From positions 1 through 50,625 of the forward strand of contig JAFATG010000304.1 of the NCBI GenBank assembly GCA_019244055.1: a stretch of 50,625 nucleotides of DNA. The letters are read 5' to 3'. Position numbers and translations under genes: made by a program. Shown piece after piece: positions 1 to 50,625 of the stretch; the first letter of the stretch is position 1, and each line of letters begins with the position of its first letter. The notes beneath the pieces were generated by a model. That model ran no database searches. It had not been told where the DNA came from and saw nothing but the letters and a program-made list of their open reading frames with translations. Source of the stretch: Acidobacteriaceae bacterium (lineage in GTDB: Bacteria > Acidobacteriota > Terriglobia > Bryobacterales > Bryobacteraceae).

Positions 1-1
1 A

Positions 2-337
2 TTCGGCAAAACACCCGAACAGGTGAAGGCCGAAGGGACGCCCGACTGGCTGGTCCCGCACCGTGTGTTCCAAGGCAACCGGCCCTCGAACGTCATCCTG
101 GCCGACCGGCTGACCCCGGAAGTACTCGGAAAACTGGTTGCGCTCTATGAGCACAGCGTCTTCACGCAAGGCGCGGTGTGGAATATCGACTCGTTTGACC
201 AGTGGGGCGTGGAACTGGGCAAGGTGCTGGCACAGCGAATCATTCCCGAGCTCGAGAGCGCGCAGGAGCCGTCGCTGGCACATGATAGCTCCACGAATAA
301 CCTTATTCGCTATTACCGAACCTTGAAGAAAAGCTGA
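2..337 (+). CDS. pgi: Glucose-6-phosphate isomerase, C-terminal part
   Basis: This is the 3' end of a gene that begins before the window; the frame is open from base 2 and stops with TGA at 335-337. The product interconverts glucose 6-phosphate and fructose 6-phosphate in the cytoplasm. About 111 residues remain. They carry the typical Pgi C-terminal segment, with a GNRPSN stretch, a [20 protein letters not shown]-type signature and a GVELGK motif; in known enzymes this part helps form the active site and dimer. A GTG at 23 is only an internal codon. The neighbouring serine hydrolase converges on it with 4 bases between the stops, leaving no room for a separate terminator. Confidence 0.93.
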
Positions 338-341
338 TAAA

Positions 342-1538
342 TCATTGCTGTCTCAAGCACACGTCGGCGGTCTGAAGCGCCAGCTTGGTCGGGTCGAGAT
401 CTGTCCTGTTCGACAGAATGATGATCGTCAATTTGTCTTCCGTGAAGCGGTCAATCATCGTCCGAAAGCCCATAGTGCTGCCCGAGTGCCACATGCTCGT
501 GTGATTGTGATACGGGTCAAGGAACCATCCGAAGCCGTACAAAACCGGCTTGCCAGGATTTAAATTATCTTCGCCGGGCTCCGCTGGCCAGTGCGGCTGC
601 GATCCGTCGGCCAACTTGACCGGCGTCAACGCCGCCGCCATCTCATCTTTGCTCAGAAGCCGATGGCTTTCGAGCGCGTCATCCCACTTCGCCAGATCCT
701 CGAGATTGGAATAAATGCCGCCATCGCCTAACGTGGCCGAAGTAGGGCTCTGATCCGTTTCGATAAACTTGTCCCCCTCCTTCGTAAATCCATAGGCGCG
801 ATTGGGCACCACATTTCGTCCGCGCATATAGACCAGCGTGTTGCTCATGTGCAGCGGCCCAAAAATCCGCTCCTGTAGGAACTGACCGAACGGCTCCCCG
901 GAAACCTTGGCGATAATGACTCCGAGCAGCACGTACCCCGAGTTGCTGTAAGCCCAGCTCGTGCCCGGCGGAAATCTTCCACTTGACGCTTCTTTCAGCA
1001 GCCGAAGCACCTCTTCGTCCTGAATCTGATGGTCGGCAGTCCAGATCGTGCCTTTAACGTTTTCGGCTTTTCGCATCAAATAATCGTCGTAATCCGGCAG
1101 TCCCGAGGTGTGTGTCAGGAGCTGGCGAATGGTAATGCTTCGCCCATAAGCCGGAAAATCGGGGAAGAGATCGGCCAGCGTCTCGTCGTATCGAAGCTTC
1201 CCATTCCGGACGAGCAGCATGGTAGCCATCGCGGTGAACTGCTTGGTGAACGACGCTAATCGGAAATCCGTTTGGGCGTCGATCGGCGCGAGTGTTCGTA
1301 AATCGCGAACACCATAGCCACACTCAAAGATCTTTCGTCCATTTTTCCGAACCAGAACTGCCATCCCGGGAGATTTTTCATCAGCTAACGGCGCGAAAAT
1401 GGCGTTAATCCTGGTGCTGGTCTCATCCTTCTTCGCCGCGGAAATCGGCAGCGCCGGAGACATTAAAAGCGCTACCAACGCCGCTATCGAGATCGGCCTT
1501 CTTATCGTTCGAAGGCGCCTCCCGTTTCTTTCAGTCAT
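342..1538 (-). CDS. Secreted serine hydrolase, beta-lactamase/class C family
   Basis: A 398-residue protein of the beta-lactamase/DD-peptidase (penicillin-binding-protein-like, PF00144) fold. Residues 1-35 form a signal peptide with a basic start and a hydrophobic core. The catalytic S-x-x-K is S96-F-T-K99, the second motif Y-x-N is Y197-S-N199, and an H-S-G triad in place of K-T-G is at H351-S-G353. These three motifs in this order define the family, whose members hydrolyse esters, D-amino-acid peptides or beta-lactams. The substrate cannot be read from sequence. Such single-gene esterase-like members are common in soil Acidobacteriota, so resistance should not be assumed. It is a lone gene, convergent with pgi. 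Confidence 0.88.
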   Translation of the reverse strand: MTERNGRRLRTIRRPISIAALVALLMSPALPISAAKKDETSTRINAIFAPLADEKSPGMAVLVRKNGRKIFECGYGVRDLRTLAPIDAQTDFRLASFTKQFTAMATMLLVRNGKLRYDETLADLFPDFPAYGRSITIRQLLTHTSGLPDYDDYLMRKAENVKGTIWTADHQIQDEEVLRLLKEASSGRFPPGTSWAYSNSGYVLLGVIIAKVSGEPFGQFLQERIFGPLHMSNTLVYMRGRNVVPNRAYGFTKEGDKFIETDQSPTSATLGDGGIYSNLEDLAKWDDALESHRLLSKDEMAAALTPVKLADGSQPHWPAEPGEDNLNPGKPVLYGFGWFLDPYHNHTSMWHSGSTMGFRTMIDRFTEDKLTIIILSNRTDLDPTKLALQTADVCLRQQ

Positions 1539-1688
1539 TCAGTAGAGTATAGGGCCGGACGTCATAAGCGTTCCAACTCAACGAGCGGTTAGCGACTTGA
1601 GATTTCTCAGCTTGTGAAAACGCAAGCGTTTGAACTCGCCTGCCCGGCGTGGTAATCTTGCGGTTCGTTAAAGTGAGGACAGACCGTC

Positions 1689-1895
1689 ATGGACTTAAAC
1701 ACGGTGCAACAGATTGAACGCGCAATTGACGCTCTGACACCCGAGCAGCGGGAAGAACTGTACCTGTGGCTTGACGAGCATTATTTGCAGCCGAGCGACA
1801 TTCAGCTTAAAGCCGCCATTGACGCGGGACGCTTTGATGAGCGCATTGCCCGGGCCGTTGCCGATCATAAAGCCGGAAGAACCGAACCCCTGTAG
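1689..1895 (+). CDS. Putative antitoxin of a type II toxin-antitoxin pair
   Basis: A 68-residue acidic, helix-rich protein directly upstream of a RelE/ParE-like toxin, so an antitoxin role is inferred mainly from position and size. The N-terminal half (residues 5-32) has a leucine/glutamate pattern with an LTPEQREEL motif. The C-terminal half (residues 36-66) is charged and probably extended, as in antitoxin tails that wrap the toxin. I see no clear helix-turn-helix or ribbon-helix-helix domain. An AGTGAGGACAG stretch about 10 bases before the ATG offers a modest ribosome-binding site. The stop codon TAG (1893-1895) shares its last base with the palindrome at the gene junction. Confidence 0.7.
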   Translation: MDLNTVQQIERAIDALTPEQREELYLWLDEHYLQPSDIQLKAAIDAGRFDERIARAVADHKAGRTEPL

Positions 1896-1919
1896 CGCGG
1901 TCCATTGAATGGACCGCGC
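1895..1919 (+). promoter_or_regulatory. Palindrome/hairpin over the toxin start codon
   Basis: The arms GCGCGGTCCATT (1895-1906) and AATGGACCGCGC (1908-1919) are perfect reverse complements around one central base. As RNA this would give a 10-bp GC-rich stem with a 5-base loop UUGAA. The antitoxin stop overlaps its left edge and the toxin ATG (1909-1911) lies at the loop/right-stem border. No good ribosome-binding site precedes the toxin. It could hide the toxin start until ribosomes from the antitoxin open it, act as a DNA operator for autoregulation, or attenuate transcription; there is no T-run after it, so a full terminator is unlikely. Confidence 0.75.
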
Positions 1920-2172
1920 CAATGCGGACTTTTGGAGAGAATACCGGGCTTTGCTCGCCGACATCCGCAACCGAGCGGACAAGCAATTCGCGCTGCTTAG
2001 AGCAAACCGGCGTCGTCCTTCTTTGCAATTCAAGAAGCTAACCGAGCGCGGCGGACAGGAACTCTGGTCGGCGCGGGTGACGCTCAAGTCTCGCGCGCTC
2101 GCCGTGAAACTCGATGATGACTATATCTGGTTCTGGATTGGTGAACACGAGATTTACCAAGCCATGATTTAG
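1909..2172 (+). CDS. RelE/ParE-family toxin
   Basis: An 87-residue basic protein with the small RelE/ParE fold pattern: helix start FWREYRALLADIRNRAD, then an FALLRANRRRPSLQFKKL segment, a middle strand ending WSARV, and the C-terminal FWIGEHEIY typical of one subfamily of putative translation-inhibiting toxins. Family members are usually ribosome-dependent mRNA interferases or gyrase poisons; which applies here cannot be told. The ATG at 1909 is the only start giving the whole domain. It lies 13 bases after the antitoxin stop and inside a strong inverted repeat, so expression is probably coupled to the antitoxin. Confidence 0.8.
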   Translation: MDRANADFWREYRALLADIRNRADKQFALLRANRRRPSLQFKKLTERGGQELWSARVTLKSRALAVKLDDDYIWFWIGEHEIYQAMI

Positions 2173-2316
2173 GCTCAGTCGCACAAAGGGTAAGTCTTGC
2201 GACATCAACCCAGGCCTGAAGACATCGGCATTCTTGGCGCTTTTGCAAGACTCTGTCGCAGAACTGCAGCGCTGTTTCCTTGTTTCGTGCTCCCTGGCGA
2301 TTCCGGTTACCTGTCC

Positions 2317-2334
2317 GCCCGATGCTCATCGGGC
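2317..2334. other. Short perfect hairpin between convergent genes
   Basis: GCCCGAT and ATCGGGC pair perfectly around a GCTC loop. It lies between the toxin gene and the end of the minus-strand PQQ-repeat gene, which stops 9 bases away. No T-run follows on either strand, so it is at best an RNA 3'-end hairpin. The rest of 2173-2342 shows no gene or motif I can support. Confidence 0.4.
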
Positions 2335-2342
2335 CGGGCGCC

Positions 2343-3917
2343 CTACCGTGTAGTCTTCAGCAACCCGTATACATCCACTTCGTTCCGTGCTCCGATGTAT
2401 ACCCGTCCGTTGACTACGGTTGCAATAACGAATCGCACCGATATGCCCGCCCTGTCCCGGTCCGAGTTCTGCCCGCTGTTATACAGTTCATGCGAGACAT
2501 CCACGGCGTCGTAGGCATGAAGCACCGCTATTCTCTCCTGGAAGGCTTCCCAGGTCCTGGTAGATACGGTCCATACAATCCCATCGTGGTCGCCATTGGC
2601 CGAAACCGAAGGCGTAGCTCCTGGATTTACCGGCCGTCCACTGCCCTGGTGAGCTGGTGCAAGCTTGCCATCGTGAACAGCGAGCTCGTGAATCACATCG
2701 TCGTCTCCGAAAACATACACGTGCTGATTCCAATAGGCCGGCGCGGCATGAAGCTTCCCCTGTAACTTCACGGTCTCCACTACATCGTCGGACTCGCGGT
2801 GGTAACCGCCCATGTGATCCCGGTCGATCACAAATAGATTGCCGTCCTTGCCGCCTATCAGCACCAGATGCGGGTGCGGCCCTTTCTGATCCGGAAGAAA
2901 GATCGGGCCGCCCGCGCCCAGATCGTCGTCGTTCTTGTTCAACACTGCTTCGTTGTGCGGGGTGAAATAGCCGCGAACCGAAATTTTGTTCTGATCCAAG
3001 GCCAGCTTCAGAATCGTGTCGCCGAAATCCCGCCCGTTCGTCGCATCGAACGTCCCGTTGCCGGTCACCACAAAGATATTCCCGCTATCATCGGCCGCGG
3101 GACCGGTGTCGCTTTGCCAAATGCCGCTTTGGTCCGCATCGGGCGACGTATTGAATGCCGCTCTCTGCCGCAGTGTTTGCGCGTCGTAGGCGATTACCCA
3201 CCCGTGGTAATCACCCACGTCGCACGAGGAGGCCCACGTGAGATACACCGTCCCGCGCGTAAGCAGGAGTGCGGCGCGCGGGTTTTCTGCTCGTGGATCA
3301 AAAGAGATCTTTTTCTGCTGGGCGCCACCGCCCTGAACGGACCCCTTAATTGCCACCGGGCTACCGGGGCGTTCCTTGCCTGTCCTCACGTCAAGCGCAT
3401 GGAGTTTTTGGACGTACAGACCCGGCTCCTTTTCCTCCTTTGTGCGGGCGAGCAAGTACAGCGTTCCGGCCGTTTCATCTATGACCGGCGTGGACGTGAT
3501 TCCAACCTCAGGATTGATGAACGGACACTGAACATCGCCGGCGGCGACTGTCGAAATTCCATTCTGCGGACTGAGGAAACTCACGTGCCAGAGCGGTGTT
3601 CCAGCTTTATCGACGTCAAACGCATATACGCTGTCGTGCTCCGTAGCGATAAAGAGTATGTTGTGTTTCCCTTTGCCGGGAATCTCTAAAGCCGAAAGAT
3701 AAAGGGGTTGGGCATACACGTCGCCATCGACCTTGAGCGAAAAGACCTTGCCGAAAGTTCGAGCATTTACGTTTCGAGGCGTGAGCGTTGTCTCATGGGA
3801 ATTCGATCCGAATCGAGCGTTGCTGTACTGCGAGGTCGTGACCTGCAGTTGATTTGTCTGCTGAGCGCAGGCGCAGGTTCCCGCCGCCAGGTAGCCGATC
3901 AGAGTCGCCGCCTTCAC
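2343..3917 (-). CDS. Secreted PQQ-type beta-propeller repeat protein
   Basis: A 524-residue protein with a GTG start and a short signal peptide (residues 1-18, ending near CACAQQ). The body is built of propeller blades like those in pyrroloquinoline-quinone dehydrogenases and outer-membrane BamB: phrases such as VYAQPLYL, VYAFDVDKAGTPLW, VIAYDAQTL and LFVIDRDHMGG recur. It resembles the large group of acidobacterial proteins annotated as pyrrolo-quinoline quinone proteins. I do not see the adjacent-cysteine pair or heme c site of true alcohol dehydrogenases, so enzyme activity is doubtful and it may be a periplasmic scaffold or binding protein. It is probably a single gene, 62 bases downstream of the ADOP permease on the same strand. 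Confidence 0.8.
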   Translation of the reverse strand: MKAATLIGYLAAGTCACAQQTNQLQVTTSQYSNARFGSNSHETTLTPRNVNARTFGKVFSLKVDGDVYAQPLYLSALEIPGKGKHNILFIATEHDSVYAFDVDKAGTPLWHVSFLSPQNGISTVAAGDVQCPFINPEVGITSTPVIDETAGTLYLLARTKEEKEPGLYVQKLHALDVRTGKERPGSPVAIKGSVQGGGAQQKKISFDPRAENPRAALLLTRGTVYLTWASSCDVGDYHGWVIAYDAQTLRQRAAFNTSPDADQSGIWQSDTGPAADDSGNIFVVTGNGTFDATNGRDFGDTILKLALDQNKISVRGYFTPHNEAVLNKNDDDLGAGGPIFLPDQKGPHPHLVLIGGKDGNLFVIDRDHMGGYHRESDDVVETVKLQGKLHAAPAYWNQHVYVFGDDDVIHELAVHDGKLAPAHQGSGRPVNPGATPSVSANGDHDGIVWTVSTRTWEAFQERIAVLHAYDAVDVSHELYNSGQNSDRDRAGISVRFVIATVVNGRVYIGARNEVDVYGLLKTTR

Positions 3918-3979
3918 GCGTAATACCCCGCGAGAATAGAATACTACATAGCGATTGCGCGGCCTTCGTCGGGAGTAGC

Positions 3980-6631
3980 CTATTCCTCGCGCAAAACCGC
4001 GATGGGATCAACGCGTGCGGCGCGGTGTGCAGGCAAGTACGCCGCTATCGCGGCCACCAAAGCAAGCAAGAGCGCGACGGCGGCGAAGGTCCAGGGATCG
4101 GTTGCCTTCACTCCGTAGAGCTGGCTTGCTAAGAGGCGCGTTAAGCCGAATGAGCCTACCAATCCGATCAGGACGCCCAACACGCCGACCCGCATGCCCT
4201 CTCCAAGCACAATCCCAAGGACTTGATGCTGGCTGGCGCCGAGCGCCATCCTGATCCCGATATCGCGCAGGCGCTGTGCTACCGAATAGGCCATGACGCC
4301 ATACACTCCAATCGCGGCCAGCAGCAAAGCGAGCGAAGCGAACCCGCCGAGAAGATACGTGAGGAAATTCCGCAGGCCCAGCGGCTGTGAGGCCACGGCG
4401 TTGAGCGTTCTTACGTCCCCGATCGGTTGATCCCGATCGAGCTCTCGAATGGCCTGGCGCACTGAAGAAAAGACAGTCAACGGATTCGCCGACCGGGTTC
4501 GAATCAAAAGATTGCGCGGGATCATCAGCCACGGATGCTGTGTGTAGGGCACATAGATTTCCGGCATGAAGTCCACTTCCGGTCCTTGTGTCCGAACGTT
4601 TCCCGCAACGCCAACCACCGTTAACCACGACGGTGGTGCCCACGAAATTCTGAGCCGTTTGCCGATAGGATCCTGTCCTGGCCAATACTTCCGTGCGAGC
4701 GCTTCATTCACGATGGCGACATGCATGGCGTTTTGGGTGTCGTACTCAGTAAACGCTCTTCCTCTCTTGAGCGGGATTCGGAGCACCTCAAAGTATCGCT
4801 GGCCGACGGGCAGGTAGTTGGCATCCGGCATCTCGGCGGGTGCGGGATTTGGATTCTCCGGAGTCACAAACCCTTGTCCTGCCCACCCGTAAAACGGAAT
4901 GCCTCTCGAAACCGTTGCACTTTGGATGCCGGGCATGTGGCTCAAGCGCGTGAGCAGAGTTCGATAGAACTCAGCCTGCTGCTCTTCCTTATACTTGACC
5001 TCATCTAGAGAAACTCGAAGTGTGAGTACGTGATCCGGCTGGAAGCCCACGTTGATGTGGTGCATCTTAAACAGCGTTTTCACCATCAACCCGGCGCTGA
5101 CCACGAGCACCAGTGCCAAGGCGAACTCTGCCGACACGAGCAGCCTCCGGATCTTGCCTGCGCTTGCGCCCTCCGTACTGGACCGGCTGCTCTCTTTTAA
5201 GGAACTGCTCAGGTCCAGATTGGAGAACCCGACCGCCGGAAGAAGTCCGAACACGATTGCGGTCACAAACGCGATCGCGGCCGCATAGAAGAGCACGATT
5301 CCGTTTAGGCTCGCAGTTTCAATACCGGGCGTATCGACAGGCGCGATTGCTACCAGACCCTTCGTTCCCAAGCTCCCAATCCAGAGTCCGGCGAAGCCGC
5401 CGAACATCGAAAGCAAAAAGCTTTCTGTTAGCAGTTGCATGACGAGCCGCCCGCGATTCGCTCCAAGCGCCTTTCGCACGGCCAGCTCGCGTAAGCGCGC
5501 CGCGCCGCGAGCGAGGAGCAAATTGGCCAGATTGACACAGGTGATCAATAAGACCAGGGCCACGGCGACCAGCAGCACTAACAGTGCCGGGCGCGAATCG
5601 CCGGCAATTTCATCGTGCAGACTTATTAGCCCCACGCCCCACCCCGCATTATCCGGGTAGCGCCTCTGCAGTGCAGCAGAGATCGTGTCCATCTCCGCCT
5701 GTGCTCGTTGCAGCGTAATGCCGGGCGCCAACCGGCCAATCGCAATGAAGTTATGGGCGTCCCTCACCGGATTGCTGAGATCCAGCCGGGAGATCCAGAT
5801 CTGGGCATTCACGTCCTGACGCCGTGAGTAGGAATCAGAGAAACCGGGCGGCATGATGCCGATTACGGTGTAGCTTTCACTGTTCAGTGAAATCGATTTG
5901 CCGACAGTAGAACGATCGCCGCCGTAGCGCCGCTCCCAAAGCGCGTGTCCGAGAATAACCACACGCGCGCTCCCAGGTCGTCCCTCTTCCGGCAGAAAGC
6001 TGCGCCCGAGTAATGGTTGTACTCCCAGCACGGAGAAGAGGTTTGGCGTCACTTGCTCCGCTCGGATTTCGACCGGATCGCCAGTGCCGGTCAGATTGAA
6101 ACTCTGAAAAGGATCGATGAGAGCCATATCCGAAAAGACATGGTTCTCTCTCTTCCAATCGTTGAAATTGGCCGCTGAAACGACGTTGTGATACCAGCCG
6201 CGGCGAGGATTTTGCTCCCACGCCACCACTAGACGGTTCGGGTTCTGGAACGGCAATGGCCGAAGCAACACCGCGTAAATTACCGAAAAAACCGCTGTGT
6301 TCGCGCCCATGCCAAGCGCCAGAGTCAATACTGCAGTCAAGGAGAACCCGGGCGATTTCCGCAATTGGCGCAGTGCGTAGCGCGCGTCCTGAAGAATGTT
6401 TGCGAATAACGGAAAACTGCGCCGTTCTCGCAAATCCTCTTTAAGCTGAGTGGCCCCTCCGAATTGGCGCCCCGCGGCTGCTTGCGCCTCTTTCACCGTC
6501 ATTCCTTGGCGGACGTATCGATCGGTCAGTAGCGCAAGATGCGACTGTAGTTCCTCGTCAAACTCCTGTTCCGCAGAACGCTGCCGGAAAAGCGTCTTCA
6601 GGCGCGAGACAAACGTGCGCAGCGCAGTCAC
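3980..6631 (-). CDS. ADOP-type MacB/FtsX permease
   Basis: An 883-residue inner-membrane protein of the acidobacterial duplicated orphan permease type. The order is: N-terminal soluble prefix (about 1-75, with an [17 protein letters not shown] stretch), a first transmembrane helix (about 95-120, [20 protein letters not shown]), a large periplasmic MacB core domain, an FtsX three-helix block (about 350-470), a second first-helix equivalent (about 500-520), a second periplasmic domain, and a final FtsX block (about 750-883). It has no ATPase domain, and no MacB-type ATPase gene is nearby. The start is GTG, 6 bases after the PadR stop, so the two form an operon. Its transported substrate is unknown; an efflux or signalling role is inferred from MacB. 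Confidence 0.93.
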
Positions 6632-6637
6632 GGCAGT

Positions 6638-6982
6638 CTACCCGTTATCAGCCAGCTTCAGCACCCGCCCCACTATGCCGGCAATTCGCTCCCAGTTTTC
6701 CGCTTCTGCGGTGAGCTGTTTCCGGCCGCTCCGGGTGATCGAATAAAACTTCGCCTTTCGATTGTTTTCCGAAGTCCCCCAGTCCGAATCGATCCAGCCT
6801 TTCTGCGATAGCCGTAGCAGGGAAGCGTAGACGGTGCCTTCATTCAGCCGGAGGACATCTTCACTGAGTTGCTCGATCCGGCGTGCGATTCCATAGCCGT
6901 GCAACGGACCCATCGCATTGAGTGTTTTAAGGATCATCAGATCCAGCGTCCCCTGAAGGACTTCAGAACGGATCGGTTTCAA
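6638..6982 (-). CDS. PadR-family transcriptional regulator
   Basis: A 114-residue winged-helix regulator. The N-terminal segment, with GTLDLMILKTL and the GPLHGYGIARRIEQLS recognition region, then EGTVYASLLRLSQKGWI, is diagnostic for PadR; the C-terminal helix is the short dimerising type. I place the start at the TTG at 6982 because AGGAGA lies 9 bases upstream and the product then begins MKPIRSEVLQGTLD, as in relatives; a GTG at 7027 would add 15 unlikely residues. It is followed at once by the ADOP permease, the usual pairing in Acidobacteriota, and probably represses that operon until a ligand binds. Confidence 0.92.
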   Translation of the reverse strand: MKPIRSEVLQGTLDLMILKTLNAMGPLHGYGIARRIEQLSEDVLRLNEGTVYASLLRLSQKGWIDSDWGTSENNRKAKFYSITRSGRKQLTAEAENWERIAGIVGRVLKLADNG

Positions 6983-7073
6983 AAGGTGATATCTCCTATG
7001 CGCATGCCAAAGAAGAGTGTAGCACACACTTTTGCGATGACAAAAGGAGAACTGCGTATTATTGCTTGGAAGC

Positions 7074-7706
7074 TCAGTGAATATCTAGAGACAGATTCAC
7101 CACTTCAAATGCGAACCGCTCTGGGGGCAGGGAAGAGATTGGGCTCGGCGTCATGCTGTACCAGGTACGAAACGCCGTCGCCGCTACTGAGTTGTTCAAG
7201 TAGAACAGGAACTGATCTGAGCAACAGCGGATTGGCGGCATCTGCCGGAAGGCGAGCCGCAGGCCGACCGCTTTCTCAAGCTGGACACCGTCGGTATCGA
7301 CGGCCTTGTCCTCGAGCAGTGTCACGAAGCTGCTACGGCCCGCATGCGGCCAGACATCCGTATGGAGCAAAGTCCGAAGTTCAATACGCGTGCCGAACGT
7401 GATCTCGCACTGGCGGATCCATTCGATGACGGCATCGCCCCAATGCCAGTAATTCAATAGACCGAGGTATTGATCGACCAGGTTGAGCGCCAGGTCCATC
7501 TTCCGCCGTTCGACTGCATCCTCGCCCGCGATCGCGTCGGCCGGAACCGAAGCGATCATGTCTTCCTGGTCGATGATTTCCGAGGCAATCGTCATCATCC
7601 TGTCCAGACGTTTTACGTCCGGCACGGTTTTCACCAGCAGCGGCGGAAGCTCGTGAGTCTTCCCGCCCGGTACTTCCACGAACCTTCGATCACCAACGAT
7701 GTCCAT
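7074..7706 (-). CDS. Protein of unknown function
   Basis: A 210-residue protein that I do not recognise. It has no signal peptide or membrane segment. It has acidic and hydrophobic helices (residues about 35-100, including a DQEDMIASVPADAI stretch) and an aromatic region LLNYWHWGDAVIEWIRQCEI, then a more strand-like C-terminal half. I favour the ATG at 7706, with an AGG 8 bases upstream; a TTG at 7733 would add nine residues. It stands alone, divergent from the DUF5060 gene. The continuous frame and codon use look like a real gene, but no function can be inferred. Confidence 0.6.
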   Translation of the reverse strand: MDIVGDRRFVEVPGGKTHELPPLLVKTVPDVKRLDRMMTIASEIIDQEDMIASVPADAIAGEDAVERRKMDLALNLVDQYLGLLNYWHWGDAVIEWIRQCEITFGTRIELRTLLHTDVWPHAGRSSFVTLLEDKAVDTDGVQLEKAVGLRLAFRQMPPIRCCSDQFLFYLNNSVAATAFRTWYSMTPSPISSLPPERFAFEVVNLSLDIH

Positions 7707-7854
7707 ATGCAGCCTCGCTGTCTGGATCGACAACTCGGTCGACTAACCCACCCCTCGAATCCATTGATTCGCTTGCAGCGGTCAAGGATTTCTTATATGC
7801 CCTGATTGTAAGAATGTCTCCGCTGGGTTGCAAGTTACTTAAAGCTCCTTCATG

Positions 7855-7878
7855 AACCTAGTTCCAAAGTTCTAGGTT
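7855..7878. promoter_or_regulatory. Inverted repeat upstream of the DUF5060-like gene
   Basis: AACCTAG and CTAGGTT are perfect reverse complements separated by 10 bases, about 45 bases before the start at 7924. The spacing (24 bp end to end, about two helical turns) suits a dimeric DNA-binding protein, so an operator is possible. No T-run follows. The bound protein is unknown. Confidence 0.4.
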
Positions 7879-7923
7879 TCGTTTCAGTACTTGTGCCATA
7901 AATATGGACGCTAAGCTTGGGGT

Positions 7924-9690
7924 ATGCATTATCTGGGCCGCATCGTTTGGGCCCTATTTCTGCCCTTATCAGTCCTATCGGCCGCATCGTTTCCGTCCTG
8001 TACCCAATCTGCCCGGTCGGGCTATGCGTGCGAGCTCTCGTTTAATTGGTCAGCACGTGAGATTCCACAATCCTCTTCACCGTATAAGGACGAGCTATTG
8101 AATGTGGAGTTCCGCTCGCCGCAAGCGAAAACCTATCTCATGCGAGCGTTTTGGGATGGCGATCAAATGCTGCGAGTGCGCTTTACGCCCACCGAGCCGG
8201 GCTCGTGGACTTACCATCTGACGAGTTCTATTCACCGGTACGATAATCAGGAGTCCACAATCGCTGTCGCCGCGAGCGATGCGCCGGGTATCGTTGCAGT
8301 CGCGAACCTGCGCCATTGGCGCACCAGCAACAAGAAACCGCATCTGTGGTTGTCTGCCGCGGCTCCTTTTCTCGAAATCGATCAAGCCACGTTTGAGACG
8401 TGGCTCGACGCCCGCAAGCATGACGGGTTCACCCATGTTCGCGGTCCGCTGCTCACGATGAACGCGTCAGCGAAGCCTTTGGATGCCGATGACGTACCCA
8501 ATCTCGCTTACTTTGCGGCCTTAGATGATCGCATCCTCGCCGCCGAATCGCGCGGGTTTACCCTCGACCTCCTCCTCGCGGACGAGTCCTTCGTCAAGTC
8601 GGGGATTCTGGATGATTGGCAGAAGCGAAACCCGCTTCTCCAGTACCTCATTTCCCGCTACGGAGGCTTGAACGTCAGTTGGCAAGGGATCGAGCATTTT
8701 GAAGATACGCCCGGCTCACGGGCACTGCTCCGGGACATGGGTTCGTTTCTTCAAAAGAACGACTCGTACCAGCACCCTCGCTCGACGGATGCTCGCGCCT
8801 CTTCCTCACCGCTCATTCCCGACGGTTGGATGAATTTTCTGATCGAAGCGAGTCCCGACCCGCAGCTTGGCGCGGTGGAGCACCAATTCACCCAAATGCC
8901 GGAGGTGCATGTAATCAATGCCACAGATCCGAGCGCTTTCCGGCACGAACTCTGGGATTGCACCACGAACGGGGAATACCCCAGCGTCTCGTACCAAAGT
9001 TTGCGAAACGAAGCCAATGTTCGGGCAGTGGCGGTCTGGTCGAAGGTGATGGCCGAAACCCGCCATTGGGAACTAGAACCCTATTTCGACGTCGCTGGCG
9101 CACGTGCGGTCGGGCTGAATGAGGTCGAATATCTAGCCTACGCCGGAAAGCCTGGCATTGTTGAAATCACGCTGCCCAGGCACAAATACAATCCGGCTTG
9201 GGTGAATCCGGCCAGTGGTGAAGAAATTCCGCTAAAGAACTATAAGGGCGAAGTTTTTAGCCAGCAAACGCCAGACAGCAGCCACGATTGGATCCTCAAC
9301 GTGCCGCGGGAAGGATTGCTCGAATCGATGGCTCGTTATTACTACTTCGAATCTCAGGACCCTCCGGTACAGGAGATTGAAACGGACCCCACGAAGATAC
9401 CGTTCGACATCGTTGATCCCGCCGGCGACCAGGTCTTCGCCTCTGTTGCCAACCCGTTCAAAATCAAAATTACACGCGCCAACCGCGCCAGCAGAATGAT
9501 GCAGTTCGTTTGGTGGGGCGAGGTCGTGGCCGGCGGCGCTGGGGCCCGGCTCCTGGGATTGGGTTCGTTTGGTAATTTCACCGTTCCGCCCGAGCTGCGA
9601 ACCGGCTCGACGATCAACATCCGCCTCCTGGCCATTAACGCCCTGGGCAAGGTGTACGAACTCGACAAGGTCTATCGGCTAGCGCCGTGA
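7924..9690 (+). CDS. Secreted DUF5060-like glycosidase-like protein
   Basis: A 588-residue exported protein. Residues 1-22 are a signal peptide. Residues about 28-115 look like the beta-sandwich DUF5060 domain found at the N-terminus of putative glycoside hydrolases (phrases FWDGDQMLRVRFTPTEPGSWTY and a following IAVAASDAPG). The centre (about 130-440) has a TIM-barrel flavour, with HLWLSAAAPFLEIDQATFETWLDARKHDGFTHVRG-like strands and helices, and the C-terminal 150 residues are again beta-rich. The match to DUF4038-type apiosidase-like barrels is weak and I cannot point to catalytic acids. A polysaccharide-related role is an inference. Its stop overlaps the start of tsaB by four bases. Confidence 0.68.
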   Translation: MHYLGRIVWALFLPLSVLSAASFPSCTQSARSGYACELSFNWSAREIPQSSSPYKDELLNVEFRSPQAKTYLMRAFWDGDQMLRVRFTPTEPGSWTYHLTSSIHRYDNQESTIAVAASDAPGIVAVANLRHWRTSNKKPHLWLSAAAPFLEIDQATFETWLDARKHDGFTHVRGPLLTMNASAKPLDADDVPNLAYFAALDDRILAAESRGFTLDLLLADESFVKSGILDDWQKRNPLLQYLISRYGGLNVSWQGIEHFEDTPGSRALLRDMGSFLQKNDSYQHPRSTDARASSSPLIPDGWMNFLIEASPDPQLGAVEHQFTQMPEVHVINATDPSAFRHELWDCTTNGEYPSVSYQSLRNEANVRAVAVWSKVMAETRHWELEPYFDVAGARAVGLNEVEYLAYAGKPGIVEITLPRHKYNPAWVNPASGEEIPLKNYKGEVFSQQTPDSSHDWILNVPREGLLESMARYYYFESQDPPVQEIETDPTKIPFDIVDPAGDQVFASVANPFKIKITRANRASRMMQFVWWGEVVAGGAGARLLGLGSFGNFTVPPELRTGSTINIRLLAINALGKVYELDKVYRLAP

Positions 9691-10343
9691 CCATTCTGGC
9701 GCTTGACACCACCTCCGAGCATGGCAGCGTCGCCATTCGCTCCAAAGGCCAGACCTTAGCCGAGGTCACGATCCATTCGCCGGAGGGGTTTGCCCATCTG
9801 ATCTTCCAGGCCATCGGGCGGGCCTTGGATAAAGCCGGGCTCGGATTGGCTGACCTTGACTGCCTGGCTGCGGCCAACGGGCCGGGCTCGTTCACGGGCA
9901 TCCGAGTGGGCCTATCCGCCGTAAAGGGGCTGGCCGAAGCCCTCGGGAAGCCGGCCGTGGGCGTTTCCAACCTGCAGGCTCTGAGTTCGTTTGGCAAAAA
10001 TCGCGTCCGAGCGGTCGTGCTCGATGCTCGTCGCGGCGAAGTTTATTCCGCTGTGTACAACTCTGACCTGACGGTCGTTGCGCCGGAGACCGTGTCTCCA
10101 TTTCCGAAGTGGCTAGAAACGCTGATGGAGCCGGATTATGAATTCATCTCGCCGCGAGGGAATCCGTTTTGGCTCGCGCTCCAGGGTACGCGTTTTGCGG
10201 ATATGCCGTTTTCCGAAGTGGCCCATCCGCTCGCGAGCGCTGTAGCGCTTTGCGCGGAGCGCGCCGTGTGGACTGATCCAGCGCTGTTGGATGCCAATTA
10301 CGTCCGGCGCTCGGATGCAGAACTGTTCTGGAAGGACTCCTAG
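9687..10343 (+). CDS. tsaB: tRNA threonylcarbamoyladenosine biosynthesis protein TsaB
   Basis: A 218-residue protein of the YeaZ/TsaB family, an ASKHA-fold partner that forms a complex with TsaD and TsaE to place the t6A modification at position 37 of ANN-decoding tRNAs. The N-terminal ILALDTTSEHGSVA and the AANGPGSFTGIRVGLSAVKGLA motif are typical. The GTG start at 9687 overlaps the upstream stop (GTGA), which suggests translational coupling with the DUF5060-like gene, although the two functions are unrelated. Length is normal. TsaD, TsaE and RimI are not in this window. Confidence 0.94.
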   Translation: MTILALDTTSEHGSVAIRSKGQTLAEVTIHSPEGFAHLIFQAIGRALDKAGLGLADLDCLAAANGPGSFTGIRVGLSAVKGLAEALGKPAVGVSNLQALSSFGKNRVRAVVLDARRGEVYSAVYNSDLTVVAPETVSPFPKWLETLMEPDYEFISPRGNPFWLALQGTRFADMPFSEVAHPLASAVALCAERAVWTDPALLDANYVRRSDAELFWKDS

Positions 10344-10420
10344 GCCTTAAATCTGGCGCGATCCACCAGAATGCGTCGAAGCGTTGGGTCCTTCAGATGG
10401 GCACCGCAACCATCTTTAGT

Positions 10421-10442
10421 TCGGATACACTTGAATATCCGA
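10421..10442. other. Hairpin between tsaB and the kinase gene
   Basis: TCGGATA and TATCCGA form a perfect 7-bp stem with an 8-base loop, about 54 bases before the kinase start. No T-run follows, so a classical terminator is not supported; an operator or weak 3'-end structure is possible. The other bases of 10344-10495 hold nothing I can support. Confidence 0.4.
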
Positions 10443-10495
10443 CCACCTGAACGGCTGCCTCGCCAGGGCACTTAGCCGTTTTATCGGCAGGATGT

Positions 10496-13108
10496 ATGAG
10501 ACCGGAGCAGTTCTGTCGCATCCGTGAAGTTTTTGAGACAGCGATGGAGTTGCCTGTCGAATCCAGGGATACTTACATTCACACCGCGTGTGGTGACGAC
10601 ACCGAACTGCGCACAGAAGTGGAACGGATGGTGGAGACCGAGGAATACTCTACCTATCTGATCGGTGCTGGAGAGGGCTGGCACCCAAACCGCATTGGCC
10701 GTTACCGGATTTTGGGTGTGCTTGGAAAAGGCGGCATGGGGACCGTGTATGAGGCTGAGCAGGACCATCCTCGTCGCTCGGTAGCGCTGAAGGTCATCCA
10801 ACCCGGCTTTGCGGGGCCTGGGTTACTGCGGCGCTTCGATGTAGAAGCCGAAGCGCTCGGCCGGCTTCACCATCCGGGCATCGCCCAGATCTATGAAGCC
10901 GGCACTGCTGATAGCGGATTCGGACCGCAGCCCTATTTTGCTATGGAGCTCATCCGGGGCGAACCGCTGCTAGAGTATGCCGAGAAGCATCAACTGAACA
11001 CTCGGCAACGGCTCGAGTTAATGGCCAAAATATCCGACGCGGTACAGCATGCGCATCAGCGTGGCATTATTCACCGCGATCTGAAGCCGGGCAACATTCT
11101 CGTGGAGGAAGGTGGCCAGCCGAAGGTTCTCGATTTTGGCGTCGCACGGGAGGCCCACAGCGATGCGCAAGCAACGCGCCAGACCGATGTGGGGCAAATC
11201 GTGGGAACGCTGGCGTACATGAGTCCCGAGCAGGTGCTGGGTGATCCGCTTGAGCTCGATACGCGTAGCGATGTCTATGCACTCGGGGTAATCCTGTTTG
11301 AGCTTTTGGCCGGTTGCCTGCCGTATCACGTCAGCGGTCAACTGCATGAGGCCGTGCGGGCGATTCGGGAAGAGGATCCCGTTCGGCTCAGCTCAATAAA
11401 TCGCATTTATCGCGGCGATATCGACACCATTGTGGCGAAGGCGCTGGAGAAAGAGAAGGGCCAGCGTTATTCGTCGGCTGCCGGCATGGCGGGCGACATT
11501 CGCCGATATCTAGACGACGAACCTATCGTCGCACGCCCTCCCAGTACCGCTTATCAACTGCGTAAATTTGCACGTCGACACAAGGCCCTGGTAGTGGGAT
11601 TCGCGGCAGTGCTCGCAGTGCTGATTGCCGGAATAATCGTTAGTACATGGGAGGCACGGCGTGCCACCGCTGAAGCAGCAACCGCCCGAGCGGTGAACGA
11701 CTTTCTGCAGAATGATCTCTTGGCTCAGGCGAGCCCAAACGTGCAGTCTCGCCCGGACACGAAGCCCGATCCGGAACTCAAGGTGCGCACTGCCCTCGAT
11801 CGCGCTGGCGCGCGCCTCACCGGCAAGTTCGACAAGCAGCCCTTGGTGGAAGCTTCGATCCGCCAAACCATCGGCAACACCTACAGGGATCTGGGTTTGT
11901 ATCCGGAAGCGCATCGTAACCTCCAACGGGCTATCGATCTCCGCCGTCGCGTGCTGGGCGAGCAGCACCCCGACACGCTAACGGCCATGTACAAGCTAGG
12001 GCAACTCTACTTGTATGAAGGCAAATACGCGCAGGCTGAGCCACTGCTTGCCAGAGTCCTGGAGCTTCGGCGGCGAGTGCTGGGTGCCAAACATCCCGAC
12101 ACGCTGTCGACGTTGTGTTCGTTGGGCTTGGCATACTTGGCCCAGGGCAAGTACGCCCAGGCTGAGCCGCTGCTTACAAAAGCGGTGGAGATGCAGCGGC
12201 GCGTGCTTGGTCCGGAACATATTGACACGCTCGAAAGTATGAATGCTTTAGGGGCATTGTACGTGTATGAGGGCAAGTATGCGCAGGCTGAACCACTGTT
12301 TACGAAAGTTCTCGAGGTGCGGCGGCGCGTTTTGGGCGAAAGCCATACCGACACGCTGAACAGCACCGATAGTCTGGCGTTTCTTTACGACAGTGAAGGC
12401 AAGTACGCGCAGGCTGAACCGCTGTATGCGAAAAATCTGGAGTCCTATCGCTCTGTAATGGGTACGGAGCACCCGATGACACTGGGCGCCATGACGGCCC
12501 TAGGCACTTTATACGTGCAAGAAGGCAAATATCAGCAGGCTGAGCCACTTCTTACCCAGGCGTTGGACGGCGCGCGCCGGGTCTTAGGCGAGGAGCACCC
12601 ATTCACCCTAGAAAGCATGCGGTGGCTTGCACAGCTGTATCAAGAGCAAGGCAAGTATCCCAAGGCCGAGACCCTGTTTACTAAAATTCTGGAGGTTCGA
12701 CGACGTGTACTGGGGGCGGAGGATCCCGATACGCTGTGGAGCATGGACAAACTGGCATTTATTTATGTGAAGGAAGCCGGATATTTGCAGGCCGAGCAAC
12801 TGGCCCGCGCTTCACTGAACGGTTACGTGAAGGTCGCACCCAACGACTGGAACCGCTACAAATGTGAAGGTCTGCTGGGTGCCGGCCTGGCTGGGCAAAA
12901 GAGGTACGCAGAGGCGGAACCGCTGCTGCTCTCTGGTTACGAAGGCATGATCCAACGCGAGAGTACCATTCCTGCCTGGAGCCGATTCAATCTACGCGAG
13001 ACAGCAGAATGGATCGTTCAACTCTACGGCGCTTGGGGAAAGCCAGCCAAAGCCGCGGAATGGAGTGCGAAACTCCAACCGAGCAAAGCCTCCGCTCGGC
13101 CACAGTGA
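10496..13108 (+). CDS. Membrane Ser/Thr protein kinase with TPR repeats
   Basis: An 870-residue fusion. Residues 1-60 are a helical leader typical of acidobacterial kinases (an ACGDDTELRTEVE segment). The Hanks-type kinase domain follows: glycine loop GKGGMGTVYEAE (about 77-88), ATP lysine K99, catalytic HRD at H193-R-D195, DFG at D213-F-G215, and SPEQ at about 243-246. One transmembrane helix (364-384) then leads to an extracytoplasmic region of about 480 residues dominated by 42-residue TPR units of the kinesin-light-chain type. All catalytic residues are present, so it should be active. The TPR part probably senses or docks partner proteins outside the membrane. It stands alone, 152 bases after tsaB. 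Confidence 0.94.
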   Translation: MRPEQFCRIREVFETAMELPVESRDTYIHTACGDDTELRTEVERMVETEEYSTYLIGAGEGWHPNRIGRYRILGVLGKGGMGTVYEAEQDHPRRSVALKVIQPGFAGPGLLRRFDVEAEALGRLHHPGIAQIYEAGTADSGFGPQPYFAMELIRGEPLLEYAEKHQLNTRQRLELMAKISDAVQHAHQRGIIHRDLKPGNILVEEGGQPKVLDFGVAREAHSDAQATRQTDVGQIVGTLAYMSPEQVLGDPLELDTRSDVYALGVILFELLAGCLPYHVSGQLHEAVRAIREEDPVRLSSINRIYRGDIDTIVAKALEKEKGQRYSSAAGMAGDIRRYLDDEPIVARPPSTAYQLRKFARRHKALVVGFAAVLAVLIAGIIVSTWEARRATAEAATARAVNDFLQNDLLAQASPNVQSRPDTKPDPELKVRTALDRAGARLTGKFDKQPLVEASIRQTIGNTYRDLGLYPEAHRNLQRAIDLRRRVLGEQHPDTLTAMYKLGQLYLYEGKYAQAEPLLARVLELRRRVLGAKHPDTLSTLCSLGLAYLAQGKYAQAEPLLTKAVEMQRRVLGPEHIDTLESMNALGALYVYEGKYAQAEPLFTKVLEVRRRVLGESHTDTLNSTDSLAFLYDSEGKYAQAEPLYAKNLESYRSVMGTEHPMTLGAMTALGTLYVQEGKYQQAEPLLTQALDGARRVLGEEHPFTLESMRWLAQLYQEQGKYPKAETLFTKILEVRRRVLGAEDPDTLWSMDKLAFIYVKEAGYLQAEQLARASLNGYVKVAPNDWNRYKCEGLLGAGLAGQKRYAEAEPLLLSGYEGMIQRESTIPAWSRFNLRETAEWIVQLYGAWGKPAKAAEWSAKLQPSKASARPQ
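11960..12841 (+). repeat. Seven tandem 126-bp TPR-coding repeats
   Basis: Units begin at 11960, 12086, 12212, 12338, 12464, 12590 and 12716, each encoding 42 residues of the pattern HPDTL...LG.LY..EGKYAQAEPL...LE.RRRVLG. The phrase GKYAQAEPL is almost unchanged in four units, so the array is similar at DNA level as well as protein level. The last unit is the most diverged. A degenerate repeat precedes the first. Such arrays can gain or lose units by recombination. Confidence 0.9.
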
Positions 13109-13126
13109 CGGGGTGTACCCGCCTGC

Positions 13127-14089
13127 TCAAAACCCCGCAAACAGCGAGAATCCGTGCTGCCGGCAATACCAGGCCAACAGCCCGTTCGCTGCGGCCAGCG
13201 CGATAAAGTAGATCCCCGCGCCGGGGCTAGGCCGCTCTGGGAAATCGTGAGTCGTCAGGCGGTATGCAGTCCCGCCGCCTACGATCAGGAACAGGTAATC
13301 GCGCAGAAAGAAAAACAGGATCAGCGATGAGATGAGTACCGCTACACGGGCCTGTCTTCCGAGCGCGCCCATGGCAGCTCCTCCGTCGAATATCGAAATC
13401 GGTACCAGATTGAGCAGATTCAGCCAACCGGCAAACTCCGCGATAGCCACCCAAACGTGATGGCCGGTCGCGCGATATACCGCAAAGGCAATCACACCCG
13501 ATATAAACCCGAAGAGTGGTCCGGCCAGCGAGATGATGGCTCGCACGCTCGGATCCACGTTTGTTCCTCGCCAGCGCACAAAAGCCCCTAGGCCGGGCAG
13601 AAATGTGGGCAGCTCGGCTTTGAATCCGAAATGCCGGATCGTGACGAAGTGCCCCATTTCGTGCAACAGAACGGATACGGAGAGGCCTACGGCTAGAGCC
13701 CATCCCAGCAGACTCCAATACACGCCGATGAAAGCCAGCATGCTGAGCGGAAATACGAGTTTCGCCAGGATGGGTAACGCGAATGCCCCGAGCCGGCTCT
13801 CGGCCGGAAAAGCGGGAGGGGGCGCCAAGCGGCTCTCGAGTTTCTCGATTTCGCGTTCCACTCCTCTTCGCTCTGGTGAATCGGGTAGATAGGGGAGTGA
13901 GGCGGTCCAGAGGTCCCGGGCCGCTTCAAGTCTGCCCAGAGCGGTGAGCTGCCTGGCTCGATTTGCCAGTTGATGAAGCTGGTCCGCGAAGATGAGCCGG
14001 CTGCAATTGCCGCAAACCAGAGCGGCGGGAGCTAATGGGTGACCGCATTTTGGACAATAGCTACCCTGCGGCGAGGTGGATGCTGCCAA
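13127..14089 (-). CDS. Site-2-protease-like (M50) membrane metallopeptidase with zinc ribbon
   Basis: A 320-residue membrane protein. Residues 12-29 form a zinc ribbon (C12, C15, C26, C29); residues about 38-90 are a helical TPR-like segment; the remainder is a multi-pass domain with the metalloprotease motif H143-E-M-G-H147 in a transmembrane helix and a second motif around N226-D235 (NLVPISIFDGG) matching the N-x-x-P-x-x-x-x-D-G third-ligand site of M50 peptidases. Such enzymes cut other membrane proteins, often anti-sigma factors. The zinc ribbon should be cytoplasmic. It is the last gene of the minus-strand group queG to here, 25 bases after msrC. Substrate unknown. Confidence 0.85.
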   Translation of the reverse strand: MAASTSPQGSYCPKCGHPLAPAALVCGNCSRLIFADQLHQLANRARQLTALGRLEAARDLWTASLPYLPDSPERRGVEREIEKLESRLAPPPAFPAESRLGAFALPILAKLVFPLSMLAFIGVYWSLLGWALAVGLSVSVLLHEMGHFVTIRHFGFKAELPTFLPGLGAFVRWRGTNVDPSVRAIISLAGPLFGFISGVIAFAVYRATGHHVWVAIAEFAGWLNLLNLVPISIFDGGAAMGALGRQARVAVLISSLILFFFLRDYLFLIVGGGTAYRLTTHDFPERPSPGAGIYFIALAAANGLLAWYCRQHGFSLFAGF

Positions 14090-14114
14090 GTCTCAGTGTA
14101 CTGTTCAGCAGCTC

Positions 14115-14645
14115 CTATCGTTCGGCGGCTTCTTCGCTGAGATCTGGCAAGTCATTGGTGACTTGCGAGGCGAGAAAAACCGCGGCGATCGACTCGATGC
14201 CTTCCCGATCCTCGTCGTCGAAGCGGTTCAGACTGGAGCTATCGATGTCGAGCACTCCCATGAACCTGCCCCAGTTGAGCAGAGGCACAACAATTTCGGA
14301 GCGAGAAGCGCTGTCGCAAGCGATATGGCCGGCAAACTGGTTCACATCCGGTACAACCACTGTCCTGAGTTCCGCTGCTGCCGTTCCGCATACGCCTTTC
14401 CCGAAAGGTATCCGCACGCAAGCCGGCTTGCCCTGAAAGGGGCCGAGCACCAGCTCCTCTCCTTCAGCGATGTAAAAGCCGACCCAATTCACATCCGGCA
14501 ACGAGTCGAACAATAATGCGGACGTGTTTGCCGCGTTGGCAACGAAGTTTCTCTCATCGCCGAGCAGTCCTTGGAGCTGCTCACAAATCTGCTGGTAAAG
14601 GGCGTATTTCGTTCCAGCCGTTCCGGTCGAGCTTACGGTCAGCAT
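14115..14645 (-). CDS. msrC: Free methionine-(R)-sulfoxide reductase (GAF fold)
   Basis: A 176-residue GAF-domain protein that reduces free methionine-R-sulfoxide in the cytoplasm using thioredoxin. The three cysteines C76, C86 and C110 have the same spacing (10 and 24) as the catalytic set C84, C94, C118 of the E. coli enzyme, within the family motifs QGKPACVRI, GKGVCGTAA and HIACD; this makes the assignment firm. ATG start. It lies 33 bases downstream of the TPR gene on the same strand, so it is probably co-transcribed with queG, the TPR protein and the M50 protease. Confidence 0.92.
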   Translation of the reverse strand: MLTVSSTGTAGTKYALYQQICEQLQGLLGDERNFVANAANTSALLFDSLPDVNWVGFYIAEGEELVLGPFQGKPACVRIPFGKGVCGTAAAELRTVVVPDVNQFAGHIACDSASRSEIVVPLLNWGRFMGVLDIDSSSLNRFDDEDREGIESIAAVFLASQVTNDLPDLSEEAAER

Positions 14646-14678
14646 TGTTCAAATAGTGTATCTCTCCCGGAATAGATC

Positions 14679-15890
14679 TCACGCGTTCGGTTTCCGGCGG
14701 TATGGAGTGTCTATGTAATTCTCTGCTTCAGCGGCCGCGGCCGACTTCGGAGCCGTATTAACCGTTTGCCTGTAGGCTTCGATCGCCTGCTGGTGATCTC
14801 CCTTCAGGTCATAGACCTGGCCCAAGCGAAGCCAAGCCATTACGGCCGTATTGAGATCAAGGCCACTCGCTTTTTCCGTTACTCTGCGAAGGTTAACCAG
14901 CGCGGGGTCCAGATCGCCATACCAGAAGAGCAGGTTTCCCGTCAGGTATTCGATCTTTTCCGGAGCCAGATTCGCATAGCCGGTCGCGCCTGCGCAGCGG
15001 AGACTTTCTACCTCGGCTAAGACACTAAGCGCCGCCCGTTTGTCGCCGAGATCGCTGTACATTTGTACCTGCTCGAAACGGAACAAGTAGTTTCTGGGGA
15101 ACGTCCGTACCAGTTGCTCCAGCAGGGGAATCGCGACTTGCGGGTCGCGTTCGCGGCGGTATATTGCTGCGAGCAGGATTCTTGCGTCGTATTTGTCTAG
15201 TATTCCCGACTGCGCCACCCATTGCAGTTGCCGGATGCCATTTTCCTTGCTGCCGTGGAATCCCCGAATTGCGCCCAGCAGGCGCAGATAGGTCGGTAGA
15301 CTCCCGAATATGTATTCAGTTACGCCCGAAACCAAGTGCGCATCGACCCACTCCGGATCGATTGCGAGAATCTTTTCGTTAGCTTTTCTCGCAGCGATCG
15401 CATCATGCAGGGCGTCAAGCCAGGCTCGCTCGACCAGAAATTCGTAGTTCGCGTGTAATGCGTGAGCGACCACCACGGCGTGAAGCACCTGAATATCTCC
15501 CGGGTTCTTTCGCAGGAGTGCGGCGCTCAGTTTCAGAGCCTGATCGATCGACATTTCAAAGCGAGCCTTATCCTCCGGTGCGATCTCCATCTTGGGCCGC
15601 CGGAGGAACGGGTTGCCGCCCGTTACCAGCTCACTCTCGAGAGCGCCGTTGCGGTACATCTCGCGATAGAGAATTGTCTGCGCGATATGGTCGTAACAAT
15701 CCGGATCGGCGGGTCGCTGTTTGAGCTCTTCTTCAAAGGAGTCCAGCGCCTGATCGTACTCATTGTTGTAGAAGTGCACGAATCCGGGACTAGTTAGTGG
15801 ATCCTGGGCGTCAAGAGCTGGAAGCTTGACTGGATACGCTGACGCCGCTATGAGGACAAATGCGGCCGATGCTGCAGGCCTGAAATACAC
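14679..15890 (-). CDS. Secreted TPR-repeat protein
   Basis: A 403-residue protein with a GTG start, a signal peptide (residues 1-19, possibly to 26) and helix-turn-helix TPR-like repeats over most of its length. The clearest are at the start (FYNNEYDQALDSFEEELKQ) and the end (LGQVYDLKGDHQQAIEAYRQTV). It has no catalytic motif. TPR solenoids bind peptides or proteins; the partner is unknown. It begins 10 bases after the queG stop, so it very likely shares its mRNA. Many acidobacterial genomes carry comparable orphan secreted TPR proteins. Confidence 0.82.
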   Translation of the reverse strand: MYFRPAASAAFVLIAASAYPVKLPALDAQDPLTSPGFVHFYNNEYDQALDSFEEELKQRPADPDCYDHIAQTILYREMYRNGALESELVTGGNPFLRRPKMEIAPEDKARFEMSIDQALKLSAALLRKNPGDIQVLHAVVVAHALHANYEFLVERAWLDALHDAIAARKANEKILAIDPEWVDAHLVSGVTEYIFGSLPTYLRLLGAIRGFHGSKENGIRQLQWVAQSGILDKYDARILLAAIYRRERDPQVAIPLLEQLVRTFPRNYLFRFEQVQMYSDLGDKRAALSVLAEVESLRCAGATGYANLAPEKIEYLTGNLLFWYGDLDPALVNLRRVTEKASGLDLNTAVMAWLRLGQVYDLKGDHQQAIEAYRQTVNTAPKSAAAAEAENYIDTPYRRKPNA

Positions 15891-15900
15891 GGGAATCTCT

Positions 15901-16944
15901 CTACGCCATTAAAATCGCCATTGCCTCTCGCGCGGTCTCGGCGACTACCGGATCTGCATGCGCAGCCAGCCTCTCCAATGGTTCGCGCATGTTCGCTTGC
16001 CCCGAGTTCCCCATTGCGATCGCCACGTTCCTCAAGAAGCCCGCATACTTCGCGCGCATTACTGGCGACCCTCGAAATCGAACGCGAAATTCATCTTCTG
16101 TCAACTCCGCCAGCTCCTTAAGATCGGGCGCGACCGAAGCCGGCAAAAACGCCGCATCCTCTGTAACTGGCGCACGCCTGTTCCAGGGACATACGTCTTG
16201 ACAGATGTCGCAGCCGAAGACGGAGTTGCCAAAGTTTTGGGCAATTGTTGACGGAATCTCTCCCCGCTTCTCGATTGTGAAATACGAAATACAGGAACGA
16301 CTGTCAAGCTGCCAACCCCCGTCGTGGTCGGGCACAAAGGCGTTTGTGGGACAGGCGTCGATGCAGCGTGTACAGGTTCCACATCGATCGGGAACAGACG
16401 TGTCAGGCACAAGCGGAATGGAGAGAAGCAACTCGCCGAGAAAAAACCAGGAGCCTCGCTGCTGGTTGATGAGGCAGCTATTCTTTCCAATCCAGCCCAG
16501 GCCGGCTGCTTGCGCATAAGAGCGCTCCAGAAGCGGGGCGGTATCGACGCAGATCTTCCACTCGAATGGCGCATCGTGGATTTCCGCTATTCGATCCACC
16601 AACGCCCGTAGGCCGTTCCGGAGCACGTCGTGGTAATCCGCGCCCCAGGCGTAGCGCGAAATCCAGCCGCGCTCGGGATCATCAATGTCCGATGTGTAAG
16701 GATGAGCCGTGTTGTAGAGCTTGCCGACGCTGAGGATGCTTTGAGCAGTAGGCAGTAGGTTGCGTGGATCGCGCCGCATGGCACCCCGGCGGTCCGTCAG
16801 GTACGTCATCTCGCCGGCGAACCCTTGTCCGCGCCATTGCTCGAACCTTTCGAAATCAAGGAGCGGCCGTGCGGGCGCAATGCCAACCAGTTCGAATCCG
16901 CATTGGCGGGCCAGTTCTTTCACCTGTTCGGTGGTGATTGCCAC
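15901..16944 (-). CDS. queG: Epoxyqueuosine reductase QueG
   Basis: A 347-residue cytoplasmic enzyme that reduces epoxyqueuosine to queuosine in tRNA, using cobalamin and two [4Fe-4S] clusters. The cluster ligands are visible: C188, C191, C194, C198 (CGTCTRCIDACP) and C245, C248, C252 with C218 nearby (CDICQDVCPWN). The N-terminal substrate/cobalamin region has VDTAPLLERSYA with the catalytic aspartate at 134, and AGLGWIGKNSCLI. The C-terminal 60 residues resemble a HEAT-like repeat tail. ATG start at 16944. It is the first gene of a four-gene minus-strand group and diverges from the ABC ATPase with only 6-27 bases between the starts. Confidence 0.95.
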   Translation of the reverse strand: MAITTEQVKELARQCGFELVGIAPARPLLDFERFEQWRGQGFAGEMTYLTDRRGAMRRDPRNLLPTAQSILSVGKLYNTAHPYTSDIDDPERGWISRYAWGADYHDVLRNGLRALVDRIAEIHDAPFEWKICVDTAPLLERSYAQAAGLGWIGKNSCLINQQRGSWFFLGELLLSIPLVPDTSVPDRCGTCTRCIDACPTNAFVPDHDGGWQLDSRSCISYFTIEKRGEIPSTIAQNFGNSVFGCDICQDVCPWNRRAPVTEDAAFLPASVAPDLKELAELTEDEFRVRFRGSPVMRAKYAGFLRNVAIAMGNSGQANMREPLERLAAHADPVVAETAREAMAILMA

Positions 16945-16971
16945 TCCGACTTGCTACCCTCTGTTTTTATT

Positions 16972-17751
16972 TTGACGGCTCCCTTACTTGATCTTCAAAA
17001 CGTGTTTGTTCAACGCGGGGACCGGCTCGCTCTGAACGGTCTGTGTCTAACGGTCCAGCCTGGTGAGCACGTTGCGATTCTCGGCCCGAACGGGAGCGGA
17101 AAATCCACGCTCATCAAAACGATCACGCGCGAGTGCTACCCGCTGCTTCGTCCCGAAACGCGGCTCCGCATACTCGGGCAAGAAAATTGGAACATTTTCG
17201 AATTGCGAACTCACTTGGGCATCGTGAGTAACGACCTCATGGCCCGGTGCACTCGAGACATTACCGGACGTGAACTCGTGCTATCCGGGTTTTTTGGTTC
17301 GGTAGGTATCTGGCCGAATCACCACGTGACAGCCGAGATGGAGGAGTCGGCGGGGAAGGCGATGGCCCGTCTGGATGTCTTGCATCTTGCAAATCGATGG
17401 CTCGATGAGCTGTCTTCCGGTGAAGCTCGCCGCCTCCTGATCGCCCGTGCACTGATCCATAATCCCGATACCCTGCTGCTGGACGAACCCACGACGAGTC
17501 TCGACGTGATGGCGTTGCACGAAGTGCGAACTCAGCTTCGAGCGCTGGCCAGAGGCGGAGTTGGCCTCTTGCTGGTGACTCACCACTTGGACGACATCAT
17601 TCCGGAGATCGATCGGGTGCTCATTCTGAGAGAAGGGGCAATCGTTGTGGATGGCCCGAAAGCCGAGGTACTAACTTCGGATCGACTCTCCGAAGTCTTC
17701 GGCGTGCGGCTAGAGATCCTGCAGCGCGATGGATTCTATCACGCTTGGTAA
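16972..17751 (+). CDS. ABC transporter ATP-binding protein (orphan)
   Basis: A 259-residue ATPase. Walker A is GPNGSGKST (about 38-46), the signature is LSSGEARR, Walker B is TLLLDEPTTSLD, and the switch histidine is in LLVTHH; all are intact. It is close to the iron/molybdenum-type ATPase (YlmA/ModF-like) group. No permease is adjacent, so it is an orphan that may work with a distant one or have a soluble role. The start is uncertain: TTG 16972 gives a normal N-terminus, TTG 16951 would add seven residues, and neither has a clear ribosome-binding site. An upstream ATG would run back-to-back over queG and is unlikely. Confidence 0.85.
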   Translation: MTAPLLDLQNVFVQRGDRLALNGLCLTVQPGEHVAILGPNGSGKSTLIKTITRECYPLLRPETRLRILGQENWNIFELRTHLGIVSNDLMARCTRDITGRELVLSGFFGSVGIWPNHHVTAEMEESAGKAMARLDVLHLANRWLDELSSGEARRLLIARALIHNPDTLLLDEPTTSLDVMALHEVRTQLRALARGGVGLLLVTHHLDDIIPEIDRVLILREGAIVVDGPKAEVLTSDRLSEVFGVRLEILQRDGFYHAW

Positions 17752-17837
17752 GTATGTACGCTTAAGACACTGATTTGTAAGAAGTTTCAGGAAATTTAGC
17801 GTTCTGTTCAGGCCGACTAATCTTCCATACAACCGCC

Positions 17838-17851
17838 GAACAGTGCTGTTC
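17838..17851. promoter_or_regulatory. Palindrome upstream of the radical SAM gene
   Basis: GAACAGTGCTGTTC is a perfect 14-bp palindrome. A related half, CTGTTCA, recurs at 17804-17810 and 17846-17852. If transcription starts near 17899 (see the promoter entry), the site is centred near -55, a position suited to an activator or an upstream repressor. It superficially resembles a Gram-positive LexA box but has two extra central bases. Confidence 0.45.
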
Positions 17852-17863
17852 ACTTCTATTTCG

Positions 17864-17892
17864 TTTTCAATGGCTTAACGGCAACCTATACT
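17864..17892 (+). promoter_or_regulatory. Candidate sigma-70 promoter of the radical SAM gene
   Basis: TTTTCA at 17864-17869 and TATACT at 17887-17892 are separated by 17 bases. The -10 is good and the -35 weak. Transcription would start near 17899, giving a leader of about 63 bases to the ATG at 17962. This argues against the GTG at 17893, which directly abuts the -10 element. Confidence 0.45.
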
Positions 17893-17961
17893 GTGACTAG
17901 CCGACGGGGATATCCGGTTTGGCTTGATGGGAGAAAAACGAATCAATTAGGTTCATTGAGC

Positions 17962-20079
17962 ATGCATAAACCAGTTAAGTACTTCGAAAAAGTCGTCACG
18001 GTTGGCGCAAACGCCGCCTGGCAGGTTTTTGATCGGCTGAACCAGGTTAAGCAAAACCCTTCTTTCACTCCAAGGTGGTCTGATAAGCCGCTGCTGAAGA
18101 GCTATCAGAAATCCAAGCCTCCGCTGGGGTGGCCGCGCGAGACCAATTCGCTTTGCCCTAAATGCATCCCAGAGATCCGCAGCCAGATTGTGGATGGAAA
18201 AGTCGATTACAAGATCCTGTTGAACGAACCGGTTGGAGAGATCAAGGCGCGCATTATCGAACGCGACGGCAAGATCATCATGATCAAGGAGTGTCCTAAG
18301 CACGGACATTTCGAAGATGTGATGTCGGTCGATCCCGCGTTCTCGAAGCACCTGGAAGATGTATTTCCAGGCCGCGATATTCGCGCGCACAACGACGAGA
18401 CGCTTCACAATCACGGCAGTAGCACGATTACGCATGGGCGCGGTTCGGTACTGACCATTGACTTAACCAACCGTTGCAACATGATGTGCGATCCGTGCTT
18501 CATGGATGCGAACCAGGTCGGTTTCGTCCACGAGCTGAGCTGGGAGGACATCAAGACACTGCTTGATAACGCGATCTCGATCAAGCCGCGACGCCAGATG
18601 TCGGTTCAGTTTTCAGGCGGTGAGCCGACCTTGTCCCCGTACTTCGTCGATGCCGTCCGCTATGCCCGCCAGGTAGGCTATAACAGCGTGCAGGCCGCGA
18701 CGAACGGGATTGAATTCGCCAAGCGCCCCGATTTTTGTAAGGAAGCCGCGGAAGCGGGTCTGCGCTATGCCTACTTGCAGTTCGACGGAATCGGCAACGC
18801 GGCGAACTCGCATCGGGCGGTCGGCAACCTTTTCGATGTGAAGCTGCGCGCGATCGAGAATCTCTGGACTGCCGGTGTCGATATCGTGCCGGTGATTACC
18901 ATTCTTAACGGAATCAATAACGAGCAGGTCGGTCACGTGGTTCAGTTTGCGCTCGAGAATCCCAAGAAGATTCCGTTCCTGTCGTTCCAGCCTGTCTCCT
19001 TTACGGGCCGCGACGAGGCCATTACAGATGAGCGCCGTAAAGCGCAGCGGTATACGCTTTCCCATCTGGCTCATGACGTGAAGAACCAGACGGGAATCGG
19101 CGAGCCGGTACGTGATTGGTTCCCGATCAGCTTCATGAGCACCTTCTCGGACTTCGCCGATCTGGTGCACGGGCCAGCGGCAGATTGGGGCCAGCTTAGC
19201 TGCGGATGCCATCCAAATTGCGGGATCGGCATGGCCGTAATGTGCGACAAGGAAACCAAAGAGTACGTTCCGGTTACCGCGTTTCTGCATGCTGACCAGC
19301 TAGCTAAGGATGTAGCGCGCATTAATGACGGGGCACGCGGCCGCTTCCTTTCGGTTCTTGGCGTTACGCTATCGCTCCTTCGGAACTACAACCCATTCAA
19401 GGCGCCCACTCAGTTCCGCCTGACGGATCTGGTTGCGAAATTCGACAAATGCTTCGGTATGTCCAAGAAAGCCCAGTCAGGCGAATACGGTAAGGTGACT
19501 GGGGACCGCACGAGAGCCGACATCGACAAGCGCCGCGGGGATCGTTGGAACTTCCTCTTTATCGCGGGCATGTGGTTCCAGGACCTCTTCAATTACGATT
19601 TCCGCCGTACGGAACAATGCATTATTCCCTACGCCACCCAGGAAGGCGAGATTTCTTTCTGCGCCTACAACACGGGTGTAGGCTGGCGGAATATCATCGA
19701 GAAGATGCACATGACAGCTACTCTGACAAAGTGGTATGACGAGCACGGCCGTCACGAGATCTTCGCCGGTAACAAGAAGGTTCCGCTGTCGAGCAAGGAG
19801 CACAGCTTAGTGCTGAACGAGGCTCATGTGAACGCCGATCGCCAGCACGATCTGGAGCAACTCGGCATTGCCAAGAACGCCCGCGAGGAGAAGATGCGAG
19901 CTCGCGATGAGGCCCTTAAAAAGAAGCTCGAAAACGAGAAGATGATGCGGCTTAACCGCGAGCATGTTCTGGGCGAGAAAAAAACCGACGGCTTTGTTCC
20001 GCTCGATGGCCTGCTCGCCTCGACCTCAAAAAGCATGGAAGCCGAAAAGCAAGAAGAAGTCGGCGCCATGGGCGATTAA
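17962..20079 (+). CDS. Radical SAM protein, tetraether-synthase-like family
   Basis: A 705-residue protein. The radical SAM triad is C172-x3-C176-x2-C179 (RCNMMCDPC), followed by the SAM-binding FSGGEPTLSP. An N-terminal CPKC (C65, C68) with ECPKHG (C111) looks rubredoxin-like. Further cysteines C414, C416, C420, C428 and C553, C567 (in the FCAYN region) could hold extra clusters. This order matches the COG1964 family that includes MJ0619, the tetraether lipid synthase Tes which joins lipid tails by C-C bonds; acidobacterial homologues are reported as candidates for branched GDGT synthesis. The charged C-terminal tail (about 600-700) is an unusual addition. ATG 17962 is chosen over GTG 17893 from promoter position. 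Substrate is unproven. Confidence 0.85.
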   Translation: MHKPVKYFEKVVTVGANAAWQVFDRLNQVKQNPSFTPRWSDKPLLKSYQKSKPPLGWPRETNSLCPKCIPEIRSQIVDGKVDYKILLNEPVGEIKARIIERDGKIIMIKECPKHGHFEDVMSVDPAFSKHLEDVFPGRDIRAHNDETLHNHGSSTITHGRGSVLTIDLTNRCNMMCDPCFMDANQVGFVHELSWEDIKTLLDNAISIKPRRQMSVQFSGGEPTLSPYFVDAVRYARQVGYNSVQAATNGIEFAKRPDFCKEAAEAGLRYAYLQFDGIGNAANSHRAVGNLFDVKLRAIENLWTAGVDIVPVITILNGINNEQVGHVVQFALENPKKIPFLSFQPVSFTGRDEAITDERRKAQRYTLSHLAHDVKNQTGIGEPVRDWFPISFMSTFSDFADLVHGPAADWGQLSCGCHPNCGIGMAVMCDKETKEYVPVTAFLHADQLAKDVARINDGARGRFLSVLGVTLSLLRNYNPFKAPTQFRLTDLVAKFDKCFGMSKKAQSGEYGKVTGDRTRADIDKRRGDRWNFLFIAGMWFQDLFNYDFRRTEQCIIPYATQEGEISFCAYNTGVGWRNIIEKMHMTATLTKWYDEHGRHEIFAGNKKVPLSSKEHSLVLNEAHVNADRQHDLEQLGIAKNAREEKMRARDEALKKKLENEKMMRLNREHVLGEKKTDGFVPLDGLLASTSKSMEAEKQEEVGAMGD

Positions 20080-20107
20080 ATTTTACTGCCACGATCAGAT
20101 CTTCTTT

Positions 20108-20138
20108 GCCGCCAGGGAAACTTGGCGGCTTCTTTTTT
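20108..20138 (+). terminator. Intrinsic terminator of the radical SAM gene
   Basis: GCCGCCA (20108-20114) and TGGCGGC (20123-20129) form a 7-bp stem with an 8-base loop, followed by TTCTTTTTT. It lies 29 bases after the stop at 20079, so the radical SAM gene is probably transcribed as a single-gene unit. Confidence 0.85.
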
Positions 20139-20181
20139 GTACACTTCCTACTGTTTGTACACACTTCTAATTGGAGGAAGA

Positions 20182-21069
20182 TTGAATCGCTTACTACGCT
20201 TGGCTGTTTTAGCCGGATTCGCTGCGGGTTGTCTTCTCGCGGATGTTACCTATAACCAGACTGTGAAGTACACGGGTGGAACCTTGCTCGATTTGGTTCA
20301 TCGGATGGCGAACATGCCCATGATTGGGCGCATGGGTGGAGGCGGGATGAGGGCTGCTTTCCAGGATCAGACGTTTAACGTCTTCATCAAAGGCGCCAAA
20401 ATGGCGAGGCTGGGGCAATCGCTCTCAACCATTTACGACCTCGAGGCCGGTACGATCACGACCATCAATAACGAGAAGCAAACGTACTTCGTTCAGACGT
20501 TCGAGCAACTTCGCGAACAGACGCAGCACATGCAGGAACGAATGAACCGGGGCAAGAGCGGCGACCTGCAATACGACATAAAGGTGGAGGATACCGGCCA
20601 AACGCGCGATATCAACGGTCAAAGAGCAGCAGAGATGGTGATGACGCTGACGGCAAAGCCGGAAAGCGCTTATGCGGGAATGGTTGTCAAGGTCCATTTG
20701 TGGAGCGTGGAGCCAAACGAGGCGATGAAAGAGGCCGTGGATTATCAGAAGCGGTTGGCGCAGAAGTTTGCGTACGCCTTCGGAAACACGTCTCCAATGT
20801 TTGGAGGGGCAGGAGCCGGCATAGGTGCCGCAATGAAAGAAGCCATGAACCAGAAGGGGTACCCTGTGCTCAATGAGATAGAGCTGACGGGTCTGTCTTC
20901 GCCCATGGCTAATAATCCGATGATGCGCCAAGGCAGCGGCGACCCGAACGCCCCCGCGCTCCAGATGCAGACGGAATCCTCGAACTTCGCGACAGGAGCA
21001 GTGGACGATTCGAAATTCAGCGTGCCAGCCGGATATAAGGAAGAGCAGCCTCGGGGAATGCGTCAATAG
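20182..21069 (+). CDS. Secreted protein of unknown function
   Basis: A 295-residue exported protein that I do not recognise beyond a resemblance to DUF4412-type secreted proteins. The TTG at 20182 follows a perfect GGAGGAAGA ribosome-binding site and is immediately followed by a signal peptide (residues 1-18, core LLRLAVLAGFAAG), so I choose it over a GTG/ATG further up. The GC-L-L end could be a lipoprotein site, but the residue at -3 is not ideal. The mature part has a methionine- and glycine-rich patch at about 45-65 (NMPMIGRMGGGGMRA) and many short strands. The next gene, rpsU, converges across a shared terminator. Confidence 0.75.
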   Translation: MNRLLRLAVLAGFAAGCLLADVTYNQTVKYTGGTLLDLVHRMANMPMIGRMGGGGMRAAFQDQTFNVFIKGAKMARLGQSLSTIYDLEAGTITTINNEKQTYFVQTFEQLREQTQHMQERMNRGKSGDLQYDIKVEDTGQTRDINGQRAAEMVMTLTAKPESAYAGMVVKVHLWSVEPNEAMKEAVDYQKRLAQKFAYAFGNTSPMFGGAGAGIGAAMKEAMNQKGYPVLNEIELTGLSSPMANNPMMRQGSGDPNAPALQMQTESSNFATGAVDDSKFSVPAGYKEEQPRGMRQ

Positions 21070-21074
21070 ACGAG

Positions 21075-21105
21075 AAAAAGGCCCGCTCTTTCGGCGGGCC
21101 CTTTT
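21075..21105. terminator. Bidirectional terminator between two convergent genes
   Basis: GGCCCGC (21080-21086) and GCGGGCC (21094-21100) pair perfectly with a 7-base loop. The stem is preceded by AAAAA and followed by CTTTT, so it can terminate the secreted-protein gene on the plus strand and rpsU on the minus strand. Confidence 0.85.
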
Positions 21106-21118
21106 GTAAACAGGGAAA

Positions 21119-21316
21119 TTATTCGATTTCGCGGGGGCGCTTCTTGCGATTGCGCTTGCGGGCGAGGGCTTCCTTTGTCCGACGCTTTTCGCCGGGTTTC
21201 AGATAGAAAGAGTGCCGCTTAATTTCTTTAACGATGTCTTCCTGCTGGACCTTGCGCTTAAAGCGGCGCAGGGCGCTTTCAAGCGTTTCGCCATCTTGCA
21301 GATGGACTTCTGCCAA
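21119..21316 (-). CDS. rpsU: 30S ribosomal protein S21
   Basis: A 65-residue, strongly basic ribosomal protein. The N-terminal VHLQDGETLESALRRFKRKVQQEDIVKEIKRHSFY pattern and lysine/arginine-rich tail (KRRTKEALARKRNRKKR) are characteristic. S21 sits near the anti-Shine-Dalgarno end of 16S rRNA and supports mRNA binding. The start is TTG, with a clear GGAAGGTGGTG ribosome-binding stretch 8 or so bases ahead. Length is normal. It is a single gene ending in a terminator shared with the convergent secreted-protein gene. Confidence 0.96.
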   Translation of the reverse strand: MAEVHLQDGETLESALRRFKRKVQQEDIVKEIKRHSFYLKPGEKRRTKEALARKRNRKKRPREIE

Positions 21317-21395
21317 CTAATTCACCACCTTCCGGGAGATGCCTGATCCCCGAAGGACAGGCACAAACAACCATCGTACCGCACAGAGGCCCGAA

Positions 21396-21842
21396 CTAGC
21401 CCTGTCCCTTGCCCGCTGCACTGGCACCAAGCTGGCCCCCTTCTTCCTGGCTGGTTACGAACTCGAGAATGTCGAAGTGTTTGACTTCGCGGTCCGGGAA
21501 AAAGCTGTTTATAGCGGACTGCTCGTCGTCATAGATCGAAAACACAGTGGCGAGCTTCGTCAGAATCAGCAACTGGGCGCCGCGCTTTGAAACGTGTAAC
21601 AGCTTCAAAGCGCCGCCGGTGGCCTTTATCGATGAATGGCCCACAACCAGGATGCCCAAGCCGGTGCTGTCGATGTAATGGATTTCCTGCAAATTGAGAA
21701 TGACATTCGCGTTGCGCTGCGAGGCGAGAGCAGTCAGCCGGTCGCGAAGTTCCGACGCTTCCGCTCCAGCCACTATCCGTCCCTGCAGATCAAGAATTAA
21801 AATTCCCTCGACTTCTCTCGCGTCCATCTCCAGACTCATCAT
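21396..21842 (-). CDS. STAS-domain anti-sigma factor antagonist
   Basis: A 148-residue cytoplasmic protein. Residues about 5-110 are a STAS domain: a ILDLQGRIVAGAEASELRDRL strand-helix start, then NVILNLQEIHYIDSTGLGILV, where the serine of DSTGLG is the usual phosphorylation site of SpoIIAA/RsbV-type regulators. In that group the unphosphorylated protein binds an anti-sigma kinase and frees the sigma factor. No anti-sigma kinase or sigma gene is adjacent, so the partner must be elsewhere. The last 35 residues, ending in GGQLGASAAGKGQG, are variable and probably disordered. It is divergent from the respiratory operon. Confidence 0.9.
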   Translation of the reverse strand: MMSLEMDAREVEGILILDLQGRIVAGAEASELRDRLTALASQRNANVILNLQEIHYIDSTGLGILVVGHSSIKATGGALKLLHVSKRGAQLLILTKLATVFSIYDDEQSAINSFFPDREVKHFDILEFVTSQEEGGQLGASAAGKGQG

Positions 21843-21959
21843 TACGCTCCCTTACCAGTTGATTCCTACGCTACACCGCCAGTCGCAAAACTCTCTCGAT
21901 CAACGCTGATGCGGCAGGAGTACATTGAATAGTGCGAATCCGAAGGAAGGAGCTTCCTC

Positions 21960-22976
21960 TTGCCCATGTATGCTTTCCTCGCTTGGCTACAGACGCACGC
22001 CGAAGGGCTTCCAGAACACCGGATTGCGAACATTTTCGAGCCCCGCTCCACACCTGGCGATATGGAAAGACACATCGCCAATCTGACGCTCGGTATAACC
22101 GGCATCATTTTTGTGGTAGTGGGGGGCTTGATCGTATATACGATCTGGCGATTTCGGCGCAAGCCCGGTGACGATTCCCGCCAGGAGCCGCCACAGGTAT
22201 ACGGCAGCAATCAAATCGAAATTGCCTGGACTGTGATTCCGATCCTTATCGTATTTATACTCATCGGGGTCTCGGCGCGGGTCATTGCAGCTATTCAGAA
22301 CGCCAGCCCACCGCATTCGACATTGAAAATCCGATTGATTGGGCACCAGTGGTGGTGGGAAGTTGAATATCCCGACTTCAAGGTGAAAACCGCCAACGAA
22401 ATTCACGTACCCGTAAACGCAGATGGCCATACAGCGACCTACTTACAACTCGAAAGCCTGGACGTCATTCACAGTTTTTGGGTGCCGCAGATAGCCGGGA
22501 AGACGGACCTGATTCCCAACCGCGTGAACTATATGTGGATCGATCCCAAAGAAGCAGGAATTTTCTTCGGAAACTGCGCTGAATACTGCGGCACCCAGCA
22601 CGCAAACATGCTGCTACGGCTTGTTGTGCAGCCGCAAAACGAGTTCAATGCATGGGTAGCTCAGCAGGCGCAACCGGCGGAGGCGAACCCTGTGGATCCG
22701 GGAGTGGCGCAAGGGAAGAATATGTTTGAATCGCTTGCCTGCGTCAACTGCCATCGGGTGCAGGGGACAACCGCCACAGGCGTGTTCGGACCGGACTTGA
22801 CCCACCTTATGAGCCGCCAAACCATCGGGGCCGGAGTACTACCGATGAATCACCAAAATCTTCGTGATTGGGTGAACGATCCGCAAAACGCCAAACCAGG
22901 TTGTTTCATGCCCAGTATGAAACTTACGGATGCAGAACTGGATCAAGTTGTTTCTTACCTGGAATCTCTGCGCTAA
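21960..22976 (+). CDS. coxB: Cytochrome c oxidase subunit II with C-terminal heme c
   Basis: A 338-residue caa3-type subunit II, first gene of the respiratory operon. Two transmembrane helices (about 42-64 and 86-111) are followed by the periplasmic cupredoxin domain: H171, C206, E208, C210, H214 and M217 are the binuclear CuA ligands, and GHQWWWEVEY (about 128-137) is the conserved tryptophan patch. A cytochrome c domain follows, with heme site C261-V-N-C264-H265 and a methionine ligand at 317 or 320. It takes electrons from cytochrome c and passes them to subunit I. TTG 21960 has GGAAGGAG 7 bases upstream and is preferred to ATG 21966, which is 13 bases away. Confidence 0.97.
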   Translation: MPMYAFLAWLQTHAEGLPEHRIANIFEPRSTPGDMERHIANLTLGITGIIFVVVGGLIVYTIWRFRRKPGDDSRQEPPQVYGSNQIEIAWTVIPILIVFILIGVSARVIAAIQNASPPHSTLKIRLIGHQWWWEVEYPDFKVKTANEIHVPVNADGHTATYLQLESLDVIHSFWVPQIAGKTDLIPNRVNYMWIDPKEAGIFFGNCAEYCGTQHANMLLRLVVQPQNEFNAWVAQQAQPAEANPVDPGVAQGKNMFESLACVNCHRVQGTTATGVFGPDLTHLMSRQTIGAGVLPMNHQNLRDWVNDPQNAKPGCFMPSMKLTDAELDQVVSYLESLR

Positions 22977-22991
22977 AGAACGGGGGGCTCG

Positions 22992-24671
22992 ATGGCATCG
23001 ATCGATTATCCGTTAGAACGGCCCGATATTGAGGACACCGGCTGGCATTTTGCAGAGAACTTGTACCGCTGGATCGCCACGGTCGATCACAAGAAGCTCG
23101 GGCTGATGTACATCGTTTCCGCGCTGATCTTCCTTTGTGTTGCGGGAGTGATGGCGGTCGTTATTCGTCTACAACTAGCCTTTCCGAATGGCCACGTAGT
23201 GGATCCGGATACGTACGATCGTCTCTTTACGATGCATGGGACGACGATGGTTTTTCTTGTGGGCATGCCCATCGTGGCGGGTCTTTCCAATTACCTCGTG
23301 CCGCTTATGATCGGCGCACGCGACATGGCATTTCCCAGGCTGAACTCCTTCGGGTTCTGGATCTTCCTGTTTGGCGGCTTGCTGCTGTACTACAGCTACA
23401 TCGGCGGCAGCGGTTTATCCGGTGCGGGTTCGGCTCCTGACGTGGGGTGGTTCGCGTACGCCCCGCTTACTACCAAATCGTTTTCAAGAGGGCACTCCGT
23501 AGATTACTGGGCGCTGGGTGTATTGGTTTCCGGTTTCGGTAGCATTGCGAGCGCAATCAACGTGATCGCAACCACAATCTCGCTTCGTTGCCCGGGGATG
23601 ACGCTGAGCAAGATGCCCATGTTTGTCTGGGTCATGCTAGTGGATGCCTGGCTGATCCTTATCGCGCTGCCTCCACTCTCGGCAGGTCAAATCATGTTGC
23701 TTCTGGACCGCTACCTGGGAGCGAACTTCTTTAATACTCAGCACGGCGGCTCGGCTGTTCTGTGGCAGCACATCTTCTGGATATTCGGTCACCCGGAAGT
23801 GTACATCCTGATCTTTCCCGCGTTCGCGATACTCTCCGAACTCGTGCCTATTTTTTCGCGCAAACCGCTATTTGGCCGGCCCGCGATGGTGGGTGCCGTC
23901 GTGGCGATCGGCTTTATCAGCTTGGGAGTCTGGGCCCACCATATGTTCGCTGTGGGAATGACTTCCTGGTCGAATACGTTTTTCGCAGCCTCAAGCATGC
24001 TCGTAGGAATTCCGACCGGCATCAAGATCTTCAACTGGACGGCGACAATGTATGGTGGAAGAATTCGGCTACTCACGCCGATGCTTTTCTGCTGCGCTTT
24101 TCTCCTGCAGTTTTTGGTTGCGGGCTTGACGGGTATCATGCTGGCCGTAGCGCCGTTCGACTGGCAATTGCATGATTCGTATTTTGTCGTCGCCCATTTC
24201 CACTTCACTTTGGCTGGCGGCTTGGTGACGGCCCTGTTTGGCGGTTTCTATTACTGGTATCCGAAAGTGGCCGGGAGGATGTACAACGAGACGCTCGCGA
24301 AATGGCATTTCTGGCTGTTTATTATCGGCTTTAATCTCACATTTATCCCACTGCACTTTGCGGGCACGCTCGGCATGCCTCGACGGATTTACACTTATGC
24401 TCCCGGGCGGGGCTGGGAGATTTGGAATCAGCTTGCATCACTCGGCGCCTTGATGCAAGCTGCCGCTGTGACGCTTTTCGCCTGGAACGTGATCTATTCC
24501 GCCATCAAAGGCGAGCCCGCCGGCGATGACCCGTGGGATGCCTGGACACTCGAATGGGGAACCACATCTCCGCCTCCCGAATACAATTTCGAGAAGCTGC
24601 CGGTTGTCCGCAGCAGCCGGCCACTTTGGGATCTAAAACACCCGAATGATCCGGATTGGAAATACGAGTAG
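22992..24671 (+). CDS. coxA: Cytochrome c oxidase subunit I
   Basis: A 559-residue heme-copper oxidase core subunit, 12 transmembrane helices. The heme a histidine is in TMHGTTMVFLVG. The CuB/heme a3 site is in WIFGHPEVYIL, with the histidine-tyrosine pair and the glutamate of the D-channel, and in WAHHMF. The last histidines are in VAHFHFTLAGG. The glutamate in GHPEVY places it in the A1 type, which pumps protons. Start ATG at 22992 has GGGGGGCTC close upstream. It follows coxB by 15 bases. Confidence 0.98.
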   Translation: MASIDYPLERPDIEDTGWHFAENLYRWIATVDHKKLGLMYIVSALIFLCVAGVMAVVIRLQLAFPNGHVVDPDTYDRLFTMHGTTMVFLVGMPIVAGLSNYLVPLMIGARDMAFPRLNSFGFWIFLFGGLLLYYSYIGGSGLSGAGSAPDVGWFAYAPLTTKSFSRGHSVDYWALGVLVSGFGSIASAINVIATTISLRCPGMTLSKMPMFVWVMLVDAWLILIALPPLSAGQIMLLLDRYLGANFFNTQHGGSAVLWQHIFWIFGHPEVYILIFPAFAILSELVPIFSRKPLFGRPAMVGAVVAIGFISLGVWAHHMFAVGMTSWSNTFFAASSMLVGIPTGIKIFNWTATMYGGRIRLLTPMLFCCAFLLQFLVAGLTGIMLAVAPFDWQLHDSYFVVAHFHFTLAGGLVTALFGGFYYWYPKVAGRMYNETLAKWHFWLFIIGFNLTFIPLHFAGTLGMPRRIYTYAPGRGWEIWNQLASLGALMQAAAVTLFAWNVIYSAIKGEPAGDDPWDAWTLEWGTTSPPPEYNFEKLPVVRSSRPLWDLKHPNDPDWKYE

Positions 24672-24678
24672 AGGAAGC

Positions 24679-25284
24679 ATGGCTGAAGAGAACGTATTGA
24701 CCGCCGGCGCTCTTACGCTCGAACAGGACTGGAAGATGCCAGATCGAGGCACGGTCGGCATTATCTTCCTGATCATCACCGAGACAGCGCTGTTCAGCAT
24801 CTTCGTCGCGGCGTACCTGATCTATATCGGGAAGAGTTTGGTCGGTCCGTATCCGAAAGACGTTCTGGAGCTTCCGATCCTAGCGACGATTTGCCTGCTT
24901 TCGAGCAGCGGGACCATCGTTTTCGCGGAACATGCGCTGGAGAAGGGACACCTGGGGCAATTCAAGCTTTGGTGGATAGTGACGATCTGTCTAGGCCTGG
25001 AGTTCCTTACGGCAACTGGTTTGGAATGGCGGAAGCTCATTGTGCACGACCACCTGACAATCAGCACCAATCTCTTCGGCACAACCTTTTACTCACTGGT
25101 TGGTTTGCACGCCAGCCACGTCACGGTGGGAATGGTGTTTTTGCTGCTGGTGCTGGCGGTCACGCTGTTCCGGTTTCCCATCGAAACCCAGAAAAGACGG
25201 GTCAAGTTCCTGTCATGGTACTGGCATTTCGTCGATGCGGTCTGGGTGGTAGTGTTTACCGTGGTGTACATCATCGGCAGATAG
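24679..25284 (+). CDS. coxC: Cytochrome c oxidase subunit III
   Basis: A 201-residue membrane protein. The family pattern is clear in TEXXLFSIFVAAY at the first helix, then AEHALEKGHLGQFKLWWIVTICLG, FGTTFYSLVGLHASHVTVGM and WYWHFVDAVWVVVF near the C-terminus. It stabilises subunit I and feeds proton uptake. I choose ATG 24679, 7 bases after the coxA stop and with GAGGAAGC ahead; a longer form starting at 24646 would overlap the end of coxA. About five helices, somewhat short, as in many caa3 enzymes. Confidence 0.95.
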   Translation: MAEENVLTAGALTLEQDWKMPDRGTVGIIFLIITETALFSIFVAAYLIYIGKSLVGPYPKDVLELPILATICLLSSSGTIVFAEHALEKGHLGQFKLWWIVTICLGLEFLTATGLEWRKLIVHDHLTISTNLFGTTFYSLVGLHASHVTVGMVFLLLVLAVTLFRFPIETQKRRVKFLSWYWHFVDAVWVVVFTVVYIIGR

Positions 25285-25296
25285 AAGGGATCGGGC

Positions 25297-26157
25297 ATGT
25301 CCATCGAAACTCATCACGGTGAGGCGGGCGAACACACCGAGGCGACGCACATTCAGTTGCCCGCTCCGACCTTCTGGCCCATGATTTTTGCGTTCGGGAT
25401 TACCTTGCTGTTTGCGGGCCTGGTCACATTTTGGGCGGTCGGAGTTGTCGGAGCTATCATCGCGTTCCGGTCGGCGGTTGGGTGGTGGGACAACGTCATT
25501 CCCCACGAAGAGCATGAAGAGCTGCCGATTGATCCGGCCCACCGCCCAGCGCCGATCCTGGTAGAGGACCGATCCGTGGTGCGGGTGCAGGTCGGAGAAC
25601 AAGGCCACCGGATGCGCATACCGATCGAAGTGCACCCCTACTCTGCAGGAATCGTCGGCGGTCTGATTGGCGGCGCGGCGATGGCCATTTTGGCGTGCCT
25701 TTACGGCCTAGTGACACAACACAGTATCTGGTATCCCGTGAATCTGCTGGCGGGAGTGGTCGTCCCCGGACTCGGCGAAGCAAGTCTGCAACAACTGAGG
25801 CAATTCAATGGACTGGCGTTTGTAGCCGCGCTGATCGGCCATGGAATACTCTCTGCGCTGGTGGGCATTGTGTACGCAGCCATCATGCCCATGTTTCCCA
25901 AATACGCGCCGCTATGGGCGGGTATTCTCGTCCCTTTGTTTTGGAGCGGCCTGGTAGCGACGTCATTGAGCATATTAAATCCCGCTTTGAATGATCGCAT
26001 CAGTTGGCCCTGGTTCGTCGTCTGCCAGCTCGCGTTCGGTTTGGTGGGCGGATATGTGATTGCTCGCAGCACGAACATTCAGACGATGCAATCGCTGCCG
26101 CTAGCCCAGAGAGCGGCTTTGCATTTTCCGACTGACGACACAAAGAGCGAGCGGTAA
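25297..26157 (+). CDS. Membrane protein of unknown function in the oxidase operon
   Basis: A 286-residue membrane protein lying 12 bases after coxC and sharing one base with the next gene. Residues about 25-58 hold one or two helices of the kind seen in small oxidase subunit IV proteins (FWPMIFAFGITLLFAGLVTFW), then a hydrophilic acidic loop (about 60-115, with HEEHEELPIDP), then a larger domain of four or five helices (about 115-265). No heme, iron-sulfur or copper motif is visible. Position says it belongs to the oxidase or bc complex. It may be a subunit IV fused to an extra membrane domain. I do not recognise the second half. Confidence 0.72.
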   Translation: MSIETHHGEAGEHTEATHIQLPAPTFWPMIFAFGITLLFAGLVTFWAVGVVGAIIAFRSAVGWWDNVIPHEEHEELPIDPAHRPAPILVEDRSVVRVQVGEQGHRMRIPIEVHPYSAGIVGGLIGGAAMAILACLYGLVTQHSIWYPVNLLAGVVVPGLGEASLQQLRQFNGLAFVAALIGHGILSALVGIVYAAIMPMFPKYAPLWAGILVPLFWSGLVATSLSILNPALNDRISWPWFVVCQLAFGLVGGYVIARSTNIQTMQSLPLAQRAALHFPTDDTKSER

Positions 26158-27074
26158 TGGATGTGAGCGCGCGCAAGCGGAGTTTCCAACCAAGCCGGAG
26201 TTGGATTGTCCTTACGACGGGTCTGTTGGTGCTTTGCGCGGCTGCGTGTGATCCGCCCGGCAAGCCAGGGCCAGCGGAGATCGCGCCCGAGAATATCGTG
26301 GATTTTCAGACTCTCTACGGGCAGAACTGCGCGGCCTGTCATGGGGCCGACGGCAAGAACGGGCCGGGCCGGATCATCAACGATCCTCTTTATCTGGCCG
26401 TTCTTCCGCGAGACACTCTGAGGCAGATCATCCAGTATGGGCGCCCAGGCACGTCTATGCCGGCATGGGATCAGCGCGAGGGAGGGCCGCTCTCACCGAA
26501 GCAGATTAATGCGCTGGTAAATGGGATCGAGAACAACTGGGCGAAGCCGGTTCATTTTGCGACGGCATTTCCTTCCTATACAGGCCAGGGAACAACGGGT
26601 GATTCTGGCCGAGGTCAAAAGTTGTTCTTAAGAGACTGCTTCGCTTGCCACGGACCCGGAGCACGCGTCGGGACGGTTACCGGTGCGGATTACGTTTCGT
26701 TAGTGACGGACCAGATGCTACGGACTTCCATCATTGTGGGGCGGCCCGACTTGGGAATGCCGGATTATCGATTCTTGAATTTGGGCCATGTCTTGAGCGA
26801 TCAAGATATCGCCGATCTCGTGGCCTTCCTATCATCAAAGCGCCCAGCAGGGATCACGGCGATGTATGAAAGCGCTCAAAACCGAATAAACGAGAGCCAG
26901 TCCGGGCAACAAGGGGGCAGCACCGGGCAACACGTGAACGAGAGCGGCAGCGGGCAGGGCGGCGTGCTGACCAAAGGAAACGAAGGAAGCGGAACAGGCC
27001 CCGGCAGTCCCCGCCAGCAGAAGAACGAAGGGAACAAATCGACCGGCAGCAGCAGCTTGGGAGGACCAAAATGA
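26157..27074 (+). CDS. Diheme cytochrome c, predicted lipoprotein
   Basis: A 305-residue protein with a signal peptide ending at a plausible lipobox (C31 after ...VLCAAA). Two class I cytochrome c domains follow: heme 1 C58-A-A-C61-H62 and heme 2 C161-F-A-C164-H165. The start ATG (26157) shares one base with the stop of the preceding gene. From about residue 240 the tail is low-complexity, made of Gly, Ser, Gln and Asn with repeated GSGQGG and NEGSG-like pieces. It probably carries electrons from the cytochrome bc proteins encoded next to the oxidase. The Rieske gene starts within its stop codon region. Confidence 0.93.
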   Translation: MDVSARKRSFQPSRSWIVLTTGLLVLCAAACDPPGKPGPAEIAPENIVDFQTLYGQNCAACHGADGKNGPGRIINDPLYLAVLPRDTLRQIIQYGRPGTSMPAWDQREGGPLSPKQINALVNGIENNWAKPVHFATAFPSYTGQGTTGDSGRGQKLFLRDCFACHGPGARVGTVTGADYVSLVTDQMLRTSIIVGRPDLGMPDYRFLNLGHVLSDQDIADLVAFLSSKRPAGITAMYESAQNRINESQSGQQGGSTGQHVNESGSGQGGVLTKGNEGSGTGPGSPRQQKNEGNKSTGSSSLGGPK

Positions 27075-27619
27075 CTGAACCTGAAGTCGAAGACAAACAC
27101 GAGCGCCTCGCAAAGTCGGCAGTTGAGAAATCAACGCGGAGGGATTGGTTCTTCATGGCGGGCGTCGCTGTAAACGTCGCCGCGGGACTCCTCATGGCGA
27201 TTCCCCTAGTCGGATTTGTGTTTTCGAGCTTCAGTGATCGGAAGGATCCACGCGCCTGGATTTCTTTGGGATCGATCGACAACTATGCGGAAGACACGAC
27301 GCGCCTCGCTACGTATCGGAACCCGTTTACCCGGCCTTGGGACGGCCAGACGGCGGATATACCTTGCTGGGTTCGCCGGTTAAAAGGCAATCAGTTCCAG
27401 GTGTTCGCGATCAACTGTACGCACCTAGGCTGCCCGGTGCGGTGGTTTCAGGAATCGGGACTGTTTTTGTGCCCATGTCATGGCGGGGCATATTACGAAG
27501 ATGGCGCCCGGGCTGCTGGCCCACCTCCGCGTGGGTTGTTTGAATACAACTACAAAGTAGAAAACAACGAGCTCTGGGTAAAGGGTGGACAAATGCCCAC
27601 TCTGGCGAATCCGGTGTAA
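27071..27619 (+). CDS. Rieske [2Fe-2S] protein of a cytochrome bc complex
   Basis: A 182-residue protein. One transmembrane anchor (about 27-52) is followed by the Rieske domain: C116-T-H118-L-G-C121 and C134-P-C136-H137 give the two cysteine and two histidine cluster ligands and the disulfide pair C121-C136. It moves electrons from quinol to cytochrome c1 or c. The ATG overlaps the stop of the diheme cytochrome gene by four bases (ATGA), which indicates translational coupling. Confidence 0.96.
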   Translation: MTEPEVEDKHERLAKSAVEKSTRRDWFFMAGVAVNVAAGLLMAIPLVGFVFSSFSDRKDPRAWISLGSIDNYAEDTTRLATYRNPFTRPWDGQTADIPCWVRRLKGNQFQVFAINCTHLGCPVRWFQESGLFLCPCHGGAYYEDGARAAGPPPRGLFEYNYKVENNELWVKGGQMPTLANPV

Positions 27620-27634
27620 CCAGACAAGGCCACG

Positions 27635-29146
27635 ATGAATACTCTGAAGAGGATCGCAGTCTGGCTGGATGACCGGTTACACCTGACCGCGCTTTGGGCT
27701 TCGTCGGCGGGCCACGAAGTTCCGGCTAGCTCCGGTAGTTGGTGGTATGTGTTCGGCAGCGCGACCCTACTGTGCTTTGTCATTCAGGTGATCTCGGGCG
27801 CTTGCCTCGCATTCGTCTACATTCCGTCGACAAACGAGGCGTACACAAGCCTGCAATACCTGAATCATGTCCAGTTCTGGGGTTGGTATCTGCGCGGTAT
27901 CCATTATTGGGGCTCCAACTTCATGGTGGCGTTCATGAGCGCGCACATGATTCAGGTGTTCCTGTTCGGGGCATACAAATATCCGCGTGAACTGACTTGG
28001 CTGAGCGGACTTTTTCTGCTGCTCTGCACACTAGGTATGGCATTTACCGGCCAAGTTATGCGGTGGGATCAGGACGCCTATTGGGGCCTATCCATTGGTG
28101 CGGCAATTCTAGGTCGTATTCCTTTGATAGGGGGAGGACTCGTTCACCTGGTCTTGGCGGGGCCCATCATAGCGGGCGAAACGCTTTCGCGGTTCTTCAC
28201 GCTACACGTGTTTATCATTCCGGGGCTGATTATCGCTATCGTCGGCATGCATCTGCGGCTAGTACTAGCTAAGGGGATTAATGAGTATCCGAGGCCGGGG
28301 CACAGAGTGCGGCGCGCAACTTATGATGCCGAATACGCAGAGATCATCCGTAAAGAGGGTGTGCCATTCGTTCCGCAAGCCATCGACAAGGACCTGATCT
28401 TTTCTGCCGTCACTCTGGTTCTGATTCTGCTTTTCGCGCTGATTGTAGGCCCGAAGGGGCCACACGGAGAGCCGAATCCAACGTTGGTGGACGCCAGCCC
28501 GCGTCCTGATTTCTATTTCCTCTCGTTGTTCGCCGCGCTCGCGCTCTTGCCGGACTGGATGGAAACCTTCGTGATGTTCCTGGGACCGGCGCTCGCGATT
28601 CTGATTCTCATTGCACTTCCATTTGTTGCGAATACCGGAGAAAAGAGCGCCTCGAGGCGTCCGGCCGCCGTGCTGTGGGTGATTCTGGCTGTCCTGACTA
28701 TCGTTACGCTGGCGTGGTTCGGACTGACTTCGCCTTGGTCGCCGCACATGACGGCATGGAGCGGCGATCCGATTCCGGCTGTCTATCTGAAGGGACGCAC
28801 TCCATTGGAGATGCACGGTGCGCTGGTGTTTCAAAACAAGCAATGCCGGAACTGCCACGCGCTCGGCGGAGTCGGTGGTGAACGCGGACCCGCTCTCGAT
28901 GCCGTGGCAACGCGGCTGACAGCCCCGGAGATGGTCCGGCAGGTGATCCAAGGTGGCGGCAACATGCCGGCCTACGGAAAGAAGCTGACGCCCGCTGAGG
29001 TTTCCGCGCTCGTAGCGTTTATGCAAACCCTACGACCCCAAGCGACGCCGCCTTCGCAGAACTCAGCGCCTCCGGAGAACAAATTGCCAAGAGATGTGGC
29101 GCAAATATTGGCGCCTACGGCTCCTTCCGGCAAACATCGCCCGTGA
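27635..29146 (+). CDS. Cytochrome b with C-terminal cytochrome c domain
   Basis: A 503-residue quinol-oxidising subunit. Helices A-D carry paired heme b histidines (in MSAHMIQVFLFGAYKYPRE and LHVFIIPGLIIAIVGMHLRL); the quinone-site tryptophan-rich loop is near WDQDAYWG. The second half has subunit IV-type helices (about 250-360) and a PDFYFL phrase (the variant of PEWYFL). A fused heme c site is at C404-R-N-C407-H408, in the position taken by separate cytochrome c1 in classical complexes. This b-c fusion with the neighbouring Rieske and diheme cytochrome would form a complete bc complex. Gene starts 15 bases after the Rieske stop and overlaps the next by 4. Confidence 0.94.
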   Translation: MNTLKRIAVWLDDRLHLTALWASSAGHEVPASSGSWWYVFGSATLLCFVIQVISGACLAFVYIPSTNEAYTSLQYLNHVQFWGWYLRGIHYWGSNFMVAFMSAHMIQVFLFGAYKYPRELTWLSGLFLLLCTLGMAFTGQVMRWDQDAYWGLSIGAAILGRIPLIGGGLVHLVLAGPIIAGETLSRFFTLHVFIIPGLIIAIVGMHLRLVLAKGINEYPRPGHRVRRATYDAEYAEIIRKEGVPFVPQAIDKDLIFSAVTLVLILLFALIVGPKGPHGEPNPTLVDASPRPDFYFLSLFAALALLPDWMETFVMFLGPALAILILIALPFVANTGEKSASRRPAAVLWVILAVLTIVTLAWFGLTSPWSPHMTAWSGDPIPAVYLKGRTPLEMHGALVFQNKQCRNCHALGGVGGERGPALDAVATRLTAPEMVRQVIQGGGNMPAYGKKLTPAEVSALVAFMQTLRPQATPPSQNSAPPENKLPRDVAQILAPTAPSGKHRP

Positions 29147-31353
29147 ACCCAATCGCCAACGCTGCGCTGACGTCCTGGGCCTGGAAACCGCTCACGACAG
29201 CAATTCTGCTGTCGACTGCGCTGATTTACCTGCGAGGCTGGGTTCGTGGCAGACGGCTGCTTCGTGATCCGGCCGATTGGAACAGATTGGGTGCCTTTGT
29301 GGCTGGTCTTGGCACGCTGTTTCTGGCCTTGGAATCGCCGCTCGATAGCTTTGACAACCTGTTCCTTTCCGCGCACATGGCGCAGCATTTATTACTGATG
29401 ATGATTGCGCCGCCATTGATTCTGATGGGGCATCCACTGGTGCCAACGCTGCGCGGGCTGCCCAGGCAGTTTGTGAAAGAGGGTCTTGGCCCGTTTCTGA
29501 CCTGGCGTGCTTTGCGGCAGTTTTGTGATCTGCTGACCGCTCCCGTTTTCAGTTGGTTTGCATTTGCATTCAGCACTCTTTTCTGGCATATGCCGAAGTT
29601 CTACGAACTCGCCCTGCGTTCGCCGGAGTGGCACAACGTGCAGCATGCATCCTTTTTCTGGACCGGCATTCTCTTCTGGTGGCCGATTGTGCAGCCCGGC
29701 GCTGGGAAACCGAGATGGCCGCGCTGGGCGAAGATTCCGTACCTTCTGTTTGCCGACATCGTCAACACGGCGCTCTCGGCATTCTTCGTGTTTTCCGGAC
29801 GCCTATTGTATCCGACCTACAGCGCGATTTACGCCGGCGGATTACGGCCACAAGAAGACCAGACGTTCGCAGGCCTGATCATGTGGGTGCCGGGATCGCT
29901 GATCTACTTGGTGCCTGCGTTTGTGATCGCGATGCGGGTGTTATCGAGCCCTCAACTTCTGCGGCCAGCAACGGCGATCCGTGTCGTTCGTAGCGAGCGC
30001 GTGCGCGGTAAGGATCGACTACCAGCGCTTGTTCGCTGGCGGAGAGTTGCGCAAACGGCAATGCTGTTAGTCGCGGTTGCCGTGATGGCCGACGGATTTT
30101 TCGGGCCACGTGTCGCGGCCTTGAATCTGGCAGGCGTGCTGCCGTGGATTCACTGGCGGGCGCTATCGATTCTCGCGTTAATAGCGGTGGGCAACCTCTT
30201 TTGCATGGCGTGTCCGTTCACGCTGGTTCGCGATTTTAGCCGAAAGATATGGGCCGGAAATCTGAGATGGCCTCGGCCACTGAGAAACAAATGGATTCCG
30301 GCGGCGCTGCTTCTGGTCTATCTGTGGACCTACGAAGCATTCTCGTTATGGGACAGCCCCTGGATTACGGCGTGGATCATCGCGGGATATTTTGGCGCTG
30401 CGATCGTGCTGGATGGGTTCTTTCGCCGGGCCAGTTTCTGCAAATATGTGTGCCCCATAGGGCAGTTCCATTTTGTGAGTTCGTTGCTCTCGCCTCGTGA
30501 AATCGGCGTCAAGAGGCCGGAGACATGCCGCGCCTGTACGACCCACGACTGCATTCGGGGAAATGAAACGGTGCGCGGATGCGAACTGTATTTATTTCAG
30601 CCGAAGAAGTCGGGAAATCTGGATTGTACGTTCTGTCTGGACTGCGTGAAGGCGTGCCCGCATGAAAATATAGGACTCATTTCCATTGCCCCCGCGAAGA
30701 GTCTGCTGACGGATTCTTATCGGTCTTCTCTAGGAAGGCTCTCAAAGCGGACTGACCTTGCAGCATTGGTACTGCTCTTCGTGTTCGGCGCGTTTGTGAA
30801 CGCCGCGGGCATGGTGACGCCCGTCATGGAGTGGGAGCACAGATGGCACGCGCAACTAGGGCGACAGGCAATGCCCTTGATTGTTGGGGCATTTGTGCTG
30901 ACCGGGGCGGCCTTACTGCCTGCCTTCGTGACGCTTGTCTGCGCATGGCTGAATCGTTTTGCGGTAAAGGAGAGCGAAACGCGGGATTTTGTGAGGCGAT
31001 GCGTGTTGGCTTTGGTTCCCATCGGGGCTGGCATGTGGGCGTCGCACCTGGCTTTCCACATTGCAACCGGCTGGAGCGCATTCTGGCCGGCGGTACAACG
31101 TATCTTTTCCGGCTCAGTCCAATTCGCCGCGCCAACGATTTCGGGTTGGCTTACTCCACTGCAGATTCTCCTGCTCGATGCCGGATTGCTGTTGACCCTT
31201 TACACGATCTGGAAGATAGCGAGGGGAAGTACGGCGCGCTTGCGAGCGGCGATCACTCTGACAGCGCCATGGGCGATTGTTTCCTGTGCGCTGTATGTGG
31301 CAGGAATCTGGATTCTATTTCAACCTATGCAGATGCGAGGAATGCTGCACTGA
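29143..31353 (+). CDS. ctaG: CtaG-type oxidase assembly protein fused to ferredoxin-like membrane domain
   Basis: A 736-residue fusion. Residues 1-270 match the CtaG family (caa3 copper-insertion factor) with histidine motifs LSAHMAQHLLLMMIAPP and FWHMPKFYE-type segments across seven helices. Residues about 300-520 resemble NapH/CcoG-like polyferredoxins: C354/C357, C433/C437, C462/C465/C470 and a clear [4Fe-4S] set C495-x2-C498-x2-C501-x3-C505-P. The last part (about 535-730) again holds about five helices. GTG start overlaps the cytochrome b stop (GTGA). It could insert copper and supply electrons for it, as CcoG reduces copper in cbb3 assembly; that coupling is inference. Confidence 0.9.
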   Translation: MNPIANAALTSWAWKPLTTAILLSTALIYLRGWVRGRRLLRDPADWNRLGAFVAGLGTLFLALESPLDSFDNLFLSAHMAQHLLLMMIAPPLILMGHPLVPTLRGLPRQFVKEGLGPFLTWRALRQFCDLLTAPVFSWFAFAFSTLFWHMPKFYELALRSPEWHNVQHASFFWTGILFWWPIVQPGAGKPRWPRWAKIPYLLFADIVNTALSAFFVFSGRLLYPTYSAIYAGGLRPQEDQTFAGLIMWVPGSLIYLVPAFVIAMRVLSSPQLLRPATAIRVVRSERVRGKDRLPALVRWRRVAQTAMLLVAVAVMADGFFGPRVAALNLAGVLPWIHWRALSILALIAVGNLFCMACPFTLVRDFSRKIWAGNLRWPRPLRNKWIPAALLLVYLWTYEAFSLWDSPWITAWIIAGYFGAAIVLDGFFRRASFCKYVCPIGQFHFVSSLLSPREIGVKRPETCRACTTHDCIRGNETVRGCELYLFQPKKSGNLDCTFCLDCVKACPHENIGLISIAPAKSLLTDSYRSSLGRLSKRTDLAALVLLFVFGAFVNAAGMVTPVMEWEHRWHAQLGRQAMPLIVGAFVLTGAALLPAFVTLVCAWLNRFAVKESETRDFVRRCVLALVPIGAGMWASHLAFHIATGWSAFWPAVQRIFSGSVQFAAPTISGWLTPLQILLLDAGLLLTLYTIWKIARGSTARLRAAITLTAPWAIVSCALYVAGIWILFQPMQMRGMLH

Positions 31354-31871
31354 CGCGGAAGTGCTGCATTTGGATCGGGCTGCTCGCCGTGGGTCTGCTG
31401 TTTGCAGATGGCGGCACGGTGCAGTTGCGAAAACAGGCCGGGCCGTTTGAAATCACTCTGTTCAGTACGCCATCTCCGCTGCGGGTTGGGCGCGCAGACC
31501 TGAGCGTGATGGTGCAGCGCGTCAGCGATCATTCGCCTGTACTGGATGCAAACGTGAAGCTGCATCTGCGCAGGCGAGGTGGCGATAACATAATCGAGGT
31601 GTTCGCGCCGGCAAGGCATGAAAACGCAACGAACAAGCTGTTGTATGCCGCGAACGTCAACCTGATAAGCGCCGGCGACTGGCTAGCAGAAGTAGAAGTC
31701 ATCGAAGGCGGCGCAACCGCGGATGTTGCCGGGCAGGTTATGGTTTTACCTGCGTCGCCGCCAGCAGTCGCGTACTGGCCCTATTTCGCCTTGGTGCCGC
31801 TTGCTATCGCGTTGTTCGTGTTCAACCGCTGGTTGAGGCGGAGGAGAGAATACCTGCGTCCGCGACGGTGA
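31350..31871 (+). CDS. FixH/YtkA-like membrane-anchored protein
   Basis: A 173-residue protein. A first hydrophobic segment (about 7-19) is a signal anchor, the middle is an immunoglobulin-like beta domain with FEITLFSTPSPLRVGRADLSVMVQ and a VLDANVKLHLRR stretch as in YtkA/FixH proteins, and a last helix (about 146-162, WPYFALVPLAIALFVFNRWL) is followed by an arginine-rich cytoplasmic tail. YtkA/FixH domains accompany copper or oxidase assembly genes. I propose the CTG at 31350, which overlaps the ctaG stop by four bases (CTGA) after GCGAGGAATG. A GTG at 31389 would lose half the anchor. The longer frame from 30831 reads over ctaG and is spurious. Confidence 0.75.
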   Translation: MTRKCCIWIGLLAVGLLFADGGTVQLRKQAGPFEITLFSTPSPLRVGRADLSVMVQRVSDHSPVLDANVKLHLRRRGGDNIIEVFAPARHENATNKLLYAANVNLISAGDWLAEVEVIEGGATADVAGQVMVLPASPPAVAYWPYFALVPLAIALFVFNRWLRRRREYLRPRR

Positions 31872-31881
31872 TACTGAGCGG

Positions 31882-33486
31882 TTAGCCATCGGAAAGCACG
31901 GCCATCGCGGCATTCCGACCGTTAATGGCAATCACGCTTCCTCCCGGATGCGTGCAGGCGCCACACAGATACACCCCGGGCATAGGAGTTTTATAGCGCA
32001 AGCGGTTGCTCCACATATATGGGGGGAGGCACTCACCCTGGAAGATATGGCCACCGGTAAGGCCGACCTTCTTTTCGATATCGGGAGGGCCAAGCGCTTC
32101 TGCTTCGATCACCGCATCGGGAATATTGCTACAGAAGCGCGCCAGAGCTTCAAGGGCACGCTGCTTGGCCGAATCTCGATGCTCCTCCCAAGTGCCGGCC
32201 GCGAACTCGTATGGCACGTACTGCGAGAAGACAGACATTGTGTGGGTGCTGTCCGGCGCTACCGATCGGTCATGTACGCTTTGGAAGTAAAGCTCGGTCC
32301 ACAGGTGCTGAGGCAATTCGCCCCGGCGCGCCGCCGCATAGCTGTCCTTCCACTGCTGCTTATCGAGCGGCGTGTTGATCTGTCCGAAATGATGAGGCTC
32401 GCAGATGCCTGGGCGGGCGCAGAAATTCGGCAGCTCACGAAGCCAAACGTTGAGCTTTAGAGTGCAGCCTTGAATCGGCACGCGTTCGACTTGGGCGCGC
32501 CAAGAGGAGTCCGCGGAATTATCGAGAAGCCGCAACGTCTGGCGCGGATCGGCATTGGAAACCACTACAGGCGCGTGAATGCGCTCACCGCTTTCGAGCA
32601 CAACGCCATGGCCCGGAATGATCCGCGAAACGGGTACACCGGACGCGATCACCGCGCCGGCTGCCTGCGCGGCGTCGGCGATAAAGAATGAGACCATGCC
32701 CATGCCGCCCCGGACGTAACCCCATTGGCCCGGGAAGCCACCGAGACGCCCCGAGGAGTGGTGAAAACGGATGGACGCGGTGCCGGGATCAAAGGGGCTT
32801 GCGTTCGTGCCGATTACGCCTTGCCCGAGATAAGCGATCCGGAGCCTTTCGTCGGAAAGATAGTGTTCGACGAACTCCGCCATCGACCAATCGAACAATA
32901 GCCCGCGCGCTTCTGTATCATTGCCGAGGCGTTCTTCAAGATCTTCGCGCGTAGGCGGTTCGCCGATCCAGGCGTCATGGCAATTGGGCGGTCGAATTGC
33001 ATCGCGCGTCCGGCGGATGACATCCGACATGGCGCGCCAGCCCTCGACATCTCCGGGCGCGAAGCAGCGTAGCTCGGCTTCGCACTGCTCGTCATCGTCA
33101 TAGAGCTGAACACTCGATCCATCTTCGAACGGGACGAACAGTCCGCTAGTTGCCGGAGTCCAATGGAAACCACGCTCGCGCAGATTCAGCTCTTCGATGA
33201 CTAGAGGATGGAGTAGACCAGCGAGGTAAGCGCATGGAGAAAGGCGCACGCCGGGCCACGGCTGCTCGATGGTGCACGCGCCCCCAATGCGCTCGCGAGC
33301 CTCCAAGATGAGGACGCGCTTTCCCGCACGGGCAAGATAGGCGGCACACGTCAGGCCGTTATGGCCGCCGCCTATCACGATGGCATCCCAGCGCTTAGCG
33401 GCCAAGTCGCGGATCGGCTCAGGCAGGTCCACAAGTCCGAGGCAATCGACAGCGGACCGGGTCTGCGTGGGCGCGCTAACCGTCAT
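31882..33486 (-). CDS. FAD-dependent oxidoreductase, PYROXD2/phytoene-desaturase-like
   Basis: A 534-residue flavoprotein. The dinucleotide fold is at the N-terminus (VIGGGHNGLTCAAYLARAGKRVLILEA, about 36-62), followed by RIGGAC. The C-terminal FAD-binding end has MPGVYLCGACTHPGGSV. This pattern places it with the NAD(P)/FAD oxidoreductases of the PYROXD2/CrtI-like group. Substrate is unknown; no carotenoid genes are near. It follows ppdK by 14 bases and converges with the FixH-like gene, 10 bases between stops, with no terminator seen. Confidence 0.86.
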   Translation of the reverse strand: MTVSAPTQTRSAVDCLGLVDLPEPIRDLAAKRWDAIVIGGGHNGLTCAAYLARAGKRVLILEARERIGGACTIEQPWPGVRLSPCAYLAGLLHPLVIEELNLRERGFHWTPATSGLFVPFEDGSSVQLYDDDEQCEAELRCFAPGDVEGWRAMSDVIRRTRDAIRPPNCHDAWIGEPPTREDLEERLGNDTEARGLLFDWSMAEFVEHYLSDERLRIAYLGQGVIGTNASPFDPGTASIRFHHSSGRLGGFPGQWGYVRGGMGMVSFFIADAAQAAGAVIASGVPVSRIIPGHGVVLESGERIHAPVVVSNADPRQTLRLLDNSADSSWRAQVERVPIQGCTLKLNVWLRELPNFCARPGICEPHHFGQINTPLDKQQWKDSYAAARRGELPQHLWTELYFQSVHDRSVAPDSTHTMSVFSQYVPYEFAAGTWEEHRDSAKQRALEALARFCSNIPDAVIEAEALGPPDIEKKVGLTGGHIFQGECLPPYMWSNRLRYKTPMPGVYLCGACTHPGGSVIAINGRNAAMAVLSDG

Positions 33487-33500
33487 TTGCTGCGTGTAGT

Positions 33501-36239
33501 CTACGCGGTTCGCTGAACTTCGGCCTTGCTTTCGTCGGCAATAGCCGCCTGAGCCGCAGCGAGGCGTGCGATCGGCACGCGGTACGGCGAACAGGAAACG
33601 TAATTCATTCCGATGCGATAGCAGAACTCGACTGAACTCGGTTCGCCGCCGTGCTCACCACAGATACCGACTTCCAAGTCCGGTCGCGCCTTGCGGCCCA
33701 GCTTTACTGCGTGCTCGATGATCTTGCCGACTCCGTCCTGGTCGAGAACGGCGAACGGGTCTGCTTTAAAGATCTTCAGCTTTTCATATTGGCTGGAGAA
33801 CTTGGTGTAATCGTCACGTGAGAGGCCCATGGTGGTTTGCGTCAGATCGTTCGTGCCGAAGCTGAAGAATTCGGCTTCGCGCGCGACCTCATCGGCGGTC
33901 AGGGCCGCGCGCGGAATTTCGATCATGGTGCCCACGTAGTACTTGAGATCCTTAAGGCCGCCGTTTCCAAGAACTTCCTCGGCCACTCGCACGACGATTG
34001 CCTTTTGATTCTCCAACTCTTTGACGTTGCCGACGAGCGGGATCATCACTTCCGGAATGACCTTGATGCCCTTCTTTGCAACTTGTACAGTGGCTTCGAA
34101 GATGGCACGGGCCTGCATCTCGGTGACCTCCGGATACGTGATCCCAAGCCGGCATCCGCGATGGCCGAGCATGGGATTGAACTCGTGCAGCTCCTCCACA
34201 CGATGGAGCAGCTCTGGAAGGTATTTCTTTAACTCACCGGCGCCAACTCCATAACTGGCAGCCACTTCCCTCTTTTGCTTGAAGCTCGCGGAGGGCAGCT
34301 TCGCGATGTCCACCATCAGGTTCTCTCGCTTGGGCAGGAACTCGTGAAGCGGTGGATCCAGCGTGCGAATTACGACCGGGAATCCGTCCATCGCCTCAAA
34401 GAGACCCGCGAAATCCTTCCTCTGCATGGGAAGGAGCTTCTGCAAAGCCTTTTTGCGGGTCTTCTCATCGCGGGCCAGAATCATGGCCTGCATGTGAGGG
34501 ATACGATCCTCTGCGAAGAACATGTGCTCCGTGCGGCACAGGCCAATGCCTTCCGCACCGAAGAGTCGCGCCTGTTTGGCATCGCGCGGGATATCCGCAT
34601 TCGCCCGGACGCCGAATTTGCCCCGGAACTCGTCCGCCCACTCCATGAAAGTCGCGAAATAATGCGATTTCGGGTCGGGCTCGTTGGTCTTGCATTGGCC
34701 GAGGTAGACTTCACCCGAACTGCCGTCGAGAGAAACCCAGTCGCCTTCCTTGAGCGTTATGCTCTTGCCGCCGACAACGATGATGGCTCGTTTAGCGCCT
34801 TCGTTAACGCTGACGGTAGACGCGCCCACGACACAGGGGCGGCCCATTCCTCGCGCCACGACGGCGGCGTGACTGGTGAGCCCGCCGACTGCAGTCAGAA
34901 TGCCTTTTGAGACGTCCATGCCGTGAATATCATCGGGCGTGGTTTCCTTGCGAACCAGGATGACTGGGCCCTTGTTGGCGAGCTCGACGGCATCTTCCGA
35001 CGAAAAAGCCACACGGCCCACTGCGGCACCAGGCGAGGCCGGCAGACCCGTAGCGATTTTCTGCAAACTGCTGCGCGTTGTAAGGTCGAGCACCGGATGG
35101 AGCAGTTGGTCTAGCTGATTGGGCGCGACACGTTGAACAGCTTCCCGCTTGGAGATCAGACCTTCTCCCACCATGTCGACGGCAATTCGCACGGCGGCGG
35201 GACCGGTCCGCTTGCCGTTGCGCGTCTGCAGCATGTAAAGCTTGCCTTCTTCGATGGTGAATTCGAAATCCTGGACGTCACGATAGTGCTTCTCCAGATT
35301 TGAGGTGATGGACCGGAGCTGGTTGTAGGCGTCCGGCATCACTTGCTCTAATTCGGCGATCGGCTGCGGCGTACGGATGCCAGCCACCACATCCTCGCCT
35401 TGCGCATTCACAAGGAATTCGCCATAGAAAGTCTTTTCGCCGGTAGATGGGTTACGAGTGAAGCCGACGCCCGTTCCGGAAGTATCGCCCATGTTGCCGA
35501 AGACCATGGCCTGCACATTCGCGGCCGTGCCGATGGAATCCGGAATTTTTTCCATGCGGCGGTAGTAGATGGCTTTCGGGGTGTTCCAGGAGTGGAACAC
35601 GGCATCACGCGCGAGTAGCAGTTGCTCCAGCGGGTTCTGTGGAAATTCCTTGCCGGTCTCCTTCTTTACAAGCTTCTTGTACTCGCCAATGATGGCCTGC
35701 AGGTCGCGGGCGCTGAGATCCGTGTCGAGCTTGGCTTTGGCCTTTTCCTTACGCGCATCGAAAATGTGGTCGAACTTGGCCATGTCGATGTGTAGCGCGA
35801 CTTCACCGAACATCTGAATAAAACGGCGGTAACAATCGTAAGCGAAACGCGCATTACCGGTCTTCTTGGCTAACGCCTCCGTCGACTCATCATTCAGGCC
35901 GAGGTTCAAGATAGTATTCATCATGCCCGGCATCGAGAACTTCGCGCCGGAGCGAACACTCACAAGCAGCGGGTCATCGCCCGCGCCCAGCTTCTTGCCC
36001 ATCTGACGCTCTAATTTCTCGAGCGCCTGATGAATCTGTTCATCTACTTCTGCCGGAACTTTGTTGCCATTTTCGAAGAACAAAGTGCAGACTTCGGTCG
36101 AGATCGTAAATCCCGGGGGGACGGGTACGCCTGCTTTACTCATTTCGGCGAGGCCTGCGCCTTTACCGCCGAGCACATCGCGCATTTTCCCATCGCCGTC
36201 GGCCGAGCCTCCGCCGAACGAATAAACGTGTTTCTTCAT
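33501..36239 (-). CDS. ppdK: Pyruvate phosphate dikinase
   Basis: A 912-residue enzyme, the normal length, that converts pyruvate, ATP and phosphate to phosphoenolpyruvate, AMP and pyrophosphate, reversibly. N-terminal nucleotide-binding domain starts at FGGGSADGDGKMRDVLGGKGAGLAEM. The phosphohistidine is in GGLTSHAAVVARGMGRPCV. The C-terminal barrel carries the catalytic cysteine loop CGEHGGEPSS. I place the start at the ATG 36239, giving MKKHVYSFGGG as in relatives; an upstream in-frame start would add 29 residues. It is 55 bases downstream of glyS, in the recO-glyQ-glyS-ppdK group. Confidence 0.97.
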   Translation of the reverse strand: MKKHVYSFGGGSADGDGKMRDVLGGKGAGLAEMSKAGVPVPPGFTISTEVCTLFFENGNKVPAEVDEQIHQALEKLERQMGKKLGAGDDPLLVSVRSGAKFSMPGMMNTILNLGLNDESTEALAKKTGNARFAYDCYRRFIQMFGEVALHIDMAKFDHIFDARKEKAKAKLDTDLSARDLQAIIGEYKKLVKKETGKEFPQNPLEQLLLARDAVFHSWNTPKAIYYRRMEKIPDSIGTAANVQAMVFGNMGDTSGTGVGFTRNPSTGEKTFYGEFLVNAQGEDVVAGIRTPQPIAELEQVMPDAYNQLRSITSNLEKHYRDVQDFEFTIEEGKLYMLQTRNGKRTGPAAVRIAVDMVGEGLISKREAVQRVAPNQLDQLLHPVLDLTTRSSLQKIATGLPASPGAAVGRVAFSSEDAVELANKGPVILVRKETTPDDIHGMDVSKGILTAVGGLTSHAAVVARGMGRPCVVGASTVSVNEGAKRAIIVVGGKSITLKEGDWVSLDGSSGEVYLGQCKTNEPDPKSHYFATFMEWADEFRGKFGVRANADIPRDAKQARLFGAEGIGLCRTEHMFFAEDRIPHMQAMILARDEKTRKKALQKLLPMQRKDFAGLFEAMDGFPVVIRTLDPPLHEFLPKRENLMVDIAKLPSASFKQKREVAASYGVGAGELKKYLPELLHRVEELHEFNPMLGHRGCRLGITYPEVTEMQARAIFEATVQVAKKGIKVIPEVMIPLVGNVKELENQKAIVVRVAEEVLGNGGLKDLKYYVGTMIEIPRAALTADEVAREAEFFSFGTNDLTQTTMGLSRDDYTKFSSQYEKLKIFKADPFAVLDQDGVGKIIEHAVKLGRKARPDLEVGICGEHGGEPSSVEFCYRIGMNYVSCSPYRVPIARLAAAQAAIADESKAEVQRTA

Positions 36240-36294
36240 AACGAACTTTCTATCTCCTGACTCCGCGTGTGAGCGCTGTGTTCTCTTTGCGGCA

Positions 36295-38286
36295 TTAAGC
36301 GCTTGCGCCGCCGCCTTGGGTGACAATTTCTGAAAAATCCGCGATGGTGGAGAATTCCGTCAAAAGGCTGTAGAGCAGAGCTAGACGATTCTGCCGTATC
36401 GCCGGATCTGGATCGTTTACAAGAATTTTATCGAAGAAGAGATCCACCTGAGGCCGTAGCGAAGCGATGCTTGCGAGGTTCTCGCGATAGGAACCGTTCT
36501 TCTTTGTTATTTCCCGCACTCGCAGGAAGGCTTGATGAAGGTCCTGCTCGGGGCCTGGTTTCAGCAGAGCGGGATCGGGCTGGCCAGCCGTCTCGACCTG
36601 TGCCTGTTTCAGAATGTTCTTGATTCGCTTGAAACTAGCGGCTAGCGGCTCGAAGTCCTCTGTCGGCCGTATGAAATGGATTCCATCGGCGCGGTCCGCG
36701 AGATCGGGCAGGGTCGTCAGCGGCGCCGCTAGTACGGCGCTCACCTCGTCATAAGCGTAACCGAGCACATCGCGCAAGTAGAATTGCATTCGTTCCCGGA
36801 AAAATGCGCTGAGCTCGTCACTGTCGATGAACTTTGACAGCTCTAGCGGGAGCCGCGCTTCGAAGAGAATCTTGATGATGCCCTGAGCGGCTCGGCGCAG
36901 CGCGAACGGGTCTTTGGAGCCGGTCGGGATCAGCCCAATCCTGAAGCATTCGCGAAGAGTATCCAGCTTGTCCGCGATCGAAAGAACTTTCCCTTCGAGC
37001 GTGCGCGGAATCGAATCCTCCATGCTGACGGGCTTGTAATGGTCATAAATCGCTGTAGCGACGCCCTTCGGCTCACGCTGCGCTTCCGCATAGAGGCCGC
37101 CGCCGACGCCTTGGAGCTCGGTGAATTCCTTGACCATCTCGGTGGTGAGGTCGCATTTCGAGAGCAGGGCAGCGCGCTCCGTGGTTGCTACATCAGCGCC
37201 CAATTGGGTTGCGAGCTGTGATGCGAGTTCCACGACGCGATCGGTCTTGTCCTTATAGCTTCCGAGCCTTGCCTGAAACGTTACTTTTTGGAGATCGGAA
37301 ACGCGGTCGCGTAGCGGCTTCTGCTGGTCCGCCTGCCAAAAGAACCGAGCGTCATTGAAACGAGCACGCAGCACGCGTTCGTTACCCCGGCGGATCAGGC
37401 CCTCGGGATCGCCGTCGGTGTTCGTCACGGCCACGAACTGCGGCGCGAGAGAGCCATCCTCGTTTAATACCGAGAAATAATGCTGGTGGTGCCGCATGAC
37501 GGTCGCCAGGATCTCCTTCGGGAGTTCGAGGTACGATGCATCGAAGCTGCCGCGGATCGGAGTCGGAAATTCCGTCAGGTAGACCAGGGTTTCGAGCAGT
37601 TCATTATCGGGCTGAATGCTTTTAGCGACACCCGCCTCAATCTTTCGCCGCCGCTCGTCGGCACGCACGATCACGAAATTGTCGCGGAGAATCTGTTCGT
37701 ATGAGCCAATCGTGACCGGAAGTGGATCCTTCGAGCCAAGAATTCGATGGCCGCGGGTCGTATTGCCGGAGCGAACGCCCGCCAATTCAAACGGTACAAC
37801 CTCATCGTTGTGCAGCGCCAAAATCCACCGAATCGGTCGAATAAAGCGAATCCCACCCTGTCCCGTCCAGCACATCGACTTCGGCCAGTTAATTCGCGCG
37901 ACGACATCGGGTATGACAGAAGAGAGAACTGCCGCAGCCACCTCGCCTTTGTGAGTGACTACCGCATAGTAGCGCTGGCCTTTCGCATCCGTTTCACGCC
38001 GGAGCGCTTCAACTGTCGTGTTTTGCTTTTTTGCAAATCCTTGCGCGGCCTTTTCGCCGGCGGAAACGTAAGGTCCGGCCACCACCTCTTCCACGTCGGC
38101 TATCCGATCGTCAAGGCCGCGAACGCGCAAGGTCAGACGTCGCGGCGTGCCGTCGAGGAGATCGATCGTGCCGCGCAGCTTGCCCGTCTGCGAGGATTGA
38201 TAATTTTCGCGGAGGCTTTCCAGCGCGAGCCGGATCATCCAATCCGGAATCTCTTCGGTGCCGATTTCGAGTAGGAAATCGCCCAT
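36295..38286 (-). CDS. glyS: Glycyl-tRNA synthetase beta subunit
   Basis: A 663-residue subunit of the alpha2beta2 enzyme that charges tRNA-Gly. The N-terminal FLLEIGTEEIPDWM, the middle EDSIPRTLEGKVLSIADKLDTL HD-like segment and the C-terminal anticodon-binding helices (NRLALLYSLLTEFSTIADFSEI) are typical. Its ATG overlaps the glyQ stop by one base (TAATG), so translation is coupled. Length is normal. Confidence 0.97.
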   Translation of the reverse strand: MGDFLLEIGTEEIPDWMIRLALESLRENYQSSQTGKLRGTIDLLDGTPRRLTLRVRGLDDRIADVEEVVAGPYVSAGEKAAQGFAKKQNTTVEALRRETDAKGQRYYAVVTHKGEVAAAVLSSVIPDVVARINWPKSMCWTGQGGIRFIRPIRWILALHNDEVVPFELAGVRSGNTTRGHRILGSKDPLPVTIGSYEQILRDNFVIVRADERRRKIEAGVAKSIQPDNELLETLVYLTEFPTPIRGSFDASYLELPKEILATVMRHHQHYFSVLNEDGSLAPQFVAVTNTDGDPEGLIRRGNERVLRARFNDARFFWQADQQKPLRDRVSDLQKVTFQARLGSYKDKTDRVVELASQLATQLGADVATTERAALLSKCDLTTEMVKEFTELQGVGGGLYAEAQREPKGVATAIYDHYKPVSMEDSIPRTLEGKVLSIADKLDTLRECFRIGLIPTGSKDPFALRRAAQGIIKILFEARLPLELSKFIDSDELSAFFRERMQFYLRDVLGYAYDEVSAVLAAPLTTLPDLADRADGIHFIRPTEDFEPLAASFKRIKNILKQAQVETAGQPDPALLKPGPEQDLHQAFLRVREITKKNGSYRENLASIASLRPQVDLFFDKILVNDPDPAIRQNRLALLYSLLTEFSTIADFSEIVTQGGGASA

Positions 38287-39179
38287 TACGCAGCCGCACT
38301 CTCTCTGGGGTTATGCTGCTCACACCAAGCCTGTGCCACTCCGACGGCGAGCTTCCGAACGCGGGCGATGATGCCAACCCGCTCCGTTACGCTGATGGCG
38401 CCTCGCGCATCGAGCAGATTAAATAGATGCGAGCACTTCAGAACCTGATCGTACGTCGCCAAAACAGGAAAGCGCTCCTTGTCCGTGCTCGCCCGAAAGA
38501 GTTCTAACAGTCGCTGGCCTTCCCGTTCGTGCAACTCAAATTCGCGCCAAAGGGCCGCCACGTCGGCAAGCTCGAAGTTGTAGATCGAAAACTGCTGCTC
38601 CTCGGCGGAGCGCACATCAGCGTACTTGAAGCCTGGCGCCCACTGGATCTCATACACACTTTCGACGTTCTGAAGAAAAGCGACAATGCGCTCAAGGCCA
38701 TAAGTGATCTCGGCCGGCACTAAGTCGAGATCCATCCCGCCGCACTGCTGAAAATAGGTAAATTGCGTGATCTCCAGACCGTCGAGCATGACCTGCCAGC
38801 CGATACCCCAGGCTCCCAAAGTTGGTGATTCCCAATTGTCTTCCTCAAACTTGATGTCGTGCTTTCGCAGATCGATGCCGATCGCTTCAAGACTCCCTAG
38901 GTACTGGTCGATCACATCGTCCGGCGTCGGTTTCAGGATGACTTGTAATTGCTGGTGCTTGTAAAGGCGGTTCGGATTCTGACCGTAGCGACCGTCCGCT
39001 GGGCGGCGGCTAGGCTGGACATAAGCCACTTTGTAAGGTTTGGGTCCAAGCACACGGAGAAAGGTCTCCGGCGCCATGGTTCCCGCGCCGACCTCGAGGT
39101 CATAGGGTTCCTGAATGATTGCGCCCCGGTCCGCCCAATACCGCTTTAACTTGACGATTGTGTCTTGAAAGGAGTCCAT
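38286..39179 (-). CDS. glyQ: Glycyl-tRNA synthetase alpha subunit
   Basis: A 297-residue catalytic subunit for glycyl-tRNA formation. The class II synthetase motifs are visible: [18 protein letters not shown], the [18 protein letters not shown] arginine motif and the closing [11 protein letters not shown]-like [12 protein letters not shown]. The ATG at 39179 gives [15 protein letters not shown], the family N-terminus; the frame is open 37 codons further but has no reason to be used. It begins 5 bases after the recO stop. Confidence 0.97.
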
Positions 39180-39184
39180 TCTGA

Positions 39185-39844
39185 TTAAAGGGCCTCGAGC
39201 AGCGCCGGTGTTTGGAAGCGCCGTTCCGCGTGTTCTTCCATCCGTCGAATCAGAAAGCGGCGAAGGTCCAGAGCCGTGTCCTTGCACCAAGTGCGCGCAG
39301 GCAACTCCGAAATGTGTGTTCTCAACATTGCTCCGGCAAGCTCGCGGGAGGTCGCTGACAGGTTGCGATCGGGGTGGTCCGTGAGATCCGGCAGGAAACC
39401 GGAGAGCCGCGTCGCCCAGAGCGAAAAATAGGTGATCGCCGCCCAGATTGCACCCGGCGCCCGCTCATGCATGTAATCGAGAATGGCGGTCAGCAATCGG
39501 AAGAAGCGCTCGTTCGGCTCATGCGGCGGAAGCATGTGATCACTGACCTCGACGATATAGTCGAGTGCAACGGTGGCGTCGAACTCGTTCAGAAGATCAA
39601 ATTGCGATTGCAGCAAATCGCATGAGTTGAGATTGACGAGTTCTCGCGTTTCCTTTTGTGAATACGATAAGTTCACGAGCGACAGCCGTTCCAGACCCGA
39701 TCCGAAATTACTCTTGGGTTTCCGCGCCCGCCTCGCCACCCCGCGGAGCTTACCCTGGTCGCGAGTGAAAAAACTTACGATGAGATCCGACTCGCGGAAT
39801 GGGTAAGTACGAAGAACATAGGTTTCACTCACCCGAGCCGGCAT
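39185..39844 (-). CDS. recO: DNA repair protein RecO
   Basis: A 219-residue mediator that helps RecR load RecA on SSB-coated gaps. The N-terminal OB-fold is recognisable ([40 protein letters not shown]) and the C-terminal part is helical. I choose the ATG at 39844, giving [11 protein letters not shown]; the frame is open further upstream without family similarity. The four-cysteine zinc finger present in many RecO proteins is not visible, so it belongs to the zinc-less type or has lost it. It heads the minus-strand recO-glyQ-glyS-ppdK group. Confidence 0.92.
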
Positions 39845-39932
39845 GACGAATTGGGCCGGTGCCAAGCGAATTGCAGCCGGTGGAATTTTCAGAGTAACAA
39901 AACGCGGAAGGAAGCTATGGAAGAATGGCATT

Positions 39933-41129
39933 TTGCTCCGCACCATTGTTGCCCTCTCGCTGCTGTATCTTTTCGGAGTTGTCGCGTTTGCGCAAACCTC
40001 TGAGCAGACCCCTCGCCTCCTGCTCACATCCCAGCGACTACGGCGATTGAAGCGTGACCGTCAGCGCCAGACGATACGCTGGACGAACTTCGAAAATCGC
40101 GTGCAATCGGCTCCGGATTCTCCGCAGCGGGGATTTGAGCTAGCACTGTTCTATGCGATCACCGGTGATGAGGCGAAGGGGAGGGAAGCGTGGCATTGGG
40201 CTCTGGCGCATTCTTGCGAGCGGAGGCAGGTGGCTCTGGTCCTCGATTGGGCCGGTGGATTGGGTCCGGCGGAGGAAAAACAGCGGCTCGGGAGCGGGAG
40301 CTGTCCCTCGGATCACGCAGGGCCTGAGCAAGAGTTGCGAGACACGCTCTTCATGGATATTGCAATGGGTCGCGTCAACGAACTCACAGAGCCCTTGAAA
40401 GAGAAGATCCTGGAGCCGATCGAAAAGGGTGAGGACGTAGACTCGGCCGAGCTTTACGCCCTCAGCGAATCACTGATTGCTGTGAGAACCAATTTCCACG
40501 AAGATGTTCGAGAAGGAGCGCCGGACGTATTCCGCCAGTTACCCGCTGAATTGCTCTTGCGTCTCAAGCCGCCTCAGGTGGACAATCCGGGCTGGGTCAC
40601 TCATATCGCGGCGCTCGCCCTGGTTGGCGTTGATCCCGATCTTCAGAACGCCCAATTCCTGCAAGGCTGGGCGATGGAGGACCGGCAGATGATTTCTGAG
40701 GGTCCGGGTGTGGCGTATGAGTTCTTGTGGGCTGATCCGTACCTTCCGGGCATCGGATATCAGAGTTTAGATCCTTGGGTGTATCAATCGGCTGGCCGGC
40801 TCTTTGCTCGAACCGACTGGACCAATGATGCCTGCTGGATCGCTATTTCGGCGGCGGGCCTGCAACAGCAACATTGCCCGCCTGGGCTGGATCACGCGAC
40901 GTCCCAATTCGGCCACCTTACACTGGTCCCGGCTACCGGCCCTTGCACCGAGATACCGCCTCCTAAGAACAATGAATGGGTGATTATCTGGAGGCTTCCC
41001 GCGCGACAGAAAATGCTCGTTACGCAAGGTAAGACGAAGCATACAGCCGAGACCGACGCCGCCGGAATGTGGCTCATCGGCTCGGAGTTAGCAGGAAAGG
41101 CCTGTATCGAGCACAGAGGAGAGCGCTGA
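39933..41129 (+). CDS. Secreted protein with heparinase-like N-terminal region
   Basis: A 398-residue exported protein. The TTG at 39933, with GGAAG about 9 bases upstream, begins directly at a signal peptide (residues 1-20, core TIVALSLLYLFGVVAFA); an ATG at 39843 would overlap recO and add 30 implausible residues. The start of the mature part (LLLTSQRLRRLKRDRQRQTIRWTNFE, then a GFELALFYAITGDE segment) resembles the alpha-toroid lead-in of heparinase II/III-like polysaccharide lyases, but the catalytic beta-sandwich is not clear. Role unknown. Not in an operon with efp, 69 bases away. Confidence 0.7.
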   Translation: MLRTIVALSLLYLFGVVAFAQTSEQTPRLLLTSQRLRRLKRDRQRQTIRWTNFENRVQSAPDSPQRGFELALFYAITGDEAKGREAWHWALAHSCERRQVALVLDWAGGLGPAEEKQRLGSGSCPSDHAGPEQELRDTLFMDIAMGRVNELTEPLKEKILEPIEKGEDVDSAELYALSESLIAVRTNFHEDVREGAPDVFRQLPAELLLRLKPPQVDNPGWVTHIAALALVGVDPDLQNAQFLQGWAMEDRQMISEGPGVAYEFLWADPYLPGIGYQSLDPWVYQSAGRLFARTDWTNDACWIAISAAGLQQQHCPPGLDHATSQFGHLTLVPATGPCTEIPPPKNNEWVIIWRLPARQKMLVTQGKTKHTAETDAAGMWLIGSELAGKACIEHRGER

Positions 41130-41157
41130 TCCCTTGTTAGACTTAAGGTTTCCGCAG

Positions 41158-41175
41158 GCGCATAGTTCTGTGCGC
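41158..41175 (+). other. Small hairpin upstream of efp
   Basis: GCGCATA and TGTGCGC can form a 7-bp stem (one G-U pair) with a GTTC loop, 24 bases before the efp start. It ends the gap after the heparinase-like gene. A GGGGAG stretch follows and may be the efp ribosome-binding site. No T-run follows directly, so a terminator role is weak. Confidence 0.35.
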
Positions 41176-41198
41176 AAAAGGGGAGTTTTTATCCAGTC

Positions 41199-41756
41199 AT
41201 GATTGCAGCGACACAACTGCGCCCCGGTATGGTGGTGAAGTTTAATAGCGAGCTTTTTTCGGTCTTCAGCATGGTTCACCGTACGCCCGGTAACCTGAGA
41301 GGCTTCGTGCAGGCGAAGATGCGAAATCTCCGGTCGGGATCCATGATCGAGCATCGCTTTTCGTCAGAAGACAAGGTCGAGAGGGTCGCTCTCGACGAGC
41401 ATCAGATGGAGTATCTCTACGACGACGGCGAATACTTCTATTTCATGAATACCGAGACGTTCGAGCAGATGCACTTGACGAAGGACATGCTTGGCGACGG
41501 CGTCATGTACCTGATCCCTCAACTGCAAGTGAACGTTGAATTCTACGAAGGGAAACCGATCAGCGTCGAACTACCACCCAGCGTGCAAATGACAGTTGTC
41601 GAGACCGAGCCGGGCTTAAAAGGCGCGACGGTCTCAAACGTCACCAAACCGGCGAAGATGGAGACCGGCCTTATGGTCCAGGTGCCTCCGTTTATCAATC
41701 AGGGCGAAAAGATCCGCGTCAGCACTGCGGACGGCAGCTACCAGGAACGCGCCTAG
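41199..41756 (+). CDS. efp: Elongation factor P
   Basis: A 185-residue, three-domain translation factor that relieves ribosome stalling at polyproline. KOW-like domain 1, the middle [19 protein letters not shown], and the end [19 protein letters not shown] with [10 protein letters not shown]-like [14 protein letters not shown] are typical. The domain 1 loop reads H27-R-T-P-G-N32-L-R34-G-F, so the position aligned with the modified lysine K34 of E. coli is an asparagine, with an arginine two residues later. No EpmA, EpmB or EarP gene is nearby. Start ATG is the normal one. Its stop TAG shares the palindromic CTAG (41753-41756) with the stop of the convergent epimerase. Confidence 0.95.
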
Positions 41757-42625
41757 CTGTTAAAGTAATCCTTTAAATAGTTATAGCTTTTTCCGAGACT
41801 CGCAATGGGATCGCCCGGCGTTTGATCCTGCTCGACAAAGTAATTCTCGACGCCTGCGGCATCTGCGGCCTTGAGAATGGCGGGAAAGTCAAGCGAGCCG
41901 CTCCCAACTTCTTTGAAAGCGTCCTTCGGCACATTCTCGTTGTATTGAGTCTTCGTGAAGTTTCGGGCTTTGTCCTTCAAATGAACCAGCAACACGCGTC
42001 CCGAGTACTTGTTGAGGATCTCCACTGGGTTATGGCCTCCCGCGCTGGCCCAAAACACATCGAGTTCGAGTGAAACAACGCCCTTCTCCGTGTTGCTCAT
42101 CAGAATGTCGAGACCAGTGGTTCCATTCATCGGTTGATATTCAAAGGCATGGTTGTGATAGCACAGCTTCAGATTCGTAGCTGTCGCTTTCTGTCCCGCT
42201 TTGTTCAGCTTCTCGGCCAGATTTTTGAACATATCCGGACCGCCCCGCTGGGCCGGCGGAATGTAGGGAACCACGACGTATTGAAAGCCGCGCTCTTTGA
42301 TGTCGGCCAGGGTTCGATCGAGATCAGCGCTGCCTTCCATAAATATCGAAGTATCGACGTGGATGCTCACGGGTTTCAGACTGGTCTTCTGCAGCGCCGC
42401 CATGATCTGGTCAAGGCCGGCATAAGTCGCTTCCACTTCCTGGTACCCGATGTCCTGTATGGCTTTGAGAGTAGCGACCGGATCTTTCATGATTACGTTC
42501 CGCACAGTGTAGAGCTGGACGCCCAGGTTGCTGGAGCGCAGCCGCGCTCTGCCGTAGAAAAGCTTGCTGGCTGGGAGCAACGCGGCACTTGTGGCGACAA
42601 AGGTACGGCGGGAAAGTGGTGACAT
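41753..42625 (-). CDS. Tat-exported sugar phosphate isomerase/epimerase-like protein
   Basis: A 290-residue AP-endonuclease-2/xylose-isomerase-like TIM barrel. The first 27 residues form a twin-arginine signal ([16 protein letters not shown]), so it is exported folded and probably with a bound metal. The barrel is recognisable from [20 protein letters not shown] and [15 protein letters not shown], with metal-ligand-like glutamates, [17 protein letters not shown] and HLKDKARN. Such proteins isomerise or epimerise sugars, but the substrate is unknown. It overlaps efp by 4 bases at the stops. Confidence 0.88.
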
Positions 42626-42639
42626 GACTTCAATACTAT

Positions 42640-43926
42640 CTACCTTGCGACGGGGCTATGAGGGTCAGGCGCTGGGACCGGCTCTGTTTGCCACTCGGCC
42701 TTGAAGCCAGGGCGCAGATGGACGTGGCTTGAATCGATCAGAATTGTCCCATCCTGCAGTTCATCCAGGGCCGATTTGGACTTCTCGCCGTAAAAGGCAT
42801 AGAGCAGGTGCATTTCCTTGGTCGTGGGTTCATGCCTGGTTCGCATTTTGTAGCGATGATTCCCGGACTCCAGACGGCGGAACTCGATCTTCACTCTGCA
42901 ATACTTTTGAGGCCGGAAACGCGTTTCCAATTGGGTCACGACCCCGCTCACAACAGCTCCACGCGGAATTACCTCATCGCCATCGCGCACCGGATCCAGC
43001 AATACACCTTTCACCGAATCGCCGCTGTACCCACTCTCGTCATCAATGCCGGAGCTGAGCGCGATGTGCAGATGGAGACCCGGTGGAAGCACAGCTTCTG
43101 ATCCGGGCAGAGGGGCTGAATCGGGGATCGGTTGGGGTTTCTCGGAGGTCTCGAAACGCAACGTCGATTCGGCTCGAAACTCATGGCAATCCGAATACTC
43201 GCCGCGGCTGACGGTGAAAATATGCGATTCATCTTCGAGTTGCAGGACGAACGCCGCTGGTATGAGAGCGTCTCTTCCCGAAAGTCGTGCGAGTTGATAC
43301 CTAACCTCGGTTCTGGCCGACTGAATACTGGAATTGAAGGGAACGTCGTAAGGAGTCACTTCCAGGGTGGCGAGTTGCAGGTTGGATTTGTTAACCGTAA
43401 AGGAGCCGCGGAAGGGCACAGTGACCCAGCCCCCTCCAGTCTTGTACATCTGATATCGCGTGACGCGCGAGCCAACGTCGTATGTGAAGCGATAGGCGTC
43501 CGCTTGGCCTAATGGCTGATCCATGAACTCGATCCCCGGGATCAGGAAAATATTTCGCAGATAGCCGATGAACTGGCCCGAAGAAATGGGACCGCTTCGA
43601 ACCACCTCACCTACTTCGGAGGATGAGAATAGGTTCGATCCGTGCCAGGAATAGAGTTCTTTGCCTTCCGAGACTTCGACGTCGAGCCGCAGCCGATCGT
43701 GTAACAGCTCATTATCTGGCTTGATAATGGTGTCTGGACCGTGTGTCGCCAGCTCGAAACCGGTGTCACGGTAATAGGCACGATCGAGAGTTTCGAGGCA
43801 GGCGTAATTCGCGGTCTCTGAGATTTGTTCAAGGATGTTCCGTTTGACTGAAGAGAGGATTTGGTTGGAGTCGTCGGCGGCCATGCAGATCGTAATAAGC
43901 AACAGCGAAATACTCAGACCGCGCAT
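42640..43926 (-). CDS. Secreted protein of unknown function
   Basis: A 428-residue exported protein. Residues 1-16 are a signal peptide. The body is mostly beta, with paired EVSEGKELYSWHGSNLFSSSEV and ETLDRAYYRDTG segments, a GVWLLD-like middle and a basic strand-rich end. Repeats or catalytic motifs are not evident. The type of protein, with an N-terminal ETANYACLETLDR, recurs in acidobacterial genomes, but I know no function. It follows the epimerase-like gene upstream on the same strand, 14 bases apart, so the two may be co-transcribed. Confidence 0.72.
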   Translation of the reverse strand: MRGLSISLLLITICMAADDSNQILSSVKRNILEQISETANYACLETLDRAYYRDTGFELATHGPDTIIKPDNELLHDRLRLDVEVSEGKELYSWHGSNLFSSSEVGEVVRSGPISSGQFIGYLRNIFLIPGIEFMDQPLGQADAYRFTYDVGSRVTRYQMYKTGGGWVTVPFRGSFTVNKSNLQLATLEVTPYDVPFNSSIQSARTEVRYQLARLSGRDALIPAAFVLQLEDESHIFTVSRGEYSDCHEFRAESTLRFETSEKPQPIPDSAPLPGSEAVLPPGLHLHIALSSGIDDESGYSGDSVKGVLLDPVRDGDEVIPRGAVVSGVVTQLETRFRPQKYCRVKIEFRRLESGNHRYKMRTRHEPTTKEMHLLYAFYGEKSKSALDELQDGTILIDSSHVHLRPGFKAEWQTEPVPAPDPHSPVAR

Positions 43927-43945
43927 GCGCTAAAACGACTGTACT

Positions 43946-44521
43946 TCACTCGGGATGACCGAGAGCTGCTTCATGGCGCTGAACAAGGCGGAGCGCGACG
44001 ACCGCCCCAATGGCCAGCACGGCCGCGATGCTGACCACAAGACCCCAGTGCCCGAGGAGATATTGGAAGGTCTGCCTCCCAAAGCGCTGGCCAAGATAAG
44101 CCAGAGCGAAATAACGGATGACTCGGGCCACGGCGACCACAGCCACAAAGTAGCCGATTCGGACCTGTAATGCGCCGGCGCAGAACACGGGAACCTTCAT
44201 GGGTAACGGAATCGGTGAGACTGCCGGAATGAAGACCGTAAACAGGCCATAGCGCTGGAACCAGATATGCAAGCGTGCTCCGCGACGGCTGCCGATGTGT
44301 TTCGCGAGTAGGACCTCCCCTCCTTTTCTCGCAATGCCGTAGAGCACCAAGCTGCCTACGATTGAACCCACTATGGCGTAGACTGCGGCGAAATAGGCCT
44401 GAGCCGGTCTCTGAGATGCGATAGTTACCAGCAGGGCGTCTACTCCGCCGACGATTGGCAGTCCCAAAGAATCGATTACCGACAGGAACAGCAGCCCCAA
44501 GGGACCTAACGCAATGAGCAT
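43946..44521 (-). CDS. VTT/DedA-family membrane protein
   Basis: A 191-residue multi-pass inner-membrane protein of the DedA/SNARE-associated (VTT) family. The signature is LGPLGLLFLSVIDSLGLPIVGGVDALLV at the N-terminus, then VGSIVGSLVLYGIARKGG, and F-x-R-x(...)PIPLPMKVPVFCAGAL in the central re-entrant part. DedA proteins are thought to flip phospholipids or undecaprenyl phosphate. The N-terminus may begin a few codons earlier. It follows ligA by 68 bases on the minus strand. Confidence 0.85.
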   Translation of the reverse strand: MLIALGPLGLLFLSVIDSLGLPIVGGVDALLVTIASQRPAQAYFAAVYAIVGSIVGSLVLYGIARKGGEVLLAKHIGSRRGARLHIWFQRYGLFTVFIPAVSPIPLPMKVPVFCAGALQVRIGYFVAVVAVARVIRYFALAYLGQRFGRQTFQYLLGHWGLVVSIAAVLAIGAVVALRLVQRHEAALGHPE

Positions 44522-44589
44522 TTGGGCGAAGCGCTGCCAAAATACAAACAGGCTGTGTAAGACAGACTTCAGTGAGTGCTCCGATCGGC

Positions 44590-47595
<3,006 letters not shown>

Positions 47596-47605
47596 CTCGC
47601 GGCGC

Positions 47606-48607
47606 ATGGATAACATCACACACTCGCTCACCGGCCTCGCTCTTTCACGCGCCGGTCTGAAGCAGTTTTCGCCGCGCGCCACTGCCCTGCTTATTCTTTC
47701 GGCAAACGCGCCTGACGTTGACATTGTTGCGTTGCGCGGCGGCGCCCTACGATATCTGGAAATGCATCGCGGATACACGCACTCGCTGCTTTGCCTGCCC
47801 TTGATGGCCGCGCTTTGCGTGTTGGTCATCGCGGCGGCATCACGGCGAAAACTACCCTGGATGCGAGCCTGGCTCCTCTGTTGCTTGGGCCTCGGAAGCC
47901 ATCTGCTACTGGATTGGACGAATAGTTACGGTATCCGGGCACTTTTGCCGTTCTCATCGCGATGGTTCCACTCGGATCTGAACGGTTTATACGATGTGTG
48001 GATTTTGGCGGTGTTGATATTTGCCGCGCTATGGCCTCTGTTCACGGGTCTTGTAAGCCGCGAGATCGGCGCCCGCACGCCAGGGGGACGGGGCAGCGCT
48101 TGGTTCGCCCTGCTGTTCTTCGTTTTCTTCGATATTGCTCGTTTCATTTTGCACGGACGCGCGATAGACCAGCTCGAATCGCGGCTGTACGGCGATGCTC
48201 CCGCGATCCGGGCCGCCGCATTGCCGGATTCGTTTACGCCACTGACATGGACCGGCGTCGTGGAAGGCGCGGAAGCATATCGTCTGCTGGATATCAACGT
48301 TACCGGACAACTGGACCTGGCGACAGCCGAGACGTTTTACAAGCCGACAGTCACGCCCGCTCTTGAGGCCGTGAACACGACCCCACCATTTCGTTATTTT
48401 CGATATTTTGCCCGTTTTCCGGTATGGTCTGAACTCCCCGTAACCACGAGCTCAGGTGAGTACCGGCGATTCGATCTGAGTGATCTGAGGTTTGGCGCTC
48501 CGGGCCGTGGCTCGTTTCACTGTATTGCGCTGACGGATCACGACAATCACGTGCTCGGATCCACCTTCACATACGGTTCGGGGGCGAATCTGGGATGGGG
48601 GAAGTGA
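47606..48607 (+). CDS. YdjM-like membrane-bound metal-dependent hydrolase
   Basis: A 333-residue membrane protein. The N-terminal MDNITHSLTGLALSRAGLK, NAPDVDIVALRG and HRGYTHSLLCLP histidine/aspartate signatures mark the YdjM/YbcI family, with four to five helices; the C-terminal 120 residues are soluble and beta-rich. Natural substrate unknown. It starts 10 bases after the lipid kinase stop, so a two-gene lipid-related operon is plausible. Confidence 0.88.
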   Translation: MDNITHSLTGLALSRAGLKQFSPRATALLILSANAPDVDIVALRGGALRYLEMHRGYTHSLLCLPLMAALCVLVIAAASRRKLPWMRAWLLCCLGLGSHLLLDWTNSYGIRALLPFSSRWFHSDLNGLYDVWILAVLIFAALWPLFTGLVSREIGARTPGGRGSAWFALLFFVFFDIARFILHGRAIDQLESRLYGDAPAIRAAALPDSFTPLTWTGVVEGAEAYRLLDINVTGQLDLATAETFYKPTVTPALEAVNTTPPFRYFRYFARFPVWSELPVTTSSGEYRRFDLSDLRFGAPGRGSFHCIALTDHDNHVLGSTFTYGSGANLGWGK

Positions 48608-48683
48608 GCCCGTGCCGACTGCACTGAATCTAATCTAGACTGAAAGGCGCGCCTGAGAGCTTACTGCGTCCGGGAGTTCGGGC

Positions 48684-49421
48684 ATGGGGAGCGACATCAC
48701 CATAATTGGTAACAGTGTAGCGATGAACCGCATACGCAACTTGCTTGAACGCGTTGCTCCTCGGGACACAACAGTGCTGATCACAGGCGAAGCAGGAACG
48801 GGAAAGGAATTCTTTGCCCGTGCTGTGCATCAGCGAAGTGCTCGCCGAGACCGCCCGTTTGTTGCCGTCGACTGCGCTGCCATCACCAACAGAGGATTCC
48901 AGTACGAGCTACCGCGGTCCTACCGAAAAGATGTTCTCGAAGATCTATACGAAATGGCCCAAGACTCCACCATGTTTTTAGGTGAGGTCGGCGCTTTCTC
49001 CCTAGATGTGCAGAGTAAGCTGCTTCGTTTACTTCAGCAACCCCTGTTCCACAACATCGCTGCGACTGCGTCCAACCCCGTCCGGTTCATTGCCGCTACC
49101 GCTCTCGACCTTGCCGAAGAGGTGAGCAAGGGGCAGTTCCGCGAGGATCTCTACGCCCGACTGAACGTTGTTACTATCGACTTGCCGCCTTTACGCGAAC
49201 ACAAAGACGACATCCCGTTGCTCGCCGATCATTTCATTCATCAGCTCGCCCGGCACTACAACCGTCATATCACTGGGCTATCGCCGAGTGCACGGGCGGT
49301 TCTTCTGCGATATGATTGGCCGTTCAACATACGCGAGCTTAAGCAAGCACTAGAACACGCAGTGCTTGGAAGCGAAAGAGAATATATCTCGCCCGAGGAT
49401 CTACCCAACAGACTGCTCTAG
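48684..49421 (+). CDS. Degenerate sigma-54-type AAA+ protein
   Basis: A 245-residue AAA+ domain derived from bacterial enhancer-binding proteins. Walker A G35-E-A-G-T-G-K41 and the sensor II part (DWPFNIRELKQALEHAV) are kept, as are arginines R153 and R159. The GAFTGA loop that contacts sigma-54 is absent: the stretch between CAAI and TMFL is about 28 residues, about 7 shorter than normal. The Walker B aspartate is replaced by glycine (FLG100-E101), and there is no receiver or DNA-binding helix-turn-helix domain. It could not activate sigma-54 in the usual way. It may be a decayed gene or an adaptor ATPase. Confidence 0.8.
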   Translation: MGSDITIIGNSVAMNRIRNLLERVAPRDTTVLITGEAGTGKEFFARAVHQRSARRDRPFVAVDCAAITNRGFQYELPRSYRKDVLEDLYEMAQDSTMFLGEVGAFSLDVQSKLLRLLQQPLFHNIAATASNPVRFIAATALDLAEEVSKGQFREDLYARLNVVTIDLPPLREHKDDIPLLADHFIHQLARHYNRHITGLSPSARAVLLRYDWPFNIRELKQALEHAVLGSEREYISPEDLPNRLL

Positions 49422-49439
49422 TCAGGGCCACAACTGCCA

Positions 49440-50090
49440 AGCAATGCCACGCCAAGCTATTCCGGTTCACTTGCCGATGCCACGAGGAGCGGTCATCTCG
49501 ATATCGTATTGAGCAACGACGCTCCAGATCCTAAGTTGATCCTGTTGAACGACGGCACCGGACATTTCAAGGTCGGCGGAACGCATCGCGATCCGAAATG
49601 GCCAACACGAAATGCTGCGGTAGGAGATCTTGCCAGAGCCGGGTCTTTTTCAATCGCAAACTGGACGGGACAGGGGAAACCGTGGGGACCAGTGACGGCA
49701 TCGATCCGCGCGGTTGCTGTCGCTGATTTGAACGGCGATGGCCATCCTGATATCGCAGCCTGTCCCGAGAGGCTCGGCTGCTTTGTTTACTCTAATGATG
49801 GGAAGGGCGACTTCTCCAATGGTATTCAATTTCAGGAGCCCGAGGCCTTGCCACATTCGATGATCGCCGCGGATCTGAACGTCGTCGGCCGACCGGAGCT
49901 CGCGGTCGGTTACGTCAACTCGCCCGGGCGTAATTTATTTCAATGACGGATCTGGGACAAAGTTCGAGGCCCATCCGTTCGGAGACGAAAAGGGGTGATC
50001 TACGGGAGGGCCAGCGGCGATCTGAATGGAGACGGGCGACTCGATCTAGCGGTGGCGCGGAGCGATGCACCTCATTTATCCTTTTCAACC
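49440..50090 (+). pseudogene. FG-GAP/VCBS repeat protein remnant, frameshifted
   Basis: Calcium-binding FG-GAP repeats are split over three frames. Frame one (49440-49946) has no start or signal and reads SGSLADATRSGHLDIVLSND-type and AVADLNGDGHPDIAA repeats; at about 49930 the homology moves to a frame reading IYFNDGSGTKFEAHPFGDEKG; from 49995 it continues in a third frame as GRASGDLNGDGRLDLAVARSD. So at least two frameshifts and a lost 5' end have broken it. The parent was probably a large secreted beta-propeller-like protein. Confidence 0.8.
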
Positions 50091-50261
50091 GAGGGGTGCC
50101 GAAGTAGGAAGGGAAGCAACTTTCGGCAATTCGAAAGCTTGCCAGGGAACGGCATCCAAGGCGACCACTCCCATCTTGACTTCAAGAGGACCGCAAAATA
50201 CAAGCCGGCAATCGACTGGCGACCCCAGAGGGACCGAATACCCGTCAAAGGGAAAGCGATT

Positions 50262-50552
50262 CTAAGGCTGAACAAGCGGAAGGACAGACGCAACCTTCAA
50301 GTCAATCATGTTCACCATGCGGCGGTCCAATTGGAAAAACAGCGCGGTGTTCCTTGCCGAGATGACGCTGCGGAAATGGGAAGGTACTTCAGCCCTCAGT
50401 TGTGCCACTGACTGATCGAGTTGCAGCCAGTCCTTGGCCAATTTATCCAGTTGGGCGTCTGTCATCGAATGCCAGCTTGTCGTTAGACATCTGAGCTTGT
50501 CAGTCAAGGGATTTGGAGCGAAAGTTTGCTGAATCCGGCGCAGGTTTTCCAC
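50262..50552 (-). pseudogene. C-terminal remnant of a Spy/CpxP-like secreted protein
   Basis: A 96-codon frame from a GTG, without a signal peptide. Its second half (a helical MTDAQLDKLAKDWLQLDQSV segment and then RNTALFFQLDRRM...LKVASVLPLVQP) resembles the FFQLERRL-type ends of acidobacterial Spy/CpxP-like LTXXQ proteins. Upstream in frame the sequence continues without a start to a TGA near the window end, and no signal peptide appears, so it is probably a truncated remnant. Bases 50091-50261 hold no gene I can support. The similarity is from memory and is weak. Confidence 0.38.
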
Positions 50553-50625
50553 TGAAGTTGCACAGCCGAATCGCCCTCGTTGCGAGCGCGCCGGCGACGG
50601 GCGGTCCCATGCATCGCCTCGTCAT

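Follow-up and report, generated by a model that had tools for sequence, protein, structure and literature searches.

Iso-diabolic acid is the presumed building block of the brGDGTs that are used as climate proxies, and we know of no enzyme that has been proven to produce it in Acidobacteria. An earlier note on the DNA of an Acidobacteriaceae bacterium (contig JAFATG010000304.1; the window is the whole stretch of 50,625 nucleotides) had pointed to a radical SAM protein resembling the tetraether synthase Tes and, if orthologous, a candidate for the joining of the fatty tails. The question is whether this protein is Tes, and which tails it may join. The product at stake is abundant: iso-diabolic acid represents 20–50% of the fatty acids in the acidobacterial cultures cited in PMC13274423 and PMC12935467.

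The gene and its product

The gene is real, and its open reading frame runs on the forward strand from the ATG at 17962 to the stop at 20079, which gives the 705 residues announced in the earlier note. A GTG start at 17893 was rejected, since it adjoins the −10 box described below, which supports the ATG start, and since the residues that would precede the ATG are mostly gaps in the relatives. It is the sole Tes-type protein that we found in its genome (97% complete), the next match reaching 65 bits. A plasmid search returned five records, at 25–33% identity, and a scan of the window for Rfam families and tRNA gave no match.

The Tes HMM NF045702 matches the protein with 311.1 bits (E 1.2e-92), below the equivalog cut-off of 450 bits; the second-best HMM is that of TrsS, NF045646 (207 bits, E 3.2e-61, below the cut-off of 490). 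In the PDB, the best sequence match is 7tol (5e-61) and the best match to the fold of the predicted structure is 7tom (2.3e-22), the next different protein being at 3.2e-5. The structure model has a pLDDT of 69 and a pTM of 0.77; it is too weak at residues 143–190 and 539–591 to place the cluster ligands, so that only the overall fold is drawn from it. Tes is the best match by HMM, sequence and fold, and the reaction-centre residues are kept, which bears out the proposed superfamily: judging from these comparisons, the protein is homologous to Tes.

The charged C-terminal tail (residues 600–705, 19759–20076, forward strand) exists but makes a poor hallmark, and it was rejected as a distinguishing feature because of its low conservation. 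The stretch past residue 600 has 47–118 residues in 101 of 102 relatives and none in one row truncated by the end of its contig, and the confidence of the model is mostly low past residue 630. The N-terminal helix has a high hydrophobic moment, but not the highest of the protein.

Cofactor ligands

Ligands were counted in an alignment of 102 long-type rows (the type of our protein) and 29 canonical Tes rows, numbered against MJ0619. The rubredoxin-like site spans residues 59–114 (18136–18303, forward strand; PF23545 at 58–122), and its four ligands, C65 and C68 in CPKC and C111 and H114 in CPKHG, are each present in 102/102 rows. The same is true of the CX3CX2C triad of the radical SAM [4Fe–4S] cluster, C172/C176/C179 (18475–18498, forward strand); both motifs had been recognized in the earlier note.

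What had gone unnoticed is that the ligands of one cluster are missing. Residues 147–161, TLHNHGSSTITHGRG (18400–18444, forward strand), align with the place where the CxxxCxxCxxH motif of Tes binds the N-terminal [4Fe–4S] cluster. The four ligands of MJ0619 (C73, C77, C80 and H83) are all absent from the long type, being kept in 0/102 rows, where a near-invariant HxHG[ST]S replaces them. They are kept in 29/29 canonical rows, and all four also occur in 10/10 further COG1964-like rows that span these positions. Missing iron–sulfur ligands had been named beforehand as refuting the proposal made for this gene, and those of the N-terminal cluster are absent from the protein. The enzyme should accordingly hold two [4Fe–4S] clusters besides its mononuclear iron, an inferred content of 9 Fe, where Tes with its third cluster has 13 Fe.

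The C-terminal cysteines predicted in the stretch from C414 to C428 and at C553 and C567 are all present, but C428 is not conserved. C414, C416 and C420 (19201–19221, forward strand; C420 corresponds to C338 of MJ0619) are each found in 102/102 long-type rows, while C414 occurs in 7/29 and C416 in 21/29 canonical rows. The reaction-centre residues M537 (Met439 of MJ0619), C553 (C455), Y557 (Tyr459) and C567 (C470), at 19570–19662 on the forward strand, are each kept in 101/102 rows, the exception being a contig-truncated row. From this alignment, C420, C553 and C567 are the putative ligands of the C-terminal cluster. The roles of Met439 and Tyr459 in MJ0619 are described in PMC9433317; their equivalents occur together in none of the eight outgroup COG1964-like proteins of our tree. 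Arg210, which contacts the adenine in MJ0619, is not kept in our protein and is an arginine in only 8/102 long-type rows.

Phylogeny

In a quick tree without bootstrap, the long type is monophyletic and acidobacterial (40/40 sampled rows in one clade), and it appears to be nested in bacterial Tes, the canonical rows being paraphyletic to it, a position that the long stem branch of the clade (1.48) makes tentative. The quick tree also separates the long type and bacterial Tes from the eight outgroup proteins (SH-aLRT 97–100). The orthology on which the earlier proposal depended is contradicted by the separate clade and its long stem, the score below 450 bits and the absence of the N-terminal [4Fe–4S] ligands: as far as sequences tell, the long type is a paralogue of canonical bacterial Tes, and an orthologue of neither the archaeal nor the canonical bacterial enzyme. 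Bacterial Tes homologues have previously been proposed for brGDGTs (Zeng 2022; Halamka 2022). We did not find the cluster-less subfamily described in the literature that was compared, the Mss paper lying outside that comparison.

Distribution and genomic context

Among 247 genomes of Acidobacteriota, 110 contain the long type only (assigned by score and exclusion, with a sequence check of 24) and 29 contain a canonical Tes, defined as a match over the Tes cut-off. Matches are found in 28 genomes of the same family and class, and none of the unmatched genomes listed, sorted by kinship, belongs to that class (83 further unmatched genomes lie outside those listed). In the same order, 77 of 81 genomes have a Tes-type match, canonical in six of the 77.

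The domain DUF2229, taken as a marker for ether formation of the Ger/PlsA type, is present in 22/29 canonical genomes vs 16/110 long-only genomes (p 6e-10, without correction for phylogeny) and in 25/103 genomes with no Tes match (p 0.08 against long-only); a search of our own genome gave no match. DUF2229 is thus about as frequent in long-only as in Tes-less genomes, so that an ester reading of the long type rests on the absence of a link. COX1 is found in 105/110 long-only, 21/29 canonical and 77/103 Tes-less genomes.

Some genomes have a canonical Tes beside the long type (G070, G115 and G036), the two genes being 5.7 kb apart in G070 and 3.4 kb apart in G115. The gene between the two in G070 codes for a sortilin/BNR-repeat protein. 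In G195, a canonical Tes is followed about 250 bp further on the same strand by a 1032-residue BcrAD_BadFG-DUF2229 protein, and in G021 the canonical Tes lies directly 3′ of a CDP-alcohol phosphatidyltransferase. As to the self-contained unit of the earlier note, the most frequent neighbor families are shared by at most 17 of the 102 long-type loci, whose flanks are often short, and none of the recurring neighbors is a lipid gene.

Transcription signals

The promoter that had been proposed consists of a −35-like TTTTCA, 17 bp and the −10 box TATACT (17887–17892; 17864–17892 overall, forward strand). The scan finds two promoters against 1.7 in shuffled sequences, no better than chance, but TATACT is identical in 7/7 aligned upstream regions (the window and six orthologues), and we therefore take the −10 box as real. 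The earlier note did not mention the element CCATACAACC (17825–17834, forward strand), located 62–63 bp upstream of the −10 box, which together with TATACT precedes the gene in 12/12 genomes of the same genus, ours included. Two further sites with this pattern occur in these genomes, neither preceding this gene, and the exact pattern is found in 0/8 other relatives of the same order. A looser form with the −10 box at 61–64 bp occurs in 21/80 upstream regions, against 0.0 in shuffled sequences. In our own genome the two-part element has one match, as has a reversed control pattern, which is weak evidence of uniqueness. CCATACAACC is probably an activator site.

The 14-bp palindrome GAACAGTGCTGTTC (17838–17851; arms of 6 bp, spacer of 2 bp) does exist, but it was rejected as a conserved operator because it is not kept in six aligned relatives. 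Likewise, the noted terminator exists as a hairpin like that of intrinsic terminators, GCCGCCA-N8-TGGCGGC (20108–20129), with its T-run (20108–20139 overall, forward strand), but the scan counts four such sites vs 2.9 ± 2.0 in shuffled sequences.

Proposed function

On balance, we lean towards the idea that the long type couples ester-bound iso-C15 tails to give iso-diabolic acid, while canonical Tes and Ger serve ether brGDGTs; that the protein joins fatty tails at all is plausible. By analogy with MJ0619, SAM bound to the C172/C176/C179 cluster would give a 5′-deoxyadenosyl radical, which would take a hydrogen from the terminal carbon of a tail; the activated carbon would be held for a time by a sulfur atom of the C-terminal cluster (C420/C553/C567, with a labile M537), and a second SAM would activate the second tail, so that an sp3–sp3 C–C bond forms. 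In this way, two saturated, iso-branched tails would be joined at their omega ends. Its substrates would be ester-bound iso-C15 phospholipids, converted into membrane-spanning iso-diabolic acid independently of the ester-to-ether (Ger/PlsA) step.

In favor of this reading we count the match to Tes by HMM, sequence and fold, the conserved reaction centre, the sole Tes-type protein of the genome, the wide spread of the long type in the phylum and in its own class as far as listed, and DUF2229, which is rarer in long-only than in canonical genomes and without a match here. The abundance of the product also fits. According to PMC13274423, iso-diabolic acid makes up 20–40% of the fatty acids in 17 cultures of subdivisions 1 and 3 and occurs in subdivisions 1, 3, 4 and 6 of the seven tested; in five Terriglobales strains it reaches 27–49% (PMC12935467). 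The one Tes homolog of E. aggregans is at 32% identity (PMC8941075), just as the long type is when compared with MJ0619, which counts in favor of our explanation. Against it we count the rarity of Arg210, the absence of a recurring lipid neighbor, the similar frequency of DUF2229 in long-only and Tes-less genomes, and the case of S. usitatus, which has two Tes homologs, yet showed no detectable iso-diabolic acid in work that Halamka cites (PMC10087280, section 4.4); iso-diabolic tetraesters in this organism are cited by a later paper (PMC13274423).

The long type may instead be the very enzyme that makes brGDGTs in Acidobacteriota, acting on ether-bound lipids as archaeal Tes does. It resembles Tes in family and reaction centre, some brGDGT is made by E. 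aggregans, which has one Tes homolog (PMC8941075), and Tes is said to bind both ester and ether lipids (PMC13274423), but this is fairly unlikely given that DUF2229 goes with canonical Tes (22/29 vs 16/110), adjoins it in G195 and is without a match in our genome. The separate clade, the canonical Tes alongside and the link of the latter to DUF2229 make a synthase of ester-bound iso-diabolic acid likelier than a brGDGT tetraether synthase.

The stem branch of 1.48, the lost cluster, the rarely kept Arg210 and the extra invariant C414 would suit a Tes chemistry that was retuned, once the N-terminal cluster had gone, to a different radical modification of the tails, be it a cross-link, a cyclisation, a methylation or a desaturation. 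We consider this unlikely, since the reaction-centre Met and Tyr are kept and since a protein that is near-universal in its class among the genomes listed, and common in its order, is more in keeping with a dominant lipid than with a rare one. A non-lipid radical SAM enzyme, Tes-like by descent only, is very improbable: the score does fall short of the NCBIfam Tes cut-off and these genomes contain other COG1964-like proteins with no known function, but the long type branches among bacterial Tes, apart from eight such proteins (SH-aLRT 97–100 in the quick tree), and has retained the Met/Tyr pair, which all eight lack.

Building on the iso-diabolic acid reading, a wider scenario can be put forward tentatively, as a possibility. 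Acidobacteriota could have split tail coupling between canonical Tes with Ger/PlsA, for ether brGDGTs, and the long type without the N-terminal cluster, for ester-bound iso-diabolic acid as a dominant lipid of aerobic cells; loss of the surface cluster could have been an adaptation to oxygen, HxHG[ST]S being a new site in its place. The oxygen part draws on the COX1 counts in the three groups of genomes. In any case, the long type is a defined, widespread candidate for the iso-diabolic acid synthase with a clear cluster-loss marker, and a metagenome survey that scores every "Tes homologue" alike lumps together two subfamilies with different cofactor ligands and a different link to ether formation.

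Comparison with known enzymes

TrsS, the radical SAM (seleno)protein whose HMM comes second, scores lower than Tes, and its best stretch covers residues 93–378 of our protein. Mss is reported to make membrane-spanning (diabolic and iso-diabolic) lipids in Thermotoga and Bacillota and to have the catalytic architecture of Tes, by model superposition (PMC13274423). As a control, T. maritima gave no match to the Tes HMM at 1e-40 and a match at 1e-3, which makes its Mss a more remote relative of Tes than our protein; it might be a homologue of Mss, and not the long type, that makes iso-diabolic acid in our organism.

Our protein shares with the Tes/GDGT-MAS enzyme MJ0619 (NF045702; 7tol, 7tom) the rubredoxin-like C2C...C2H site, the radical SAM triad, the C-terminal cysteines, the equivalents of Met439 and Tyr459, and the overall fold. 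It differs by a sequence that is 32% identical, by the missing N-terminal [4Fe–4S] ligands, by the 42 residues (20 in MJ0619) that separate the halves of the rubredoxin site, by an N-terminal helix and a C-terminal tail, and by Arg210, which is not kept. Canonical acidobacterial Tes comes from the same phylum and superfamily and is 31–37% identical to our protein; unlike the long type, it keeps the ligands of the N-terminal cluster and co-occurs with DUF2229, and the presence of HxHG or of CxxxCxxCxxH tells the two types apart in every aligned row.

Relation of P0001 to the Tes family

The tetraether lipid synthase Tes (NF045702) ranks first for P0001, the radical SAM protein of the window, in the NCBIfam profile search (1.2e-92, 311 bits), followed by TrsS (207 bits), and the Pfam domains found in the protein are Radical_SAM and the HMPTM zinc ribbon. 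The only close solved structure by sequence is that of the archaeal Tes MJ0619 (7tol/7tom, 5e-61; the next is at 5.9e-5), and a fold search with an AlphaFold model of P0001 (pTM 0.77, pLDDT 69) retrieves 7tom and 7tol at 2e-22 to 4e-22, SkfB coming next at 3e-5. The earlier note had proposed a Tes-like radical SAM protein; profile, sequence and fold all agree on Tes as the best match, but the score is below the Tes cut-off of 450 bits and the ligands of the N-terminal [4Fe–4S] cluster are absent. For these two reasons P0001 should be kept apart from Tes proper; judged from its sequence, it is a paralogue of Tes that has lost one cluster.

The reading frame of 705 residues extends from ATG 17962 to a stop at 20079. 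A start at GTG 17893 was rejected: the −10 box TATACT, found in 7/7 aligned upstream regions, ends at 17892, and relatives mostly show gaps where residues ahead of the ATG would align.

Cluster ligands and reaction centre

Ligands were counted in an alignment of 102 rows of the long type (the acidobacterial clade of paralogues that includes P0001 and scores below the cut-off) and 29 canonical rows (bacterial proteins above it), the MJ0619 numbering being anchored on the rubredoxin-site residues C33/H36 (PMC9433317). The N-terminal [4Fe–4S] ligands C73, C77, C80 and H83 are present in 29/29 canonical rows and in 0/102 long-type rows, in which HxHG[ST]S stands in their place (His at position 77 in 102/102, first His and last Ser in 101/102 each; one further relative, L160, has F instead of [ST]). 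CxxxCxxCxxH is retained in each of the 10 COG1964-like outgroup rows spanning this part of the alignment, so we read the loss in the long type as derived.

The rubredoxin site, the radical SAM triad and C338 are conserved in all 102 long-type rows, and Met439, C455, Tyr459 and C470 in 101, the exception being a truncated contig. C338, C455 and C470 may bind the C-terminal cluster, for which PMC9433317 names Met439. At the position of Arg210, which contacts the adenine in MJ0619, just 8/102 rows have R. The cysteines listed in the earlier note are all located as it stated; C428 is not conserved. C414 and C416 are invariant across the long type. In some early-branching long-type loci (L118, L121 and L127), Cys-rich C-terminal ends (GGCGCH, GCGTGCGCH and GGCCH) replace the charged tail, possibly forming an extra metal site.

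Two types in Acidobacteriota

A Tes-type match at 1e-40 is found in 144 of the 247 Acidobacteriota genomes searched, and exceeds the Tes cut-off in 29. Among the matches listed, scores form two groups, canonical (472–619 bits) and other (350 bits or less), the latter including P0001. In the proteins compared, the long type is 52–91% identical to P0001 and 29–35% to MJ0619, versus 31–37% and 36–43% for the canonical type. A quick maximum-likelihood tree was built from 77 rows, among them 40 long-type, 28 canonical and 8 other COG1964-like ones. All 40 long-type rows form a single clade (SH-aLRT 100) nested among the canonical ones, its stem measuring 1.48 changes per column, and the 8 other proteins fall outside; the exact place of the clade is unsure because of long branches.

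Matches within the family and class of P0001 come from 28 genomes (its own, one of the same family and 26 of the same class), and its class is absent among the 20 listed, in order of kinship, of the 103 unmatched genomes. In its order, 77/81 genomes match at 1e-60, six of them canonical, and four have no match. A record titled Bordetella parapertussis MAG (L046, CALQCC020000001.1) carries an acidobacterial-type gene 79% identical, and is probably misnamed.

Upstream element and neighbourhood

The element CCATACAACC and the −10 box occupy positions 17825–17892 of the window, the element lying 62–63 bp upstream of the box. It precedes the long-type gene in 12/12 genomes of the genus, including that of P0001; of its 14 sites in these genomes, 2 are not before this gene, and the exact pattern is absent in 8 further relatives of the same order. 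A looser CCATACAACC with a −10 box at 61–64 bp occurs in 21 of 80 upstream regions (0.0 in shuffles); these regions, the window plus 79 loci, share ancestry, and some of them served to derive the motif. They show a second distance peak at 81–83 bp, which suggests that more distant relatives may carry a second half-site some 20 bp downstream. The element looks like a gene-specific activator site, and the long-type gene may have a dedicated regulator.

No neighbour family occurs in more than 17 of 102 long-type loci, many of which have short flanks. Downstream of the gene in the window are a 315-residue reading frame (20122–21069), which matches neither Pfam nor NCBIfam at 0.001, and a respiratory cluster (21960–31353) encoding cytochrome oxidase subunits I–III, cytochrome b and CtaG. 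The genome has 5 COX1 matches.

Ether module and oxygen

DUF2229 is part of PlsA/Ger-type proteins, which convert ester to ether; T. maritima, a source of Ger, was positive as a control. DUF2229 is found in 22/29 canonical, 16/110 long-only, 25/103 unmatched and 2/5 other genomes, while the profile search gives no match in the genome of P0001. Uncorrected for phylogeny, Fisher's test gives p = 6e-10 for canonical versus long-only and 0.08 for long-only versus unmatched. Seven canonical genomes lack DUF2229, and six of these belong to one family. DUF2229 proteins of 1016–1062 residues, a size class picked post hoc, occur in 14/29 canonical versus 3/218 other genomes, and one of these three, G034, has canonical-like Tes fragments.

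In genome G195 (L176, 4181–9183), the gene that comes after canonical Tes, in the same orientation, encodes a 1032-residue BcrAD_BadFG–DUF2229 protein; the two apparently form a membrane-spanning ether-lipid operon. In G021 (L188, 6761–9081), a CDP-alcohol phosphatidyltransferase is directly upstream of the canonical Tes, and G006 has a homologue at the same position. These are the two clear cases of lipid-gene neighbours in 20 canonical loci from 19 genomes plus L119 and L120; in the majority of these loci a neighbour of this kind does not recur. In L119 (G070, 5491–14981) and L120 (G115, 5756–12992), long and canonical genes are 5.7 and 3.4 kb apart, with a sortilin/BNR-repeat gene on the opposite strand between them; both genomes are of one genus, and related genomes were counted as a single observation.

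COX1 is present in 105/110 long-only genomes, against 21/29 canonical (p = 9e-4) and 77/103 unmatched ones (p = 2e-5, both uncorrected for phylogeny). These counts are in keeping with aerobes having lost an exposed cluster, and say no more than that.

Proposed function and comparison with known systems

Bacterial Tes homologues have been proposed for brGDGTs by Zeng et al. 2022, who report 32% identity for that of E. aggregans and 40–42% for the closer ones of Koribacter and Solibacter (PMC8941075). Considering this identity level and the genomes of the same class, we infer that the E. aggregans homologue is of the long type. Halamka et al. 2022 proposed that one or both S. usitatus homologues condense diethers, and describe iso-diabolic acid as undetectable in this organism (PMC10087280). 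The activity of bacterial Tes homologues is described as unconfirmed in a Black Sea study (PMC11868695). We found no description of a Tes subfamily devoid of the N-terminal cluster in the literature searched, a scope outside which the paper on the synthase Mss of other bacteria (Sci. Adv. 2022) and supplements fall.

Iso-diabolic acid makes up 20–40% of the fatty acids in 17 cultures of subdivisions 1 and 3, is present in four (1, 3, 4 and 6) of the seven subdivisions tested (PMC13274423), and reaches 27–49% in five Terriglobales strains (PMC12935467). Its abundance fits the widespread long type better than the rarer canonical Tes. P0001 probably couples lipid tails, the most likely product being ester-bound iso-diabolic acid.

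By analogy, P0001 should work like Tes. MJ0619 is reported to park the first substrate radical as a C–S bond on the C-terminal cluster; despite full conservation of Met439 and Tyr459 across 1,000 archaeal homologues, variants at either residue remain active (Lloyd et al., PMC9433317). Since the long type retains the reaction centre of MJ0619, tail-to-tail C–C coupling is its most likely chemistry. The surface N-terminal cluster, for which possible redox tuning is proposed in MJ0619 (PMC9433317), is lost, so that 9 iron atoms are predicted in the long type instead of 13.
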